Positions 1-57,545 of a stretch of DNA of 57,545 bases are shown one piece after another. The stretch is from Denitromonas halophila (lineage in GTDB: Bacteria > Pseudomonadota > Gammaproteobacteria > Burkholderiales > Rhodocyclaceae). The translations under genes were made by a program, and so were the position numbers. The notes below the pieces were generated by a model that worked only from the letters and a program-made list of their open reading frames with translations, did not search any database and was not told where the DNA came from. The DNA lies in assembly GCF_007625155.1 (NCBI RefSeq), contig NZ_VMNK01000008.1:1-57545 (forward strand), written 5' to 3'. How positions within the stretch are numbered: position 1 is the first letter of the stretch; every line of letters begins with the position of its first letter.

Positions 1-172
1 CAAGATCGAGGACGTGGGCCCGGCGCTCAAGAAGGCCATCGACGCGCAGATGAACGAGGGCAAGACGACCATCATCGAGATCATGTGTACCCGCGAGCTG
101 GGCGATCCGTTCCGACGCGATGCACTGTCCAAGCCGGTGCGTTTCCTTGATAAGTACAAAGACTACGTTTAA
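1..172 (+). CDS. xsc: Sulfoacetaldehyde acetyltransferase, C-terminal end (partial)
   Basis: This is the last 56 codons of an open frame that enters from the left edge and stops with TAA at 170-172. The tail ELGDPFRRDAL followed by a KPVRFLDKYKDYV ending matches the conserved C-terminus of Xsc, the thiamine-diphosphate enzyme that splits sulfoacetaldehyde with phosphate into acetyl phosphate and sulfite. Xsc is the hub of taurine, isethionate and related C2-sulfonate degradation in the cytoplasm. The next genes support this: pta would convert acetyl phosphate to acetyl-CoA, and a TauE/SafE-type permease could export the sulfite. Only the tail is visible, so completeness and active-site residues cannot be judged. 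Confidence 0.85.
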   Translation, partial: KIEDVGPALKKAIDAQMNEGKTTIIEIMCTRELGDPFRRDALSKPVRFLDKYKDYV

Positions 173-236
173 GGGCCGCCCTGACCGTATTTCTCCTCCC
201 GCCTCGCCCCACCCTCGCATAACGGGGTAGAGGCTT

Positions 237-288
237 TGCCGGAACGTCAGCATCTTTCCCCCGATGCATCGTTCCGGCATATTTTTTT
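237..288 (+). terminator. Intrinsic terminator after xsc
   Basis: Perfect 10-bp arms TGCCGGAACG (237-246) and CGTTCCGGCA (270-279) are followed by TA and seven T residues (282-288). An inner GCATC/GATGC pair extends the stem. It sits between xsc and pta, so xsc transcripts probably end or are attenuated here, leaving pta dependent on read-through or its own promoter. Confidence 0.75.
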
Positions 289-336
289 CCGTTGGCTGAC
301 GGGCTCACCCGCCACCCGACACTGGAGCTGATGATC

Positions 337-1350
337 ATGAAAGCACTGAATCGCATCATCGAGCAGGCCCGCAAAGCACCGGGCCGCATCGCCCTCTCCG
401 AAGGCGACGACGCGCGTGTTCTTACCGCCGCCGTCCGCGCCACCCAGCAAGGCATCGCCCGCATCATCCTGGTTGGCAGCCGGGCCAACGCCGAAGCCCT
501 CGCCGCCAAGGAAGGCCTGCCGCTGGACGGCATCGACTTTGTCGATCCGACCGACTCCCCGCTCATGCCCGAACTAACCGACGCCCTGTTCGAACTGCGC
601 CGCCACAAGGGCATGACCCGCGAGCAGGCCGCCGAGCAGGCCGCCCAACCGCTGATCTGCGCCAACTTGCTGGTCAAGGCAGGCCACGCCGATGGCACCG
701 TGTCGGGTGCGGTCCACACCACCGGTGACGTGGTGCGCGCAGCCATCCAGATCCTGGGCGTGAAGCCCGGTTTCAAGCTGATCTCCAGCTTCTTCCTGAT
801 GATGATGTGCGAGCCGTTTCACTCGCTCAAAGGCGGGCTGATCTTTTCGGACTGCGGGCTGGTGGTTGATCCGAACGCGGAAGAGTTGTCGGAAATCGCC
901 ATGGCCGCTGCCGACAGTGCGCGCGACCTGCTGATGGAAGAGCCGCGCGTGGCAATGCTATCGTTCTCCACACGCGGCAGCGCCCGACATGCAGCCGTGG
1001 ACAAGGTGGTCGAGGCCGCACGCCGTGTGAAGGCACAGCGCCCGGGCATGGCAATTGATGAAGACGTGCAGCTCGACGCCGCCATCGTGGCCGAGATTGC
1101 CAACCGCAAGCTGCCGGACTCACAGGTCAAGGGCAACGCCAACGTGCTGATCTTTCCCAATCTCGAAGCCGGTAACATCGGCTACAAGCTGGCCGAACGG
1201 GTCGGCGGCGCGGTGGCCATCGGCCCGCTCATGCAAGGCCTGAGCCTGCCGGCCAACGATTTGTCGCGCGGCTGCAGCGCAGAGGACGTGTTCCATGTGA
1301 TCGCTGTCACTGTGGTGCAAGGCCACAGCGCCGCCGCGGCCAAGGCCTGA
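337..1350 (+). CDS. pta: Phosphate acetyltransferase (Pta, short form)
   Basis: Transfers the acetyl group of acetyl phosphate to CoA, the step after Xsc in sulfonate degradation. The 337-residue product is a single PTA_PTB domain without the N-terminal DRTGG/BioD-like extension of long Pta proteins. Recognisable blocks are GTVSGAVHTTGDVVRA near residue 121, MLSFSTRGSARH near 206, and FPNLEAGNIGYKL near 273, all typical of the family. I chose the ATG at 337 because GGAG at 324-327 is 9 nt upstream. The ATG at 331 is too close to it, and an in-frame TTG at 292 lies just past the terminator. The gene ends 5 nt before the next start, so the two are probably co-transcribed. Confidence 0.9.
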   Translation: MKALNRIIEQARKAPGRIALSEGDDARVLTAAVRATQQGIARIILVGSRANAEALAAKEGLPLDGIDFVDPTDSPLMPELTDALFELRRHKGMTREQAAEQAAQPLICANLLVKAGHADGTVSGAVHTTGDVVRAAIQILGVKPGFKLISSFFLMMMCEPFHSLKGGLIFSDCGLVVDPNAEELSEIAMAAADSARDLLMEEPRVAMLSFSTRGSARHAAVDKVVEAARRVKAQRPGMAIDEDVQLDAAIVAEIANRKLPDSQVKGNANVLIFPNLEAGNIGYKLAERVGGAVAIGPLMQGLSLPANDLSRGCSAEDVFHVIAVTVVQGHSAAAAKA

Positions 1351-1355
1351 CCGGC

Positions 1356-2114
1356 ATGCCCGATCCCGCCCTCATCGCCCTGCTGGCCTTCTTCGCCATC
1401 GGCACCTATTTCCAGACCGTCACCGGTTTTGGACTGGGCATGATCGTGATGGGGGCGGCGAGCGGCTTCGATCTGGCGCCGCTGCCGGTGGTGGCGGCGG
1501 TGGTCAGCCTGATGGCGCTGATCAACAGCGCGATCGCGCTGCGCGGGAATCTGCATCTCATCGACTGGCCGGCGGCCCGCGCGGTGCTGATCGGCGTGGT
1601 GCCGGCGATTGTCGCCGGCGTGCTGCTGCTCGACTATCTCAGCGTGGTCGCGGCCACCGCACTCAAGCTGCTGCTCGGCGTCGTGATCACCTACAGCGGC
1701 ATCGTCTTTGCGCTACGCCCCACCCAGCTGGCCGAACGCTCGCCCAACCGCAGTTTCTTCGTCAGTGGCGTGCTCGCGGGTCTGTTTGGCGGCCTGTTCG
1801 GTATGGCCGGCCCCCCGGTGATCTTCCATTTCTATCGGCAACCGATGGAACTGCCCGCGGTGCGCAGCATGCTGCTGCTGGTGTTCACCTTCACCTCGGC
1901 CAGCCGCACCGTGTTCGTCGGCGCCCAGGGCGGGCTCACCACCGAGGTCTGGCTACTCACCGGTTTCGCCTCCGTGCTGGTTGCTGGGGCTGCCTTTGCC
2001 GGACGACGCTACCCGCCCCCGGTCGCACCGACCACGCTCAGGCGCATCGCCTTCAGCGTGCTGATCCTGATAGGTCTGAGCCTGATCACCTCCGCGGTCA
2101 GCGCCCTTCAGTAA
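1356..2114 (+). CDS. TauE/SafE-family anion permease (candidate sulfite exporter)
   Basis: A 252-residue, almost entirely hydrophobic protein with about eight predicted membrane segments arranged as two similar halves. This is the pattern of the TauE/SafE (DUF81) family. The glycine-rich block GVLAGLFGGLFGMAGPPVI around residues 132-150 is a family hallmark. It follows xsc-pta, and the family is implicated in exporting the sulfite that Xsc releases (TauE in taurine users). Substrate assignment here is by context only. Family membership is firm, but the specific sulfite role is inferred. Confidence 0.8.
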   Translation: MPDPALIALLAFFAIGTYFQTVTGFGLGMIVMGAASGFDLAPLPVVAAVVSLMALINSAIALRGNLHLIDWPAARAVLIGVVPAIVAGVLLLDYLSVVAATALKLLLGVVITYSGIVFALRPTQLAERSPNRSFFVSGVLAGLFGGLFGMAGPPVIFHFYRQPMELPAVRSMLLLVFTFTSASRTVFVGAQGGLTTEVWLLTGFASVLVAGAAFAGRRYPPPVAPTTLRRIAFSVLILIGLSLITSAVSALQ

Positions 2115-2206
2115 ACCGCCACATGCCCGATAACACCGGAAACCAGACGTCGATCTGGGCTTAACCCGAGTTGCGCTCAAGGCGCAGCCCAACGGAGACA
2201 TGCATC

Positions 2207-4087
2207 GTGAAGATTTCCCACAAAGTCGGCATCGCGGCCGCGGCCGTCCTATTCCTGACCGTCGGCATCCTGTCATGGATTCAGGTCAGTCAATTACGCA
2301 GCAGCCTGCAAAGCCAGGCCGAGTCGAGCATTTCGCAATCGGGCAGCGCGCTGGCGCGGCAGATCGAGAACTGGCTCAACGGCAAGCTGCAACTGATCGA
2401 CATGATGTCGCAAAGCGTGGACGCCGAATTCACGCCAGAGCACATCCAGCAGGTCTTCGACCAGCCGATTCTCAAAGAGCAATTCCTGCTGATCTTTGGT
2501 GGCCTGGAAACCGACGGCGTACGCATCACCAACACCCAGAGCTGGAACCCGACCGGCTGGGACGCCCGCAAGCGGCCCTGGTATCCCGTGGCCAAGGACA
2601 GCCCCCGCGCCGCGCTCACCGAGCCCTATGCCGACGCGGCCACCGGCGAGATCCTGATCTCGGCGGTGGCCAAGCTGACCGACAAAGGCCAGTTCATGGG
2701 CGCCTTCGGCGGCGATCTGAGCCTCAAGACCATATCGGAGGCGGTGAACGCGCTGGACCTCAATGACGCGGGCCAGGCCTTCCTGATGGCGGGCAACGGC
2801 AAAATCATTTCGCACCCGGACGCCAGCCGCAATGGCAAACCCTATGAGGAATTGTTCGACAACCAGCGCCCGGCGCTCCAGGCCACGCTGGCCACAGTAC
2901 AAAGCGGCGGCAAGGAGTTGATGGTGTCCTTTACCCCGCTCACCCATCTGAAAGGCATGGAATGGTATCTCGGCATTGCGCTGGATAAAGCCGTGCTGAT
3001 GCAGGAGGCGCAAGCGGCCACCGTGCGCGCGATCATCGGCACGGTCATCGGCGTGGTCCTCAGCATCATCGTGCTGGCCGCGCTGATGGGCCGCATGCTC
3101 ACCCCGCTGCAACGCCTGCATCAGGCCCTGCAGGAGATCAACGGTGGCGCGGGCGACCTGACCCGCCGCCTGCCGGCCGATGGCAAGGACGAGGTCGCGC
3201 AGCTGTCGCAGGAGTTCAACCGCTTTGTTGAGTCACTGCAGTCGCTGATCGGCAACGTCATGGGCAAGGCCAGTCAGGTTAGCGAAGCCAGCTCGGAAAC
3301 CTCCAGCCAGGTACAAACCGCGGCCGGCCGGCTCCACCGCCAGCTCGAAGAACTCGATCAGCTCGCCGCTGAAATGGATGGCATGAACAGCACAGCGATC
3401 TCCATGGCCGATCAGGCGGCCGCTGCCGCCCAGGCCGCCCAGGCCGCCAACACCCAAACCGAGCAGGGCGTGAAAGTGGTCTCGCAGTCCTCGGACGCGA
3501 TCGGCCGCCTGGCCAATGACCTGAGCGACACGGGCCAGTCGATCAACAAGCTGGTGCAGCTGAGCAAGAACATCGACAGCATTCTGGCCAAGATCACCGG
3601 CATTGCCGATCAGACCAACCTGCTGGCACTCAACGCGGCCATTGAAGCGGCGCGCGCAGGCGAGTCGGGGCGGGGTTTTGCGGTGGTGGCCGACGAGGTG
3701 CGCACCCTGGCATCGTTGACACAGGAGTCCACCGGCGAAATCCGCAACATCATCGAGCAGCTGCAAAGCGGCGTGACGCTTGCCGAGAACAACATGCGCC
3801 AATGCAGCAAAACCGCCGTCCAGACCGTCGAAGACGCCAGCACGGCGAACACCATTCTTGGCGAAGTCAGAACGGCGATTACCCGAATCAACGACTTGAA
3901 TCTGCAGATCGCCGATAGCGCCAAGGCGCAAAGCACACGGGCCGGCGAGTTGAATCAGCGCACCGGCAGCATCCGCGACATCAGTCAGGAGGTTGCTGGC
4001 GGGGCGAAGACGCGGGTTGGTCTATGCGCCTCCATGGTCGAGCACATCGGCCAGCAAAACGCGCTGCTGGCGCGATTTAAAGTCTGA
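2207..4087 (+). CDS. Methyl-accepting chemotaxis protein with periplasmic dCache-type sensor
   Basis: A 626-residue chemoreceptor. A membrane segment at about residues 8-28 is followed by a periplasmic double-Cache-like ligand domain (about 35-270, with the WYPVAKDSP-type motif near 125). A second membrane segment lies at 273-296, then HAMP (297-350) and a long signalling coiled coil. The hairpin tip has the conserved core [19 protein letters not shown] at about 465-485. The GTG at 2207 is preferred over the TTG at 2171 because GGAG at 2194-2197 is spaced 9 nt before it, and the signal-anchor then starts immediately. Its position after the sulfonate genes suggests it may sense a sulfonate or a related amino compound, but the ligand cannot be read from sequence. 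Confidence 0.9.
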
Positions 4088-4093
4088 GCACGC

Positions 4094-4109
4094 CGGGGGC
4101 CCGCCCCCG
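4094..4109. terminator. GC-rich hairpin between convergent genes
   Basis: CGGGGG and CCCCCG face each other across a four-base GC-rich loop, between the stop codons of the chemoreceptor and the IclR regulator. It has no T tract on either side. It may help end transcription from both directions, but this is weak evidence. Confidence 0.3.
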
Positions 4110-4111
4110 CG

Positions 4112-4966
4112 TCACGCCTCGCGCGGCAGCAACACATCACGCATGAGTTCGGCAGCGGTGCGCATCTGCGGCACGTTGCCGAGCAAGTCCTCGAGCGACA
4201 CGCGTGCGCTCGGCCCGTGGCAAGCGATGGCCGCCACCAATTTGCCTTCGTGGTCGCGCACCGGCACGGCGACCGCGATCATGCCGCGCACGAATTCCTC
4301 GTTGTCGATGCCGACGCCGCGCTTGGCAATGCGGTCCAGCTCGACCTCCAGCGCGGCCCGGTCAGTGATGGTGCGCGGCGACGAGCGCGGCAGCGGCATG
4401 TGCGCGAGCACCGCCTGCCGCTCAAGCAATGACATCGAGGCCAGAAACAGTTTGCCGCTGGCGGTGCAATGCATGGGCACCCAGGTGCCCGGCTGCACAT
4501 ACATGCGCAGTGGCTCGGCCGTGTCGACCCGCTCGACGTAGAGCACCCGCCCAGCGTCGGGCACGGTGAGGTTGCAGGTCTCGCCCAGGCGCCGCACCAA
4601 CGCGCGCAGCACCGCCCGACACTCCCGGCGCATGTTCGACCCGCGCAAGGTGTTGAGCGCCAGCGACACCGAGCGCGTGCCGGTCACATAGCCGCGATCA
4701 GCCGGCATGTGCAACACATAACCCTGTGCCTCCATCGAATGGAGCAGACGCATCAATGTGCTCTTGGGCACCTGCATCTGAAGCGCCAGTTGCGCCAGCG
4801 TCAGCGGTTGCGGTGAGTGGGTCAGCAACTCCAGCACGGTGAGCGGGCGCAAGCGCCGGATGTCCTCATTGGCGCCCGAGGTGGCCGCGTCTTCCACATC
4901 GTCAAAAACAGGCTCAATCGATGTTGCAGTGCGATTCTGGTTCGTCTCGTCCGGGTTTCGTTTCAT
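4112..4966 (-). CDS. IclR-family transcriptional regulator
   Basis: A 284-residue regulator. It has an N-terminal winged helix (about residues 40-100, with LTLAQLALQMQVPKSTLMRLL) and a C-terminal IclR effector domain (about 110-280). The ATG at 4966 has AAGAGG 6 nt upstream; an in-frame TTG at 4984 lacks a good site. The first 35 residues are polar and probably disordered, which is slightly long for the family. It is transcribed away from the GMC oxidoreductase/TRAP operon and most likely controls it. A palindromic IclR-type operator candidate lies at 5037-5053 between them. The effector is unknown, probably the substrate of the neighbouring oxidoreductase. Confidence 0.88.
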   Translation of the reverse strand: MKRNPDETNQNRTATSIEPVFDDVEDAATSGANEDIRRLRPLTVLELLTHSPQPLTLAQLALQMQVPKSTLMRLLHSMEAQGYVLHMPADRGYVTGTRSVSLALNTLRGSNMRRECRAVLRALVRRLGETCNLTVPDAGRVLYVERVDTAEPLRMYVQPGTWVPMHCTASGKLFLASMSLLERQAVLAHMPLPRSSPRTITDRAALEVELDRIAKRGVGIDNEEFVRGMIAVAVPVRDHEGKLVAAIACHGPSARVSLEDLLGNVPQMRTAAELMRDVLLPREA

Positions 4967-5036
4967 TTCAGGCCTCTTGTGCAAATAGCGCTTGGCTTTT
5001 CATCTCACTGCCACAATAGTGCATTCAAGGATTTAT

Positions 5037-5053
5037 TGGAACGATACGTTTCA
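5037..5053. promoter_or_regulatory. Candidate IclR operator
   Basis: TGGAACGATACGTTTCA is a near-perfect 17-bp palindrome with 7-bp arms (TGGAACG/CGTTTCA, one mismatch) around ATA. It resembles known IclR-family operators of the GGAAACGTTTCC type. It lies between the divergent iclR and GMC genes, 64 bp before the GMC start. Assignment is by position and shape. Confidence 0.5.
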
Positions 5054-5116
5054 TTTATAACTAGATTTTCGGTAGGACACACCGTGTCATCGACCGAACC
5101 CCAGGAGACGAGAAAC

Positions 5117-6715
5117 ATGTCCATCGACGTTGACTACATTGTGGTCGGTGCCGGCTCTGCCGGTTGCGTACTGGCTAATCGCCTGTCGGCCGATCCAGCC
5201 AACCGCGTATTGCTCCTCGAAGCGGGCGGCCCGGACAACAACCCGTGGATTCACATCCCGGTTGGCTACTTCAAGACCATGCACGACCCGAAGTACGATT
5301 GGTGCTACAAGACCGAGGCCGATGCCGGCATCGCCGGGCGCCAGCTGCAGTGGCCGCGCGGCAAGGTATTGGGCGGCTCCAGCTCGCTCAACGGCCTGCT
5401 GTATGTCCGCGGTCAGCACGAAGATTACGACCGCTGGGCCGCGCTGGGCAACGCGGGTTGGAGCTTCGCCGAGGTGCTGCCCTACTTCAAGAAATCTGAA
5501 GACCAGGAGCGCGGAGCGAGCGAGTACCACGGTGTCGGCGGCCCACTGAAGGTCTCTGACCTGCGCCTGCGCCGCCCGATCGCCGATCACTTCATTGCCG
5601 CGGCCAAAGACATCGGCATCCCCTACAACGACGACTACAACGGCGCGGTACAGGAAGGCGTGGGCTACTTTCAGCAGACCGCGCACAAGGGCTTTCGCTG
5701 GAGCACGGCCAAGGGCTTCCTGAAGCCGGCGCGCAGCCGCGACAACCTGATCGTAGAAACCCGCGCGCAGACCACCCGCGTGCTGTTCGAAGGCAAGGTC
5801 GCCGTCGGCGTGGAGTACATGAAGGGCGGCAAGCTGCTGCAAGCCCGCGCCAAGGCCGAAGTCATTCTGGCCTCGGGCGCCATCGGCTCGCCGCAGATTT
5901 TGCAGAACTCGGGCGTCGGCCCGGCCGAGGTCTTGCAAAAAGCCGGCGTCGCGGTGCTTCACGATCTGCCCGGCGTCGGCGAGAACCTGCAAGACCACCT
6001 GCAGGTCCGGCTGGTCCTCAAGACCCGCGAGCGCACGCTCAATGACGAGGTCAACAACCCGATCAACAAGCTGTGGATCGGCATGCAGTACATGCTCAAC
6101 CGCACCGGCCCGCTGACCCTCGCCGCCAGCCAGGTGGCGATCTTCACGCGTTCGGGCCCGGATGTGGATCGCCCGGACATCCAGTTCCACATGCAGCCGC
6201 TCAGTGCCGACAAGCCGGGCGAAGGCGCGCATCCGTTCTCGGCTTTCACCGCCTCGGTCTGCCAGCTGCGCCCGTTCAGCCGCGGCCATGTGCGCATCAC
6301 CAGCGCTGATCCGCTCAAGTATCCGGCGATCCAGCCCAACTACCTGTCAGACGAACGCGACCACCCGGTGGTGATCGGCGGCATCAAGGTGGCGCGGGCG
6401 ATTGCCGATGCGCCCTCGCTCAAGAAACACATCATCGACGAGTTCGTGCCCGGCCGGCAGTTCCAGACCGACGACGAACTGCTCGACGCGGCCCGCCGAT
6501 ACAGCCAGTCCATTTACCACCCGGCCGGCACCTGCAAGATGGGGAATGACCCGATGGCGGTGGTCGACGCACGCCTTAAGGTGCACGGGCTGGGCAATCT
6601 GCGCGTGGTCGATGCCTCGATCATGCCGGAGCTGGTCTCGGGCAACACCAATGCGCCGACGATCATGATCGCTGAAAAGGCAGCCGACATGATCCTGGCC
6701 GACAACACGCGCTGA
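5117..6715 (+). CDS. GMC-family FAD oxidoreductase (choline/alcohol dehydrogenase-like)
   Basis: A 532-residue flavoprotein of the glucose-methanol-choline family, which oxidises a primary alcohol to an aldehyde or acid. The Rossmann motif VVGAGSAGC is at residues 9-17. GMC signature 1 ([14 protein letters not shown]) is near 85 and signature 2 ([15 protein letters not shown]) near 253. The catalytic His is in [10 protein letters not shown] near 466 and the Asn/His region in [16 protein letters not shown] near 508. ATG 5117 has AGGAGA 8 nt upstream. It is followed 71 bp later by a TRAP transporter, so it probably acts on the solute that transporter imports. Many such proteins are annotated choline dehydrogenase (BetA), but no betaine aldehyde dehydrogenase is near, so the substrate is open. 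Confidence 0.85.
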
Positions 6716-6786
6716 ACATCGCGATACCTATAGAACGCTTCACAAGGGCAATCATGCCCGCCCTGCCACCCAGAGGAGACACTCAA

Positions 6787-8013
6787 ATGGCTAACGACAA
6801 CACTCTCGACCGCCGTGGATTCCTGCGCATTGCGAGTCGCTACGGTCTGACGTCAACCGCCTTTGCTGCGGCGACCGTCGCCGGCCCGCTGACACTCAGC
6901 AGCGTCGCCCACGCAGCCTCGAAAAACGCCGATGCACGTGCCGCCAGCACCCCGCTGGTGACGCTCAAGTTTGGCGCATCGGGTTTCAACGAAAACAACC
7001 TGAAGATTCAGGAGTCGGGCCAGCTGTGGTTTGCCCAGCAACTGGAGGAGCGCAGCAACGGCGCGATGAAGATCGAGTTCATTGGCAGCAACGCCATCTG
7101 CAACCAGCTCGACTGCGTCAAGAAAACCCAACAGGGCATCGTGGACATCTACTCGGCCAGCACGCAAAACTCGGCCGGCTCAGCGCCCTACTACAACGTG
7201 CTCGACTTCGCCTACATGTTCCCGTCGCGCGCGGCCCAGCACCACTTCTTCTATCACCCGAAGAGCGAGAAGCTGCTGCGCGAACCCTTGCGCAAGCGGC
7301 ACAACATCCAGTTCCTCTACACCCACTGCGAGCTGCGCGGCATCATGCTGGGCAAAAAGTTCGCCGACAAGCCGCTGGTCACCAGCGTCGATGACCTCGC
7401 CGGCACCAAGAACCGTGTCACCGGCACCCAGCTGGGCCGCATCGCCATGCAGTTGATGAATCTCAACCCGATCCCGCTCGCCTGGGAGGAGACCCTCGAC
7501 GGCCTCAAGCAAGGCCTGATCGACGGCGCAGAAACCTGGATGGGCGCAGCCGCCTACGCCAACATGTCGCCGGTGCTGTCACAAGCGGTGGATCTGAAGT
7601 TCTTCTGCGGTACCGAACACACCGCCATGAACAACAAGACCTTCGAAAAACTGCCCTCCACGCTGCGCGACATCGTGATGGAAACGGCTTACGACGCGCA
7701 GCAATACACCCAGCGCGAACAGGAACGAGCGCTGATCGAAGTCGTCGGCGCGGTGCCCAATCCGGGTCCGAACACCGAATTCGGCAAAAACGGCGTGCGC
7801 GTTGCGACGCTGTCCGACGCCGAAATTCTCAAGGCCGAAAAGATGTGTTCGCCCGAGTACCAACCCAAGCCGTGGGAAGAGTGGCGCGAGCGTCTCAACA
7901 AGATGTCGGGCGGTCAGGATGTGTACAAGGAGATCTTCACCATCGCGCGCGAGATCCCCAAGGACCTGCCGGTTGCCGACGTGAAGCCGCGCCGCTGGTG
8001 GCAGAGCGCCTGA
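6787..8013 (+). CDS. TRAP transporter solute-binding protein (DctP type), Tat-exported
   Basis: A 408-residue periplasmic binding protein of the TRAP DctP family. It captures an organic acid or similar solute and delivers it to the membrane subunits encoded next. The N-terminus carries a twin-arginine signal (DRRGFLR at residues 8-14, then a hydrophobic stretch ending VAHAA), so it is probably exported folded. ATG 6787 is preceded by GAGGAGAC; the in-frame upstream ATG at 6754 would spoil the signal peptide. Residues 60-350 show the DctP fold, with conserved blocks such as [13 protein letters not shown] near 214. A hairpin follows the gene, before dctQ, and may keep its message more abundant than that of the membrane subunits. 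Confidence 0.9.
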
Positions 8014-8047
8014 TCGGCGCCTGACACTCCGCGCATCCCATCGCCCA

Positions 8048-8067
8048 GCCCCGGCGCAGACCGGGGC
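8048..8067 (+). promoter_or_regulatory. Intercistronic hairpin between TRAP binding protein and DctQ
   Basis: GCCCCGG (8048-8054) and CCGGGGC (8061-8067) form a perfect 7-bp stem with a CGCAGA loop and no T tract. Such hairpins after binding-protein genes commonly protect the upstream mRNA from decay, which would raise DctP relative to DctQM. The function is inferred. Confidence 0.45.
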
Positions 8068-8099
8068 GGGCACACCCCCCTGACTTCGGAGGCCACCTC

Positions 8100-8633
8100 A
8101 TGTCTTTCCTGATGGCAATACTTCGGTGGCTGGACCGCCACGCCGAGCGCACGCTCATACTGATCGCCTACTCAAGCATGGCTTTGATCATTGTGTACGC
8201 GGTCTTCGAGCGCTACGTGTTCAGCACCCAGATTCCCTGGAGCTCCTCGATCCCGATCTACCTGTTTTTGTGGGTCACCTGGGTCGGCTGCGCCTACAAC
8301 GTCAACCAGCGCACCCACCTCGTGTTCAACGAGTTTCGCCTGCGCATGTCCTACGGATGGCAGTTCGCCATGATGTGGCTGGACGCCATCCTGTGGATCA
8401 GCTTCGGCTCCATGGTGGCCTGGTTCACCATCGAGCAGACCCAGTTGGCCTACATGAACTTCGCCATCGTGCAGGGCACCGACAACATCATGCAGTGGTG
8501 GTTCTATCTCGCTACGCCGATCGGCTGGGGCCTGCTGATGTTCCGCGCGCTGCAGAACCTGATTCAAGACATCGGCCGTTATCGCCGCGGCGATCCCTTC
8601 CTGGTCGACATCCAGACCATCGGCGGAGACTGA
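8100..8633 (+). CDS. TRAP transporter small membrane subunit (DctQ type)
   Basis: A 177-residue integral membrane protein with four predicted membrane segments (about residues 18-38, 50-70, 88-110, 132-152). It shows the DctQ-typical pattern, including a conserved tryptophan-rich loop around FLWVTWVGCAYNVNQRTH near 55. With DctM it forms the sodium-driven translocation complex of the TRAP system. CGGAGG lies just upstream of ATG 8100. It ends 4 nt before dctM, so the two are translationally close. Confidence 0.88.
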   Translation: MSFLMAILRWLDRHAERTLILIAYSSMALIIVYAVFERYVFSTQIPWSSSIPIYLFLWVTWVGCAYNVNQRTHLVFNEFRLRMSYGWQFAMMWLDAILWISFGSMVAWFTIEQTQLAYMNFAIVQGTDNIMQWWFYLATPIGWGLLMFRALQNLIQDIGRYRRGDPFLVDIQTIGGD

Positions 8634-8637
8634 GACC

Positions 8638-9924
8638 ATGGACCAAACACTGCTCATCACACTCGTCACGATTGGCGTCGGCATCCTGTTCCTGGTCGGC
8701 GTACCGATCTTTCTGGTCATCGGCTTCTGGGTGACCGGGGTATCGATCGTCATCGACTTCACGCTCGCCAACATCGGCGTCACGCTGTTCGAAGGCCTCA
8801 ACTTCTTCGGCCTGCTGTCGCTGCCGCTGTTCATCCTCACCGGTGACCTGATCGCCGCCGCCGGCATCGCCACCCGCCTGGCCAACTTTGCCCACGCCTG
8901 CCTGAGCTGGATGCGTGGCGGCCTCGGCCTGGCAACGATTGGCTCCTGCGGCCTGTTCGCCGCCATCTCGGGCTCGAACTCGGCAACGACGGCCACCATC
9001 GGCGGCATCATGCATCCGCTGCTGGTCAAGGATGGTTACGACACCCGCTTCGCCGCGGCCACGGCTGCCGCCGGCGGCACGGTCGGCATCATCATCCCGC
9101 CATCGATCATCTTCATCGTCTATGGCTTCCTGATGAATTTGTCGATTTCCGACCTGTTCGTCGCCGGCATCCTGCCGGGCGCGCTGATGGTGATCGCCAT
9201 GCAGCTGGTGTGCTGGTGGATGTGCCGCAAGCACGGCTGGGGCTCGGTCACGCCGCTCGACATGGGCCGTGTGCTGCGCACCGCGCGCAGCGCCTACCTC
9301 GGCTTCTTCGCCATCTTCATCGTCATCTTCGGCATCTACTCGGGCATCTTCTCGCCCACCGAAGCGGCGGCCATCACGGTGGGTTTCTGCCTCATCGCCG
9401 GCCTGCTGATCACGCGCGAAATCAAGTGGAAGGCCCTGCCCGACATCCTGCTGCGCTCCGGTCAGCTCACCGGCATGCTGGCGCCGATGATCGCCATCTC
9501 CATCGTCATGCAACAGGTGTTCGCCCTGCTCGGCGCAGCCGAGACGGTGCAGGCCTTCGTGGCCTGGTTCGGTGACGGCGAGATCGTCGTGCTGCTGGTG
9601 TGCATGGCCATCGTGCTCGCCGCCGGCTGCATTCTGGAAAGCCTGCCAGTCACCGTCATCTTCGCCCCCATCCTGGCGCCCATCGCGGTGGCCACGGGGG
9701 TGGATCCGGTGCATTTTTCGGTGATCTTCCTGGTCGGCGCGGCTATCGGCTTCATCACCCCGCCCTTCGGCCTCAACCTGTTCGTGGCCAGCGGCGTCAC
9801 CGGCATCCCCTACGCCAAACTGGTGAAGTTCGCGGTGATGTACATGATCGGTCTGATCATCTCCTGGCTGATCATCGCCTTCATCCCGTGGCTGTCGCTC
9901 GGCTTGATACCGGCGCCGGGCTGA
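8638..9924 (+). CDS. TRAP transporter large permease subunit (DctM type)
   Basis: A 428-residue permease with 11-12 predicted membrane helices. The family blocks SGSNSATTATIGGIMHPLL near residue 111 and GGTVGIIIPPSIIFIVYG near 144 are clear. It provides the ion-coupled channel for the solute held by the upstream binding protein, at the inner membrane. It closes the GMC-dctP-dctQ-dctM operon and is followed by a long palindrome at 9932-9968. Length and motifs are typical, with no sign of damage. Confidence 0.92.
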   Translation: MDQTLLITLVTIGVGILFLVGVPIFLVIGFWVTGVSIVIDFTLANIGVTLFEGLNFFGLLSLPLFILTGDLIAAAGIATRLANFAHACLSWMRGGLGLATIGSCGLFAAISGSNSATTATIGGIMHPLLVKDGYDTRFAAATAAAGGTVGIIIPPSIIFIVYGFLMNLSISDLFVAGILPGALMVIAMQLVCWWMCRKHGWGSVTPLDMGRVLRTARSAYLGFFAIFIVIFGIYSGIFSPTEAAAITVGFCLIAGLLITREIKWKALPDILLRSGQLTGMLAPMIAISIVMQQVFALLGAAETVQAFVAWFGDGEIVVLLVCMAIVLAAGCILESLPVTVIFAPILAPIAVATGVDPVHFSVIFLVGAAIGFITPPFGLNLFVASGVTGIPYAKLVKFAVMYMIGLIISWLIIAFIPWLSLGLIPAPG

Positions 9925-9931
9925 CCCCCCT

Positions 9932-9968
9932 GCCGATGCCCTGACGCGTTCGCGTTCAGGGCATCGGC
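9932..9968 (+). terminator. Long hairpin closing the TRAP operon
   Basis: GCCGATGCCCTGA (9932-9944) is perfectly repeated in inverse at 9956-9968, with CGCG/CGCG able to extend the stem. No T tract follows, so it may be a processing or Rho-assisted end rather than a classical intrinsic terminator. The rest of the gap to 10219 holds no recognisable gene. Confidence 0.5.
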
Positions 9969-10219
9969 GATGGCACCCACCTACCGCACCACCTTCTTCT
10001 GCTGCTCTCATGGCGGCAGTTGCCAGCGACATCCCGCCCCGTAGCGTCCCTACCATCCAACGCAGGACCGACCAGCACCGCGGCAAGGCAAGAAATCTGG
10101 TCGAGCGCTTCTTCAACCAACCCAAGCATCTTCGTCGCCTCACCACACACCATGACAAGCGGGCTTCTCGGCTCAACGCTTTGTCACATGCACCTGCATC
10201 GGGCTACGGTGAACACGCA

Positions 10220-11131
10220 CTAGCCTTGGCTGATATTCACCCGCTCCGCCAAGAAGTCCAGAAAAGCACGCACCCTCAGTGGCAGGTAGCCACCCTGCCC
10301 AACATAGACAGCGTGGACTTCCTCAACATCGCCCGGATTGCAGTCTTCAAGCACCGGCACCAGCCGGCCGGCGGCTATGTCGTCCCGTACCTGAAAGGCT
10401 GCCAGGCGTGCCAGCCCCAGACCGGACAAAGCCAAATGGTGTAAGGCTTCGCCATCACTGGCCTGCGCATTGCCAGTCACTGGAAAAACGATATTTTCGT
10501 CCTTGTCTCGCAATGGCCAGCCGGGCTGCGCTCGCTTGTAGTTCGCCCCCAGGCGATTATGCGTAAGTAGTTCTTCCGGTATAGCGGGCGTGCCGTGGCG
10601 AGTCAGGTAGCTTGGTGCGCCTACGATCACCATGCGCGTACTGCCCAGTTTGCGCGCCCCCAGATTCGAACTTTTCAGCGGACCAGCGCGAACAGCCACG
10701 TCAGTGCGCTGTTCCAGGATGTCGATGACCTCATCGGTCAGCACGATGTCCAGGGTCACGTCGGGATGACACTCCAGGAATTCGGGTACCAGCGGCAGCA
10801 AAAAGTGGTGTCCGAAAGGTACGTTGGCATTCACGCGCAGGCGACCGCGAGGCGCAGCGTGCGCGCTCACGCAGCGTTCGGCGTCTTCCAGGTCGGCCAG
10901 GATGCGCACACCGCGCTCGTAGAAGGCGCAGCCTTCGGCGGTGAGCTGGAGTTGCCGAGTAGAGCGGTTTACCAAGCGTGTACCCAAGCGTTGCTCCAAG
11001 CGAGAAACCAGCTTGCTGACCGCCGAGGGCGTCATGCCACAGGCACGGGCAGCGGCGGAGAAACCGCCCAGCTCGATGGCGCGCACGAACACCTCCAATT
11101 CGCCAGATCGGTTGACTTCCGAGCGAGCCAC
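10220..11131 (-). CDS. LysR-family transcriptional regulator
   Basis: A 303-residue regulator. The winged helix-turn-helix is at residues 10-70 (the GFSAAARACGMTPSAVSKLV helix pair near 22) and the LysR substrate-binding domain at about 95-295. The start is GTG at 11131, preceded by AGGTGAGG. It diverges from the secreted SGNH hydrolase gene. The intergenic region has one perfect 17-bp palindrome and two half-matching copies of the same TGTGAATT core, so it very likely controls itself and the hydrolase. It resembles the LysR subgroup often found beside oxidoreductases, and a fragment of an old yellow enzyme lies beyond the hydrolase. Confidence 0.88.
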   Translation of the reverse strand: MARSEVNRSGELEVFVRAIELGGFSAAARACGMTPSAVSKLVSRLEQRLGTRLVNRSTRQLQLTAEGCAFYERGVRILADLEDAERCVSAHAAPRGRLRVNANVPFGHHFLLPLVPEFLECHPDVTLDIVLTDEVIDILEQRTDVAVRAGPLKSSNLGARKLGSTRMVIVGAPSYLTRHGTPAIPEELLTHNRLGANYKRAQPGWPLRDKDENIVFPVTGNAQASDGEALHHLALSGLGLARLAAFQVRDDIAAGRLVPVLEDCNPGDVEEVHAVYVGQGGYLPLRVRAFLDFLAERVNISQG

Positions 11132-11142
11132 AACACCTCACC

Positions 11143-11237
11143 TGTGAATTCAATTCACAAATCATTTTCCTTCGGCCAGCCTACTCCAAATTGGTCTGTG
11201 AATTCATACTTGCCACACCAACGGCCAATGAATTCAC
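11143..11237. promoter_or_regulatory. LysR operator cluster (TGTGAATT repeats)
   Basis: A perfect palindrome TGTGAATTCAATTCACA lies at 11143-11159, 12 bp upstream of the lysR start. Related copies are TGTGAATTCA at 11197-11206 and TGAATTCACC at 11229-11238, just before the hydrolase start. Three copies of one core in a 110-bp divergent intergenic region indicate binding sites for the adjacent LysR protein. Confidence 0.6.
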
Positions 11238-11241
11238 CAAC

Positions 11242-12567
11242 ATGAAGAAACCCACAACATCACTTCTTTCTCGTGCCTCGGCCGTGCTGATCTTGGCATT
11301 GGCGACGGGCAGCACGATAGCTTTCGCACCTGCGATGGCCGCCCCGCCGGCTTGGGTGGCAACTTGGCAAGCCAGCCCCCAGCAGGTCTGGGGATCGGAC
11401 TTCCTGTTTCCCACGAATGTCCCGCCGGCATTGCGCAGCGAAACCGTGCGTCAAGTGGCGCGCATCAGCTTGGGCGGCCACCGCTTGCGGATCGTGCTGT
11501 CCAACACCTACGGCAACCAGCCCCTGACCGTGGGCAAGGCGACGGTCGCACAGCCCAAGCAGCGCGGCGGAGTAATCACCGACAGCCTGCGTACCGTGAC
11601 GTTTGGCGGCCGGGAAGGAGCGAACATCCTGCCCGGCGCAACGTTGGTCAGCGACCCTGTAGCCTTGCCGGTGTCTTCGCTGGCGCAGGTGGCAGTTAGC
11701 CTCTACCTGCCGGATACGACGCCGGTGAGTACATTCCATTGGGACGGTCGGCAGACGGGCTGGATCGTCCCCGGCGATCAGACTTCGGCGCCGGCACTGA
11801 AACTGACTAAGGCCGACGGCACCACGGCTCGCCCGCTGCTAACGGGAATTCAGGTCGAAACCGAACAAGCCGCACGAGCGGTCGTGGTGCTTGGCGACTC
11901 CATCACAGATGGTGCGACAGCCAGTCTGGACAAAGATAGCCGCTGGCCTGACTTTTTGGCCGCTCGCCTGGCGCCTCACGGCGTTGCCGTCGTCAACGCC
12001 GGTATCTCTGGTGCGCGCCTGCTGTCCGATGGCATGGGCGCCAACGCACTGGCGCGGCTGGATCGGGACGTGCTGGCCCAACCGGGGGTTCGTAGCCTGA
12101 TCGTGACGCTGGGCATCAACGATATTTCCTGGCCAGGCACCGCTTTCGCACCGGACGCGCGCAGACCGACACTGGACGATTTGACGGCAGGCTACCGGCA
12201 GTTGGTCACACAAGCCCACAGTCATGGCGTTCGCGTGATCGGCGCAACGCTGACGCCGTTCGAGGGTGCGTTGCCCGGCACGCCGCTGGACAACTACTAC
12301 CACCCCGACAAGGACGTCTTGCGCCAGCAGGTAAACGACTGGATTCGCCATGGTGACGTATTCGACGCGGTGATCGACTTCGATGCGGTGCTGCGCGACC
12401 CCCACCATCCAGCCAGGATCGCTACGCGCTACGACTCCGGCGACCATCTACACCCCGGCGATGAAGGCAACCGTGCGATGGCCGACGCCGTCAATCTCGA
12501 AGCCTTGTTGCCTGGACTCGATGCCCCGCCTGCTGACATTTCGCTCAAGATCTCACCGGCACGTTGA
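11242..12567 (+). CDS. Secreted SGNH/GDSL-family hydrolase
   Basis: A 441-residue exported esterase-like protein. Residues 1-33 form a signal peptide (MKKPTTSLLS, hydrophobic core, cleavage near AMAAPP). The SGNH blocks are all present: block I VVLGDSITDG near 215 with the nucleophile Ser, block II Gly in NAGISGARLL near 253, block III LGINDISW near 290, and block V DHLHPGDEGNRAMADAV near 411 with the catalytic Asp and His. It probably cleaves ester bonds of a carbohydrate or lipid outside the cytoplasm. The ATG at 11242 gives the signal peptide; there is no strong ribosome site. Its divergent LysR partner is the likely regulator. Confidence 0.88.
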   Translation: MKKPTTSLLSRASAVLILALATGSTIAFAPAMAAPPAWVATWQASPQQVWGSDFLFPTNVPPALRSETVRQVARISLGGHRLRIVLSNTYGNQPLTVGKATVAQPKQRGGVITDSLRTVTFGGREGANILPGATLVSDPVALPVSSLAQVAVSLYLPDTTPVSTFHWDGRQTGWIVPGDQTSAPALKLTKADGTTARPLLTGIQVETEQAARAVVVLGDSITDGATASLDKDSRWPDFLAARLAPHGVAVVNAGISGARLLSDGMGANALARLDRDVLAQPGVRSLIVTLGINDISWPGTAFAPDARRPTLDDLTAGYRQLVTQAHSHGVRVIGATLTPFEGALPGTPLDNYYHPDKDVLRQQVNDWIRHGDVFDAVIDFDAVLRDPHHPARIATRYDSGDHLHPGDEGNRAMADAVNLEALLPGLDAPPADISLKISPAR

Positions 12568-12570
12568 ACC

Positions 12571-12690
12571 ATGCAGTTCACGCCTTATCGCCTGGAACAC
12601 CCGGAACGGCCCAACCGCATCGTCTTGCCGCCGATGACCCGTTCGTACTCGGGCGCGGGCAATGTGCCCCTTGCGTTGATGGTCCGGTTT
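12571..12690 (+). pseudogene. N-terminal fragment of an old-yellow-enzyme (NADH:flavin oxidoreductase)
   Basis: Starting 3 nt after the hydrolase stop, the frame encodes MQFTPYRL, then PNRIVLPPMTRSYSGAGNVP, the classic N-terminus of OYE-family alkene reductases. After about 37 residues the similarity stops. The frame continues as Arg- and His-rich antisense of the araC gene, which itself ends at 12757. A normal enzyme has about 360 residues, so roughly 90 percent is missing. The original order LysR / hydrolase / OYE was probably cut by a deletion that joined it to the araC region. Confidence 0.7.
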
Positions 12691-12756
12691 TTGTCGCCCC
12701 TCAGGGACGAAAATCGCAATCGGCCGTTGGCGGGGCGATGCCGCGTTCAACCCGCC

Positions 12757-13575
12757 TCACCCCACCTGCGACAGGTCACGATTGGCCTGCACGAACGCCC
12801 CCGGCGTCGCATCAAACTGTTGCTTGAACGCCGCAATGAAAGCCGACAGCGAATCGTAGCCACAGGCCAGCGCCACATCGGTGACCCGCTCGCCGCGCGC
12901 CAGTGCCGGCAAAGCGCCGAGCAAGCGCACACGCTGACGCCAGACACGGAAGCTCAAGCCGGTCTCGCGCACAAACACCCGGCTCAAAGTCTTCTCCGAC
13001 ACCCCCACGCGTGCACTCCACTCGGCCAGCGTGACACGCCGGTCGGGGTGCGCCTGCACCCGGTCGCACAACTGCCGCAGCCGCACATCCGTCGGCAGCG
13101 GCAGCATCAGCGCCACCTCGGGCGCGGCCGCGATCTGGTCGAACAGCACCGCCGCCAACCGACCGTCGGGGCCGGCCTCATCATAGGCTTCCGGCACCAG
13201 ACTGAAGGCGCGGATCAACTCGCGCAGCAGCGGGCTGACCACCAGCACCCGGCAACGGTCGGTCGCCCAGCCGGGCATCTCGGGCGCCACATACAGGCTG
13301 CGGATGCGCGTCTGCGCGCTACACACCACCCGATGCATCACGCCGGCGGGAATCCACACCGCGCGCTGTGGCGGCGCCACGAATCGCCCGGCAGCGCTAC
13401 GCACTTCAAGCACGCCTTGTTCGGCATAGGCGAACTGCCCCCACGGGTGGCGGTGGCGATAGCCGAGCACCCGGTTGGGCAAGGCCTCGACATGGCCATA
13501 GAGGGGGCGTGGCAATTGCGTCAGTTCGCTGAGCTGGCGGGCGATTGCGCCGGGCGTTTGTCCGTTCATCGACAT
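12757..13575 (-). CDS. AraC-family transcriptional regulator with cupin sensor
   Basis: A 272-residue regulator with an N-terminal cupin-like arm (about residues 25-100, HRHPWGQFAYAEQGVL). The C-terminal double helix-turn-helix is AraC type (about 165-262, with SEKTLSRVFVRETGLSF and the closing CGYDSLSAFIAAFKQQF motif). It is divergent from the SBF-type transporter at 13655 with only 79 bp between starts, so that transporter is its likely target. ATG at 13575 or 13569 are both possible starts. Confidence 0.88.
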   Translation of the reverse strand: MSMNGQTPGAIARQLSELTQLPRPLYGHVEALPNRVLGYRHRHPWGQFAYAEQGVLEVRSAAGRFVAPPQRAVWIPAGVMHRVVCSAQTRIRSLYVAPEMPGWATDRCRVLVVSPLLRELIRAFSLVPEAYDEAGPDGRLAAVLFDQIAAAPEVALMLPLPTDVRLRQLCDRVQAHPDRRVTLAEWSARVGVSEKTLSRVFVRETGLSFRVWRQRVRLLGALPALARGERVTDVALACGYDSLSAFIAAFKQQFDATPGAFVQANRDLSQVG

Positions 13576-13654
13576 TTGACCGCCTATCTGCGTTAGTCGG
13601 AAGGTTTAGAGCACGCTACCGTGTGCCTTATCTCAACGCAAGCCGGAGCTCGCC

Positions 13655-14647
13655 ATGCTCTTCCTCCGACGCCTGTTCGACCCGTTCTCCATCGCGGTGA
13701 TCGTCGCCGTGCTGATCGCCACGCTGCTGCCGGCCGTGGGGCGCGGCGCCACCGTGTTCGGCGGGCTCACCCACCTGGCCATTGCCTTGCTGTTCTTTCT
13801 GCATGGCGCCCGCCTGTCGCGCGCGGCGATCCTCGCCGGCGCCGGACACTGGCGCCTGCATGCGCTGGTGTTCGCCTGCACCTTCGTGCTGTTTCCGTTG
13901 CTGGTGCTGGCGCTCAAGCCGCTGATTCTGCCGCTGGTGGGCGAGACGCTATACCGCGGCATGATCTACCTGTCGGTGCTGCCCGCGACGGTGCAGTCGG
14001 CCATCGCCTTCACGTCGATGGCGCGCGGCAATGTGCCCGCCGCCATCTGCAGCGCCGCGGCGTCCAGCCTGCTGGGCATCGTCCTCACGCCGCTGCTGGT
14101 GATGGTGCTGATGGATGCCGGCGACGGCAGCGGCTCGGGGCTCGGCGCGGTGGGCAAGATCGTGCTGCAACTGCTGGTGCCCTTCCTCGCCGGCCACGCC
14201 GCGCGCCACTGGATCGGCGCCTGGGTGGCGCGCCACCAGCGCTGGCTGAAGTTCATCGACCAGGGCTCAATCCTGCTGGTGGTGTACACCGCCTTCAGCG
14301 ACGCCGTGACAGGTGGCCTATGGCAACTGGTGCCGGCAGCCGATCTGCTCGCGCTGGCGCTGGTGTGCTGTCTGCTACTGGCGATGGTGCTGTGGATCAC
14401 CCAACTGCTGGCGCTGCGCCTGGGCTTCAGTACCGAAGACTGCATCACCATCGTCTTCGCCGGCTCGAAAAAGAGCATGGCCACCGGCGTGCCAATGGCG
14501 CAGATTCTCTTCGCCGGCGGCGCAGTGGGCCCGCTGATCTTGCCACTGATGATCTTCCACCAGATCCAGCTGATGGTCTGCGCCGCGCTGGCGCAGCACT
14601 ACGCGCAACGCGACGAGGCGCCACTGAGCGCGGCCGACACGGCGTGA
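13655..14647 (+). CDS. Bile acid:sodium symporter-family transporter (SBF-like, YfeH type)
   Basis: A 330-residue membrane protein with about nine or ten predicted helices. The pattern is that of the SBF-like CPA transporter family: AIALLFFLHGARLSR near residue 42, TVQSAIAFTSMARGNVPAAICSAA near 112 and a helix-break motif FAGSKKSMATGVPMA near 268. Members move organic anions with sodium, but the substrate here is unknown. ATG 13655 has GGAG 7 nt upstream. The divergent AraC gene probably controls it. Confidence 0.83.
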   Translation: MLFLRRLFDPFSIAVIVAVLIATLLPAVGRGATVFGGLTHLAIALLFFLHGARLSRAAILAGAGHWRLHALVFACTFVLFPLLVLALKPLILPLVGETLYRGMIYLSVLPATVQSAIAFTSMARGNVPAAICSAAASSLLGIVLTPLLVMVLMDAGDGSGSGLGAVGKIVLQLLVPFLAGHAARHWIGAWVARHQRWLKFIDQGSILLVVYTAFSDAVTGGLWQLVPAADLLALALVCCLLLAMVLWITQLLALRLGFSTEDCITIVFAGSKKSMATGVPMAQILFAGGAVGPLILPLMIFHQIQLMVCAALAQHYAQRDEAPLSAADTA

Positions 14648-14754
14648 CGCCGCAACCGGATCAGACCGCGCGCGGAAGCCGACACAAAACGTCACCGCCA
14701 TGACGCACGATTTAACGACATCCGCATTGTCCGCCCGCCCGCAGGGGCTCTAGA

Positions 14755-14785
14755 GTGCGTTCTCCAATATCTGAGAGAGACGCAC
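14755..14785 (+). promoter_or_regulatory. 5' UTR hairpin covering the aquaporin ribosome site
   Basis: GTGCGTTCTC (14755-14764) can pair with GAGAGACGCAC (14775-14785) with one bulge. The second arm contains the purine-rich ribosome-binding segment and ends one base before the ATG at 14787. Folding would hide the site, suggesting translational control. This is inference from pairing only. Confidence 0.4.
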
Positions 14786-14786
14786 A

Positions 14787-15476
14787 ATGAAACACTACGG
14801 AGCAGAGTTTCTGGGGACCTTCTGGCTGGTGCTGGGCGGTTGCGGCAGTGCCGTGCTGGCGGCAGCTTTCCCCGAGGTCGGCATCGGCCTGCATGGCGTG
14901 TCACTGGCCTTCGGCCTCACGGTGCTGACCATGGCCTTTGCCATCGGCCACATCTCCGGCTGCCACCTCAACCCGGCGGTGTCGATCGGCCTGTGGGCCG
15001 GCGGGCGGTTTTCGGCCAGCCAGCTCGTGCCCTACATCACCTCGCAGGTGCTCGGCGCCATCGCCGCCGGTGGCGTACTGTATGTCATCGCCAGCGGTGC
15101 GCCCGGCTTCGACGTGTCGGCTGGCTTCGCCTCCAACGGCTATGGCGAGCACTCGCCCGGCGGCTACTCGCTGGTGGCCGCACTGGTCACCGAAGTGGTG
15201 ATGACCATGTTCTTCCTGCTGGTGATTCTCGGCGCCACCGACAAACGCGCCCCGGCCGGCTTCGCGCCAATCGCCATCGGCCTCGCGCTGACCTTGATCC
15301 ACCTCATCAGCATTCCGGTCACCAACACCTCGGTCAACCCGGCGCGCAGCACCGGTGTGGCGCTGTTCGTGGGCGACTGGGCGGTCGGCCAACTCTGGCT
15401 GTTCTGGATCGCCCCCATCGTCGGTGCCGTGTTGGGTGCCGTGGCTTACCGTGCCATCGGCGGCGAGACTGACTGA
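14787..15476 (+). CDS. aqpZ: Aquaporin Z (MIP-family water channel)
   Basis: A 229-residue inner-membrane channel with six helices and the two pore NPA motifs, HLNPAVS near residue 62 and TSVNPARS near 184. The selectivity-filter arginine follows the second NPA, and the start [15 protein letters not shown] is the standard AqpZ N-terminus. Length and motifs match water-specific AqpZ rather than longer glycerol facilitators. It stands alone; the upstream leader can fold over its ribosome site. Confidence 0.93.
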
Positions 15477-15501
15477 CGCTGCAACATTATTCACAGAAAA
15501 T

Positions 15502-15541
15502 GCCCCTCCCCTGAATTCCAGATAGATACAGGAGGCGGGGC
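15502..15541 (+). terminator. Hairpin after aqpZ
   Basis: GCCCCTCCCCTG (15502-15513) pairs with CAGGAGGCGGGGC (15529-15541), with one unpaired C. There is no T tract. It probably marks the 3' end of the aquaporin message. Confidence 0.35.
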
Positions 15542-15654
15542 GCCATGAGGCCAAAACACAGCACCTCTCTACCCGCGCCTCGCCAGACATCCACGCGAAT
15601 CTGCTATCTTCCTTCTCGAACTCGCCAGGTTCGGCATCACTTGAAGAGGCGCCC

Positions 15655-16368
15655 ATGCAGCAGATCAAAGCCCTGATATTTGACGTCTTCGGCACGCTGG
15701 TCGACTGGCGGACCGCCATTGCGCGCGAAGCCGAACAGGCGCTGGCGCCACGCGGCATCACCTTCGACGCCCTCGCCTTCGCCGATGCCTGGCGCGATCA
15801 ATACCAGCCCGCCATGGAAGAGGTCCGCGCCGGGCGCATCCCGTTCTGCAAGCTCGACCGCCTGCACCGCCGCAACCTCGACGTGGTGCTCGCTGACTTC
15901 GGCCTCGACCGCGTTGATGAAACCACCCGCCAGCACCTCAACCTCGCCTGGCACCGCCTCGATGCCTGGCCCGACGTCAGCGCCGGGCTGCACACGCTGA
16001 AGCCACACTGCCGGCTCGCACCCTGCTCCAACGGCAACATCTCGCTGATGGTCGACCTCGCCCGCCGCAACGACTTCCCGTGGGACGCCATCCTCGGCGC
16101 CGAAGTGGCGCGCGACTACAAACCCAAACCGACGGTGTACTTATCGGCCGCCGACGCCTTCGACCTGCGCCCCGACGAAGTCATGATGGTCGCCGCCCAT
16201 TCATCCGATCTGGCAGCCGCCGCCGAGGCTGGATTGCGAACCGCCTTCATTGCACGGCCGGACGAGTTCGGCCCGGGGCTGGGCGAGTCGGCGGCAACGG
16301 TGGCGGTGGATGTGTCGGCGGGGAGTCTTGCTAACCTGGCACAGCAGCTTGGAACAGCATGCGTCTAG
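15655..16368 (+). CDS. Haloacid dehalogenase type II (HAD superfamily)
   Basis: A 237-residue HAD hydrolase of the L-2-haloacid dehalogenase group. The nucleophile Asp10 is in FDVFGTLVDW, motif II is APCSNGN near 123, the motif III Lys is in ARDYKPKP near 153, and motif IV-like AAHSSDLAAA is near 181. This set matches type II haloacid dehalogenases, which hydrolyse 2-haloalkanoic acids to hydroxy acids, but many relatives act on other phosphates or are uncharacterised. It appears monocistronic. No haloacid permease is nearby, so the physiological substrate is uncertain. Confidence 0.85.
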   Translation: MQQIKALIFDVFGTLVDWRTAIAREAEQALAPRGITFDALAFADAWRDQYQPAMEEVRAGRIPFCKLDRLHRRNLDVVLADFGLDRVDETTRQHLNLAWHRLDAWPDVSAGLHTLKPHCRLAPCSNGNISLMVDLARRNDFPWDAILGAEVARDYKPKPTVYLSAADAFDLRPDEVMMVAAHSSDLAAAAEAGLRTAFIARPDEFGPGLGESAATVAVDVSAGSLANLAQQLGTACV

Positions 16369-16592
16369 CAACATCCTCTCTCCCACTCCTGCAGCTGGAT
16401 GTCGCCCTCCGACACCGCTCGAATTCTAGGCTAAGCAGAACTTCCCACGAACCACTTCAGGGCCACCATACCCTTAATGACTGAGCCAAGGTATACTCTG
16501 TGCCGACCACTCAGCCCCCTATACGGCCACAAAATTGACTCGAAAAGCATGCGGCTGGTCAGTCCAGATATTCTCGTTAGATCGGAAATAAA

Positions 16593-17474
16593 ATGATTGT
16601 TATTGCTCGCATATTGATTGTGGCGTTTGCCCTCACGGTGACAGGTTGCGCGACCATCCGTGAAAGTGTTCCTCCCGAGACGACAATAGGTTCAATGAAG
16701 TCACTTTCGATCTCCGAGGATCTTCCCTCATCGGACTTTTTTCCCGGACACTCGGCGGTAGCGCAAGGAACGCGCTACGTTGTCGTTCAGGCCGACGGGG
16801 GAAACATTCTTCTCGGGCCAATTTTTGGCGCAATCAACATTTCAGCCAACACGCGAAAAATGGCGGAAAAATACCGAGGATCGTTGCTGAGTATCGATCC
16901 TATGCCTATCGCACGTGAAGCGATGGCACGCGGGGGTGTTCTCCCCTCCGAGACAAGAGCATCGTTTGTCGCAAAACCTTTTGTGTTTGTTCAGCATTGC
17001 TACGACGACAGATTCCGTTTGTCTCTCGTTTTCCATGTTGAGAATACTGACCAATCACCGAGCTGGATTGGTAGATATACCTACCACCTGCCGACTACGT
17101 ATGCAGCATCTCAATTCGCGCAGCTGTCGGAAGGCCAGATCCAAAACTACCGGACAGAACTCACTCTGGGGGCCACGATACTAACGCGCTTGATGCAGCG
17201 AGATCTTTCAGGAGAACTTCCCGCAACAGGGAAGTTGGTCGACTTCGGGAGTTTGCATCTCTTGGGTCACAAAATGGGGGGGCTCGGAATCTACACCATG
17301 CCGGAAGAGCTGTATTTCGCCAAATCGCAGCTTATTGAGGAAACCGATAGTCATGTAACTATGCGCGTCAAGGGAGTCATGAACACGGCTGCTGTATTCG
17401 GGGGGATGGGCTTCGGGGTACACTATATTCACAGGAAGCTGGTCCATACTCTGAAGCCCGTCAAGACTGAGTGA
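16593..17474 (+). CDS. Orphan lipoprotein of unknown function
   Basis: A 293-residue protein with a lipoprotein signal: a hydrophobic stretch, then VTGC at about residues 16-19, so it is likely anchored to a membrane. I recognise no domain. The middle shows alternating beta-like segments, and a glycine-rich hydrophobic stretch (AAVFGGMGFGVHYI) lies near the C-terminus. The gene and the 220 bp before it are clearly lower in GC than their neighbours and use AT-ending codons more freely, suggesting recent acquisition. A strong bidirectional terminator follows. No function is proposed. Confidence 0.7.
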   Translation: MIVIARILIVAFALTVTGCATIRESVPPETTIGSMKSLSISEDLPSSDFFPGHSAVAQGTRYVVVQADGGNILLGPIFGAINISANTRKMAEKYRGSLLSIDPMPIAREAMARGGVLPSETRASFVAKPFVFVQHCYDDRFRLSLVFHVENTDQSPSWIGRYTYHLPTTYAASQFAQLSEGQIQNYRTELTLGATILTRLMQRDLSGELPATGKLVDFGSLHLLGHKMGGLGIYTMPEELYFAKSQLIEETDSHVTMRVKGVMNTAAVFGGMGFGVHYIHRKLVHTLKPVKTE

Positions 17475-17528
17475 GCGGACTCAGATAAGACTTCCCGCAT
17501 CTTCGGCTATCGCATTGAATGCAGACTC

Positions 17529-17564
17529 AAAACGACAACGGACCGCAAGGTCCGTTGTCGTTTT
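17529..17564. terminator. Strong bidirectional intrinsic terminator
   Basis: A perfect 16-bp stem, AAAACGACAACGGACC (17529-17544) and its inverse at 17549-17564, encloses a GCAA tetraloop. Runs of A and T at the two ends serve both strands, separating the lipoprotein gene from the convergent enoyl-CoA hydratase operon. Confidence 0.85.
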
Positions 17565-17580
17565 ATTTAGCATGCCTTCT

Positions 17581-18369
17581 CTACCGCTTCAACATCTGAT
17601 GCACCGCCTCAAGATGCTCCGGCTCGTTGTGGCACATGCCCTGGAAGGTGGCGCACAGATCGAGGAAGTCTTTCAGTTCCATGCGCTGTGCCATTTTCAT
17701 CAGGCGCTTGGTCAGGCGGGTGGCCTTGGGCGGCTGGGTGGCGATGCGGGCGGCGATTTCCTGCGCCCGCGCCATCAGCTGTTCCGGCGCCACCACATCC
17801 AGGACGATGCCCAGCGTCTTGGCTTCATCGGCACCAACAATGCGGCCCGAGAGCGTCAGCTCGAAGGCCTGCTGGTAGCCGATCAGGCGCTGCATGAACC
17901 ACGCCCCGCCGTCGCCAGGGATGATGCCGAGGTTGAGGAAGGTTTCACCGAACTTGGCCTTGCTGGAGGCCACGCGGATGTCGGCCATGTTGGCCAGATC
18001 AAAGCCGGCGCCGATGGCCGGGCCGTTGACTGCGGCGATGACCGGGATCTCGACATTGTGCAGCGCCAGCGGAATGCGCTGGATGCCGCGCCGGTAGCGG
18101 TCGGCGCACTCGGCCACATCGCCGGCAAAATCGCCGCCGCGCTCGGCCATGTCCTTGACGTTGCCGCCGGCCGAGAAGGCGCTGCCGGCGCCGGTCATGA
18201 CCAGCACGGAAACCTCATCGCAGCCATTGACCCACTCGGCCACCTGCACGATGTCGTCGATCAGGCCGGTGCCGGTGAGGGCGTTGCGCACGTCATCACG
18301 GTTGAAGGTCAGCGTGGCGACGCGGTTTTCGACGCTCAACAGCGCGTCTTTCAGAATCGGGGGAGTCAT
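17581..18369 (-). CDS. Enoyl-CoA hydratase/isomerase (crotonase family), second copy of operon
   Basis: A 262-residue crotonase-fold protein. The oxyanion-hole segments are SAFSAGGNVKDMAE near residue 65 and NGPAIGAGFDLANMAD near 114. Acidic residues stand at both usual catalytic positions (FGETFLNLGIIPGDGG and AFELTLSG). Its start overlaps the stop of the acyl-CoA synthetase by one base (TGATG), so it is translationally coupled and last in the operon. It probably hydrates or otherwise processes an unsaturated acyl-CoA made by that synthetase; the exact acyl chain is not evident. Confidence 0.87.
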   Translation of the reverse strand: MTPPILKDALLSVENRVATLTFNRDDVRNALTGTGLIDDIVQVAEWVNGCDEVSVLVMTGAGSAFSAGGNVKDMAERGGDFAGDVAECADRYRRGIQRIPLALHNVEIPVIAAVNGPAIGAGFDLANMADIRVASSKAKFGETFLNLGIIPGDGGAWFMQRLIGYQQAFELTLSGRIVGADEAKTLGIVLDVVAPEQLMARAQEIAARIATQPPKATRLTKRLMKMAQRMELKDFLDLCATFQGMCHNEPEHLEAVHQMLKR

Positions 18370-20543
18370 CAGATGGCGTCCTTGCGATTGACGATGATGC
18401 GGGCATCGACAATGGCGTAGCCGTCGTCGTAGGCCAGCACGGGGTTGAGGTCGAGTTCGGCCAGTTGCGGATAGGCCGAGACAATGCTGGAGACCTTGAG
18501 CAGCAGGTCGACCAGCGCGGCTTTATCCACCGCCGCTTCGCCGCGCGCGCCTTCGAGGATCTTGCGTGCCTTGATCTGGTTGACCATCGACTCGGCGGCA
18601 TGGCGCGACAGCGGAATGGCACGGAAGGCGACGTCTTCGAGAATTTCGACGAAGATGCCGCCGAGGCCAAACATCAGCACCGGGCCAAAGATCGGGTCAC
18701 GGCTGACGCCGATGATGATCTCGGTACCTTTTTTGGCCATGGGGGTCACCAGCACGCCCTTGATCTCGGCGGTCGGCAGATAAGCCTTGCAGGAGCGCAT
18801 GATCTGCTCGTGGGCGTCTTTGAGCGCCACTTCGCCGCGCAGGAAGAGCTTCACCCCACCCGCGTCGGACTTGTGCAGTATGTCTTTCGACACCACCTTC
18901 ATCACCAGCGCCTGGTCGCCAAAATGCGCGGCGACGTTGCCCAGCTCGTCGGCGCTCTCGACCAGAATCTCTTCGGCCACACTGATGCCATGCGAGCGCA
19001 ACAGCGCCTTGGCCTCGACCTCGAACAGGTCGCGCCCCTCCGCCTGAGCCTTGGCGAACACCGCCAGTTGATCGGCGTGCGGCACCACCGGCGCTGCCGG
19101 CACCTGCTCGGCCGCCCCCTTGAGGTAAATGCCCCGTTCCCCCAGCGCCGCCAGCACACGCACGGCAAGTTCGAGCGAGCTGTACACCGGCAGTCCGGCT
19201 TCGTGCAGGCGACGCAACGGCGGCGGCTTGACCGGCGCATACAGGCTATAGATCACCAGCGGCTTGTCGATGCGGTGGGCCAGCTCGATCATTGTCTCGG
19301 CACCACGCATCTCGTCGCCGAGCAGATGTTCGGCAAAACGAATGCTGTAGCCACCGAACATGCCAACGAGAAAGATCGCATCGACCCCCTCGTCGTCGGC
19401 CACGATCTCCATGCAGGTCGCCAGCAAGGCCGGATCGGCGTCGGTACTGCCCGCCACGTCGACCGGGTTGATCACCGAGGCTTGCGCAAACAAGACCTCA
19501 CGCAAGCGCTGCTTGGTCGCGTCAGACAACTCAGCCAACTCCAGCCCCGCCTCCGACAACCGATCAGAAGCAATCGTCGCCTGACCGCCGCCGTCGGCGA
19601 TCACCGCGATGCGCTTGCCCGGCGCCTTCTGCAACTGCGCCAGGCCCTCGGCCACGGGCAGGATCTCATCGGAGTTCTGCACCACACTGACGCCCACCTG
19701 GCGCAGCAGATCGACCGTCATCGCATAGCTGCCGGCCAGCGCACCAGTGTGGGAGCTGGCGGCCTTGGCGCCCATTTCGGTCGAGCCGGATTTGTACACC
19801 ACCACCGGTTTGACCGCGGTCACGTCGCGCGCCACTTCGAGGAAGCGCTCGCCGTCGCGGAAGCCCTCGACATACAGCGTCGCCACATGGGTGTTTTCGT
19901 CCTCGCCCAGATAGCGCAGGTAATCGTTAAAACCGATGTCCACCTGGTTACCCGGACCGACATAGGTCGAGAAGCCGACATGGCGGTTGTGCTCGGCTTC
20001 GAGCACCAGCGACAGCAACATGTTGCCCGACTGTGAGATGAAACCCACATGCCCCGGCTTGACGTTGGACAGCGCCAGCAGGTTGACCTGTTTGTGCAGA
20101 TTGAACATGCCCGAGGTGTTCGGGCCGATGATGCGTACGCCGCCCGCCCGCGCCGCTGTCATCATCTGCTCTTCGAGCGCCGCACCTTCCGGGCCGACTT
20201 CCTTGAAGCCGCTGGCCAGCACCACCGCGCCCTTGACGCCCTTCTTGCCACACTCGGCCAGAATACCGGGCAGTGTCGCCGCCGGCGTGCAGATCAGCGC
20301 GAGATCGATCTTGCCGGGAATCGCCTCCAGCGAGGGGTAGGCCTTGACGCCCAGCACCCGGTCCGCCTTGGGATTGATCGGATAGATATCGCCGGCGTAG
20401 CCGTCCTTGATCAGCCCGACCATGGCCTTGTAGCCGCGCTTGGTCGGGTCGGCCGACGCGCCAACAATGGCAATCGCGTCGGGGGCGAGAAACTCATGCA
20501 GCGGACTGCGGCCGCTCAGTGATTGATGTTTTGCAATAGCCAT
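18369..20543 (-). CDS. ADP-forming acyl-CoA synthetase (acetate--CoA ligase family)
   Basis: A 724-residue fusion. It has a CoA-binding Rossmann domain (about residues 10-140), succinyl-CoA ligase-like domains (150-450, with the SGS/SHTGAL region near 260 carrying the phosphohistidine), and a C-terminal ATP-grasp domain (about 490-720). The order is that of NDP-forming acyl-CoA synthetases, which activate organic acids with ATP and release ADP and phosphate. ATG 20543 has AGGGGG upstream, so the TTG at 20549 is not needed. It sits 2 bp after one enoyl-CoA hydratase and overlaps another, pointing to activation of a short or branched acid followed by hydration. The substrate is unknown. Confidence 0.88.
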   Translation of the reverse strand: MAIAKHQSLSGRSPLHEFLAPDAIAIVGASADPTKRGYKAMVGLIKDGYAGDIYPINPKADRVLGVKAYPSLEAIPGKIDLALICTPAATLPGILAECGKKGVKGAVVLASGFKEVGPEGAALEEQMMTAARAGGVRIIGPNTSGMFNLHKQVNLLALSNVKPGHVGFISQSGNMLLSLVLEAEHNRHVGFSTYVGPGNQVDIGFNDYLRYLGEDENTHVATLYVEGFRDGERFLEVARDVTAVKPVVVYKSGSTEMGAKAASSHTGALAGSYAMTVDLLRQVGVSVVQNSDEILPVAEGLAQLQKAPGKRIAVIADGGGQATIASDRLSEAGLELAELSDATKQRLREVLFAQASVINPVDVAGSTDADPALLATCMEIVADDEGVDAIFLVGMFGGYSIRFAEHLLGDEMRGAETMIELAHRIDKPLVIYSLYAPVKPPPLRRLHEAGLPVYSSLELAVRVLAALGERGIYLKGAAEQVPAAPVVPHADQLAVFAKAQAEGRDLFEVEAKALLRSHGISVAEEILVESADELGNVAAHFGDQALVMKVVSKDILHKSDAGGVKLFLRGEVALKDAHEQIMRSCKAYLPTAEIKGVLVTPMAKKGTEIIIGVSRDPIFGPVLMFGLGGIFVEILEDVAFRAIPLSRHAAESMVNQIKARKILEGARGEAAVDKAALVDLLLKVSSIVSAYPQLAELDLNPVLAYDDGYAIVDARIIVNRKDAI

Positions 20544-20545
20544 GC

Positions 20546-21328
20546 TCAAACCCCCTTGAAAACCGGTGTGCGCTTTTCGGCGAAGGCGTCGATGCCTTCC
20601 TGCCAGTCTTTGGTGGTGCCAACAAACATCATGCCTTCGAGCTCGGCCGTGAGCGCCGCGTCGAGCGTGCGCTCGGCGGCCATGTTGAGCTGCTCCTTGG
20701 CCAGTTGCATCGAGAACGGCGCCTTGCTGGCAATGCGCTGCGCAAACTCGCGCGCCCCGTCCAGAAAGCCATCATCTGGCAACACGCGATTGGCCAGGCC
20801 GATGCGCACCGCCTCCTCGCCCTTGATCCGCTCACCCAGAAACACCAGCTCGCGCGCCTTGGCCAGCCCGACCAGACGCGGCAACAAATAGGTGACGCCG
20901 CCGCCCAGGTAGTTGCCGATACTCACTTCGGGCAGCCCGATCTGCGCGCTCTCGGCCATCAGGATGAAGTCCGAGGCCATCGCCACTTCGGCGCCTGCGC
21001 CGAGGGCATAACCGTTGACCGCGGCAATCACCGGCTTGGACAAGAGCATCAATCGCTTGCAGACAATCTGCTCGCCTTGCAAATACTGGCGTCGATCAAA
21101 AGCGGTACGCCCCGTCTTGTGCTCCTTGAGGTCGGCGCCCACGCAAAACGCCCGGCCCTCGCCGGTGAGCAGCACCACGCGCGCGTCCTTGTCAGCCTCC
21201 GCCACGCCCAGCGCGTCGTTCAACTCGTCATACAGCGTCTGCGTGACGGCATTCATGCGATGCGGCCGGTTAAGCCGGATCTCGGCAATGCCGTTTTTCA
21301 TCTCGTACAGAATCGTTTCGTAAGCCAT
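20546..21328 (-). CDS. Enoyl-CoA hydratase/isomerase (crotonase family), first copy of operon
   Basis: A 260-residue crotonase-family enzyme. The oxyanion-hole blocks are GRAFCVGADLKEH near residue 60 and NGYALGAGAEVAMASD near 104. Glutamates occur at the two usual catalytic positions (LPEVSIGNYLGGGVT and ARELVFLGE). I set the start at ATG 21328 because AGGAG lies 6 nt upstream; the frame stays open further but without a ribosome site. It is divergent in sequence from the second hydratase of the same operon, so the two probably act on different intermediates. It stops 2 bp before the acyl-CoA synthetase start. Confidence 0.87.
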   Translation of the reverse strand: MAYETILYEMKNGIAEIRLNRPHRMNAVTQTLYDELNDALGVAEADKDARVVLLTGEGRAFCVGADLKEHKTGRTAFDRRQYLQGEQIVCKRLMLLSKPVIAAVNGYALGAGAEVAMASDFILMAESAQIGLPEVSIGNYLGGGVTYLLPRLVGLAKARELVFLGERIKGEEAVRIGLANRVLPDDGFLDGAREFAQRIASKAPFSMQLAKEQLNMAAERTLDAALTAELEGMMFVGTTKDWQEGIDAFAEKRTPVFKGV

Positions 21329-21391
21329 GGTCACTCCTCTGAATTGCGCATTCGGTTCTGCGGCCGCACCGCACAAAATCGTTCAAACACT

Positions 21392-22330
21392 TCATCGCAT
21401 CTCGATGCCCAGCGCATCGAGAAACTGCTCCTGCCGCTCCAGCGCCCGTAGCGCCTTGCCGCCCAACTCTTTGGCCACCAGATTGGTCAGCCCCTCGCAA
21501 AACACCACATAGGCGCCGATGCTGTTGCTGATGAAACTGCTCTGGTGCGGAATGAAAAACGCATGCCCGGCCCGCGCAGCCAGGGGTGAGGCACGCGAAT
21601 CTGTCAGCGCAATCACCGAAATACCCGCCTCACTGGCCACCCGCGCCACCTCGGCCACGCGGCGGCTATACGGCTTGACGCTGGACACCACAAGCACATC
21701 GCCCTTGGCCATCTGCGCCAGCGCCTCGGCAATGCCCTGCCCCGGCGCATCCAGTAGCGACACATCCGGGCGCACCAGACTCAAGCCATACGACAGCAGG
21801 CTGGTCACCGCATGGATCTGGCGAACACCAAAGAGCCGCACCCGACGCGCACGCGCCAGCAGCCGCGCCGCCTGGCGCAATTCGGTGGCATCCAGTTGAG
21901 AGAGAAAGCCGTCGACATTGGCCGTCGACTCGCGCGCGAGCTGAACGACCACACCCACGTAATCGTCGGTATCGCCATCCGCGTCGAGCAATCGGTGTGC
22001 CTGACGGCTATAGAAATTGCCGTGCGCCCCGGCAATGCGCTCGCGAAACACACTCTGAAAATCGGAGAATCCTGAATAGCCAAGGCTGCGCACCATGCGT
22101 GAGAGCGTCGATGCATTCACACTCAAACAGCCCGCCAACTCGGTGATCGAGCGCACCGCCACTTCTTCGGGGCGATCCACCAGCCGCGCCACCACATCCA
22201 GCGCCTTCTTGCCCAAAGACACCTCCGCCTCGCCCCGCCGGATACGCACCACCAACTCGCGCAAAGCCTCCACACTGCGCGGCGGCAGTAGCGGCTCAAC
22301 ACATTGCGCCGAAGCAAGCGGGGAATTCAC
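21392..22330 (-). CDS. MurR/RpiR-family transcriptional regulator
   Basis: A 312-residue regulator. The N-terminal RpiR helix-turn-helix (about residues 30-105, with LAGCLSVNASTLSRMVRSLGYSGFSDF-type recognition helices) is joined to a SIS sugar-phosphate-type isomerase domain (about 140-290, with the DVLVVSSVKPYSR block near 205). GTG 22330 has AGGAG upstream; the frame stays open further upstream without a good start. It lies 63 bp upstream of the hydratase/acyl-CoA synthetase operon in the same direction and probably controls it. SIS domains usually bind phosphosugars, so an acyl-CoA operon is an unusual neighbour. Confidence 0.82.
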   Translation of the reverse strand: MNSPLASAQCVEPLLPPRSVEALRELVVRIRRGEAEVSLGKKALDVVARLVDRPEEVAVRSITELAGCLSVNASTLSRMVRSLGYSGFSDFQSVFRERIAGAHGNFYSRQAHRLLDADGDTDDYVGVVVQLARESTANVDGFLSQLDATELRQAARLLARARRVRLFGVRQIHAVTSLLSYGLSLVRPDVSLLDAPGQGIAEALAQMAKGDVLVVSSVKPYSRRVAEVARVASEAGISVIALTDSRASPLAARAGHAFFIPHQSSFISNSIGAYVVFCEGLTNLVAKELGGKALRALERQEQFLDALGIEMR

Positions 22331-22579
22331 GAGGGTATCGGACTCCTGATCAGGTCGGGGCGTGGCGCCCCATCTGTGCGCAATAAAATTTGCGCCATGG
22401 CAACGTTCAGCAAGAATAGTTGCATTTCGTGCCACATGGCAAGTCGGCGAACACCGACCGAGACAAGGCGATTAACCCAATTTGCATTGCTGCGGCGCGG
22501 TAGTGAAATATTCGGAATCCGATCGCGAAGAGCCAACTCTCAGTGCTGTTTCGCGATTCTGAGCACCCAACGCCGCGGC
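22331..22579. other. Gene-free stretch upstream of the RpiR gene
   Basis: This AT-richer segment should hold the minus-strand promoter of the RpiR/hydratase operon. CATGGCAA appears twice in direct orientation (at about 22397 and 22435). I could not identify a convincing operator or RNA gene. Confidence 0.4.
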
Positions 22580-22612
22580 AAAAAAAACGGCCCCGACACA
22601 AGGTCGGGACCG
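22580..22612 (-). terminator. Intrinsic terminator of the dadA-ridA-agcS operon
   Basis: Read on the minus strand, CGGTCCCGAC and GTCGGGGCCG form a 10-bp stem with one mismatch (22588-22612), followed by eight U residues (A tract 22580-22587 on the plus strand). It lies 125 nt after the agcS stop. The intervening 3' UTR also contains GACGC-ATCCGG inverted repeats (22649-22687). Confidence 0.85.
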
Positions 22613-22737
22613 ACAATCACGCAAGCGGGGGAGCCTGCGTGGTTTCGACGCCATCCGGGGAACACTGAGGGAGATCCGGATAGCGTCTTGGGAGCGTTAT
22701 CCCGGCAGCGCGACGCGCCGGGACCGGTTTTGTAGAA

Positions 22738-24087
22738 TCAGCCGCGCCGACCCGCAAAGTAGTCTTGCGTGAGCTTGGCAACAATGGGCGACAAGAGCAG
22801 CAGCGACACCAGGTTGGGCAGCGCCATGAAAGCGTTGAGGGTGTCGGCGACCAGCCAGACGAAGTCCAGCTGCGACACCGCACCAATCAAGACAAAGATC
22901 GTCCACAGTGCGCGATAAGGCTTTTCGACCGCCGTGCCAAACAGATATTCCCAGCACTTCTCGCCGTAGTACGCCCAACCAAGAATGGTGGTGTAGGCGA
23001 ACACCGCCAGCGAGATCGCCAGGAAACCCGCGCCCACGCCGGGGAAGGCCGTGGCAAACGCGCTGGAACTCAGCGCCGCGCCGCTCAGGCCGCTGCTCCA
23101 GGCGCCGGTGACGATCAACACCAGACCGGTCATGGTGCACACGATGAGCGTGTCGATGAAGGTGCCCATCATGCCGACCAGACCGGACTCCACCGCGTTC
23201 TTCGACTGGCCAGCCGCCTGGGCGATACCTGCCGTGCCGAGGCCTGCCTCGTTCGAGAAAATACCGCGAGCAACACCATAGCGAATCGCCATCATGATCG
23301 CCGCGCCAGCAAAGCCGCCGGTGGCTGCCGCCGGGCTGAAGGCGTGGCTAAAGATCAGCGTCAGCGCGTCGGGAATCTTGTCGGCGTAAAGCCCAAGCAC
23401 CACCAGCGAGGCGGCAATGTAGGCGATACACATGAAGGGAACGAGCTTTTCGGCCACCGCGCCGATGCGCTTGACGCCGCCGAGCAGCACGAAGCCGGTC
23501 AGCGCGGCAAGGACAACCCCGGTCACCCACGGGTTGATGCCAAAACTCGCCTGCATGGCTTCGGCGATGCTGTTGGATTGCACCATGTTGCCAATACCGA
23601 AACCCGCCAGACCGCCAAACAGCGCGAAGGCCGCGCCCAGCCAGCGCCACTTCGCGCCCAGGCCGTTCTTGACCGCATACATCGGGCCACCGACCTGCTC
23701 GCCGTTGGCATCGGTTTCGCGGTAATGCACCGCCAGCACCACTTCGGCGTACTTGGTGGCCATGCCGACCAGCGCGGTCATCCACATCCAGAACAGCGCA
23801 CCCGGGCCACCCACGGCAATGGCCGTGGCCACACCGGCAATGTTGCCGGTACCCACCGTGGCAGCGAGTGCGGTCATCAGCGCAGCAAAGGGCGTGATTT
23901 CACCGGGGGCGTCAGCGGCCGGCTTGCGGCCCTGCCACACCATGGCAAATCCGGTGCCGATCTTGGCGATCGGCATCAGCTTGAGACGAATTTGCAAAAA
24001 CAGGCCCGTGCCAAGGATCAGCACCAGCATGGGCGGACCCCACACGATGCCGTTGATGGCCGAGACGAATTGCGTCAATGCTTCCAT
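22738..24087 (-). CDS. Sodium:alanine symporter (AGCS family)
   Basis: A 449-residue inner-membrane carrier with about 10-11 helices. It shows the AGCS hallmark GTGNIAGVATAIAVGGPGALFWMW near residue 80, in several overlapping pieces, and the EAGLGTAGIAQAAG block near 272. It imports alanine, glycine or D-alanine with sodium. It is the third gene of dadA-ridA-agcS, after an amino-acid dehydrogenase and an imine deaminase, so it most likely supplies their substrate. A strong terminator follows. Confidence 0.9.
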   Translation of the reverse strand: MEALTQFVSAINGIVWGPPMLVLILGTGLFLQIRLKLMPIAKIGTGFAMVWQGRKPAADAPGEITPFAALMTALAATVGTGNIAGVATAIAVGGPGALFWMWMTALVGMATKYAEVVLAVHYRETDANGEQVGGPMYAVKNGLGAKWRWLGAAFALFGGLAGFGIGNMVQSNSIAEAMQASFGINPWVTGVVLAALTGFVLLGGVKRIGAVAEKLVPFMCIAYIAASLVVLGLYADKIPDALTLIFSHAFSPAAATGGFAGAAIMMAIRYGVARGIFSNEAGLGTAGIAQAAGQSKNAVESGLVGMMGTFIDTLIVCTMTGLVLIVTGAWSSGLSGAALSSSAFATAFPGVGAGFLAISLAVFAYTTILGWAYYGEKCWEYLFGTAVEKPYRALWTIFVLIGAVSQLDFVWLVADTLNAFMALPNLVSLLLLSPIVAKLTQDYFAGRRG

Positions 24088-24113
24088 GAAGTCGATTCCT
24101 TGAAATGGCGCGA

Positions 24114-24491
24114 TCAGCGCGCAAGTCGGGCGATGGCTTCGACTTCGACGCGGGCGCCGGTCGGCAGCGCCACCACCTGCACCGTCGAGCGGGCCGGGCG
24201 GTGCGCGCCAAAACGCTTGGCAAACACGGCGTTCATGGCCGCGAACTCGCCCAGGTCCGTCATGAACACGGTGACCTTGATGACGTCGGACAGCGTCGCG
24301 CCGGTGCTCATCAGGATGCCTTCGAGGTTGTTGAAGACCTGCTCGGTCTGCACGGCGATGTCGCCCTCGACCTTGCTGCCGTCGGTGGTCAGCGGAATCT
24401 GGCCGGAGGTGAACAGCAACCCCTCGAGTGCGATGGCCTGTGAATAGGGGCCGATAGCCTGCGGGGCATTGGGCGTGGAAACAACGTTCAT
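24114..24491 (-). CDS. ridA: RidA-family 2-iminobutanoate/2-iminopropanoate deaminase
   Basis: A 125-residue YjgF/YER057c/UK114-type protein that hydrolyses reactive enamine/imine products of amino-acid oxidation to keto acids and ammonia. The start MNVVSTPNAPQAIGPYSQAI, the GQIPL segment, the conserved Arg in RSTVQVVALPTGARVEVEA-type ending (about residue 105) and the final glutamate are the RidA set. It sits between a D-amino acid dehydrogenase that makes imines and an alanine transporter, so detoxifying iminopropanoate from alanine is the natural role. Confidence 0.92.
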   Translation of the reverse strand: MNVVSTPNAPQAIGPYSQAIALEGLLFTSGQIPLTTDGSKVEGDIAVQTEQVFNNLEGILMSTGATLSDVIKVTVFMTDLGEFAAMNAVFAKRFGAHRPARSTVQVVALPTGARVEVEAIARLAR

Positions 24492-24537
24492 CAGGGGTTC
24501 TCCTTTGGTTTGGTTCGTGTTTTTTTTGGGGTGCGAC

Positions 24538-25791
24538 TCAGCGATAGCGGGCGACGGTCAGCCCTTCCATGCTGATCTCGGGCTGACGACCGCTGATCAA
24601 ATCGGCCATCACGCGGCCGGTGCCGGCCGCCATGGTCCAGCCCAGCGTGCCATGACCGGTGCTGAGGTAGAGGTTGCGATAACGCGTCTCGCCCAGGATC
24701 GGGGTGCCGTCCGGCGTCATCGGGCGCAGACCGGTCCAGAACTCGGCCTTGCTTACATCACCGCCTTTCGGGAACAGATCGGTCACCACATAATTGAGCG
24801 TCTTCTGGCGCGAGGCGTCGAGCGCCAGATCGTAGCCCGACAACTGCGCCGTACCACCAACCCGAATGCGATCGCCCAGACGGGTCACCGCCACCTTGTG
24901 CGTCTCGTCCATGATGGTCGACTCCGGCGCCATCGCCGCGTCGGTGATCGGCACCGTGATCGAGAAGCCCTTGACCGGATACACCGGGATGTTGATGCCG
25001 ATCGGCTTGAGCAACTGCGGCGAATAGCTACCCAGCGCGAGAATGATCTTGTCGGCAGTGAGTACGCCCGCGTCGGTGCGCACGCCGGTCACACGGTCGC
25101 CCTCGCAGTCGATGCCCTGGATATTCACGCCAAAGCGGAAGGTCACGCCCAGCGCCTCGGCCATGGCGGCCAGCTTCTGGGTGAACTTGAAGCAATCGCC
25201 AGTCTCGTCGGCCGGCAGGCGCAGCGCGCCCACAAATTTGTGCTTCACCTGCGCGAGCGCCGGCTCGTATTGCAGATAGGCATCGCCCGCCAGCACCTGA
25301 TAGGGCACGTCGTACTGCTTGAGGATGTCCACATCCTTGCCCACACTGTCGAGCTGCTTCTGGGTGCGGAACAACTGCAGCGTGCCCTGGGTACGGTCGT
25401 CGTACTGAATGCCGGTGTCGGCGCGCAGTTGCTTGAGGCAGTCGCGGCTGTATTCCGCCAGACGCACCATTCGGCCCTTGTTGATGCCGTAGCGCTCGGT
25501 CGTGCAGTTGCGCAGCATCGCCATGCCCCAGCGCCACATGGCCGGATCGAGCATGGGCTTGATCACCAGCGGGCTGTGATGCATCAGCATCCACTTGATC
25601 GCCTTGATCGGCACACCGGGGCCGGCCCACGGCGCCGAGTAGCCCGGCGACACCTCGCCCGCGTTGGCATAGCTCGTCTCCAGCGCCGGGCCGGGCTGCC
25701 GATCCACCACCGTCACCTCATGCCCGGCCTTCGCCAGGTAGTAGGCCATGGTGGTGCCAATCACGCCGCTACCAAGAATAAGAACTTGCAT
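24538..25791 (-). CDS. dadA: D-amino acid dehydrogenase
   Basis: A 417-residue FAD enzyme that oxidises D-amino acids, chiefly D-alanine, to keto acids and passes electrons to the respiratory chain. The start [12 protein letters not shown] carries the dinucleotide-binding GSGVIG at residues 7-12. [26 protein letters not shown]-like blocks, in pieces near 36-58, and the C-terminal [20 protein letters not shown] near 383 are DadA signatures. The frame is open 64 codons upstream, but the ATG at 25791 begins the real domain. A near-consensus sigma-54 promoter at 25853-25868 lies 62 bp upstream, so this heads the dadA-ridA-agcS operon. Confidence 0.92.
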
Positions 25792-25852
25792 GAGGCCGCT
25801 CCGTTGCTGTCGATGGGCAGCGCCGGGGAGGCGCCGCAATGCCAAGTCAATT

Positions 25853-25868
25853 AGCAACCCCCATGCCA
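25853..25868 (-). promoter_or_regulatory. Sigma-54 (-24/-12) promoter of dadA-ridA-agcS
   Basis: On the minus strand the site reads TGGCATGGGGGTTGCT. It matches the sigma-54 consensus TGGCACG-N4-TTGCW at every defined base but one, with the required GG-N10-GC spacing. The predicted transcription start is near 25842, about 50 nt before the dadA ATG. Two operators for the divergent activator lie about 100 and 181 bp upstream, the usual enhancer distance. Confidence 0.75.
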
Positions 25869-25933
25869 GAAGCAAAAAAAGCAGGAAAACCAATCGCTTG
25901 CAAGACATTAGCGTAAGCGCAGGCAAGGGCATC

Positions 25934-25951
25934 TGTATTGACATCCATACA
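25934..25951. promoter_or_regulatory. TyrR-box-like operator 1
   Basis: TGTATTGACATCCATACA is an imperfect 18-bp palindrome of the TGTAnn-N6-nnTACA form known for TyrR (TGTAAA-N6-TTTACA). Flanking A/T bases extend the outer arms to ATCTGTAT/ATACAGAT. It shares 14 of 18 positions with the box at 26015-26032 and lies about 100 bp upstream of the predicted sigma-54 start site. Confidence 0.6.
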
Positions 25952-26014
25952 GATCGATTGAACGGCATGTTAGCAACAGACATTGATTGTTAATAATCAA
26001 TAAGTTGCAAAGCA

Positions 26015-26032
26015 TGTATTGATCTCAATACA
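26015..26032. promoter_or_regulatory. TyrR-box-like operator 2
   Basis: TGTATTGATCTCAATACA has perfect 8-bp arms (TGTATTGA/TCAATACA) around TC. It shares the TGTATTGA core with operator 1, 81 bp away. It lies 28 bp before the start of the TyrR-like gene, so it may also serve autoregulation. A separate 7-bp inverted repeat ATTGATT/AATCAAT (25982-26001) lies between the two. Confidence 0.65.
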
Positions 26033-26060
26033 CTGTACGCAAATCAACACGGAAGCCACC

Positions 26061-27590
26061 ATGCGCATCGCCATTCTCTTTGCCGACCGCGTCGGCATCG
26101 CGCAGGAAATCCTCGCCGTCCTCGCCCAGCGCGCGCTCAGCGTGACTGCCGTCGAAGTCGAGCCGCCCTATATCTATATTGAAGCGCCGGCATTGGCTCA
26201 GGCCGATTTCGTCAAGTTGCGCGGGCAGTTGCAACAGGTGCGCGACGTGCAGTCGGTCGACGTGGTCGACATGCTCCCCGGCGCCCAGCGGCGGCTCTAC
26301 CTCGCCGCCCTGCTCGCCTCCCAGGCCGACCCCGTATTCGCCATCGACGCCCAGGGCCGTATCGTCATCGCCAACGGCGCCGCCGTCACTGCCTGCGGCA
26401 TGCCCGAGTCCGCCCTGCTCGCCACCACCATCCAAACCCTCATCGGCGACCCCGGCCTGCTCGACGTGCTGGTCGACGGCGGCTTCCACCTGCCGGTGCG
26501 CGAGATCGAAATCCACGGCGAACCCTACATGCTCGAAACCCTGCCGCTGCACGAAACTAGCGGCCGTGCCGCCGGCGCCGTGCTCACCCTGCACGCCCCC
26601 AGCCGCATGGGCGAACGCCTGAGCGCGCTGCAGAACTACAACGCCGGCGGCTTCGAAGCCATCCTCGGCAAATCGCCGGAAATCGAACAACTCAAACAGC
26701 GCGCCGCCCGCATGGCCCAGGTCGACGCCCCGCTGCTCATCACCGGCGAAACCGGCACCGGCAAGGAGCTGCTCGCCCACGCCTGCCATGCCGGCAGCAG
26801 CCGCCGTGCCGAACCCTTTTTCGCGCTCAACTGCGCGGCCCTGCCCGAGAGCCTCGCCGAGAGCGAGCTCTTCGGCTACTCCCCGGGCGCCTTCACCGGC
26901 GCCCTGCGCGGCGGCAAACCCGGCCTGCTCGAAATGGCCGACGGCGGCACCGTGTTTCTGGATGAAATCGGCGAAATGTCGCCCTACCTGCAAGCCAAAC
27001 TGCTGCGCTTTCTCAATGACGGCAGCTTCCGCCGCGTCGGCGGCGACCGCGAAGCCAAAGTCGACGTGCGCATCATCAGCGCCACGCACCGCCCACTCGA
27101 AGCCATGGTCGAAGCCGGCCACTTCCGCCAAGACCTGCTCTTCCGCCTCAACGTGCTCAACCTGCACATGCCCGCCCTGCGCGACCGCCCCGGCGACATC
27201 CTCCCCCTCGCCGACACCTTCCTCGCCCGCGCCTGCGCCCAGGCCGCCCGCCCCGCCATGCGCCTCTCCCCCGCCGCCAAATCCGCCCTGCTCGCCAATC
27301 GCTGGATCGGCAACGTGCGCCAGTTACAAAACACCATCTTCCGCGCCGTCACCATGGCCGAACGCCTCGTCATCGACGCGGGCGACCTCGAACTCGCCGA
27401 TGCCACCACACCCGCCGACACCACCGCCGACGGCGACATCACCACCCTCGAAGCCGCCGTCGCCGACTTCGAAAAATCGCTGCTGCAGCGGCTGTATCGC
27501 GACTACCCGTCCAGCCGGCGCTTGGCCAAGCGGCTGGCGGCGTCGCATTCGGCGATTGCTGTGCGGTTACGGCGGCATGGGATCGGGTGA
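26061..27590 (+). CDS. TyrR-like sigma-54-dependent activator (ACT-PAS-AAA+-HTH)
   Basis: A 509-residue regulator with an ACT domain (residues 1-70), a PAS domain (about 78-190) and a sigma-54 AAA+ domain (about 205-430). The AAA+ domain has Walker A GETGTGKE near 228, the GAFTGA loop near 275 and Walker B TVFLDEIGE near 297. The C-terminal helix-turn-helix (YPSSRRLAKRLAASHSAIA, about 482-500) is of TyrR type. E. coli TyrR has lost GAFTGA and works with sigma-70; here it is intact, so sigma-54 contact is expected, as in PhhR. It diverges from dadA-ridA-agcS, whose promoter is sigma-54 type. The ACT domain probably senses an amino acid, perhaps alanine. ATG 26061 follows GGAAG. Confidence 0.9.
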   Translation: MRIAILFADRVGIAQEILAVLAQRALSVTAVEVEPPYIYIEAPALAQADFVKLRGQLQQVRDVQSVDVVDMLPGAQRRLYLAALLASQADPVFAIDAQGRIVIANGAAVTACGMPESALLATTIQTLIGDPGLLDVLVDGGFHLPVREIEIHGEPYMLETLPLHETSGRAAGAVLTLHAPSRMGERLSALQNYNAGGFEAILGKSPEIEQLKQRAARMAQVDAPLLITGETGTGKELLAHACHAGSSRRAEPFFALNCAALPESLAESELFGYSPGAFTGALRGGKPGLLEMADGGTVFLDEIGEMSPYLQAKLLRFLNDGSFRRVGGDREAKVDVRIISATHRPLEAMVEAGHFRQDLLFRLNVLNLHMPALRDRPGDILPLADTFLARACAQAARPAMRLSPAAKSALLANRWIGNVRQLQNTIFRAVTMAERLVIDAGDLELADATTPADTTADGDITTLEAAVADFEKSLLQRLYRDYPSSRRLAKRLAASHSAIAVRLRRHGIG

Positions 27591-27868
27591 GTGCGCAGCG
27601 CGGATAGTGATCTGGGGTACTTGTCACGGAGTGGAAAGCCGCGTTTAATCCTTGGCTTATAGAGCTGCCCAATGAGCATGGTGCTGAAGCCAGTATGAAC
27701 GCACGCCGGCCCACACCAAGCAATTGAGACGGCGACGTATTTGCATCCATTTTTTAGGATGGTCTACACAGCGAACAACCATTGAATTCAAAAGAATTTT
27801 TTTGAAAAATCGACATGCCTACATCATCGTGACGCAATGTGTTGCGTCAATTAGGTTGTCCACTTAAC
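27591..27868. other. Gene-free left flank of the integron cassette
   Basis: Base composition falls from GC-rich to AT-rich at about 27740, before the cassette. It holds a short hairpin GACGCAA/TTGCGTC (27831-27848) but no recognisable gene. A CAACC/GGTTG pair (27776-27780, 27854-27858) is faintly attC-like but does not give a convincing second site. Confidence 0.4.
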
Positions 27869-27869
27869 G

Positions 27870-29331
27870 TTATACCCATTCGAGACGCCTATGAAACTTG
27901 TCACTCCCTCCTTGGTGGTTGAAGATTCAGACGGATTCAGGAACGACGTGCTCCAGCGCCAACAGTTTGGAGAAGCTCTATCAAATTTGGTCACTCGCTC
28001 GACGGACGAACTAGTAATCTCGCTTGATGGTAAATGGGGTGAGGGAAAAACGACATTCGTAAAGATGTGGCAGGGCCTTTTGAATGAGAGAGGCATTCCG
28101 AGTATCTACATCGACGCGTTTCAAAATGACTACACGGAAGATGCATTCATGTCGATTGCGAGCGCAATCACTTCGTACGTAGATCAGCACTCCGCCGAAT
28201 CTCAGAAAAGCTCTAATTTTAAGGATAAAGCAAAGAAAGTCGGGGTACGCCTGCTCTCATGGACCGCGAAGATCGGCATCAAAGCAGCAACACTTGGAAT
28301 CATCAAGGAATCCGACATTGAAACCTTGTCTGAGATAGGTGACGACGTTGCCGCCGATACTTCCGAAACAATCGCAGATTTAGTCAAGGAGCGTCTTAGT
28401 GCACACGACAAAGAGACTGAACTCATCCAGTCATTTCGAGAGTCTCTATCGGACCTGCCAGCAAATCTGATGGATAACAGCAGCGGTCGTCTTGTTATCA
28501 TTATTGACGAACTAGATAGATGCAAGCCTTCCTTCGCAGTGGAGGTTCTTGAGAAGATAAAGCACCTCTTTTCCGTCAAGAATGTTGTCTTCCTTCTTGT
28601 GATGCATAAGCAACAACTAGAGGAAGCGATTAGGAGCGTATATGGGAGCAATATTGACGCCCACACCTATCTCCAAAAATTCATTAACGTTGAAACATCC
28701 ATTCCAAAAAGGATTGCTGACCGATACAGCAACGACATTGAGTTGTACATCAAGAAGCTACTTCAATTGCATGAGATTACAACCTGGGGCGATGATCGTA
28801 ATATCGTTGATTGCTTGATTCCTTTGGCTCAGCATTTCAATCTTTCGCTGAGACAGTTGGAGAAGGTTTTTACAAACTTGGCGATCATCTACAGCACGTC
28901 AGGAGAGAATCATCTTCGACTCGTTCCTGTCATTGTTTTCATCGCAGTCGTCAAGGTCATCAACCCGAATGTGTTTGGAAATCTCCTATTGGGGAGAATA
29001 TCGTTTTCGACGCTGTGCGAACAACTTGGTCTTCTTGGACTTAACGAAGAAGAGGAAGGCAAGCGCAAGTTGTTTTGGCTGATGAATTGGATTCGCTTTT
29101 CAATGCTCACTGAATCCGAGTATCAAGGCATTGACGCGGACGATCCGATTAAGGGGTTTGGACAGTCACTTTGGCGGTACAACGTAGATCGAGAAAGCCT
29201 ACTTCCAATATTCTGTCAGAAGCTGAGCATGTTCACCGTGAACTAGCCATGTATAACACGGCGCTCAACCTCGCTCCCTTCGGTCGCTGGACGCTGTGCG
29301 ATAAAGCCGCGCAGCGCCGGTTAGCTCTACG
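27870..29331 (+). mobile_element. Solitary integron gene cassette carrying a KAP NTPase
   Basis: The left boundary is a core site GTTATAC (27869-27875). The right end is an 87-bp attC (29251-29337) whose first seven bases, GTATAAC, are the exact inverse complement of that left core. That match is expected only if both come from one circular cassette. A single gene nearly fills it: ATG 15 bp after the core and stop 4 bp before attC. No integrase gene is in the window, so the cassette is solitary here, either inserted at a secondary site or left from a lost array. The AT-richer composition fits an exogenous origin. Confidence 0.75.
27891..29246 (+). CDS. KAP-family P-loop NTPase (candidate defence protein)
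   Basis: A 451-residue KAP-type STAND-like NTPase. Walker A is GKWGEGKTTF at about residues 47-56, and the Walker B/KAP signature is RLVIIIDELDRCKP near 199-212. The inter-motif insert has a moderately hydrophobic stretch (about 117-140) where KAP proteins often carry membrane helices. KAP NTPases are sporadic, often plasmid- or phage-linked, and several relatives act in phage exclusion, so an anti-phage role is plausible but unproven. No partner effector is encoded in the cassette. The gene is much lower in GC than its neighbours, and its stop lies 4 bp before the attC site. Confidence 0.85.
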   Translation: MKLVTPSLVVEDSDGFRNDVLQRQQFGEALSNLVTRSTDELVISLDGKWGEGKTTFVKMWQGLLNERGIPSIYIDAFQNDYTEDAFMSIASAITSYVDQHSAESQKSSNFKDKAKKVGVRLLSWTAKIGIKAATLGIIKESDIETLSEIGDDVAADTSETIADLVKERLSAHDKETELIQSFRESLSDLPANLMDNSSGRLVIIIDELDRCKPSFAVEVLEKIKHLFSVKNVVFLLVMHKQQLEEAIRSVYGSNIDAHTYLQKFINVETSIPKRIADRYSNDIELYIKKLLQLHEITTWGDDRNIVDCLIPLAQHFNLSLRQLEKVFTNLAIIYSTSGENHLRLVPVIVFIAVVKVINPNVFGNLLLGRISFSTLCEQLGLLGLNEEEEGKRKLFWLMNWIRFSMLTESEYQGIDADDPIKGFGQSLWRYNVDRESLLPIFCQKLSMFTVN

Positions 29332-29337
29332 TTGAGG
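29251..29337 (+). repeat. attC recombination site
   Basis: R'' GTATAAC (29251-29257) and R' GTTGAGG (29331-29337) bound the site. L'' GCTCAACC and L' GGTTAGC pair except for one extra C in the top strand, giving the canonical extrahelical G of a folded bottom strand. A central stem CGCTGTGCG/CGCGCAGCG closes a variable loop. Spacing, boxes and unpaired base all match integron attC architecture. Confidence 0.8.
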
Positions 29338-29790
29338 CTGTAGAAAAACCTCCTCACCCCGCCCCTGCCAGATAATGCTTTTCGTATAATCAGGCATCGC
29401 CTTTGCGGAGTCTCGCGATGCCACGCTTCAAGAAGCCGCGAAGCCGGGGTCAGGTCTTGAAATCCAACATTTCTAATCAATCCCGGTCCCATGGCGGGGT
29501 TTCCCCGCACTGAGTTGGCCTGGACGTTTTGCAGGCGTCGCCCGGATACACTGCAGCGGAATCCGTGCTCAGTGGTGGATCGGCCACCATCCCGGATTCC
29601 GGCCTTCGGCCTGCATCCGGGCTGCAAACATGTGGTGACGCACTGCATCTCGGGAAGATGGGAGGCACCTTTCGGCAGTCCGTCATCCACGCCAAGATCG
29701 ACGTGCGTTCGCCAGAAGTCGGTAATCTGTCCCTGTTCTCATTCGAAGCGTCCTGAAGACAGCCTGAACCCAACAACCAGGAGCCCCCAC
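29338..29790. other. Transposon/REP debris, no intact gene
   Basis: After the attC comes a 32-codon frame from ATG 29418 running into GGGGTCAGGTCTTGAAATCC, a motif I associate with ends of IS200/RAYT-type elements. Next comes a REP-like hairpin at 29591-29621 (CCCGGAT...ATCCGGG with GGCC/GGCC inside). I see no coding capacity beyond this remnant. Confidence 0.4.
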
Positions 29791-29791
29791 C

Positions 29792-30187
29792 ATGTCCCCC
29801 AGCGCCCCGAAACTCGCCGAAGTCTTCGCCGTGCTGAATCCCGATCTGTCGGTCAACACGGTTCCGGTCACGCCGTCCATCTACACCGATCTGGACACGA
29901 ATTTCGATCACTTCAAGGGCCGCGTGCTGATCTCCGAATACGCCTTCACCACCGACTGGCCGACCTGGGAGCGTCATCCGGCCGGGGATGAGGTGGTGGT
30001 GTTGCTGGCGGGTCAGGTGGAGATGGTGCTTCGTACGGCGGACGGGGACGAGATCATTTGTCTGGACCAGCCGGGCAAGTACGTGGTGGTGCCGGCCGGC
30101 ACCTGGCATACGGCGAGGACATCAGTGCCCACGCGGATGCTGTTTGTCACGCCGGGCGAAGGGACGGAGAATCGGGCCGAGCCGTGA
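29792..30187 (+). CDS. Cupin-domain protein
   Basis: A 131-residue single cupin. The first beta-barrel motif is around WERHPAGDEVVVLLAGQVEM (about residues 57-76) and the second around PAGTWHTART (about 105-114). The metal-binding set is reduced: the His of motif 1 (RHPAGDE) and the His of motif 2 (TWHTA) remain. Such small cupins often act as isomerases or sensors; the function is unknown. It precedes the cyclotransferase gene by 41 bp, and the two may be co-transcribed. Confidence 0.78.
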   Translation: MSPSAPKLAEVFAVLNPDLSVNTVPVTPSIYTDLDTNFDHFKGRVLISEYAFTTDWPTWERHPAGDEVVVLLAGQVEMVLRTADGDEIICLDQPGKYVVVPAGTWHTARTSVPTRMLFVTPGEGTENRAEP

Positions 30188-30228
30188 ATTGCCACGCCGG
30201 CAGCCATCCTTCTTTGAAGCAGCAGCCC

Positions 30229-30759
30229 ATGTCCGACAGCCCACTCACCTACTTCGCCTATGGCTCCAACATGTCGGTGGCACGCCTGCGCGCGCGCGTT
30301 CCGGGGGCGCGCCGGCTCGGCTTGGCGACGCTGGCGGGGCATGTGCTGCGCTTTCACAAGTGCGGTGCCGACGGCTCGGCGAAGCTGGACGTGGTGGCCG
30401 CGGGCGATGCGGCGGATCGGGTGTTGGGGGTGCTGTTTGGCCTCACGGCGACCGAGAAGGCGGTGCTCGACGCCATCGAGGGGCCGGGCTACGAAGGGGT
30501 GACGGTGGCTGTCGGCAACGCGGATGGCGCGGTGGTCGAGGCGTTCATGTATCGCGCGCTACGGGTGGATGCAACGCTGCGGCCGTTTGCCTGGTATGTG
30601 CATCATGTGCTGACCGGCGCCCGCGAAGCCAGCCTGCCGGCGGACTATGTGGCGCGCATCGCGGCGGTGGAGACGATCGACGATCCGGATGCCGACCGGG
30701 ATGCGCGCGAACGCGGCGTTCATCGCAACCGGCAGCAGGCGCCAGGCGGCTCCCCGTAG
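30229..30759 (+). CDS. Gamma-glutamylcyclotransferase-family protein
   Basis: A 176-residue GGCT-like protein. The substrate-loop motif YFAYGSNM is at residues 7-14 and the catalytic Glu lies in LDAIEGPGYEG near 83-93, typical of the family that converts gamma-glutamyl amino acids to 5-oxoproline. ATG 30229 starts the domain; the frame is open further upstream but overlaps the cupin gene. The stop codon TAG (30757-30759) lies inside a REP palindrome beginning at 30756, so insertion of the REP seems to have set the C-terminus. Confidence 0.85.
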   Translation: MSDSPLTYFAYGSNMSVARLRARVPGARRLGLATLAGHVLRFHKCGADGSAKLDVVAAGDAADRVLGVLFGLTATEKAVLDAIEGPGYEGVTVAVGNADGAVVEAFMYRALRVDATLRPFAWYVHHVLTGAREASLPADYVARIAAVETIDDPDADRDARERGVHRNRQQAPGGSP

Positions 30760-30786
30760 GGCGCAATAACCGAAGGGCATTGCGCC
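30756..30786 (-). repeat. REP palindrome, copy A (inverted)
   Basis: Read on the minus strand it is GGCGCAATGCCC...TTGCGCCCTAC, identical to copies B and C except for compensating C/T changes in the stem. It supplies the stop codon of the upstream cyclotransferase gene. Confidence 0.8.
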
Positions 30787-30930
30787 GTATGTCTCGCAAA
30801 GACCGCGCGGTGCAGCCGGAGCGGCACGCTTTACCCAATTCACTGAACCACGGCTTGCCTGCGAAATTTCGAAGCGGGTGAATCGGCAATCGTTTCTTTT
30901 CGACGTGTGTCGCAGCAAGAGCCGTTGATT

Positions 30931-30962
30931 GGTGCAATGCCCTTCGGTTATTGCACCCTACG
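30931..30962 (+). repeat. REP palindrome, copy B
   Basis: GGTGCAATGCCC...TTGCACCCTACG forms a hairpin with a CTTCGG-type apex. It lies just downstream of the RAYT stop codon and is identical to copy C. Confidence 0.85.
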
Positions 30963-30983
30963 AAGGGCGCTCTCCTCGGTTGG

Positions 30984-31517
30984 TCACTCCCGACCCTTCA
31001 AAGCGTCTGCACCGGCGCTGCCCGCCCAATCCTGCGGATAGACGCCGGCCGCCACCAGCCGATGGAAGGTCGAATAGGGCCAGTCGGCCACGCATGACAC
31101 GTGGCGGTGCTTGACGGGGTTGAAGTGCAGGTAGTCCATGTGGGCCGCGAAATCACGCTCATCGCGAATCAGGTGTTCCCAATAGCGCCGTTGCCACAGC
31201 CCGCGCTCGCCTCTCGCCTGCCGCACGGTCGAGCGGTGTTCAACGGCGGGCAGACGTTTCGAAAAGGCTGACTTGATCAGGCGCCAGCGGGTGGCGAAGT
31301 TGGCGTCGCCAGGCGGCAGCTCGATCACGCAGTGCATGTGCTCCGGCAGCACGACCCAGCCGTGGATGATGAAAGGATGCCGTTGACGGACGTCGCGTAC
31401 CGCGTCGCGAAGCGGTTCGATGTGGCGGGTGAGGAGGTCGTTGCCGTACCGTTGCAGGGCATTGACGGTGAAGAAGTAGGTGCCGCCGGGGTGCCAGGCG
31501 CGTCGGTAGTCGGGCAT
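30984..31517 (-). CDS. REP-associated tyrosine transposase (RAYT, Y1/IS200-like)
   Basis: A 177-residue Y1 HUH transposase. The metal-binding HxH is in PEHMHCVIE near residue 61, and the catalytic tyrosine is in MDYLHFNPVKH near 127. Downstream basic residues are typical of RAYTs. It is flanked by two identical REP palindromes (30931 and 31609) and a third inverted one, the arrangement of a REPtron, so it probably processes and spreads these REPs. ATG 31517 starts the conserved RRAWHPGGTYFFTVN segment. The frame is open 20 codons further but without support. The gene looks intact. Confidence 0.88.
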   Translation of the reverse strand: MPDYRRAWHPGGTYFFTVNALQRYGNDLLTRHIEPLRDAVRDVRQRHPFIIHGWVVLPEHMHCVIELPPGDANFATRWRLIKSAFSKRLPAVEHRSTVRQARGERGLWQRRYWEHLIRDERDFAAHMDYLHFNPVKHRHVSCVADWPYSTFHRLVAAGVYPQDWAGSAGADALKGRE

Positions 31518-31608
31518 GCGGGGATGATGACGATGGCAAACGGGCGAGGCAATGGTTTTTGGGGTATCGCCTGGCATTCGACGGTATTGCAGCGAACAAG
31601 CGTTGGGT

Positions 31609-31640
31609 GGTGCAATGCCCTTCGGTTATTGCACCCTACG
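31609..31640 (+). repeat. REP palindrome, copy C
   Basis: Identical to copy B over 32 bases, including the CCCTACG tail. It lies 92 bp upstream of the RAYT start, so the transposase gene is bracketed by copies B and C. Confidence 0.85.
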
Positions 31641-31653
31641 CCCCCTGCTCTGC

Positions 31654-31941
31654 TCAGCAGTTGCCCTTCTTGGCCTGCCCCGGCGGGCAGTGGTAGCCCT
31701 TGTTCCCTTTGCGGCGGTGGTCGTCGTCGTCGTAGTCACGGTAGTGGTGCTTTTTCCAATACACCGGATCGCGCCACACTCCGCCATCCCAGTAGTAACC
31801 GCGTCGGTCGCGGTCGCCGATGGAGAGGGTGACGCCGCCGGCCTGGATTCGGACACGGTCGACGTCGATGCGGACATCCGACGCATGGGTTAGCGCGGAA
31901 GCGCCAGCCAAGAACGCTGCGACAAGCACAATCTTCTTCAT
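31654..31941 (-). CDS. Small secreted basic protein (DUF2502-like)
   Basis: A 95-residue exported protein. The signal peptide covers about residues 1-20 (MKKIVLVAAFLAGASALTHA). The mature part has a short beta region (VRIDVDRVRIQAGGVTLSIGD), a YYWDGGVWRD segment, and a basic, His- and Asp-rich tail with two Cys at the end (CPPGQAKKGNC). The YWDG-W-RD pattern resembles the DUF2502 periplasmic family (YpeC-like). The function is unknown. It lies beside the RAYT module and probably is transcribed alone. Confidence 0.72.
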   Translation of the reverse strand: MKKIVLVAAFLAGASALTHASDVRIDVDRVRIQAGGVTLSIGDRDRRGYYWDGGVWRDPVYWKKHHYRDYDDDDHRRKGNKGYHCPPGQAKKGNC

Positions 31942-32094
31942 TCACTGCTCCGGGTCATGGGTCGTCCGTGGCGTGCTGCTACCGTTGATGAACGGTTCGC
32001 GCCGCCTGATTCTGCTAACGACATAGAAGGGGCGAAATTTACACCGTCCCGGCCCGGAGACGATGACTGTTTGATCTCACGATGTATCGCGCGC

Positions 32095-32946
32095 TCAGGT
32101 CAGACTGCTGGCGATGTAGTCCGACAGGCAGGCGGTGGCTTCGTTGGCCGAGGCCGGCGCGATGTGCAAGCGCACGTCCAGGCTCCCGATGGCGGGGAAA
32201 CCGTCGCGCTCGCCGAGCCGGCGCACGCCCTCGGGCACGGTGCTGCCGGCCAGCACTGTGACGCCCAGCCCAGCACGCACGGCGGCGAGGATGCCGCTGT
32301 AGCTGGAGCTGGTGTAGGCAATCTGCCAGGGCACACTCTGGCGGTTGAGATTGAGCAATACGCGGCTGCGGTAGATGCACGGCGGCGGCGCGACCACCAG
32401 CGAAAGCGGGCGTTCTTCGTGGCGCACGTGGTCCTGGCTGGTGACCCACACCAGCGGCTCGGTGAGTACCTTGACGCCGCGGCCGTCGCCCGGCCCGTCG
32501 TGCAGGGCCACCACGAGATCAAACTCGCCTTCGTCCATCCGCATGAGCAGGTTCTTGGAGAGGTCGCAGGTCACGTCAAGCATGACATTGGGGTGCGACT
32601 GGGCAAACTTGCCGAGAATGATCGGTAGCAGGGAGGCGGTGTATTCATGCGGCGCACCGAGCCGCACGCTGCCGGCCACCTTGGGTTGGCGCAGGCTGCC
32701 GACGGCTTCGTCATTGAGCGCCAGCATGCGCCGGCCATAATCGAGCAGCATGGCGCCCTGTTCAGTGAGTCGTACCCGATGCGAGCCGCGCACCAACAGC
32801 GGCGCATCCAGCAAATCTTCCAGTCGGCGGATCTGCAGACTGACGGCCGACTGGGTGCGACCGACCGCCTCGGCGGCGCGGGTGAAGCTGCCGGTTTCGA
32901 CGGTTTTGACAAAGGTGCGCAGCAAATCGGTGGGCAGGTTGAGCAT
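32095..32946 (-). CDS. LysR-family transcriptional regulator of glyA-sdaA
   Basis: A 283-residue LysR protein. The winged helix is at residues 3-65 (SFTRAAEAVGRTQSAVSLQI near 20) and the effector-binding domain at about 90-280. It is divergent from glyA with 130 bp between starts and an inverted CCAAT-N6-ATTGG repeat there, so it very likely controls the glyA-sdaA pair. The effector is unknown; glycine or serine would fit the target. Confidence 0.87.
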   Translation of the reverse strand: MLNLPTDLLRTFVKTVETGSFTRAAEAVGRTQSAVSLQIRRLEDLLDAPLLVRGSHRVRLTEQGAMLLDYGRRMLALNDEAVGSLRQPKVAGSVRLGAPHEYTASLLPIILGKFAQSHPNVMLDVTCDLSKNLLMRMDEGEFDLVVALHDGPGDGRGVKVLTEPLVWVTSQDHVRHEERPLSLVVAPPPCIYRSRVLLNLNRQSVPWQIAYTSSSYSGILAAVRAGLGVTVLAGSTVPEGVRRLGERDGFPAIGSLDVRLHIAPASANEATACLSDYIASSLT

Positions 32947-32967
32947 GGCGACAGTCCATTGAAGTTG

Positions 32968-32983
32968 CCAATTATTTTATTGG
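32968..32983. promoter_or_regulatory. Candidate LysR operator before glyA
   Basis: CCAAT-TATTTT-ATTGG is a perfect inverted repeat around an AT core, 22 bp upstream of the lysR start and about 94 bp before glyA. Its shape and placement fit a LysR-type recognition site. Confidence 0.5.
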
Positions 32984-33076
32984 AACTATTAACAATGCCA
33001 ATGCACCGCCCGTCGTAGGATGGCCGGATCACAGGCCCGAGGGCCGATCCCGTCCACTCCGTCCACAGGAACGCCC

Positions 33077-34330
33077 ATGTTCGACAAAACCATGCAAATC
33101 GCCGGCTACGACCCCGAGCTGTGGGGCGCCATCGAAGCCGAGCGCCTGCGTCAGGAAGACCATATCGAACTCATCGCCTCGGAAAACTACGCCAGCCCGC
33201 GCGTCATGCAGGCGCAAGGCACGGTGCTCACCAACAAGTATGCCGAAGGCTATCCGCGCAAGCGCTACTACGGCGGCTGCGAGCATGTGGACGTGGTCGA
33301 ACAATTAGCCATCGACCGGGTCAAGCAACTGTTCGGCGCCGATTGGGCCAACGTGCAGCCGCACTCGGGCTCGCAGGCCAACGCGGCGGTGTACCTCGCG
33401 CTGATCAAGCCGGGCGACACTATTCTCGGCATGAGCCTGGCCCACGGCGGCCACCTCACCCACGGCGCCAAGGTGAACTTCTCGGGCAAGATCTTCAACG
33501 CCGTGCAGTACGGCGTGACCGATGAGGGCGTGATCGACTACGACGCGCTCGAAGCGCAAGCCGTCGAGTGCCAGCCCAAGATGATCGTCGCCGGCTTTTC
33601 GGCCTACGCCCGCCATCTGGACTTCCCGCGCTTCCGTGCCATTGCCGACAAGGTCGGCGCGCTGCTGTTTGTCGACATGGCCCACGTCGCCGGTCTGGTC
33701 GCCACGGGGCTCTACCCCAACCCGGTGCCCTTTGCCGACATCGTCACCAGCACCACGCACAAAACCCTGCGCGGCCCGCGCGGCGGCATCATCATTGGCA
33801 GGGCGAATGCCGAGATCGAAAAGAAGATCGCCTCCATGGTCTTCCCCGGCACGCAAGGCGGCCCGCTGATGCATGTCATCGCCGCCAAGGCCGTGGCCTT
33901 CAAGGAAGCGCTGGAGCCGGCCTTTGCCGACTACCAGAAAGATGTGATCGCCAACGCCCGCGCCATGGCGGCGGTGTTCATCGAACGCGGCTACAAGATC
34001 GTCTCCGGCGGCACCGACGACCACCTCTTCCTGGTCGACCTGATCGCCAAGGGCATGACCGGCAAAGCCGCTGACGCAGCCCTCGGCGCCGCGCACATCA
34101 CCGTCAACATGAACACCGTGCCCAACGATCCGCAGTCGCCCTTCGTCACCAGCGGCATCCGCATCGGCGCACCGGCCGTCACCACGCGCGGCTTCGGCAT
34201 TACCGAGGTGAGTGCACTGGCCGGCTGGATCTGTGACATCCTCGACGATATCGACAACCCGGCCGTGATCGACGCGGTGCGCGCCAAGGTCGCCGAGGTG
34301 TGCGCGCGCTTCCCCGTCTACGGCCGCTAA
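33077..34330 (+). CDS. glyA: Serine hydroxymethyltransferase
   Basis: A 417-residue PLP enzyme interconverting glycine plus methylene-tetrahydrofolate and serine in the cytosol. The N-terminal substrate block [18 protein letters not shown] is near residue 26, [14 protein letters not shown] near 96, and the PLP lysine motif [15 protein letters not shown] near 222-236, all canonical. ATG 33077 has AGGA upstream. The next gene, serine dehydratase, starts 16 bp later, so in this operon the direction is probably glycine to serine to pyruvate. A housekeeping glyA may exist elsewhere; this copy is likely the catabolic one. Confidence 0.95.
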
Positions 34331-34346
34331 ACCGGAGCGAACCGCC

Positions 34347-35726
<1,380 letters not shown>

Positions 35727-35813
35727 GCGTACCGACCGCCTGACGCCGGCCTGCGCAGACATGACGCCGGCCGGCCCCAACGCACGCCATGCCGCGATGA
35801 ACGATAATCGCGC

Positions 35814-37619
35814 ATGGCCCGTCGCTCCCCCTCCGCTCCCAACCGTCCTGTCGGTTCCCGCAAAGTCTCCACCCTTCGGGGTCTGTGGCCGTTTCTGCGG
35901 CCCTACCGCGCCCGCATCGCGCTCGCCTTTGTGCTGCTGTGCCTGGCCTCGGCCACGCTGCTGCTGGTGCCGCTGGCCTTTCGCGATCTCATCGACGCCG
36001 GCTTCGGCAAGACCGCACAACCGCCGACCGGCCTGCTCGGCGGGCTAAGTCTGAACGACCACTTTCTGGCCTTGTTTGCGTTGGCCAGCGTGTGGGCGCT
36101 GGCGGTGGCCGGGCGCTACTACACGGTGTCGTGGATTGGCGAGCGCGCCACTGCCGACCTGCGCAGCGCGGTGTACGCGCGGGTGCTGAGGCAGTCGCCG
36201 CAGTTCTTCGAGACCACCCAGACCGGCGAAGTGCTCTCGCGCCTGACCGGCGACACCACGCTGATCCAGACCGTGGTCGGCAGCTCGATCTCGATGGGCC
36301 TGCGCAGCCTGTTCCAGTTTGCCGGCGGCATGGTCATGCTGGCCGTCACCAGCTTCCATCTGTTTTCGCTCAACCTCGGGCTGATGGCCCTGCTCGCGCT
36401 GCCGATCTTCGTCATCGGTCGCAAGGTGCGCACCCTCTCGCGCGAATCGCAAGACCGCATCGCCGACGCCTCGGCACTGGCCGGCGAAATCCTCAACGCC
36501 ATGCCCACCGTGCAGGCCTATACGCAGGAGCCGGCCGAAGCCCAGCGTTTTTCCGAACGCACCGAAACCAGCTTCGCCACGGCCATCCGCCGCACCCGGG
36601 TGCGCGCCGCGCTCACCGCACTGATCATCACCGCGATCATGGGCACCATCATCTTTGTGCTGTGGATCGGGGCGCAGCAGGTCGCGGCCGGCACCATGAC
36701 CGAAGGCCAACTCTTCTCCTTCGTGCTCTACGCCGCGCTGGTCGCCGGTGGTGTGGGCACGCTGGCCGAAGTGTGGGGCGACGCGATGCGTGCGGCCGGC
36801 GCCACCGAGCGTCTGCTCGAGTTGCTGCACGCCGAGCCCGCCATCCGCGAGGCCGCCACGCCAATCACGCCCGCCGCCTCGCCACAGGCCGCGATCCGCT
36901 TCGATCATGTGCGCTTTGCCTACCCCGCCCGAGCGCAACTCAACGCGCTCGACGACATCTGCCTCGACATCGCGCCGGGCGAGTCCGTGGCGCTGGTCGG
37001 CCCCTCGGGCGCCGGCAAGACCACGCTGTTCCAGTTGCTGCTGCGCTATTACGATGTGTCGGACGGCAGCATCGCCATCAATGGCCAGGACATCCGCCAA
37101 CTCAGCCTGCACAACCTGCGCAAGGACATCGCCATCGTCCCGCAAGACCCGGTGATCTTCTCCGCCAGCGCAATGGAAAACATCCGTTACGGCCGCAGCG
37201 ACGCCAGCGACGACGAGGTGATCCAGGCCGCCCGCGCGGCACGGGTCGATGAGTTCATCGACCGCCTGCCCGAGGGCTATCAAACCTTTCTGGGCGAGCG
37301 CGGCACCCGCCTGTCGGGCGGTCAGCGCCAGCGCATCGCCATTGCCCGCGCCATGCTCAAGGGCGCCCGCCTGCTGATGCTCGACGAAGCCACCAGCGCG
37401 CTCGATGCCGAATCGGAAATCCTCGTCCAGCAAGGCCTCGCCGCCGCCATGGCCGGGCGCACCACGCTGATCATCGCTCACCGTCTGGCGACGGTGCAGC
37501 AGGTGGATCGCATCGTGGTGATGGACGCCGGACACATCGTTGAAATCGGCACGCCGGACGACCTGCGCCGGCAAGGCGGGCTGTATGCCCGGCTGGCTTC
37601 GCTACAACTGGATCTGTAA
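35814..37619 (+). CDS. ABC transporter, fused permease-ATPase (MsbA/LmrA type)
   Basis: A 601-residue half-transporter. Six membrane helices (about residues 25-320) are followed by the nucleotide-binding domain. That domain has Walker A GPSGAGKTT near 396, signature LSGGQRQRIAIARAM near 500, Walker B LLMLDEATSALD near 520 and the H-loop IIAHRLATV near 556. It should act as a homodimeric exporter of lipids or hydrophobic compounds. It begins 87 bp after sdaA with its own start ATG 35814; no specific substrate can be assigned. Confidence 0.9.
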   Translation: MARRSPSAPNRPVGSRKVSTLRGLWPFLRPYRARIALAFVLLCLASATLLLVPLAFRDLIDAGFGKTAQPPTGLLGGLSLNDHFLALFALASVWALAVAGRYYTVSWIGERATADLRSAVYARVLRQSPQFFETTQTGEVLSRLTGDTTLIQTVVGSSISMGLRSLFQFAGGMVMLAVTSFHLFSLNLGLMALLALPIFVIGRKVRTLSRESQDRIADASALAGEILNAMPTVQAYTQEPAEAQRFSERTETSFATAIRRTRVRAALTALIITAIMGTIIFVLWIGAQQVAAGTMTEGQLFSFVLYAALVAGGVGTLAEVWGDAMRAAGATERLLELLHAEPAIREAATPITPAASPQAAIRFDHVRFAYPARAQLNALDDICLDIAPGESVALVGPSGAGKTTLFQLLLRYYDVSDGSIAINGQDIRQLSLHNLRKDIAIVPQDPVIFSASAMENIRYGRSDASDDEVIQAARAARVDEFIDRLPEGYQTFLGERGTRLSGGQRQRIAIARAMLKGARLLMLDEATSALDAESEILVQQGLAAAMAGRTTLIIAHRLATVQQVDRIVVMDAGHIVEIGTPDDLRRQGGLYARLASLQLDL

Positions 37620-37630
37620 ACCGGGCAAGC

Positions 37631-38674
37631 TCAGACCGCCAGCATCACCCGATTTCGCCCGCCCGACTTGGCCTCGTAGAGCGCCTTGTCGGCACGCTGA
37701 AACAGGGTTTCCATGTCGTCGCGCAGGCTGCGCTTGGCGATGCCGATCGAAATGGTGAACTGGGAAATTGCCATCTTGTCGTGACGACGGATCAGGCGCA
37801 ACTTTTCGACGGTGTCACGAATCGTTTCCGCAATACCCCTGGCCTCATCGGCCGAACTGCGCGGCAGCAGCACGGCAAACTCTTCGCCGCCATAGCGTAC
37901 CGGCACGGCACCGGCGGGAATCAACCGCTTGACGGTCTGAGCCACCTTGCGGATCACCACGTCGCCCACGGCATGGCCGTAGGTGTCGTTGATGCGTTTG
38001 AAGTGATCGATGTCGAGCACCATCATGGTCGCCTTGCCCTCGACGTCTTCGCCCAGCACCCGCGACATCTCCACTTCCATGCCGCGACGATTGAGCAGAC
38101 CGGTGAGCGGGTCGGTCATGGTTTCGCGGCGATGCTTTTCAAGTTCGCTGCGCAACTGCCGGGCTTCCTGGTCGGCGGTTTCGAGGCTTTTCTTTAGCAC
38201 ATCGTTGGTCTCGCTGGCCTTGATCGCCGATTCGAGCAGGCTTTGCGCCACCTGCTTGAGATGCAGCGCGTCGCTGGACTGGCCAACTTTGCCGATATTT
38301 TCCCGCAAGGACGCCTGGTATTCCGACGAGCCCTGATCTGCCGTACGCAGGCTGTCCATCAAGCCCTCAAGCAAGCGCTCGACATCGGAACCCACGCCAC
38401 GAAAACGACGGATCGCCTCAGCCGCGAGATACTCCTCATAGAGTTCCCCGACAAAGAAAGCGTCCAGTGGTTTGCCCGCAGCCAACAGCCCATCGATCGC
38501 CGCGCAGATTTCCTGATGCTTGCCATCGAAATACGCATGCACCACGGCATAGTGCACCGGCGTCGTGCTCAAGCGGTGCACAAACAGGAAGTCAATGACC
38601 CGAAAGGCGACGTCATCTTCCCGCACTGCCGCATCCATCGGGGTAGCTGAAGAATCCATGTCGGACGTCGTCAT
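37631..38674 (-). CDS. Diguanylate cyclase (GGDEF) with DUF-like N-terminal region
   Basis: A 347-residue cytoplasmic protein. Residues 1-180 are helical with a coiled-coil linker (about 150-185), followed by a GGDEF domain (about 186-347). The active-site motif is GGEEF at 262-266, and DPLTGLLNRRG and LDIDHFKRINDTYGH are intact, so it should make cyclic di-GMP. The residues before the motif show no RxxD inhibitory site, so product feedback is probably absent. The N-terminal region resembles that of other DgcQ-like soluble cyclases in Rhodocyclales but has no named sensor domain I recognise. Confidence 0.88.
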   Translation of the reverse strand: MTTSDMDSSATPMDAAVREDDVAFRVIDFLFVHRLSTTPVHYAVVHAYFDGKHQEICAAIDGLLAAGKPLDAFFVGELYEEYLAAEAIRRFRGVGSDVERLLEGLMDSLRTADQGSSEYQASLRENIGKVGQSSDALHLKQVAQSLLESAIKASETNDVLKKSLETADQEARQLRSELEKHRRETMTDPLTGLLNRRGMEVEMSRVLGEDVEGKATMMVLDIDHFKRINDTYGHAVGDVVIRKVAQTVKRLIPAGAVPVRYGGEEFAVLLPRSSADEARGIAETIRDTVEKLRLIRRHDKMAISQFTISIGIAKRSLRDDMETLFQRADKALYEAKSGGRNRVMLAV

Positions 38675-38888
38675 ACGGGCCTCGTCGAATATCGCATTTC
38701 GCTACTGCAGATGCTGGTTTGGCGTATGCGCCAATCATCCGTTGGTGATAGCGCAAAAAAATCTGACGCATTATGACAGAGATGCCTCCATCATCACCAT
38801 ACCAAGAGCGCGGTTAATGCCATTACAGTGCACCGCGCCCCACGCATAGATTATGCTATCGCTCTCATCCATTTGGCCGAGCGCCGCC

Positions 38889-39221
38889 ATGGCCCAGCAC
38901 ACGCCCTACCTCGACACGCCGCTCACCCGCCAGACGGTCGACGCGTTCGATCAACCGACCGTGCTCGACTTCGGCGCGAACTGGTGCGGCTACTGCCTTG
39001 GCGCCAGCGCCATGGTGCAAGCCGCGCTGGCGAGACACCCAAACGTGCAGCATATCCGGGTAGAAGACGGCCCGGGCCGGCGCCTCGGGCGCAGCTTCAC
39101 TGTGCGACTGTGGCCGACGCTGGTGTTTCTGAAAAACGGCCAGGAAGTTGCCCGACTGGTGCGCCCGGAAGATGCCGCCGCCCTTGAGCAGGCACTGGCG
39201 CTGCTCGACGCCAACCCGTGA
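38889..39221 (+). CDS. Thioredoxin-like protein
   Basis: A 110-residue thioredoxin-fold protein. The redox motif is WCGYC (about residues 36-40) where thioredoxin has WCGPC, and the cis-proline segment RLWPTLVFLKNG is near 76-87. The Tyr in place of Pro is unusual and should shift the redox potential. ATG 38889 begins the fold; the frame is open to 38853 but without a ribosome site. It overlaps the next gene by 4 nt (GTGA), so the two are coupled. Confidence 0.82.
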   Translation: MAQHTPYLDTPLTRQTVDAFDQPTVLDFGANWCGYCLGASAMVQAALARHPNVQHIRVEDGPGRRLGRSFTVRLWPTLVFLKNGQEVARLVRPEDAAALEQALALLDANP

Positions 39222-39937
39222 GCCCGCCCGACTTCAGCGCGCTCGACGCCGTCGGGCTCAACCTGCAGGCCGTCTTCAACCTCACCGAACTGCCAGAGCC
39301 CCTGCGCGAGCGCGTGCTGCACGCCACGTGTCCGCAAGCGGGCTTTCGACAACTCATCCTCATTGGCAACGCCGGGCCTGTGCTATGGCGAGCACTCTGT
39401 GCCGACGGCATTGACGACGACGATCCGATCGATGCGTTCAGTGTGCGCGAGGTCAACCGGTGGTTCGAACAGCAGTACCCGGGCCGCACCCAGCATCGCC
39501 TCTACCCCGGCAATACCCCGGTCAACCTGCAGCAACTCGGGCAACACGCCGGCTGGCACCATGACAGCCCATTCAAGGTCGGCATCCAGGCCGAATTGGG
39601 CACCTGGTTTGCCTATCGGGTGGCCTTGCTCGCCGACACCACACTCCACCCCACCCCGCCCGTACGCACCCGATCGCCCTGCAGCGACTGCGCCGACACG
39701 CCCTGCATCCGCAACTGCCCGGCGGACGCGATGGCCGGCGGAGGCTTTGCACTCGACGCCTGCATCGACTATCGCCAGCAGCCCGGCTCGCGCTGCGCCG
39801 ACACCTGCGTCGCGCGACTGGCCTGCCCTGTCGGCGACGCCCACCGCTACGATGCGGCGCAGATCCACCACGGCTACGCCCACTCGCTGCGCATGATCAA
39901 GTGGTTCGCCGCCCACCGCGAGACGCAGATCGACTGA
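39218..39937 (+). CDS. 4Fe-4S protein of the QueG/MMACHC-like type
   Basis: A 239-residue protein starting with GTG. The C-terminal third has a ferredoxin-like set: CSDCADTPCIRNCP near residues 149-162, then C...C...CP at about 185-208, enough for two clusters. The N-terminal part resembles the cobalamin-binding region of QueG-like iron-sulfur proteins, but the family's full motif is not visible, so the name is tentative. It is translationally coupled to a thioredoxin-like protein. The pair may form an electron-transfer or reductase unit. Confidence 0.65.
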   Translation: MSPPDFSALDAVGLNLQAVFNLTELPEPLRERVLHATCPQAGFRQLILIGNAGPVLWRALCADGIDDDDPIDAFSVREVNRWFEQQYPGRTQHRLYPGNTPVNLQQLGQHAGWHHDSPFKVGIQAELGTWFAYRVALLADTTLHPTPPVRTRSPCSDCADTPCIRNCPADAMAGGGFALDACIDYRQQPGSRCADTCVARLACPVGDAHRYDAAQIHHGYAHSLRMIKWFAAHRETQID

Positions 39938-40030
39938 GACCGGGCAATTTGCCCGCAGCATGGCCAGCGCTGCACCCCGCCCCTCGTGGCGCAGTACACT
40001 GACGTGCATCTTCCGTCACGCCCGGCGCCC

Positions 40031-41446
40031 ATGCGCCATCCTCCCATGTCCCCAGCCCCCGCCCATCCGCCGGGTTTTGATCTCAAGCGACACCTGGCGC
40101 TACGGGTCACCTTGTTCGCCTGCCTCATCGGCCTGGGCGCATCGGGCTTCGTCATTGACCACAGCACACGGCGCATCGGCGAACATGTGCGGCTCAGCGG
40201 CCCCACCGTCGAGCAGCTCATCGGCCGCGAACTGGACACGCCGCGCGATGGCTTCGACCGCAGCGCCGACAACCTGGCGCTCGCCCTGCCCGACGCCCTG
40301 GGCCGGCTGCTCAGGCTGTGCATCGAGGTGCACACCTTCTACGCCAACCAGTCGCGCCAGCGCTGCTACCCGGACGCATCCGACGCGGCACCCGCGGCGG
40401 TGCGCGCGCTCCTGGCCTGGCAACTGGGCGACGCGGCGCGCCATGCCGGGCCGATCCGCCAGTACCCCGGCATCACCGTCGGCCATGTCACCGTCACCCC
40501 CGACCTCGACAGCGAAGCGGCCGCCCTGTGGCAACAGCTGCGCCTGGTGCTGGCCATCAGCGCCGGCGTGCTGCTGCTCAACCTGCTGATCTACCTGCCA
40601 GTGCGCCGCGCGCTGCGCCCGACCGATCGGGTGCTCGACACCCTCCGCCGCCTCGAACGCGGAGACCTCACCGCCCGCATGCCGCGCCCGGCGCTGGTCG
40701 AGCTGCGCCGCATCGCCGAAGGCTTCGACCACCTCGCCGAACGCCTGCAGCGCACCGACCGCCGCCAGCGCCAGCTCGCCCAGCGCCTGCTCACCGTGCG
40801 CGAGCAGGAGCGCCGCCGGCTGGCGCGCGAGCTGCACGACGAGTTCGGCCAGTCGCTGGCCTCGATCCGCGCCGAAGCCGCCTGCGCCGCCGACGCCCCG
40901 CCAGCCGAGCGCGCCGCCGCCATTGACGCCATCGCCCGCAGCACCGCCACAATGATGGACAACCTGCAGCGCATCCTCCACCAGCTGCGGCCGGTCGGGC
41001 TGGAAGAATTCGGCCTGCGCGCCAGCCTGACCCAGCTGGCCGACACCGCCCGACGCCACCACCCGGCCTGCCGCATCGACCTGCGCCTGGCCGACGACAT
41101 CGACCGCCTCCCCGACGCGCTCACCGTCAGCCTCTACCGCATTTCCCAGGAAGGGCTGAGCAACGCCTTGCGCCACGGTGCGCCGCGCCAGATCCGCCTC
41201 GCGCTCGAACGCGACGCCCACGGCATGGCGCTCACCGTTGAAGACGACGGCACCAGCGGCGCGCAGGACACCCGCGGCAGCGGCCTCGGCGTGCTTGGCA
41301 TGACCGAACGCGTCGAGGCCCTCGGCGGCCACTTTTCGCTCACCCCGCGCCAGCCCTGTGGCATGACGCTGCACGCCGGGTTCCCGCCCTCGGCACTGAC
41401 CCATGGAGACCTCGCCGATGAGCATCCGCCTGCTGCTGGTCGATGA
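40031..41446 (+). CDS. Membrane sensor histidine kinase (NarX/UhpB, HisKA_3 type)
   Basis: A 471-residue kinase. Helix 1 is at about residues 20-42, with a periplasmic domain (45-170). Helix 2 is at about 172-192, followed by HAMP (193-245) and the HisKA_3 dimerisation helix with the phospho-accepting His in RRRLARELHDEFGQS near 269. The HATPase domain has N-box EGLSNALRHG near 374 and G-rich GSGLGVLGMTERV near 416. ATG 40031 is a choice among in-frame starts at 39986 (GTG), 40031 and 40046. It overlaps the response regulator by 29 nt. The periplasmic part has paired Cys (LCIEVHTFY and QRCYPD) that might be sensory. Confidence 0.88.
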   Translation: MRHPPMSPAPAHPPGFDLKRHLALRVTLFACLIGLGASGFVIDHSTRRIGEHVRLSGPTVEQLIGRELDTPRDGFDRSADNLALALPDALGRLLRLCIEVHTFYANQSRQRCYPDASDAAPAAVRALLAWQLGDAARHAGPIRQYPGITVGHVTVTPDLDSEAAALWQQLRLVLAISAGVLLLNLLIYLPVRRALRPTDRVLDTLRRLERGDLTARMPRPALVELRRIAEGFDHLAERLQRTDRRQRQLAQRLLTVREQERRRLARELHDEFGQSLASIRAEAACAADAPPAERAAAIDAIARSTATMMDNLQRILHQLRPVGLEEFGLRASLTQLADTARRHHPACRIDLRLADDIDRLPDALTVSLYRISQEGLSNALRHGAPRQIRLALERDAHGMALTVEDDGTSGAQDTRGSGLGVLGMTERVEALGGHFSLTPRQPCGMTLHAGFPPSALTHGDLADEHPPAAGR

Positions 41447-42053
41447 CCACGCCGTGGTCCGCGAGGGCTACCGCCGCCTGCTCGAACGGCGCGGCGACCT
41501 GCGCATCGTGGCCGAAGCCGGCACCGCCGCCGTCGCGCTGAGCGCTGTGCGCGAACACGCCCCCGACCTCGTCGTGCTCGACCTCGCCCTGCCCGACATG
41601 GGTGGCATCGAGCTGATCGGGCGACTGCGCCAGCGCGCCCCGGCGCTGCGCATTCTCGCCTTCAGCATGCACCGCGACCCCTTGTTTGCCGCCCAGGCGC
41701 TCAAGGCCGGCGCGCTCGGCTATGTCACCAAGAGCAGTGAGCCGTCGGTGCTGGTGCAGGCGGTGTATCGCGTCGCCGGCGGCGTGCGGACGCTGAGCCC
41801 CGACATCGCCCCGGAGCTGGCAATGAGCCTGCTCGACGACGCGCCCGGCCCGCTGCACGCCCTGTCGCCGCGCGAGTTCGAGGTCCTGCGCCTGCTGCTC
41901 GACGGTGACGATCACGCGCGCATCGGTGAGCGCCTGCACATCAGCCCCAAGACCGTGCAGAACACGCATTACCAGATCAAGCGCAAGCTCGGCGCCCGAA
42001 GCGACATCGAGCTCGCCCGCCTGGCCACCGAACACGGCCTCGGACGCGGCTGA
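41418..42053 (+). CDS. NarL/FixJ-family response regulator
   Basis: A 211-residue regulator. The receiver domain (residues 1-120) has the acidic pair LVDDHAVV near 8 and the phospho-accepting Asp near 55 in VVLDLALPD. A LuxR-type helix-turn-helix follows (about 145-208, LSPREFEVLRLLLDGDDHARI). ATG 41418 has GGAGAC 7 nt upstream, inside the kinase gene. It is the partner of the overlapping kinase. The Sel1/ExbB-like genes that follow in the same direction are possible targets. Confidence 0.92.
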   Translation: MSIRLLLVDDHAVVREGYRRLLERRGDLRIVAEAGTAAVALSAVREHAPDLVVLDLALPDMGGIELIGRLRQRAPALRILAFSMHRDPLFAAQALKAGALGYVTKSSEPSVLVQAVYRVAGGVRTLSPDIAPELAMSLLDDAPGPLHALSPREFEVLRLLLDGDDHARIGERLHISPKTVQNTHYQIKRKLGARSDIELARLATEHGLGRG

Positions 42054-42186
42054 ACCCCGCGCCCGCGTCGCCGGGCGGGCGAAGCACCCGACGCCCCCCG
42101 GGCAATCTGCCCGCCCCCCGGTTTGCCCCTTTTTCTCGCCGGCCGCGACGCTCACGATGGCCACACTGCCATCCCCGGAGCGCCCC

Positions 42187-42903
42187 ATGCCGCCCCGCAA
42201 CGCCGTCCTCCTCGTCATCGCACTCGTCCTCGCCACACCTGCTGTGGCGGTCGTCCCGCCCACCAGCTGCGGCGGCCCGCCCGACGCGCCCGACGCCGCA
42301 CAAAGTGACCTGTCGATCGCCTACTGGTCGCAGCAAGAAGCCAGCTCGACCATGTGCGCCTACGGCTACTGGGCAGAGAAATGCGGCAACCACGCCATCG
42401 CCCACACCATCTTCGACCGCTGCATCGCCGCCGGCTACGTCGGCGCCATGATCTGGAAAGCCCTGCTGCTCGAAGACGGCACCGGCATCGCGCAGGACAG
42501 TGCCGCCGCCACCGAGCTGATGCGCCGCGCCGCCCACAGCGACGACCGCGAATACGCCACGCTCGGCAAACTGCACTACGCCACCGCGCTCTACCTCGGG
42601 CGCGGCGTCGAACGCGACGAGGCCGCGGCCGAGCGCTGGTTTCGCGAGGCGGCCGCCGAAGGCGACGCCGACGCCCAGGCCTTTCTCGACAGCGGCACCC
42701 ACACTGCTGACCGCGACCAGCGCGGCCGCTCCGTCGCCGCCCAACGCGCCGCCCGCGACAGCACCGGGCCGCGGCTGGCCCCCGTCGCCCCGGCCTCCGC
42801 GCCCGCCCCCACGCCGGCCCTCGGCCTGATCGCCGCACTGGCGACGCTGCTCGCCGCGGGTGCCGCGGCCCGCGCCCGCGACGGGCAACAGGGCGCCCAC
42901 TGA
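42187..42903 (+). CDS. Exported Sel1-repeat protein with C-terminal anchor
   Basis: A 238-residue protein with a signal peptide (residues 1-21) and Sel1-like/TPR repeats. Two clear repeats occur in GYVGAMIWKALLLEDGTG-type and GKLHYATALYLGRGVERDE-type segments near 83-155. A Pro/Ala-rich linker and a hydrophobic segment (about 207-228, ALGLIAALATLLAAG) follow, suggesting a membrane anchor. Several Cys near the N-terminus could pair. It ends 1 bp before an ExbB-like gene, and a related protein follows the pair, so it probably works with that membrane complex. Confidence 0.78.
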   Translation: MPPRNAVLLVIALVLATPAVAVVPPTSCGGPPDAPDAAQSDLSIAYWSQQEASSTMCAYGYWAEKCGNHAIAHTIFDRCIAAGYVGAMIWKALLLEDGTGIAQDSAAATELMRRAAHSDDREYATLGKLHYATALYLGRGVERDEAAAERWFREAAAEGDADAQAFLDSGTHTADRDQRGRSVAAQRAARDSTGPRLAPVAPASAPAPTPALGLIAALATLLAAGAAARARDGQQGAH

Positions 42904-42904
42904 C

Positions 42905-43393
42905 ATGATCGCCACCCTCGACACCGCCATGTACAGCCTCGGCCAGTTGTTCCTGGCGCCGGTGCTGATCGCAATCGCCGCGCTGTTCGCCTACGCCTTT
43001 GTCGCCCTCGGCGCCCTCGCCTGGCAAGCCCGTCAGCGCCGCGGCGGGCATCCAGCAGGCTTCGAGTTGCTGGCGCTGGCCCGGGCCCGCCCCGAGCTGG
43101 ACGCCACCGCGCTCGAACGCATCGCCCACGAGCGCCTGGAGCTGGCCCGCCTCGCCACCCGCGTTGCCCCCATGCTCGGCCTGGTCGCCACCATGATTCC
43201 GATGGGGCCGGCGCTGCGCGCGCTCGGCGACGGGCAGCTGGCCGACGTCTCTCAGGCGCTGGCGGTGGCCTTCTCGGCCGTCATCCTGGCGCTGATCGCC
43301 GCCGCGATCACCTACACCGTGCTCACCTGGCGGCGGCGCTGGTATGTGCGCGATCTCGACGCCATTGCCGCGCAGCGCGCGGAGGCGGCCTGA
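42905..43393 (+). CDS. MotA/TolQ/ExbB-family proton channel protein
   Basis: A 162-residue membrane protein with a first helix at about residues 18-42 and a second and third at about 92-112 and 122-146. The segment APMLGLVATMIPMGPALRALGDG near 94 is the MotA/TolQ/ExbB core, where the family has TxxGLxGTvxGm. It starts 1 bp after the Sel1 gene and shares the base overlap TGATG with the DUF2149 gene. In this family such proteins use the proton gradient to drive a partner; here the partner is probably the next gene. Confidence 0.85.
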   Translation: MIATLDTAMYSLGQLFLAPVLIAIAALFAYAFVALGALAWQARQRRGGHPAGFELLALARARPELDATALERIAHERLELARLATRVAPMLGLVATMIPMGPALRALGDGQLADVSQALAVAFSAVILALIAAAITYTVLTWRRRWYVRDLDAIAAQRAEAA

Positions 43394-43734
43394 TGCGCCC
43401 CCCGCTGCGCGACGAGGCGCATGACGAAGACCCGATCCTGTCGGTGGTCAATCTGATCGACGTATTCCTGGTCCTCATCGCTGCGCTGCTGCTGTCGATC
43501 GCCAACAGCCCGCTGTCGCCCTACGGCGCCGAGGCGCTGACGCTGATCCGCAATCCCGGCAGCGCCGACATGGAACTGGTGGTCAAGGACGGCGAGCGCA
43601 TCGAACGCTACCGCGCCGACGGCACCGCCGGCATCGGCCAGGGCGTGCGCGCCGGCATCGCCTACCGCCTGCCCGACGGCGCGATGGTGTACGTCCCCGA
43701 AACCACTTCCCCCCCAAACGAGGCTCCCCGATGA
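43393..43734 (+). CDS. DUF2149 family protein (ExbD-like partner)
   Basis: A 113-residue protein with a short N-terminal tail (about 16 residues), one membrane helix (NLIDVFLVLIAALLLSIA, about 19-36) and a periplasmic domain. This is the topology of ExbD/TolR, including an acidic residue (the Asp of LIDVF) at the start of the helix. DUF2149 proteins occur beside MotA/TolQ/ExbB-type proteins, so the two form a proton-driven module. Coupled by overlap to the ExbB-like gene (1 nt) and to the next gene (4 nt). The energised partner is unknown. Confidence 0.8.
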   Translation: MRPPLRDEAHDEDPILSVVNLIDVFLVLIAALLLSIANSPLSPYGAEALTLIRNPGSADMELVVKDGERIERYRADGTAGIGQGVRAGIAYRLPDGAMVYVPETTSPPNEAPR

Positions 43735-44591
43735 CACATCTCCCTGCCCTGCTGCTGGCGGCCCTGCTGGCCGCCCCTGCCGCCGCTGACACTTTGCCGA
43801 TCGCCGTCGCCCCCGAACGTGCCTGGCGCGCCCTGCTCGGCCAGCTCGACAACGACCAGCTGCGCGAGCGCGCGCAGCTCGACCTCAACCGCTTCGAAGG
43901 CCAGCTCCACCTGCCCGAGGCGGGCGTAGTCGACGTCAGCGTGGATTGGGACGCAGCCACCGGCGGTACCCACCTGCGCTGGCACGCGTCCGATTCGCAG
44001 CCCGCGCACCACGCCGCGGCCCGACGCTGGATGCAGCGCGTCGCCGACGCCGCCCCGCGCCTGCCGCGGCCCAACCACCTGTGCCAGGGGCCGGAGCCTG
44101 CCGCCAACGGCCCGGACGCCGACACCTACACCGGCAAGGCCAGTTGCAGCTTCGGCACCGGCCACTTCTCGTCGGCGCTGTTCGAACTGGAAAAATGCGG
44201 CGACTACGAGTCGGCGCTGGTGATCCTCGCCGCCTGCGTGCGCGAAGGGCATGCCGGCGGCCTGGTGCGGCTGGCGCAGTTCTTCGAAAGCGGCCTCGGC
44301 GTGCCGCGCCGCCCCGAACGCATGACCGACTACCTGCGCCAGGCCGTCGCCAGTCACACCCCCGGCTACAGCGACGGCGCCCGCGTCCAGTACGCCACCG
44401 CGCTGTATTTCGGCGTGGGCACCGCGCCCGATCGCGACGCCGCCCTGCGCCTGTTCAACACCGCCGCCGCAGCCGGCGACCGCGACGCGCGCAACTTCCT
44501 CGCCCATGGCGTGCACTACGCCTGGCGCCGCGAAGACGGCAGTGTTTATGCCGACCCCGCGTGGATTCCCACCCCGTCCAACCACCCCTGA
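43731..44591 (+). CDS. Exported Sel1-repeat protein
   Basis: A 286-residue secreted protein with signal peptide MTHLPALLLAALLAAPAAA. The N-terminal domain (about 20-115) is of unknown type. The C-terminal half contains Sel1-like repeats (GGLVRLAQFFESGLGVPRR near 176, and YATALYFGVGTAPDRDAALRLF near 220). Cys in SCSFGTGHF and ELEKCGDYESALVIL suggest disulfides. It overlaps DUF2149 by 4 nt (ATGA) and is similar in layout to the Sel1 protein upstream of the pair, giving a Sel1-ExbB-ExbD-Sel1 unit. Confidence 0.8.
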   Translation: MTHLPALLLAALLAAPAAADTLPIAVAPERAWRALLGQLDNDQLRERAQLDLNRFEGQLHLPEAGVVDVSVDWDAATGGTHLRWHASDSQPAHHAAARRWMQRVADAAPRLPRPNHLCQGPEPAANGPDADTYTGKASCSFGTGHFSSALFELEKCGDYESALVILAACVREGHAGGLVRLAQFFESGLGVPRRPERMTDYLRQAVASHTPGYSDGARVQYATALYFGVGTAPDRDAALRLFNTAAAAGDRDARNFLAHGVHYAWRREDGSVYADPAWIPTPSNHP

Positions 44592-44603
44592 CCGGAGACC
44601 GTC

Positions 44604-45053
44604 ATGACCACCCCCAGCCCCCTCGACGCCGCCTTCGCCTGGCACCGCCTCGGCGATTTTCCGCACTTCCACTACACCATCCTGGCCGTCGATGAAGCGC
44701 GCCAGATCACCGACTTCATCATCCGCTACGACTCGGACGCGCCCATTTTCCTGCACCGCCACCGTTCCGAAACCCATACCCTGGTGCTGCAGGGCGAGCA
44801 CCGCCTCTACGCCCCCGACGGCGCCCTGATCGACACCCGCCCGACCGGCCGGCACAGCATCACCGCCGCCGATGCCGACCCGCACAGCGAAGGCGGCGGC
44901 CCCGGCGGCGCACTGGTGCTCTACAGCACCCGCGGCAGTACCGACGGCGTGCTCTTCGATGTGCTCGATGCGGATGGCCACACCGTCGCCACGCTCAGCG
45001 TGGCCGATGTCGCCGGACTGCTCGCCCAGCAAGGCCACCCGGCCGGCCAGTAA
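44604..45053 (+). CDS. Cupin-like protein
   Basis: A 149-residue protein with an ARD-like cupin core. FLHRHRSETHTLVLQGEHRL at about residues 47-66 contains the motif-1 histidines and glutamate, but the second motif is poor. It follows the Sel1 gene by 12 bp in the same direction and is probably in the same operon. Sequence similar to 'regulator' cupins; the function is unknown. Confidence 0.72.
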   Translation: MTTPSPLDAAFAWHRLGDFPHFHYTILAVDEARQITDFIIRYDSDAPIFLHRHRSETHTLVLQGEHRLYAPDGALIDTRPTGRHSITAADADPHSEGGGPGGALVLYSTRGSTDGVLFDVLDADGHTVATLSVADVAGLLAQQGHPAGQ

Positions 45054-45095
45054 GCCCTGGCGCCGGGGGCTGCACATCGCGCACCCGGCGTCACC

Positions 45096-45491
45096 TCACT
45101 GGCACTTTCCCGGCGCCGGCGCGGTGATGCGCTGATAGCCCGAGCCGTCCATCCCGTAGGCCTGGATCCACGGCGAACCGCGGCCGATCAGGCAGCCCGC
45201 CACCTCGGCGCGACAATCGCCGCCGGCGCCGCACTGGGCGTAGCAGGTCTTGCTGCTGATGCCGCACACCTGGCCCGCCAGCCGGCACTGGTTGCCGGAA
45301 TTGATCTGGTACTGGCGTCCCGTGCCACGCGCCTTCCAGGTAATCACGTACTTATAGGTCGCCTTTCCGTCACACATCGACTGGCTCTGCGCCATGCCCA
45401 GATCCACCCGCGGCACGGCCGCCACTGCCACCTCGCCCCCGAACACCAGGCCCAGGCACAGCGCACCGAGGCCCCATCGCCAACGCTTCAT
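45096..45491 (-). CDS. Small secreted Cys-rich protein, unknown
   Basis: A 131-residue protein with a signal peptide (about 1-24) and a compact mature part with eight cysteines (MCDGKATYKYV, QCRLAGQVC, TCYAQCGAGGDC, GCLIG, KCQ). This suggests a disulfide-stabilised periplasmic or extracellular domain. I recognise no family. It is convergent with the Sel1/ExbB-like operon. About 200 bp without a gene separate it from the flavin reductase. Confidence 0.68.
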   Translation of the reverse strand: MKRWRWGLGALCLGLVFGGEVAVAAVPRVDLGMAQSQSMCDGKATYKYVITWKARGTGRQYQINSGNQCRLAGQVCGISSKTCYAQCGAGGDCRAEVAGCLIGRGSPWIQAYGMDGSGYQRITAPAPGKCQ

Positions 45492-45689
45492 GTCACTCTC
45501 CTCATGTCATCCGGCCACGGACAGGGCGTCCGCCACCGCTGTCGAGGGCACGGCCAGGGGCCGCAGAGGTCGATGGTCATGGGCTCGATCAGGCCGGCGC
45601 CCGCGCGCGCCGGGCACCTGCTTCTACTACTAGATCACCGGTGTGGGAGATGCCAGTACGACATGCGCCGCCAGGGCGGATTGCAGGTC

Positions 45690-46310
45690 TCAGCCCGGCC
45701 GCTTCATGCGGAACAGCTGCGCCGGCCCCACCGTGAAGTAATCCGCCGGGCCGCCGCCGCGCAGGATGTGGCCGGCGTTGGCGGTATCGTAGATGCCGTC
45801 CTTGAGCAGCGCGCGGTCGATGTGCACCGCCACCACCTCGCCCAGCACCAGCCAGGTCGGCACCGTCTCGCCGGCGGCGCTCTGCAACTGGAGGATCTGC
45901 GTGCGGCGACACTCGAAGCTCACCGGGCTCTGCGCCACACGCGGCACGCCGATCAGGCGCGAGGCCACCGGCGTGAGCCCGGCCAGCGCAAACTCGTCCA
46001 CCTCGGGCGGCACCGCGGCACAGCTACGGTTCATCGCCTCGGCCAGCTCGCGCGTGGCCAGGTTCCAGGCGAACTCGCCGGTCTGCTCGATGTTGCGCAC
46101 CGTGTCTTTGTAGCCGGTGGAGGCAAATCCAATGATCGGCGGCGTGTAGTTGAAGGCGTTGAAGAAGCTGTAGGGCGCCAGGTTGAGCACGCCGTCGGCG
46201 CTGCGCGACGAGATCCAGCCAATAGGACGCGGGCCGACGATGGCGTTGAACGGGTCATGCGGCAGGCCGTGGCCCAGGCGCGGTTCGTAGAAGTGTTCGG
46301 TATCGGACAT
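45690..46310 (-). CDS. Flavin reductase-like protein (FMN-binding split barrel)
   Basis: A 206-residue flavin reductase-like protein. PFNAIVGPRPIGWISSRS near residue 19, NLAPYSFFNAFNYTPPIIGFA near 43 and the closing EVVAVHIDRALL near 157 match the HpaC-neighbour DIM6/NTAB type, which binds FMN and reduces flavin or acts on small oxygenase substrates. It is monocistronic as far as seen, and convergent with nothing nearby. Confidence 0.85.
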   Translation of the reverse strand: MSDTEHFYEPRLGHGLPHDPFNAIVGPRPIGWISSRSADGVLNLAPYSFFNAFNYTPPIIGFASTGYKDTVRNIEQTGEFAWNLATRELAEAMNRSCAAVPPEVDEFALAGLTPVASRLIGVPRVAQSPVSFECRRTQILQLQSAAGETVPTWLVLGEVVAVHIDRALLKDGIYDTANAGHILRGGGPADYFTVGPAQLFRMKRPG

Positions 46311-46408
46311 GGGGGGCTCGCTACGGGATCAGCACGGCACGTTAGCAGTTCGGTGGGCGGCAGGCCATGCGGCGGCAGCGGCGAAGACCGCGCGGGGACC
46401 CACACACC

Positions 46409-48001
46409 TCACCCCGGCAAGCCGGCGCGGCACAGGCCTTCTCGCAAGGTAGCGACGTTCTCCGGCCGGCGCAGCGGCAGCCATTCCGTGAGCGTGGACT
46501 GGCGCAGCGCGGGGTCGAGCCGGCGCACCGTTTCCAGCGCACGCCGCGCCTCGTCAATTCGCCCGGCCAGTGCATGGCTGGCCGCCAGGATGGCCGCCGC
46601 CAGCAACAGGCTGGGCAGTTCGCGCTGCGCCTTCTCCGCCCACGCCGCCGCTGTGTCGAAGTGCCCCAGGAACAAATGCGCGGCCGCGGTGCCGGCCTGC
46701 ATCCGGTACAACTCCGGATCGAGGGGGCTCAGGCGCATCGCATGGGTGAAGGACGCAAGGGCTTCTTCCGTCTCGCCTTGCCAGAGCCGGAGGAAGGCGC
46801 CGAGAAACCATGCCGCGGCGAGGTTGGGGTTGAGCATCAGCGCCCGGTCCACCAGGGCAATGCCGCCGGCGACGTCGCCGGCCAGATGGCCCAGCGCATG
46901 CCCGCATCGGGTAAGCGCGACCGCATCGTCCCGGCCCAGCTCGACCGCCCGACGCGCCAGCCGGATACCTTCGGCCACCTCCCGCGGGCGATCGCTCATC
47001 CAGCCGTTGATCTTGCGCCAGCAATGGCACCAGGCGGCCATCGCACAGGCCGAGGCGAACTCCGGGTCGGACGCCATCGCCTGGTGGAAAAGCGGCAGCG
47101 CCTGGTCGATGGCCTCGCGGGCGCCCTGATGCAGCCGGGCCATGCCGCGCAGATAGTAGTCATAGGCGTCGAGGCTGCCGGTCGGCTTGTGCCTTGCGCG
47201 CTCGATCTCCGCACGCTCGAGCTGCGGGGCGATCGCCCCGACCACGGCCTCGGTGATCTCGTCCTGCAGCGCGAAGATGTCGCCCAGCACGCCCTCGAAG
47301 CGGCCGGCCCAGTGATTCGCCCCGGTCGTGGCGTCGATCAGCTGGCAGGTGATGCGCACGCGGGTATCCGCCGTGCGCCAGCTGCCCTCCAGCAGGTAGC
47401 GAACGCCCAGTTCGCAGCCGACCTGCTTGATGTCGACGGCACGGCCCTTGTAGGTGAAGCTCGAATTGCGCGCGACGACGAACAGCCAGCGGTATTGCGA
47501 CAGGGCGGCGATGATGTCCTCGACCACGCCATCGGCCAGGTAGTCCTGCTCGGCGTCACCGCTCAGGTTCACAAACGGCAGGACGGCAATCGACGGCTTG
47601 GCCGGCAGAGCTGGTGCGGGCGCAGGGGCGTCGTCGGATCGGCCGGCGTCGGTCGGGCCACCCTCCGCCAGCGCGTCGGTTTTGCGCACCTCGGCCACGA
47701 AACGGAAGCCTCGACGTGCAACGGTGCGAATCACGCGCTGCTGGCGACCATCGTCGCCGACCGCCTTGCGCACCGCATTGACGTGGCTGGCCAGGGTGGA
47801 CTCCGAGACGATCCGGCCCGCCCAGACGGTATCGATCAAGTCGTCCCGGCTGACGACGCGCTCGCCGTGCTCGGCCAGATAGACCAGCAGGTCGAAGACC
47901 TTGGGCGCCATCGCCACGCTTTGCGACGCGCGGGACAGTTCCCGCCGGTCCAGGTCGAGCACGCAGTCGTCAAACACGAGAAACATTCGGGGCTCATTCA
48001 C
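46409..48001 (-). CDS. Winged-helix/TPR transcriptional regulator (CadC-like, no membrane helix)
   Basis: A 530-residue regulator with an N-terminal OmpR-type winged helix (about residues 1-105, VVSRDDLIDTVWAGRIVSESTLASHV). A middle domain of the adenylate-cyclase-associated type follows (FVNLSGDAEQDYLADGVVEDI near 144), then a C-terminal TPR-like helical repeat region (about 260-510). CadC-type proteins normally have a membrane helix after the winged domain; none is seen here, so it is probably cytosolic. It diverges from the NmrA-like reductase gene with 140 bp between, and is the likely regulator of that stress-type operon. Confidence 0.86.
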   Translation of the reverse strand: MNEPRMFLVFDDCVLDLDRRELSRASQSVAMAPKVFDLLVYLAEHGERVVSRDDLIDTVWAGRIVSESTLASHVNAVRKAVGDDGRQQRVIRTVARRGFRFVAEVRKTDALAEGGPTDAGRSDDAPAPAPALPAKPSIAVLPFVNLSGDAEQDYLADGVVEDIIAALSQYRWLFVVARNSSFTYKGRAVDIKQVGCELGVRYLLEGSWRTADTRVRITCQLIDATTGANHWAGRFEGVLGDIFALQDEITEAVVGAIAPQLERAEIERARHKPTGSLDAYDYYLRGMARLHQGAREAIDQALPLFHQAMASDPEFASACAMAAWCHCWRKINGWMSDRPREVAEGIRLARRAVELGRDDAVALTRCGHALGHLAGDVAGGIALVDRALMLNPNLAAAWFLGAFLRLWQGETEEALASFTHAMRLSPLDPELYRMQAGTAAAHLFLGHFDTAAAWAEKAQRELPSLLLAAAILAASHALAGRIDEARRALETVRRLDPALRQSTLTEWLPLRRPENVATLREGLCRAGLPG

Positions 48002-48141
48002 TCAGTGCCGGCCCGGACAGACCGGCAAGCCAAATCCAAGGAAAACTCAAGGTGTCGACAAAGTCCAGGTCCGGCACGCCGCGCACACTACAGCCATCGA
48101 TCACCGCAGTGGCGTGATCGACCCCAACCAAGGAGAAGACC

Positions 48142-48900
48142 ATGAAAATCGTCGTGATCGGCGGCACCGGCCTTATCGGCTCCAACATTGTAAGCAGACT
48201 GCGTCAGCAGGGACATGAAACCGTGGCGGCCTCCCCCGGCACGGGCGTCAACACCCTCACCGGTCAGGGGCTGGCCGAAGCGCTGACCGGCGCCCAGGTG
48301 GTGGTCGACGTGAGCAACTCGCCGTCGTTCGAAGACCGGGCGGTGCTGAGCTTCTTCGAAACCTCGACCCGCAACCTGCTGGCAGCCGAAGCGGCCGCTG
48401 GCGTCAAACACCATGTGGCACTGTCCATCGTCGGCACCGACCGCCTGCCCGACAACGGCTACTTCCGCGCCAAGGTCGCCCAGGAGAAGCTGATCCGCGC
48501 CTCGCGCAGGCCCTACACCCTGCTGCGCGCGACGCAATTCTTCGAGTTCATCGGCGGCATTGCCGACGCGGGTGCCGACGCCGACGGCACGATCCGCCTC
48601 TCGCCGGCCCTGATCCAGCCCATCGCGGCGGACGACGTGTCAGCGGTGCTGGCCGAGCTTGCGGTCGGCGCGCCGGTCAATGGCATCGTCGAAGTGGGCG
48701 GCCCGGAGCGCTTACCGCTCGACGCACTGGCGCGCGAGGTGCTCGCCGCGCGCGGAGACACCCGCGAGGTCGTCGCCGACGTTCATGCGCGCTATTTCGG
48801 CAGCGAACTGGACGACCGCTCGCTGGTGGCTGCCCCCGGCGCACGCACCGGCCCGACCCGCCTCCACCACTGGCTCGGCCGCTCGCTGGCGAACGCCTGA
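48142..48900 (+). CDS. NAD(P)-binding SDR-type protein (NmrA-like)
   Basis: A 252-residue Rossmann protein. KIVVIGGTGLIGSNIV (residues 2-17) carries the GxxGxxG-type nucleotide-binding motif, and the sequence resembles atypical SDRs of the NmrA/quinone-oxidoreductase-like group, without a full Tyr-Lys catalytic pair in the usual spot. It heads a plus-strand set with an AhpD-like gene and a cupin (gaps 44 and 20 bp). AAGGAG precedes the ATG. The set probably handles redox or quinone stress. Confidence 0.83.
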   Translation: MKIVVIGGTGLIGSNIVSRLRQQGHETVAASPGTGVNTLTGQGLAEALTGAQVVVDVSNSPSFEDRAVLSFFETSTRNLLAAEAAAGVKHHVALSIVGTDRLPDNGYFRAKVAQEKLIRASRRPYTLLRATQFFEFIGGIADAGADADGTIRLSPALIQPIAADDVSAVLAELAVGAPVNGIVEVGGPERLPLDALAREVLAARGDTREVVADVHARYFGSELDDRSLVAAPGARTGPTRLHHWLGRSLANA

Positions 48901-48944
48901 GCTCGCCCCCCCCGACCCCATCCCCCCAACAGAAAGGAATCATC

Positions 48945-49424
48945 ATGACCCAGCGCATCGACTACCAGAAGCAGTCCCCCGAGCTCTTCAAGAAACTGCT
49001 CGCCTTCAGCATGGCGCTCAACGAGACCACCATCGAGCCGTCCATCCGCCATCTGGTGGATATCCGGGCCTCGCAGATCAACGGTTGCGCGTTCTGCGTC
49101 GACATGCATGTCAAGGAAGCGACGATGCATGGCGAGCGTCCGCTGCGGCTGCACCACCTCGCCGTCTGGCGCGAATCGCCGCTGTTCAGCGCGCGCGAAC
49201 GCGCCGCCCTGGCGTGGGCCGAAAGCCTGACCCGGCTCCCCGCCGAGGGCGTGCCCGACGACATCTATGCGCGCGTGCGCGAGCAGCTGTCCGAAAAGGA
49301 AGTGTCCGACCTGAGCTTCCTGGTGATGTCGATCAACGCCTGGAACCGCGCCAGCGTGGGCTTCCAGGTCGTCCCCGGCTCGTCCGACAAGGCCTTCGGC
49401 CTCGACCGGTCCGGTCTGTCCTGA
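48945..49424 (+). CDS. Carboxymuconolactone decarboxylase-family (AhpD-like) protein
   Basis: A 159-residue all-helical AhpD-like protein. The redox motif GCAFCVDMHVKEA near residue 43 has CxxC plus the downstream His expected of alkylhydroperoxidase-type members, so it likely has thiol-based peroxidase activity. It lies between the NmrA-like gene and a cupin, an arrangement common in oxidative-stress operons of Proteobacteria. AGAAAGGA precedes ATG 48945. Confidence 0.88.
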   Translation: MTQRIDYQKQSPELFKKLLAFSMALNETTIEPSIRHLVDIRASQINGCAFCVDMHVKEATMHGERPLRLHHLAVWRESPLFSARERAALAWAESLTRLPAEGVPDDIYARVREQLSEKEVSDLSFLVMSINAWNRASVGFQVVPGSSDKAFGLDRSGLS

Positions 49425-49444
49425 ACCGCCACAAGGAGCACGTC

Positions 49445-49846
49445 ATGTCCAGATTCAAGATCCTCGCCACGCTGTTGCTGCTGGCCGCCGGTGCCACCAG
49501 CGCACAACCGACGCCGCCACCGGCGCAGGTGACCCCCCTGATGACCCAGGCGCTGCCCGACTACCCCGGCAAGAACGGCGTGGTCATCACGGTCGAGTAC
49601 CCCCCGGGCGGAGAAAGCCCCGTGCATCGCCACAACGCGCACGCCTTCGTGTATGTACTCGAAGGCTCGATCGTGATGGGTGTGCGCGGCGGCAAGACCG
49701 TCACGCTCGGCCCGGGCCAGACCTTCCACGAAGGCCCGGACGATATCCACACCGTCTCGCGCAACGCCAGCCGCACCGAACCGGCGCGCTTTCTGGTCGT
49801 CCTGCTGAAGAACGCCAGCGAACCGATCTCGATGCCGGCCCACTGA
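49445..49846 (+). CDS. Exported cupin-domain protein
   Basis: A 133-residue protein with a signal peptide (about residues 1-20) and a single cupin. The two metal-binding motifs are in SPVHRHNAHAFVYVLEGS (about 58-75) and GQTFHEGPDDIHTVSRN (about 89-105), complete for His/Glu/His ligands. Exported cupins of this type accompany AhpD-like and SDR genes; the exact role is unknown. ATG 49445 follows AAGGAG. Confidence 0.83.
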   Translation: MSRFKILATLLLLAAGATSAQPTPPPAQVTPLMTQALPDYPGKNGVVITVEYPPGGESPVHRHNAHAFVYVLEGSIVMGVRGGKTVTLGPGQTFHEGPDDIHTVSRNASRTEPARFLVVLLKNASEPISMPAH

Positions 49847-49850
49847 CGCG

Positions 49851-50050
49851 GATGGCGGCCTGCCGGGCCACGCCAACTTCATGGTCGCGTTTGAGCGCGG
49901 CCACCTGGGACTGACACTCGCGGCAGCGACCGGCAAGCTGGTCGCCGAAAGCATTCAAGACCGTGCAAACGAATCGGCACTTGCCGTCTTCTCGCCCGCG
50001 CGATTCGGCAATGCCAACACAGCCTTCATCTCACCAGAGCGGTCCCTCAT
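49851..50050 (+). pseudogene. C-terminal remnant of a DadA/hydroxyproline-oxidase-like FAD enzyme
   Basis: Immediately after the cupin stop, one frame reads GLPGHANFMVAFERGHLGLTLAAATGKLVAESI, in pieces of the well-known C-terminal FAD-binding end of D-amino acid dehydrogenases, with a FSPARFG tail near 50000. No start or N-terminus is present, so about 80 percent of the gene is missing. It is distinct from the intact dadA at 24538. Confidence 0.6.
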
Positions 50051-50059
50051 GATTCTTCA

Positions 50060-50200
50060 ATGCGGCTCAACACCTATGGCATCCCGTTCGGCGTGATCTC
50101 GCTGGAGTCCTTCTTCCCCAAACCCGAAGGGCACATCAAGTACGCGGCGAGCTTCGACTTCCCGGTGCTTTACCACACCGTCAGGGGCGCCACCGCCGAC
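50060..50200 (+). pseudogene. N-terminal fragment of an Asp/Glu racemase-type protein
   Basis: From ATG 50060 the frame reads MRLNTYGIPFGVISLESFFP and then FDFPVLYHTVRGAT, like the N-terminal third of the aspartate/glutamate or hydantoin racemase family. Beyond about 50200 the frame continues with no similarity and ends at the terminator. With the FAD-enzyme remnant just upstream, it looks like a decayed D-amino-acid catabolic cluster. Confidence 0.45.
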
Positions 50201-50285
50201 CGCCCCATCCGTGAGCGTGCCCGTTCTCGACCTGACCAGCCTCACCCGCACGGTCGCCGCGACGGTGCAGCGCACCCGGAAAAGC

Positions 50286-50310
50286 AGAAAGGCGCCATCG
50301 GCGCCTTTCT
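50286..50310. terminator. Bidirectional intrinsic terminator
   Basis: Perfect 11-bp arms AGAAAGGCGCC (50286-50296) and GGCGCCTTTCT (50300-50310) around ATC. T-rich flanks are present mainly for the plus strand. It separates the pseudogene remnants from the minus-strand uspA. Confidence 0.65.
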
Positions 50311-50346
50311 TGATTGAGACAGCAACAGACGACCCGGCCGCGCCGG

Positions 50347-51216
50347 TCAGCGCAGCAACAAGGTTGGCACGCAGGTCGAGGTGAGCATGTCGGTGGTCTT
50401 GCTGCCAAACAACAGGCTGCGCAGCGGGGAGTGACTGTAGGCGCCCATCACCAGCATGTCGAAACCGCCGGTGGCCAGCGCGTCGGCGACGACCTCTTTC
50501 GGGCTGCCGGCGCGCGTGCTGGCGGTGGCTTCGATGCCGGCGGCGACCAGGCTGACGACCGCGGCATCCAGCGACTTCTGCTCGGCCGCGCCGGGCTCAC
50601 CGGCGATCAGCAATTGCAGCTTCAGGCCGCGCAGCAGCGGGCTACCGGCCAGCATGTCGACGCCCTTGCGGGTCACGCTACTGCCATCAAAGGCAAACAG
50701 CACCGACCTCGGCTCCCGATACGCTTCGGTCACCACCAGTACCGGCCGGGTGGCTGAGCGCACCACCCACTCCAGGTGCTGGCCCAGGCCGGTCTTGGCA
50801 TCGCGCCTGGGGTGCCCGTTGCGACCAATGATCAGCAGCCGGCTGCCTTCTTGCTGCTCGGCTAGGGTCTCTTCGATGTCGCCATGGCGCAAACGGCTGT
50901 CGACGGTCGTCGCGCCACCTTGCTCGGCGCGTTCGCGCAGGCCGGAGAGCAACACGCGGCCTTGCTCGCGCGCGCTGCGGGTGCGCTCGGCATCCTCCTG
51001 GGTCAGCCGGTCCATCAGCTTCTCCTGGGCGTCGAGGCCAATGGCGCCACTGTGGTCCTGATTGTCGGACAGCTCGACATGGCGCTCGAGCACATGCAGC
51101 AGCTCCACCGGCGCATCGAGGCGGCGAGCCGCCCAGGTCGCGTAGTCGGTCACCACATCGGCCATCGGCGTGGTATCCACGCAGGCGAGAATCTTGCGAT
51201 CGATATTCATGTGCAT
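50347..51216 (-). CDS. Tandem universal stress protein (UspA x2)
   Basis: A 289-residue protein made of two Usp domains (about residues 1-150 and 155-289). Nucleotide-binding glycines are visible in IIGRNGHPRRD near 133 and MGAYSHSPLRSLLFGS near 257. Tandem Usp proteins bind ATP and aid stress survival. It starts 6 bp after the sulP stop in the same direction, so the transporter and the stress protein form an operon. A terminator lies downstream on the plus-strand side. Confidence 0.88.
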   Translation of the reverse strand: MHMNIDRKILACVDTTPMADVVTDYATWAARRLDAPVELLHVLERHVELSDNQDHSGAIGLDAQEKLMDRLTQEDAERTRSAREQGRVLLSGLRERAEQGGATTVDSRLRHGDIEETLAEQQEGSRLLIIGRNGHPRRDAKTGLGQHLEWVVRSATRPVLVVTEAYREPRSVLFAFDGSSVTRKGVDMLAGSPLLRGLKLQLLIAGEPGAAEQKSLDAAVVSLVAAGIEATASTRAGSPKEVVADALATGGFDMLVMGAYSHSPLRSLLFGSKTTDMLTSTCVPTLLLR

Positions 51217-51221
51217 TCTCC

Positions 51222-52703
51222 TCAGTGGCCCAGCAGCACGTCGTCGGCGCCGTCTTTGTCATGCACGGCAAACTTGTCCACCATGGTGGCGCTCGCTTCA
51301 TTCAGGCCGATGACCTCGACCTCGGTGCCTTCGCGGCGGAACTTGAGCACCACCTTGTCCAGCGCGCTGATCGCGGTGATGTCCCAGAAGTGGGCGCGGC
51401 TGACATCGATGCGCACCGTGTCGAGCACCTCCTTGTAGTCAAAGGCGTTGGCGAAGCGCTCCGCCGAGGCGAAAAACACCTGGCCACTGACCTGGTAGCT
51501 GCGGCTGCGGCCATCGTCCTCGGTGCGCGAGCCGATGCGCAGGATCTGGCCAACCTTGTGGGCAAAGAAGAAGCCCGACAGCAGCACCCCGGTCAGCACG
51601 CCCTTGGCCAGGTCGTGGGTGGCCACGGTCACCACCACCGTGGCAAACATCACCACCGAAGAGCTCTTCGGATGCTCGCGCAGGTTGGTGATGGAGCCCC
51701 AGTTGAAGGTACCGATCGACACCATGATCATCACCGCCACCAGCGCCGCCATCGGGATCTGCTTGACCCAGTCGCCCAGGAAGACCACCAGGATCAGCAG
51801 CACCACCCCGGCCACCAGCGTCGACAGCCGGCCACGGCCGCCCGATTTCACGTTGATCACCGACTGGCCGATCATGGCGCAGCCCGCCATGCCGCCGATG
51901 AAACCGGTGGCGATGTTGGCGATGCCCTGGCCGACGCATTCCTGGCTCTTGTCGCTCTTGGTGTCGGTCAGGTCGTCAACAATGGTGGCGGTCATCAGCG
52001 ATTCGAGCAGACCGACCACCATCAGCGTCAGCGAGTACGGCAGGATGATCTGCAGCGTCTCGAGGTTGAACGGCACGTTCGGCATCAGGAAGGACGGCAG
52101 GCTGTCGGGCAGCTCGCCCATGTCGCCCACCGTGCGGATGTCGAGACCCAGCGCGATCGACAGCGCGGTGAGCGACACAATGGTCACCAGCGGCGAGGGC
52201 ACCGCGCGGGTGATGTACGGGAAACCATAGATGATGGCCAGCCCGGCCGCCGTCATGGCATAGACATGCCAGGTCACATCAATCAGCTCGGGCAGCTGCG
52301 CCAAGAAGATCAGGATCGCCAACGCATTGACGAAGCCGGTGACCACCGAGCGCGACACGAAGCGCATCAGCTGGCCGAGCTTCAGCCAGCCGGCAAAGAT
52401 CTGCAGCACCCCGGTCAGTACCGTGGCGGCCAGCAGGTAGTCGAGGCCGTGCGTTTTCACCAGGGTCACGATGACCAGGGCCATGGCGCCGGTGGCGGCA
52501 GAGATCATGCCCGGCCGGCCGCCGAAGAAGGCGGTCAGCGTGGCGATCGAGAAGGAGGCATACAAGCCCACCTTGGGGTCCACACCCGCAATGATGGAAA
52601 AGGCGATCGCCTCGGGAATCAAGGCCAACGCGACCACAAGACCTGCGAGCAGATCGTTGCGGACGTTCGAAAGCCAGTCCTGCTGGAGTCTGTGTAGGGA
52701 CAT
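51222..52703 (-). CDS. SulP/SLC26-family anion transporter with STAS domain
   Basis: A 493-residue transporter with about 12 membrane segments (residues 20-390). SulP signatures include [20 protein letters not shown] near 28 and the [20 protein letters not shown] region near 278. A C-terminal STAS domain follows (about 405-485) with the Ser/Thr site in [11 protein letters not shown]. SulP proteins carry sulfate, bicarbonate or dicarboxylates; the presence of sulfonate genes elsewhere suggests sulfate, but this is only context. ATG 52703 starts the real domain; the frame is open to 52757 but lacks a ribosome site. Coupled to uspA. Confidence 0.9.
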
Positions 52704-53243
52704 AGTTAGAGGTCTGTCGACCGCGATGGCCGAGTAACAAGAAAATGGAGAACACACGACGCCCGCCGGTACACCGAGCGAAAACGGCCAGTCAGTTGCA
52801 TGCCAGCATCATCGACGCGATGGCAGCGCAAGCCTTCAGGTCAAACGGCGTCAGACGTGGATCAAGGAGGTGTTACAGCGCAGAAGTAGCCACGCGGCAA
52901 GGCGGCGCCACGAGAGTTGACGGGCTGAGCCCCATGCACGGCAAAGCCACGGAGGCGGATGCATTGCAGTGCAATTGAGCGGCGCGCGGCGACTACCTTC
53001 ATCGCCGCATTGTGCATTGCACAACAGCGCCGCGTCAAGAAAGGCACCGACGCCCACTCGCTTCACCCACATCTGCCAAAGCCGATTCCCGCCAAACGCC
53101 GCCTACCGGATGCCACCACGCCAACACCGGACGACGTGTTTGGCGACACACTCGCCCCAAGTAGAACGCTCTCTCGCCCCTGAAAGTCGACTGGCCACTC
53201 GACCTTCGACCTATCCATGAGTCTCCCGCATCCGCTGATGCAG
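52704..53243. other. Gene-free region with two short palindromes
   Basis: No credible ORF lies here. Two palindromes stand out: ATTGCAGTGCAAT (52963-52975) and TTGTGCATTGCACAA (53010-53024), each perfect around a single central base and both containing TGCA. They are about 47 bp centre to centre, suggesting operators for an unidentified regulator, but no promoter or gene can be matched to them. Confidence 0.4.
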
Positions 53244-53270
53244 GGCGGATCAGCGAAGCGTCATCCGCCG
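53244..53270 (-). repeat. REP-like palindrome (class 2)
   Basis: GGCGGAT (53244-53250) and ATCCGCC (53263-53269) bracket a GAAGC core. This is a common REP-type sequence, unlike the copies at 30.8-31.6 kb. Confidence 0.6.
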
Positions 53271-53297
53271 AATGCCTCCACTCCAATCACCGCATGC

Positions 53298-53328
53298 GGT
53301 GGAAGGCGCTGCGCTTTTCCACCCTACG
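53298..53328 (+). repeat. REP palindrome sharing the CCCTACG tail
   Basis: GGTGGAA (53298-53304) and TTCCACC (53317-53323) form the stem, followed by CTACG. Its ends (GGTG...CACCCTACG-like) match the RAYT-flanking REPs, but the stem sequence is different, so it is a second subfamily. A further inverted repeat GGCGTTTCGCC/GGCGATACGCC lies at 53408-53442. Confidence 0.6.
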
Positions 53329-53488
53329 CGGGCTGTGTCGTTCAGCGTAGCCGGCCGCATGCTGACGCGGTCGGGCGAGCACGGTCGCGCAAGAGACAAA
53401 CAGAAAAGGCGTTTCGCCAGGCCAAAACCCCGGCGATACGCCCTGCCCTTTTGTCGCCACCGACACCGTGTCGGCGAGCGTCATGCCA

Positions 53489-53860
53489 TCACACGCCTTC
53501 GCTCAAGCGCCAGGCGCCCGCGGTGAGCGGCACGAAAGCTTCAACGGCTGCCGTGGCGATGATGTGGGTGGTGCCCTGTTCGGGGTCGTGCACATTCAGC
53601 CCACCCTTCACGGCTTTTACTTCGGCGTAGCCGCGCGGCAGGGTGTCGGCGACCGCATCGGTGTCGACCTTGTCGGGGTCTTGCACGCCGATGGTCACTT
53701 GCACGCGCATGTCGCGGTGGTCGATGTCCAGGCTGCGGAACAGCAGGATGGACGAGTGGTGCAGTGCATCCTGCACGGCGCGGCAGGCGGCCTTGGTGTA
53801 GTCCTCGCCGTAGAGGTCGTTGCCGGTGCCCATTTCGAGGATGATGCGTTTTTCAGTCAT
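53489..53860 (-). CDS. Lin0512-family protein, second copy
   Basis: A 123-residue protein of the uncharacterised Lin0512 family (start KRIILEMGTGNDLYGEDYTKAACRAV, conserved Gly- and Thr-rich segment and GGLNVHDPEQGTTHIIATAAV near the end). It overlaps the upstream Lin0512 gene by 8 nt, so the two are co-translated, perhaps as subunits of a heteromer. It is the last gene of the CobS/CobT-like operon. No biochemical function is known to me. Confidence 0.8.
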   Translation of the reverse strand: MTEKRIILEMGTGNDLYGEDYTKAACRAVQDALHHSSILLFRSLDIDHRDMRVQVTIGVQDPDKVDTDAVADTLPRGYAEVKAVKGGLNVHDPEQGTTHIIATAAVEAFVPLTAGAWRLSEGV

Positions 53861-54206
53861 GGGCGGCCTCCATGTCGAAGGAAACGGTGATGGCGGCGTT
53901 GGCGATGACGCTGATACTGTCGCCGCTGGGCTTGGGTACGTCGAGCCCGCCTTCGATCACGCGAACCGTGACCTGCCCGTACGGAAACACCTTGATCAGC
54001 TCGGCTTCATCGACCAGATCGGGGCGCTGAACGGCAACGACGGCGTCGATGACCATCGCGGTACGGGGGAAGCCGAAGGCATCGGCGACGTTGAGCGAGT
54101 GATGCCAGAGCGCGTCGCGGATCGCGCGTGCGCCGGCCTGAGTGTAGTTGCGGCTGCGGATCGAGGTCCCCATGCCGAACTGCACCACCATTTTTTTCAG
54201 GGCCAT
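53853..54206 (-). CDS. Lin0512-family protein, first copy
   Basis: A 117-residue relative of the next gene: KKMVVQFGMGTSIRSRNYTQ at the start, the same length and the same layout, with VRVIEGGLDVPKPSGDSISVIANAAITVS near the end, in pieces. Sequence identity between the two copies is modest, consistent with an old duplication. It lies 3 bp after the cupin gene and overlaps the second Lin0512 gene. Family function unknown. Confidence 0.8.
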   Translation of the reverse strand: MALKKMVVQFGMGTSIRSRNYTQAGARAIRDALWHHSLNVADAFGFPRTAMVIDAVVAVQRPDLVDEAELIKVFPYGQVTVRVIEGGLDVPKPSGDSISVIANAAITVSFDMEAAHD

Positions 54207-54209
54207 GAT

Positions 54210-54584
54210 TTAGTCCTCGGTGGGGGTGTAGCTGCGGATGACGTAGTGTTTGGTGGTGGTTTCGATCACGTCCCAGTAGCCGCGAAAGCCATTCGGGATC
54301 ATGAAGGCGTCACCGGCCATGAAGGTCTTGGCGGTGCCGTCGTCGGCGATCAGGCGGCAGTGGCCGGCGAGGATGACGCAGAACTCGTCGCGATCGGTGA
54401 AGGCGTGCCAGCGGCCGGGGGTACTGGTCCAGGTGCCGGCAATGAGCGCACCGTCGGTGCTTTCGAAGTGCTGCTGGTTGCTGTGCTGCGGGTCGCCTTC
54501 AACAACGCGATCGGGCAAATCAGCCAGTCGGCTGTCGACGCGCTCGGCGCCGCTCTCAGCAAAATTGATCACCGGGTTTGGCAT
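54210..54584 (-). CDS. Cupin protein (EutQ/DUF861-like)
   Basis: A 124-residue cupin. The core is in GRWHAFTDRDEFCVILAGHC near residue 58 and GDAFMIPNGFRGYWDVIE near 92, like DUF861/EutQ-type cupins that bind small acids or metals. ATG 54584 has GGAAAG upstream. A start at 54614 would overlap the cobT-like stop as TGATG and is also plausible. It is embedded between the chelatase-like genes and the Lin0512 pair, so it probably belongs to the same pathway. Confidence 0.78.
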   Translation of the reverse strand: MPNPVINFAESGAERVDSRLADLPDRVVEGDPQHSNQQHFESTDGALIAGTWTSTPGRWHAFTDRDEFCVILAGHCRLIADDGTAKTFMAGDAFMIPNGFRGYWDVIETTTKHYVIRSYTPTED

Positions 54585-54613
54585 GGGGCTTTCCGTCAAT
54601 ATTGGGGCCGGCA

Positions 54614-56353
54614 TCAGCGCCGGTGGCGTCCGCCAATGAGCTGGACGATGTCGTAGAACAGTTCGTTGTCGAGCGCCTGGCTCATGTCGGTGGCGAGGCA
54701 ACGGCGGTAGAAGGGGCTCAGGTCGAGGCCGGCGCCAAGGCCGAGGATCTCCACCGCGCCCTGCGCCTCGCGCCGCGCCACCACATCCTTGAGGTGGTTG
54801 TCGAGGTAGAAGTCGTCGTTGGCGCGGCCGGTGGCGCTGTCGGCGGGGCAGCCATCGGAGATCACGATCAGGATCCGCCGTTCTTCGCTGCGCGCCAGCA
54901 GGCGGTTGCAGGCCCAGTCCACCGCTTCGCCGTCGATGCCTTCGCGAAACAGGTCGGGCTTGAGCAAGGCCATCATGTCGATGCGGGCGCGGCGCCAGTT
55001 GCGGTCGGCCTCTTTGAACACCATGTGAGTGACTTCGTTGAGCCGCCCCGGATGCGCCGGCTTGCCATGCGCCATCCATTCCTTGACCGCCCGGCCGCCG
55101 TTCCAGCCGCCGGTGGTGAAGCCGAGCATCTCGGTGGTGACGCCCACCATCTCAAGCGCGCGGATGAGCAGGTCGACCATCATCGCCACCGGCTCAGAAT
55201 GCGTCTTCATCGAGCCGGAGCAATCGACCAGGAAGGTGACCACGCAATCGGCTTGCGGCTTGTACTGGTCTTGCCGGAACAGGCGGCGTTCGGCCGGCGA
55301 GCTGATGAGCTGCGACAAGCGGGCGCCGTCGATACGCCCTTCTTCCTGCCCGAACAGCCAGCCGTCGCGCTGCGGCTGGGCCAGGATGGCGCCGAGCATG
55401 CGCGCCAGGCGCGGCAGGTTGATGCCCTGCTCGGTGATGCGCTTGTCGACCCGCTCGCGGTACTCGCGCAGCAGCGCCTTGCGCACCAGCGTGCCGGCCG
55501 ACACCTCGGTGTCGAAGCGCGTGGTGTACACATGGTAGGCCTGTCTGGCGTCTTCAAACACCTTGCTGTCGCCGGTGGTGGCGGTGGCGATGGTGTTGCC
55601 GTCACCTTCATCCTGGTCGAAGTCGAGCAGCAGCGCGAAGCGGCTCTTGGCTTCGTCTTCTTCCTCGGGGTCGCGCTCGGCGTCGTCGCCACCGGCGTCG
55701 GCCCTGTCGGAGCGCATGGTCTCATCGACCACCCGCGCCACTTCCAGCGCATGCTTGGCAAACTCGGCCTGATTGTCGCGGTGTCGGCGCATGCCGGCCA
55801 GCGGCGTGCCAAGCACACCCGCCAGCGACACGCGCGTGCCTTCGATGTAGTCCTCGGTCTCTTCGAGCACCTGTCGCGCCATCAGGCGCGACCAGCTCAT
55901 CTGCGCCACGGTGTAGAGCAAGATGCCGAAGCGCCCTTCGGTCAGCCCCTCGCGGTAGAAGGTGCGCGACCAGTTTTCAAACCGGTGGTGCAGGTTGTCG
56001 GCCATGCCGGGCATGTCGATCGGCACATGGGTTTCAACGCGCAACTGCTCCAGCCACTCGAACACCAGCCGCTGCACCCCACCCGTCGGGCAGAGGCTGC
56101 GGTGCAATTCGGGGTCGGAATGCAACAGCCGCAAGGCCATGCCGTCGGCCGCGGCGCGGCAGTCTTCAAACGCGTCCTGATCGGAGTCGATGCGCAGATG
56201 CGGCGCATGCATGGGCAGCGGCCGCGCGCCCTGGTGCAGGCGCCGCCCCCGGTAATGCAGTTGGGCATCGCCGGTCAGCGCGCGCAAGGTAGCGGCGCAG
56301 AGCTCTTCGACTTTCTGCTGCCGCTTGGCCCGCTGCTGCGCGGTCGCTTGCAT
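54614..56353 (-). CDS. CobT-like VWA protein (cobaltochelatase subunit-type)
   Basis: A 579-residue protein with an N-terminal helical region, an acidic linker (DDAERDPEEEDEAKS near 228) and a C-terminal von Willebrand A domain. Its MIDAS motif DCSGSMKTHS is near residue 379. This is the layout of CobT, the regulatory subunit of aerobic cobaltochelatase, and of related metal- or cofactor-inserting VWA partners of MoxR-type ATPases. Its start overlaps the stop of the AAA+ gene by one base (TAATG). The N-terminal half looks like CobT_C-free homologues, so a chelatase role beyond cobalamin is possible. Confidence 0.85.
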   Translation of the reverse strand: MQATAQQRAKRQQKVEELCAATLRALTGDAQLHYRGRRLHQGARPLPMHAPHLRIDSDQDAFEDCRAAADGMALRLLHSDPELHRSLCPTGGVQRLVFEWLEQLRVETHVPIDMPGMADNLHHRFENWSRTFYREGLTEGRFGILLYTVAQMSWSRLMARQVLEETEDYIEGTRVSLAGVLGTPLAGMRRHRDNQAEFAKHALEVARVVDETMRSDRADAGGDDAERDPEEEDEAKSRFALLLDFDQDEGDGNTIATATTGDSKVFEDARQAYHVYTTRFDTEVSAGTLVRKALLREYRERVDKRITEQGINLPRLARMLGAILAQPQRDGWLFGQEEGRIDGARLSQLISSPAERRLFRQDQYKPQADCVVTFLVDCSGSMKTHSEPVAMMVDLLIRALEMVGVTTEMLGFTTGGWNGGRAVKEWMAHGKPAHPGRLNEVTHMVFKEADRNWRRARIDMMALLKPDLFREGIDGEAVDWACNRLLARSEERRILIVISDGCPADSATGRANDDFYLDNHLKDVVARREAQGAVEILGLGAGLDLSPFYRRCLATDMSQALDNELFYDIVQLIGGRHRR

Positions 56354-57342
56354 TACGACTGCGCCTCGCGCATCCACGACTCGTCCAGCTCTTCGCCAAA
56401 GCAGCGCTGGTAATACTCGGCCACGATCGGGCGCTCGGCTTCATCGCACTTGTTTAGGAAGGACAGGCGGAAGGCCAGCGGCGGATTGCGGAATATCTCG
56501 CAGTTCTCGGCCCAGGTGATCACCGTGCGCGGCGACATCAGCGTGGACAGATCGCCCGCAGCAAAGCCTTTGCGAGTGAGGTCGGCCACCTGCACCATCT
56601 GCGCGATCAGCTTGCGGCCCTTGTCGTAGTTCTTGGCCGGCACGCGGGCCAGCACGATGGCGACCTCTTCGTCATGCGGCAGGTAGTTGAGCGTGGCAAC
56701 GATGTTCCAGCGGTCGATCTGCGCATGGTTGAGCACTTGCGTGCCGTGGTACATGCCCGACAGATTGCCCAGGCCAACCGTGTTGGACGTGGCGAACAGG
56801 CGGAAGTACGGGTGCGGGCGAATCACGCGGTTCTGGTCGAGCAGAGTGAACTTGCCGTCGCGCTCGAGAATGCGCTGGATGACGAACATCACGTCCGGCC
56901 GGCCGGCATCGTATTCGTCAAAGATCATCGCCACCGGGCGTTGCAGCGCCCAGGGCACGATGCCTTCCTGAAACTCGGTTACCTGCAGGCCGTCGCGCAC
57001 GACAATGGTGTCCTTGCCAACCAGATCGAGCCGGCTGATGTGGCCGTCGAGGTTCACGCGCACGCAAGGCCAGTTGAGCCGCGCGGCGACCTGCTCGATA
57101 TGCGTGGATTTGCCGGTGCCGTGCAGGCCTTGCACCATCACCCGGCGGTCGCGGGTGAAGCCGGCCAGAATCGCCAGCGTCACATCGGGGTTGAAACGAT
57201 AGGCGTCGTCGACTTCCGGCACATGGTCGTCGCGCTCGCTGAACGCCGGCACCATCAGGTCGGAATCGATACCAAACACGCTGCGCACGGACACTTGCTT
57301 GTCCGGCGCGGTGATCACATTGTCTGCCACGGGCTTCTCCAT
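56353..57342 (-). CDS. CobS-like AAA+ ATPase
   Basis: A 329-residue AAA+ ATPase of the CobS/MoxR group. Walker A is GLHGTGKST near residue 72, Walker B is MIFDEYDAG near 139, and the sensor region is LFATSNTVG near 182. CobS and CobT form the ATPase ring that drives CobN, the cobalt-inserting subunit. No CobN is in the window, so this pair may serve a different metalloprotein or cofactor. ATG 57342 is chosen over 57366; neither has a strong ribosome site. It follows a probable IclR gene by 69 bp. Confidence 0.88.
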
Positions 57343-57411
57343 GTCGGGTTGCGCGCCGCGGGTCATTGCCCACGGCGTCGGTTTTCACCCAAACAGGAGA
57401 CCTCCCCCCGC

Positions 57412-57545
57412 TCAGGCGCTGTGCTGCAATTCGTTCTCTGCCTGCGTCTCGATGTCGGCGAGGGCCTTGGCGGCTTTCTTGAGCGCCGGCAGTAGCGTGA
57501 GCACCTTGTCGTGGTTGAGCCGCATGATCGGCGCCTGAATGGCGA
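57412..57545 (-). CDS. Probable IclR-family regulator, C-terminal end (partial)
   Basis: The last 44 codons of a frame entering from the right edge, stop TGA at 57412-57414. The sequence AIQAPIMRLNHDKV followed by LLPALKKAAKALADIE matches the final beta strand and helix of IclR effector domains, as in the intact IclR at 4112. It is in the same direction and 69 bp from the CobS-like gene, so it may lead and control the operon. Only the tail is visible. Confidence 0.55.
   Translation of the reverse strand, partial: AIQAPIMRLNHDKVLTLLPALKKAAKALADIETQAENELQHSA

Follow-up and report, generated by a model that had tools for sequence, protein, structure and literature searches.

A CobS/CobT-like gene pair of Denitromonas halophila as a probable ATP-driven helper of an Xsc-type sulfonate-splitting enzyme

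Which process is served by CobS- and CobT-like genes that stand in an operon without cobN? The window analysed here is a stretch of 57,545 nucleotides from Denitromonas halophila. It is contig C29 of a 34-contig, 4.39-Mb genome, and the contig ends at position 57545. An operon on the minus strand next to this end holds the 3' end of an IclR-type regulator gene followed by genes for an AAA+ protein resembling CobS, a VWA protein resembling CobT, a cupin and two members of the Lin0512 family (Table 1). The pair (hereafter CobST) is probably an ATP-driven helper of an Xsc-type sulfonate-splitting enzyme, judging from gene neighbourhoods and phylogeny.

The operon and its sulfonate neighbourhood

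The original prediction described five packed minus-strand genes with overlaps of 1 and 8 bases and gaps of 3-29 bp, and our coordinates agree with it: CobS and CobT overlap by one base, 29 bp separate CobT from the cupin and 3 bp the cupin from the first Lin0512 gene, and the two Lin0512 genes overlap by 8 bases. For CobT a GTG at 56377 is a possible alternative to the ATG at 56353. The predicted roles also held, with Pfam matches to all five proteins. The Pfam search with the very short regulator piece of 43 codons returned no match and its identity was assigned by synteny with the longer IclR frames in L021-L024. Next downstream on the same strand lie genes for a SulP-type permease and a universal stress protein (50347-52757, minus strand).

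Table 1. Positions and family evidence of the features of the window
Feature	Position	Strand	Evidence
IclR-type regulator, 3' end, cut by contig end	57412..57545 (frame 57412-57543)	-	last 43 codons and stop
CobS-like MoxR-type AAA+ ATPase	56353..57366	-	PF12556 62.2 bits, AAA_5 41.7; Walker A 79-88, Walker B D150-E151
CobT-like VWA protein	54614..56353	-	PF11775 158.8 bits, PF06213 80.6; MIDAS residues
EutQ-like cupin (Cupin_3)	54210..54584	-	PF05899 74.3 bits
Lin0512 protein 1	53853..54206	-	PF09585 100.9 bits (cut-off 23.4); TIGR02058 48.2, below cut-off 56.85
Lin0512 protein 2	53489..53860	-	PF09585 119.7 bits (cut-off 23.4); TIGR02058 59.9, cut-off 56.85
xsc (sulfoacetaldehyde acetyltransferase), 3' end	2..172	+	TIGR03457 positions 529-579, E 1.7e-19
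Phosphate acetyltransferase (pta)	292..1350	+	TIGR00651 339.6 bits, cut-off 311.2
TauE/SafE sulfite exporter family protein	1356..2114	+	PF01925 77.1 bits, cut-off 32.6

In relatives the neighbours of IclR-CobST are genes for taurine and isethionate dissimilation, namely xsc, pta, tauE and often tauXY, so the catabolic setting proposed originally was borne out. Xsc is a thiamine-diphosphate (ThDP) enzyme. The window's own contig carries the 3' end of xsc with pta and tauE at the end opposite CobST, a detail that had been overlooked, and another contig of the genome (C26) starts with thiS, thiG, mocR, tauX, tauY and a TRAP transporter. Linkage of xsc, pta and an exporter gene to CobST was thus found both in relatives and in this genome. 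Xsc did not exceed its cut-off anywhere in the window's assembly and is represented by the fragment at 2-172 (it matches the L023 Xsc at 54 of 56 residues), as expected from a collapsed repeat. In the Halomonas loci L028, L031 and L032 CobST lies between two xsc copies, and both ends of the short contigs L027, L029 and L034 lie within xsc; similarly, the window begins within the 3' end of xsc and stops in IclR. The first part of the window (1-9924, plus strand) holds the xsc 3' end, pta, tauE and genes for a chemoreceptor, a GMC oxidoreductase and a TRAP transporter, with an IclR gene at 4112-4984 on the minus strand, and is probably an isethionate cluster. The isethionate dehydrogenase IseJ is of the GMC type.

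The same association was observed in a wider set of loci. A search for CobT homologues gave 22 loci, 19 of which contain xsc sequence, while the other three (L021, L022 and L030) stop at contig ends. Among the best seven plasmid matches (46-57% identity, 95-96% coverage) xsc was present in all five that were examined, i.e. all except H2 and H5. In Azoarcus sp. L1K30 (L024) IclR is divergent from xsc, followed by yeiH, thiS, thiG, a MocR regulator gene, tauX and tauY. The Caballeronia plasmid pNK83 carries pta, xsc, two IclR genes, CobS-CobT, a CobW-type GTPase, an amidohydrolase, a symporter and TauY- and TauX-like genes, and its annotation names the pair an AAA family ATPase and a cobalt chelatase. 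In one further genome (G429; L110, 8135-14444) CobST adjoins genes for a sulfatase, a sulfatase-modifying (FGE) protein and a GMC oxidoreductase.

The original prediction treated the linkage to Lin0512 and the cupin as a defining feature, and this was not supported. Lin0512 genes were found beside 18 of 40 xsc-type CobST loci (the Zoogloeaceae/Halomonas group and L020) and the cupin at 7 of 40, both by tblastn, which may miss weak copies. Lin0512 also occurs without CobST, in Azospirillum and in L019, which was read as a piece. We therefore rejected Lin0512 and the cupin as the core of the system; they are lineage-specific accessory parts. Both Lin0512 proteins of the window exceed the Pfam cut-off. 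On the 19-kb piece of L019 (G258) a tandem Lin0512 pair (9378-10108) lies next to an aminotransferase-like frame, and the piece gave no CobST or xsc match. The literature matches to the name Lin0512 concern other subjects, judging by their titles. In Caballeronia, CobT is accompanied by a CobW-type GTPase, which was likewise rejected as a metal-delivery partner: it is not tied to CobST, because a relative (36-37% identity) together with an amidohydrolase adjoins TauXY in G409 and G508, two genomes in which CobT was not detected.

Zoogloeaceae bacterium G21618-S1 and Denitromonas ohlonensis have CobT proteins that share 98% and 96% identity, respectively, with the window CobT. By Pfam the CobS carries the CobS_N and AAA_5 domains and the CobT the CobT_C and CobT domains. 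Measured against NCBIfam, CobS scored 556.6 bits with TIGR01650 and missed the cut-off of 558.55 by about 2 bits, and CobT with 302.5 bits fell far under the TIGR01651 cut-off of 759.05. Walker A and Walker B are conserved across 38 xsc-type CobS sequences, and the MIDAS residues D385, S387, S389, T422 and D508 (numbering of the 587-residue version) show at least 95% conservation in 40 xsc-type CobT sequences; this comparison leaves out L042, L119 and L120. With its ATPase and MIDAS motifs intact, the pair has the sequence motifs of a MoxR AAA+/VWA pair. The structural model of CobT is moderate (pLDDT 65.7) and its best fold matches are NorD VWA domains bound to NorQ, followed by the MIDAS domain of human MDN1. 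Among solved structures, sequence comparison places the true cobaltochelatase subunits CobS and CobT nearest.

Association of the pair with one Xsc clade

We compared the occurrence of Xsc and CobT in 349 Burkholderiales genomes, where Xsc exceeded the cut-off in 41 genomes and CobT_C in 15 (the two surveys are taken as the same 349 genomes, from the identical request and genome handles). The top 12 Xsc scores, between 1021 and 1111 bits, are set apart from the rest (at most 980 bits). In 10 of these 12 genomes CobT lies on the same contig as xsc, within 3.1 kb in eight cases and at 21 and 28 kb in two. None of the other 29 Xsc genomes has an xsc-type CobT; G355 alone among them has a CobT at all, of the canonical kind and on another contig. 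The remaining four CobT genomes are the window's own with its xsc fragment and G440, G526 and G390, for which no Xsc was detected at E 1e-150. G526 and G390 (L119/L120) carry a more distant CobS/CobT-like pair (CobS 34-37% and CobT 29-32% identity over part of the length) and show CobN-family matches elsewhere in the genome.

Two genomes with a top Xsc, G413 and G599, gave no CobT match even at E 1e-5. At their loci (L111 and L114, respectively) CobST has been lost from an otherwise kept xsc-pta-yeiH-tauY-TRAP cluster, and in L114 an unrelated frame lies between pta and yeiH, the place that CobST takes in L105. IclR, MocR and TauX were also not found near xsc in both genomes and therefore the pathway there may have changed. 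As these two genomes and the sister-clade Xsc do without the pair, Xsc chemistry in itself does not require CobST. Of 398 Pseudomonadota genomes sampled, 26 have Xsc, four of which had been counted before. Twenty of the 22 new genomes, which belong to other classes and are presumably Alphaproteobacteria, have one CobT each (336-393 bits), encoded either on a different contig from xsc or over 100 kb away from it. In the other two, G785 and G846, only 2.4 kb separate xsc from a divergent CobT of 141-143 bits.

The phylogenies gave the same picture. In an Xsc tree of 70 rows the CobST-linked sequences account for 31 of the 33 rows of one clade (support 100/100), the two unlinked rows being G413 and G599, and for none of the 37 rows outside it. 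This corresponds to 2 label changes compared to a mean of 23.3 for shuffled labels. The tree was built from the matches listed, without the lowest-scoring Xsc genomes of the Burkholderiales survey, and the labels were assigned by us from gene positions. In the CobT tree a single clade (100/100) unites the 40 xsc-type rows and sets them apart from 22 others. Here the program flagged long branches and uneven composition, L042 (two frames) was left out, and the window, L021, L022 and L030 were counted as xsc-type though contig ends leave no adjacent xsc on the piece.

At 22 positions of the Xsc alignment a state is found in at least 95% of 30 clade-A rows and in less than 10% of 18 sister rows (the comparison omits L035, L042 and a truncated Xsc of L028). 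Between its central and its C-terminal ThDP domain, clade-A Xsc also carries an insert of 9 residues; more distant Xsc partly fill the same gap, so the insert alone is not diagnostic. Pairwise distances over 24 loci were correlated between Xsc and CobT (r 0.61), Xsc and CobS (0.61) and CobS and CobT (0.86), and none of 2000 permutations reached values as high, with kinship uncorrected.

In two lineages, with 4 of the 60 loci searched, the taurine/CobST cluster also contains thiazole-synthesis genes. These are thiS-thiG in L024 (4324-5595) and on contig C26 of the window's own genome (L171, 162-1202) and a different thiG (39-40% identity) in L104 (2405-3184) and L106 (16655-17437), both with a thiO-like frame and L106 also with a thiS-like frame, named by eye. 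Their presence would fit a high demand for thiamine diphosphate.

Candidate clients and the cobaltochelatase question

Judged by sequence, the tie of the pair to sulfonate catabolism is strong. We give about even weight to the reading that CobST is a MoxR-type AAA+/VWA machine for sulfonate dissimilation rather than cobalamin synthesis and that the linked Xsc clade is its most likely client. Two points make Xsc the best candidate: the pair follows a single Xsc clade, and genes for the thiazole of the Xsc cofactor occur in the cluster in two lineages. The enzyme served, which the original prediction left unnamed, is then probably Xsc or another enzyme of taurine and isethionate dissimilation. 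Several points weigh against this reading: G413, G599 and the sister-clade Xsc do without the pair, the closest solved structures by sequence belong to cobaltochelatase, linkage and co-inheritance could reflect the transfer of a catabolic island, and TauY follows CobST almost as well as Xsc does.

The last point leads to an alternative in which machine and pathway are the same and the client is the taurine dehydrogenase TauXY, made up of the FAD oxidoreductase TauY and the SnoaL-like TauX. A TauY orthologue occurs in 13 of 14 CobST genomes compared to 5 of 31 others at 60% identity or more (four more at 40-42%), and the CobT-less G413 and G599 also have no TauX near xsc. However, G409 and G508 have a complete TauXY and G364 has TauX with a TauY split into two frames, all three with CobT undetected, whereas G143 has CobST but no TauY at E <= 1e-100. 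We counted TauXY without detected CobST (G409, G508) and CobST without a TauY orthologue (G143) in favour of Xsc and consider TauXY an unlikely client, albeit the main rival to Xsc.

Alternatively, the pair could be a passenger in a mobile sulfonate island, with a role unrelated to Xsc or TauXY such as stress repair. In favour of a mobile island, the cluster is carried by a large plasmid or second replicon in all five plasmid matches examined, and the Xsc tree places Halomonadaceae sequences among those of Burkholderiales. A mere passenger is nevertheless rather improbable, since the pair keeps strictly to one Xsc clade across several families and gene arrangements and its motifs are conserved. 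Even less probable is a client elsewhere in the pathway, for example the sulfite dehydrogenase SoeABC or a sulfite exporter: SoeA/SoeB-like genes were found near CobST in L015, L020, L051 and L055, but neither SoeA nor SoeB was matched on the other loci searched, which span 4 to 57 kb each and leave room for such genes elsewhere.

We then return to the cobaltochelatase. The absence of CobN from the operon had been part of the original prediction, and it extends to the whole 34-contig draft genome, in which PF02514 has no match and CobT_C matches a single protein, the window CobT. The prediction had also asked whether genomes with such pairs lack CobN, and here the answer is divided: among 12 xsc-type genomes tested (G785 and G846 left out) six have no PF02514 match, the window's and five others, and six have one. 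In G336 the matching protein is BchH, beside genes that look photosynthetic. In G404 and G429 CobN adjoins a partner matching TIGR02442. In G447 and G538 a CobN-like protein below the TIGR02257 cut-off and above the NCBI NF004644 CobN cut-off adjoins a TonB receptor-like frame; the sixth is a PF02514 protein in G143. According to the accessible part of PMC12583661, HmuS is a CobN homologue that removes iron from heme, and the setting in G447 and G538 may resemble that of HmuS. Compared with a CobNST complex the window's genome lacks the CobN partner, CobS narrowly misses its cut-off and CobT does not reach its own. We rejected a cobaltochelatase role for the window CobST since the genome has no CobN, like five other xsc-type genomes, and in view of the settings of the PF02514 proteins in G336, G404, G429, G447 and G538. 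That the pair are true cobaltochelatase subunits with CobN encoded elsewhere would agree with a CobS just below its cut-off and with the six genomes that have a PF02514 protein, but it is contradicted for the window's genome, unless the draft assembly lost cobN, and is hardly credible given the six genomes without PF02514, the settings of BchH, of the CobN beside TIGR02442 partners and of the protein in G447 and G538 (though above NF004644), and a CobT far under its cut-off and outside the other CobT clade.

Proposed mechanism and comparison with known systems

By analogy with CbbQO and NorQD the pair should remodel a protein of its own pathway. We infer that Xsc would be this client, that CobST would interact with it and that a chemical step of the following kind would result. 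Tentatively, and with less confidence than in the client, we suggest that in this clade CobS-CobT acts as an activase that is driven by ATP and dedicated to the ThDP enzyme Xsc, a chelatase motor put to a different use, loading Mg-ThDP or clearing dead-end adducts. To dock on Xsc, the VWA domain of CobT would use its MIDAS metal, which would meet an acidic residue at the Xsc surface. A CobS ring hydrolysing ATP would act through CobT to open the Xsc oligomer, for which the action of CbbQO on inhibited Rubisco and of NorQD on NO reductase may serve as precedents. Mg-thiamine diphosphate could then be loaded or a dead-end adduct released. The IclR regulator would make the supply of the pair dependent on a pathway metabolite, and the cupin and Lin0512 would be accessory parts in some lineages. 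The insertion of a metal or cofactor by CobST is possible. An AlphaFold model of Xsc from 8 close sequences (pLDDT 44.5) was too poor for mapping a docking site.

Standard models call the pair cobaltochelatase subunits and thereby point to vitamin B12, an annotation that is misleading if the pair serves Xsc. If the proposal is true, it names a component of taurine and isethionate degradation in bacteria that had been overlooked, and it adds a new class to the clients of AAA+/VWA activases. No AAA+/VWA pair is known to have a ThDP enzyme as client. What is new is a pair of cobaltochelatase kinship with a different, probably ThDP-dependent client. One Xsc clade with the pair, sister clades without it and its loss in G413 and G599 amount to a natural experiment.

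In the openly published journal literature, as far as its text is accessible, we recognised no link of CobST to xsc, taurine or sulfonate catabolism. The accessible text of PMC6829993 names tauX and xsc with no occurrence of 'cobalt' or 'aaa', and that of PMC4334477, an annotation of Ruegeria pomeroyi, contains 'sulfoacetaldehyde acetyltransferase' and 'cobalt chelatase' once each. The TauR-regulated taurine cluster, described with the roles of its products, comprises tauXY, xsc, pta, tauE and tauZ (PMC5320631, accessible part), and in many loci these enzymes and transporters are the neighbours of CobST. In contrast to these loci, no AAA+/VWA pair is named for the TauR-regulated cluster and 'cobalt' and 'chelatase' do not occur in the main text, as accessible (PMC5320631).

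The pair shares with aerobic cobaltochelatase CobN-CobS-CobT the homology of CobS and CobT, the nearest structures by sequence and the adjacency of cobS and cobT. It differs in a genome without CobN, a CobT score of 302.5 against a cut-off of 759, a separate CobT clade and sulfonate neighbours. NorQD, which inserts iron into NO reductase, is similar in that the CobT model best matches the NorD VWA domain with NorQ; it is thought to twist its VWA protein and thereby open the client for iron (accessible parts of PMC13036017 and PMC9976466), whereas no metalloenzyme client is evident for CobST here. Unlike the Rubisco activase CbbQO, the pair described here would have a thiamine-diphosphate enzyme as its client. 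Both systems combine a MoxR-type AAA+ protein with a MIDAS-bearing VWA partner near the gene of a carbon-metabolism enzyme, and in CbbQO the MIDAS contacts an acidic residue of the inhibited Rubisco (PMC4660213, accessible part).
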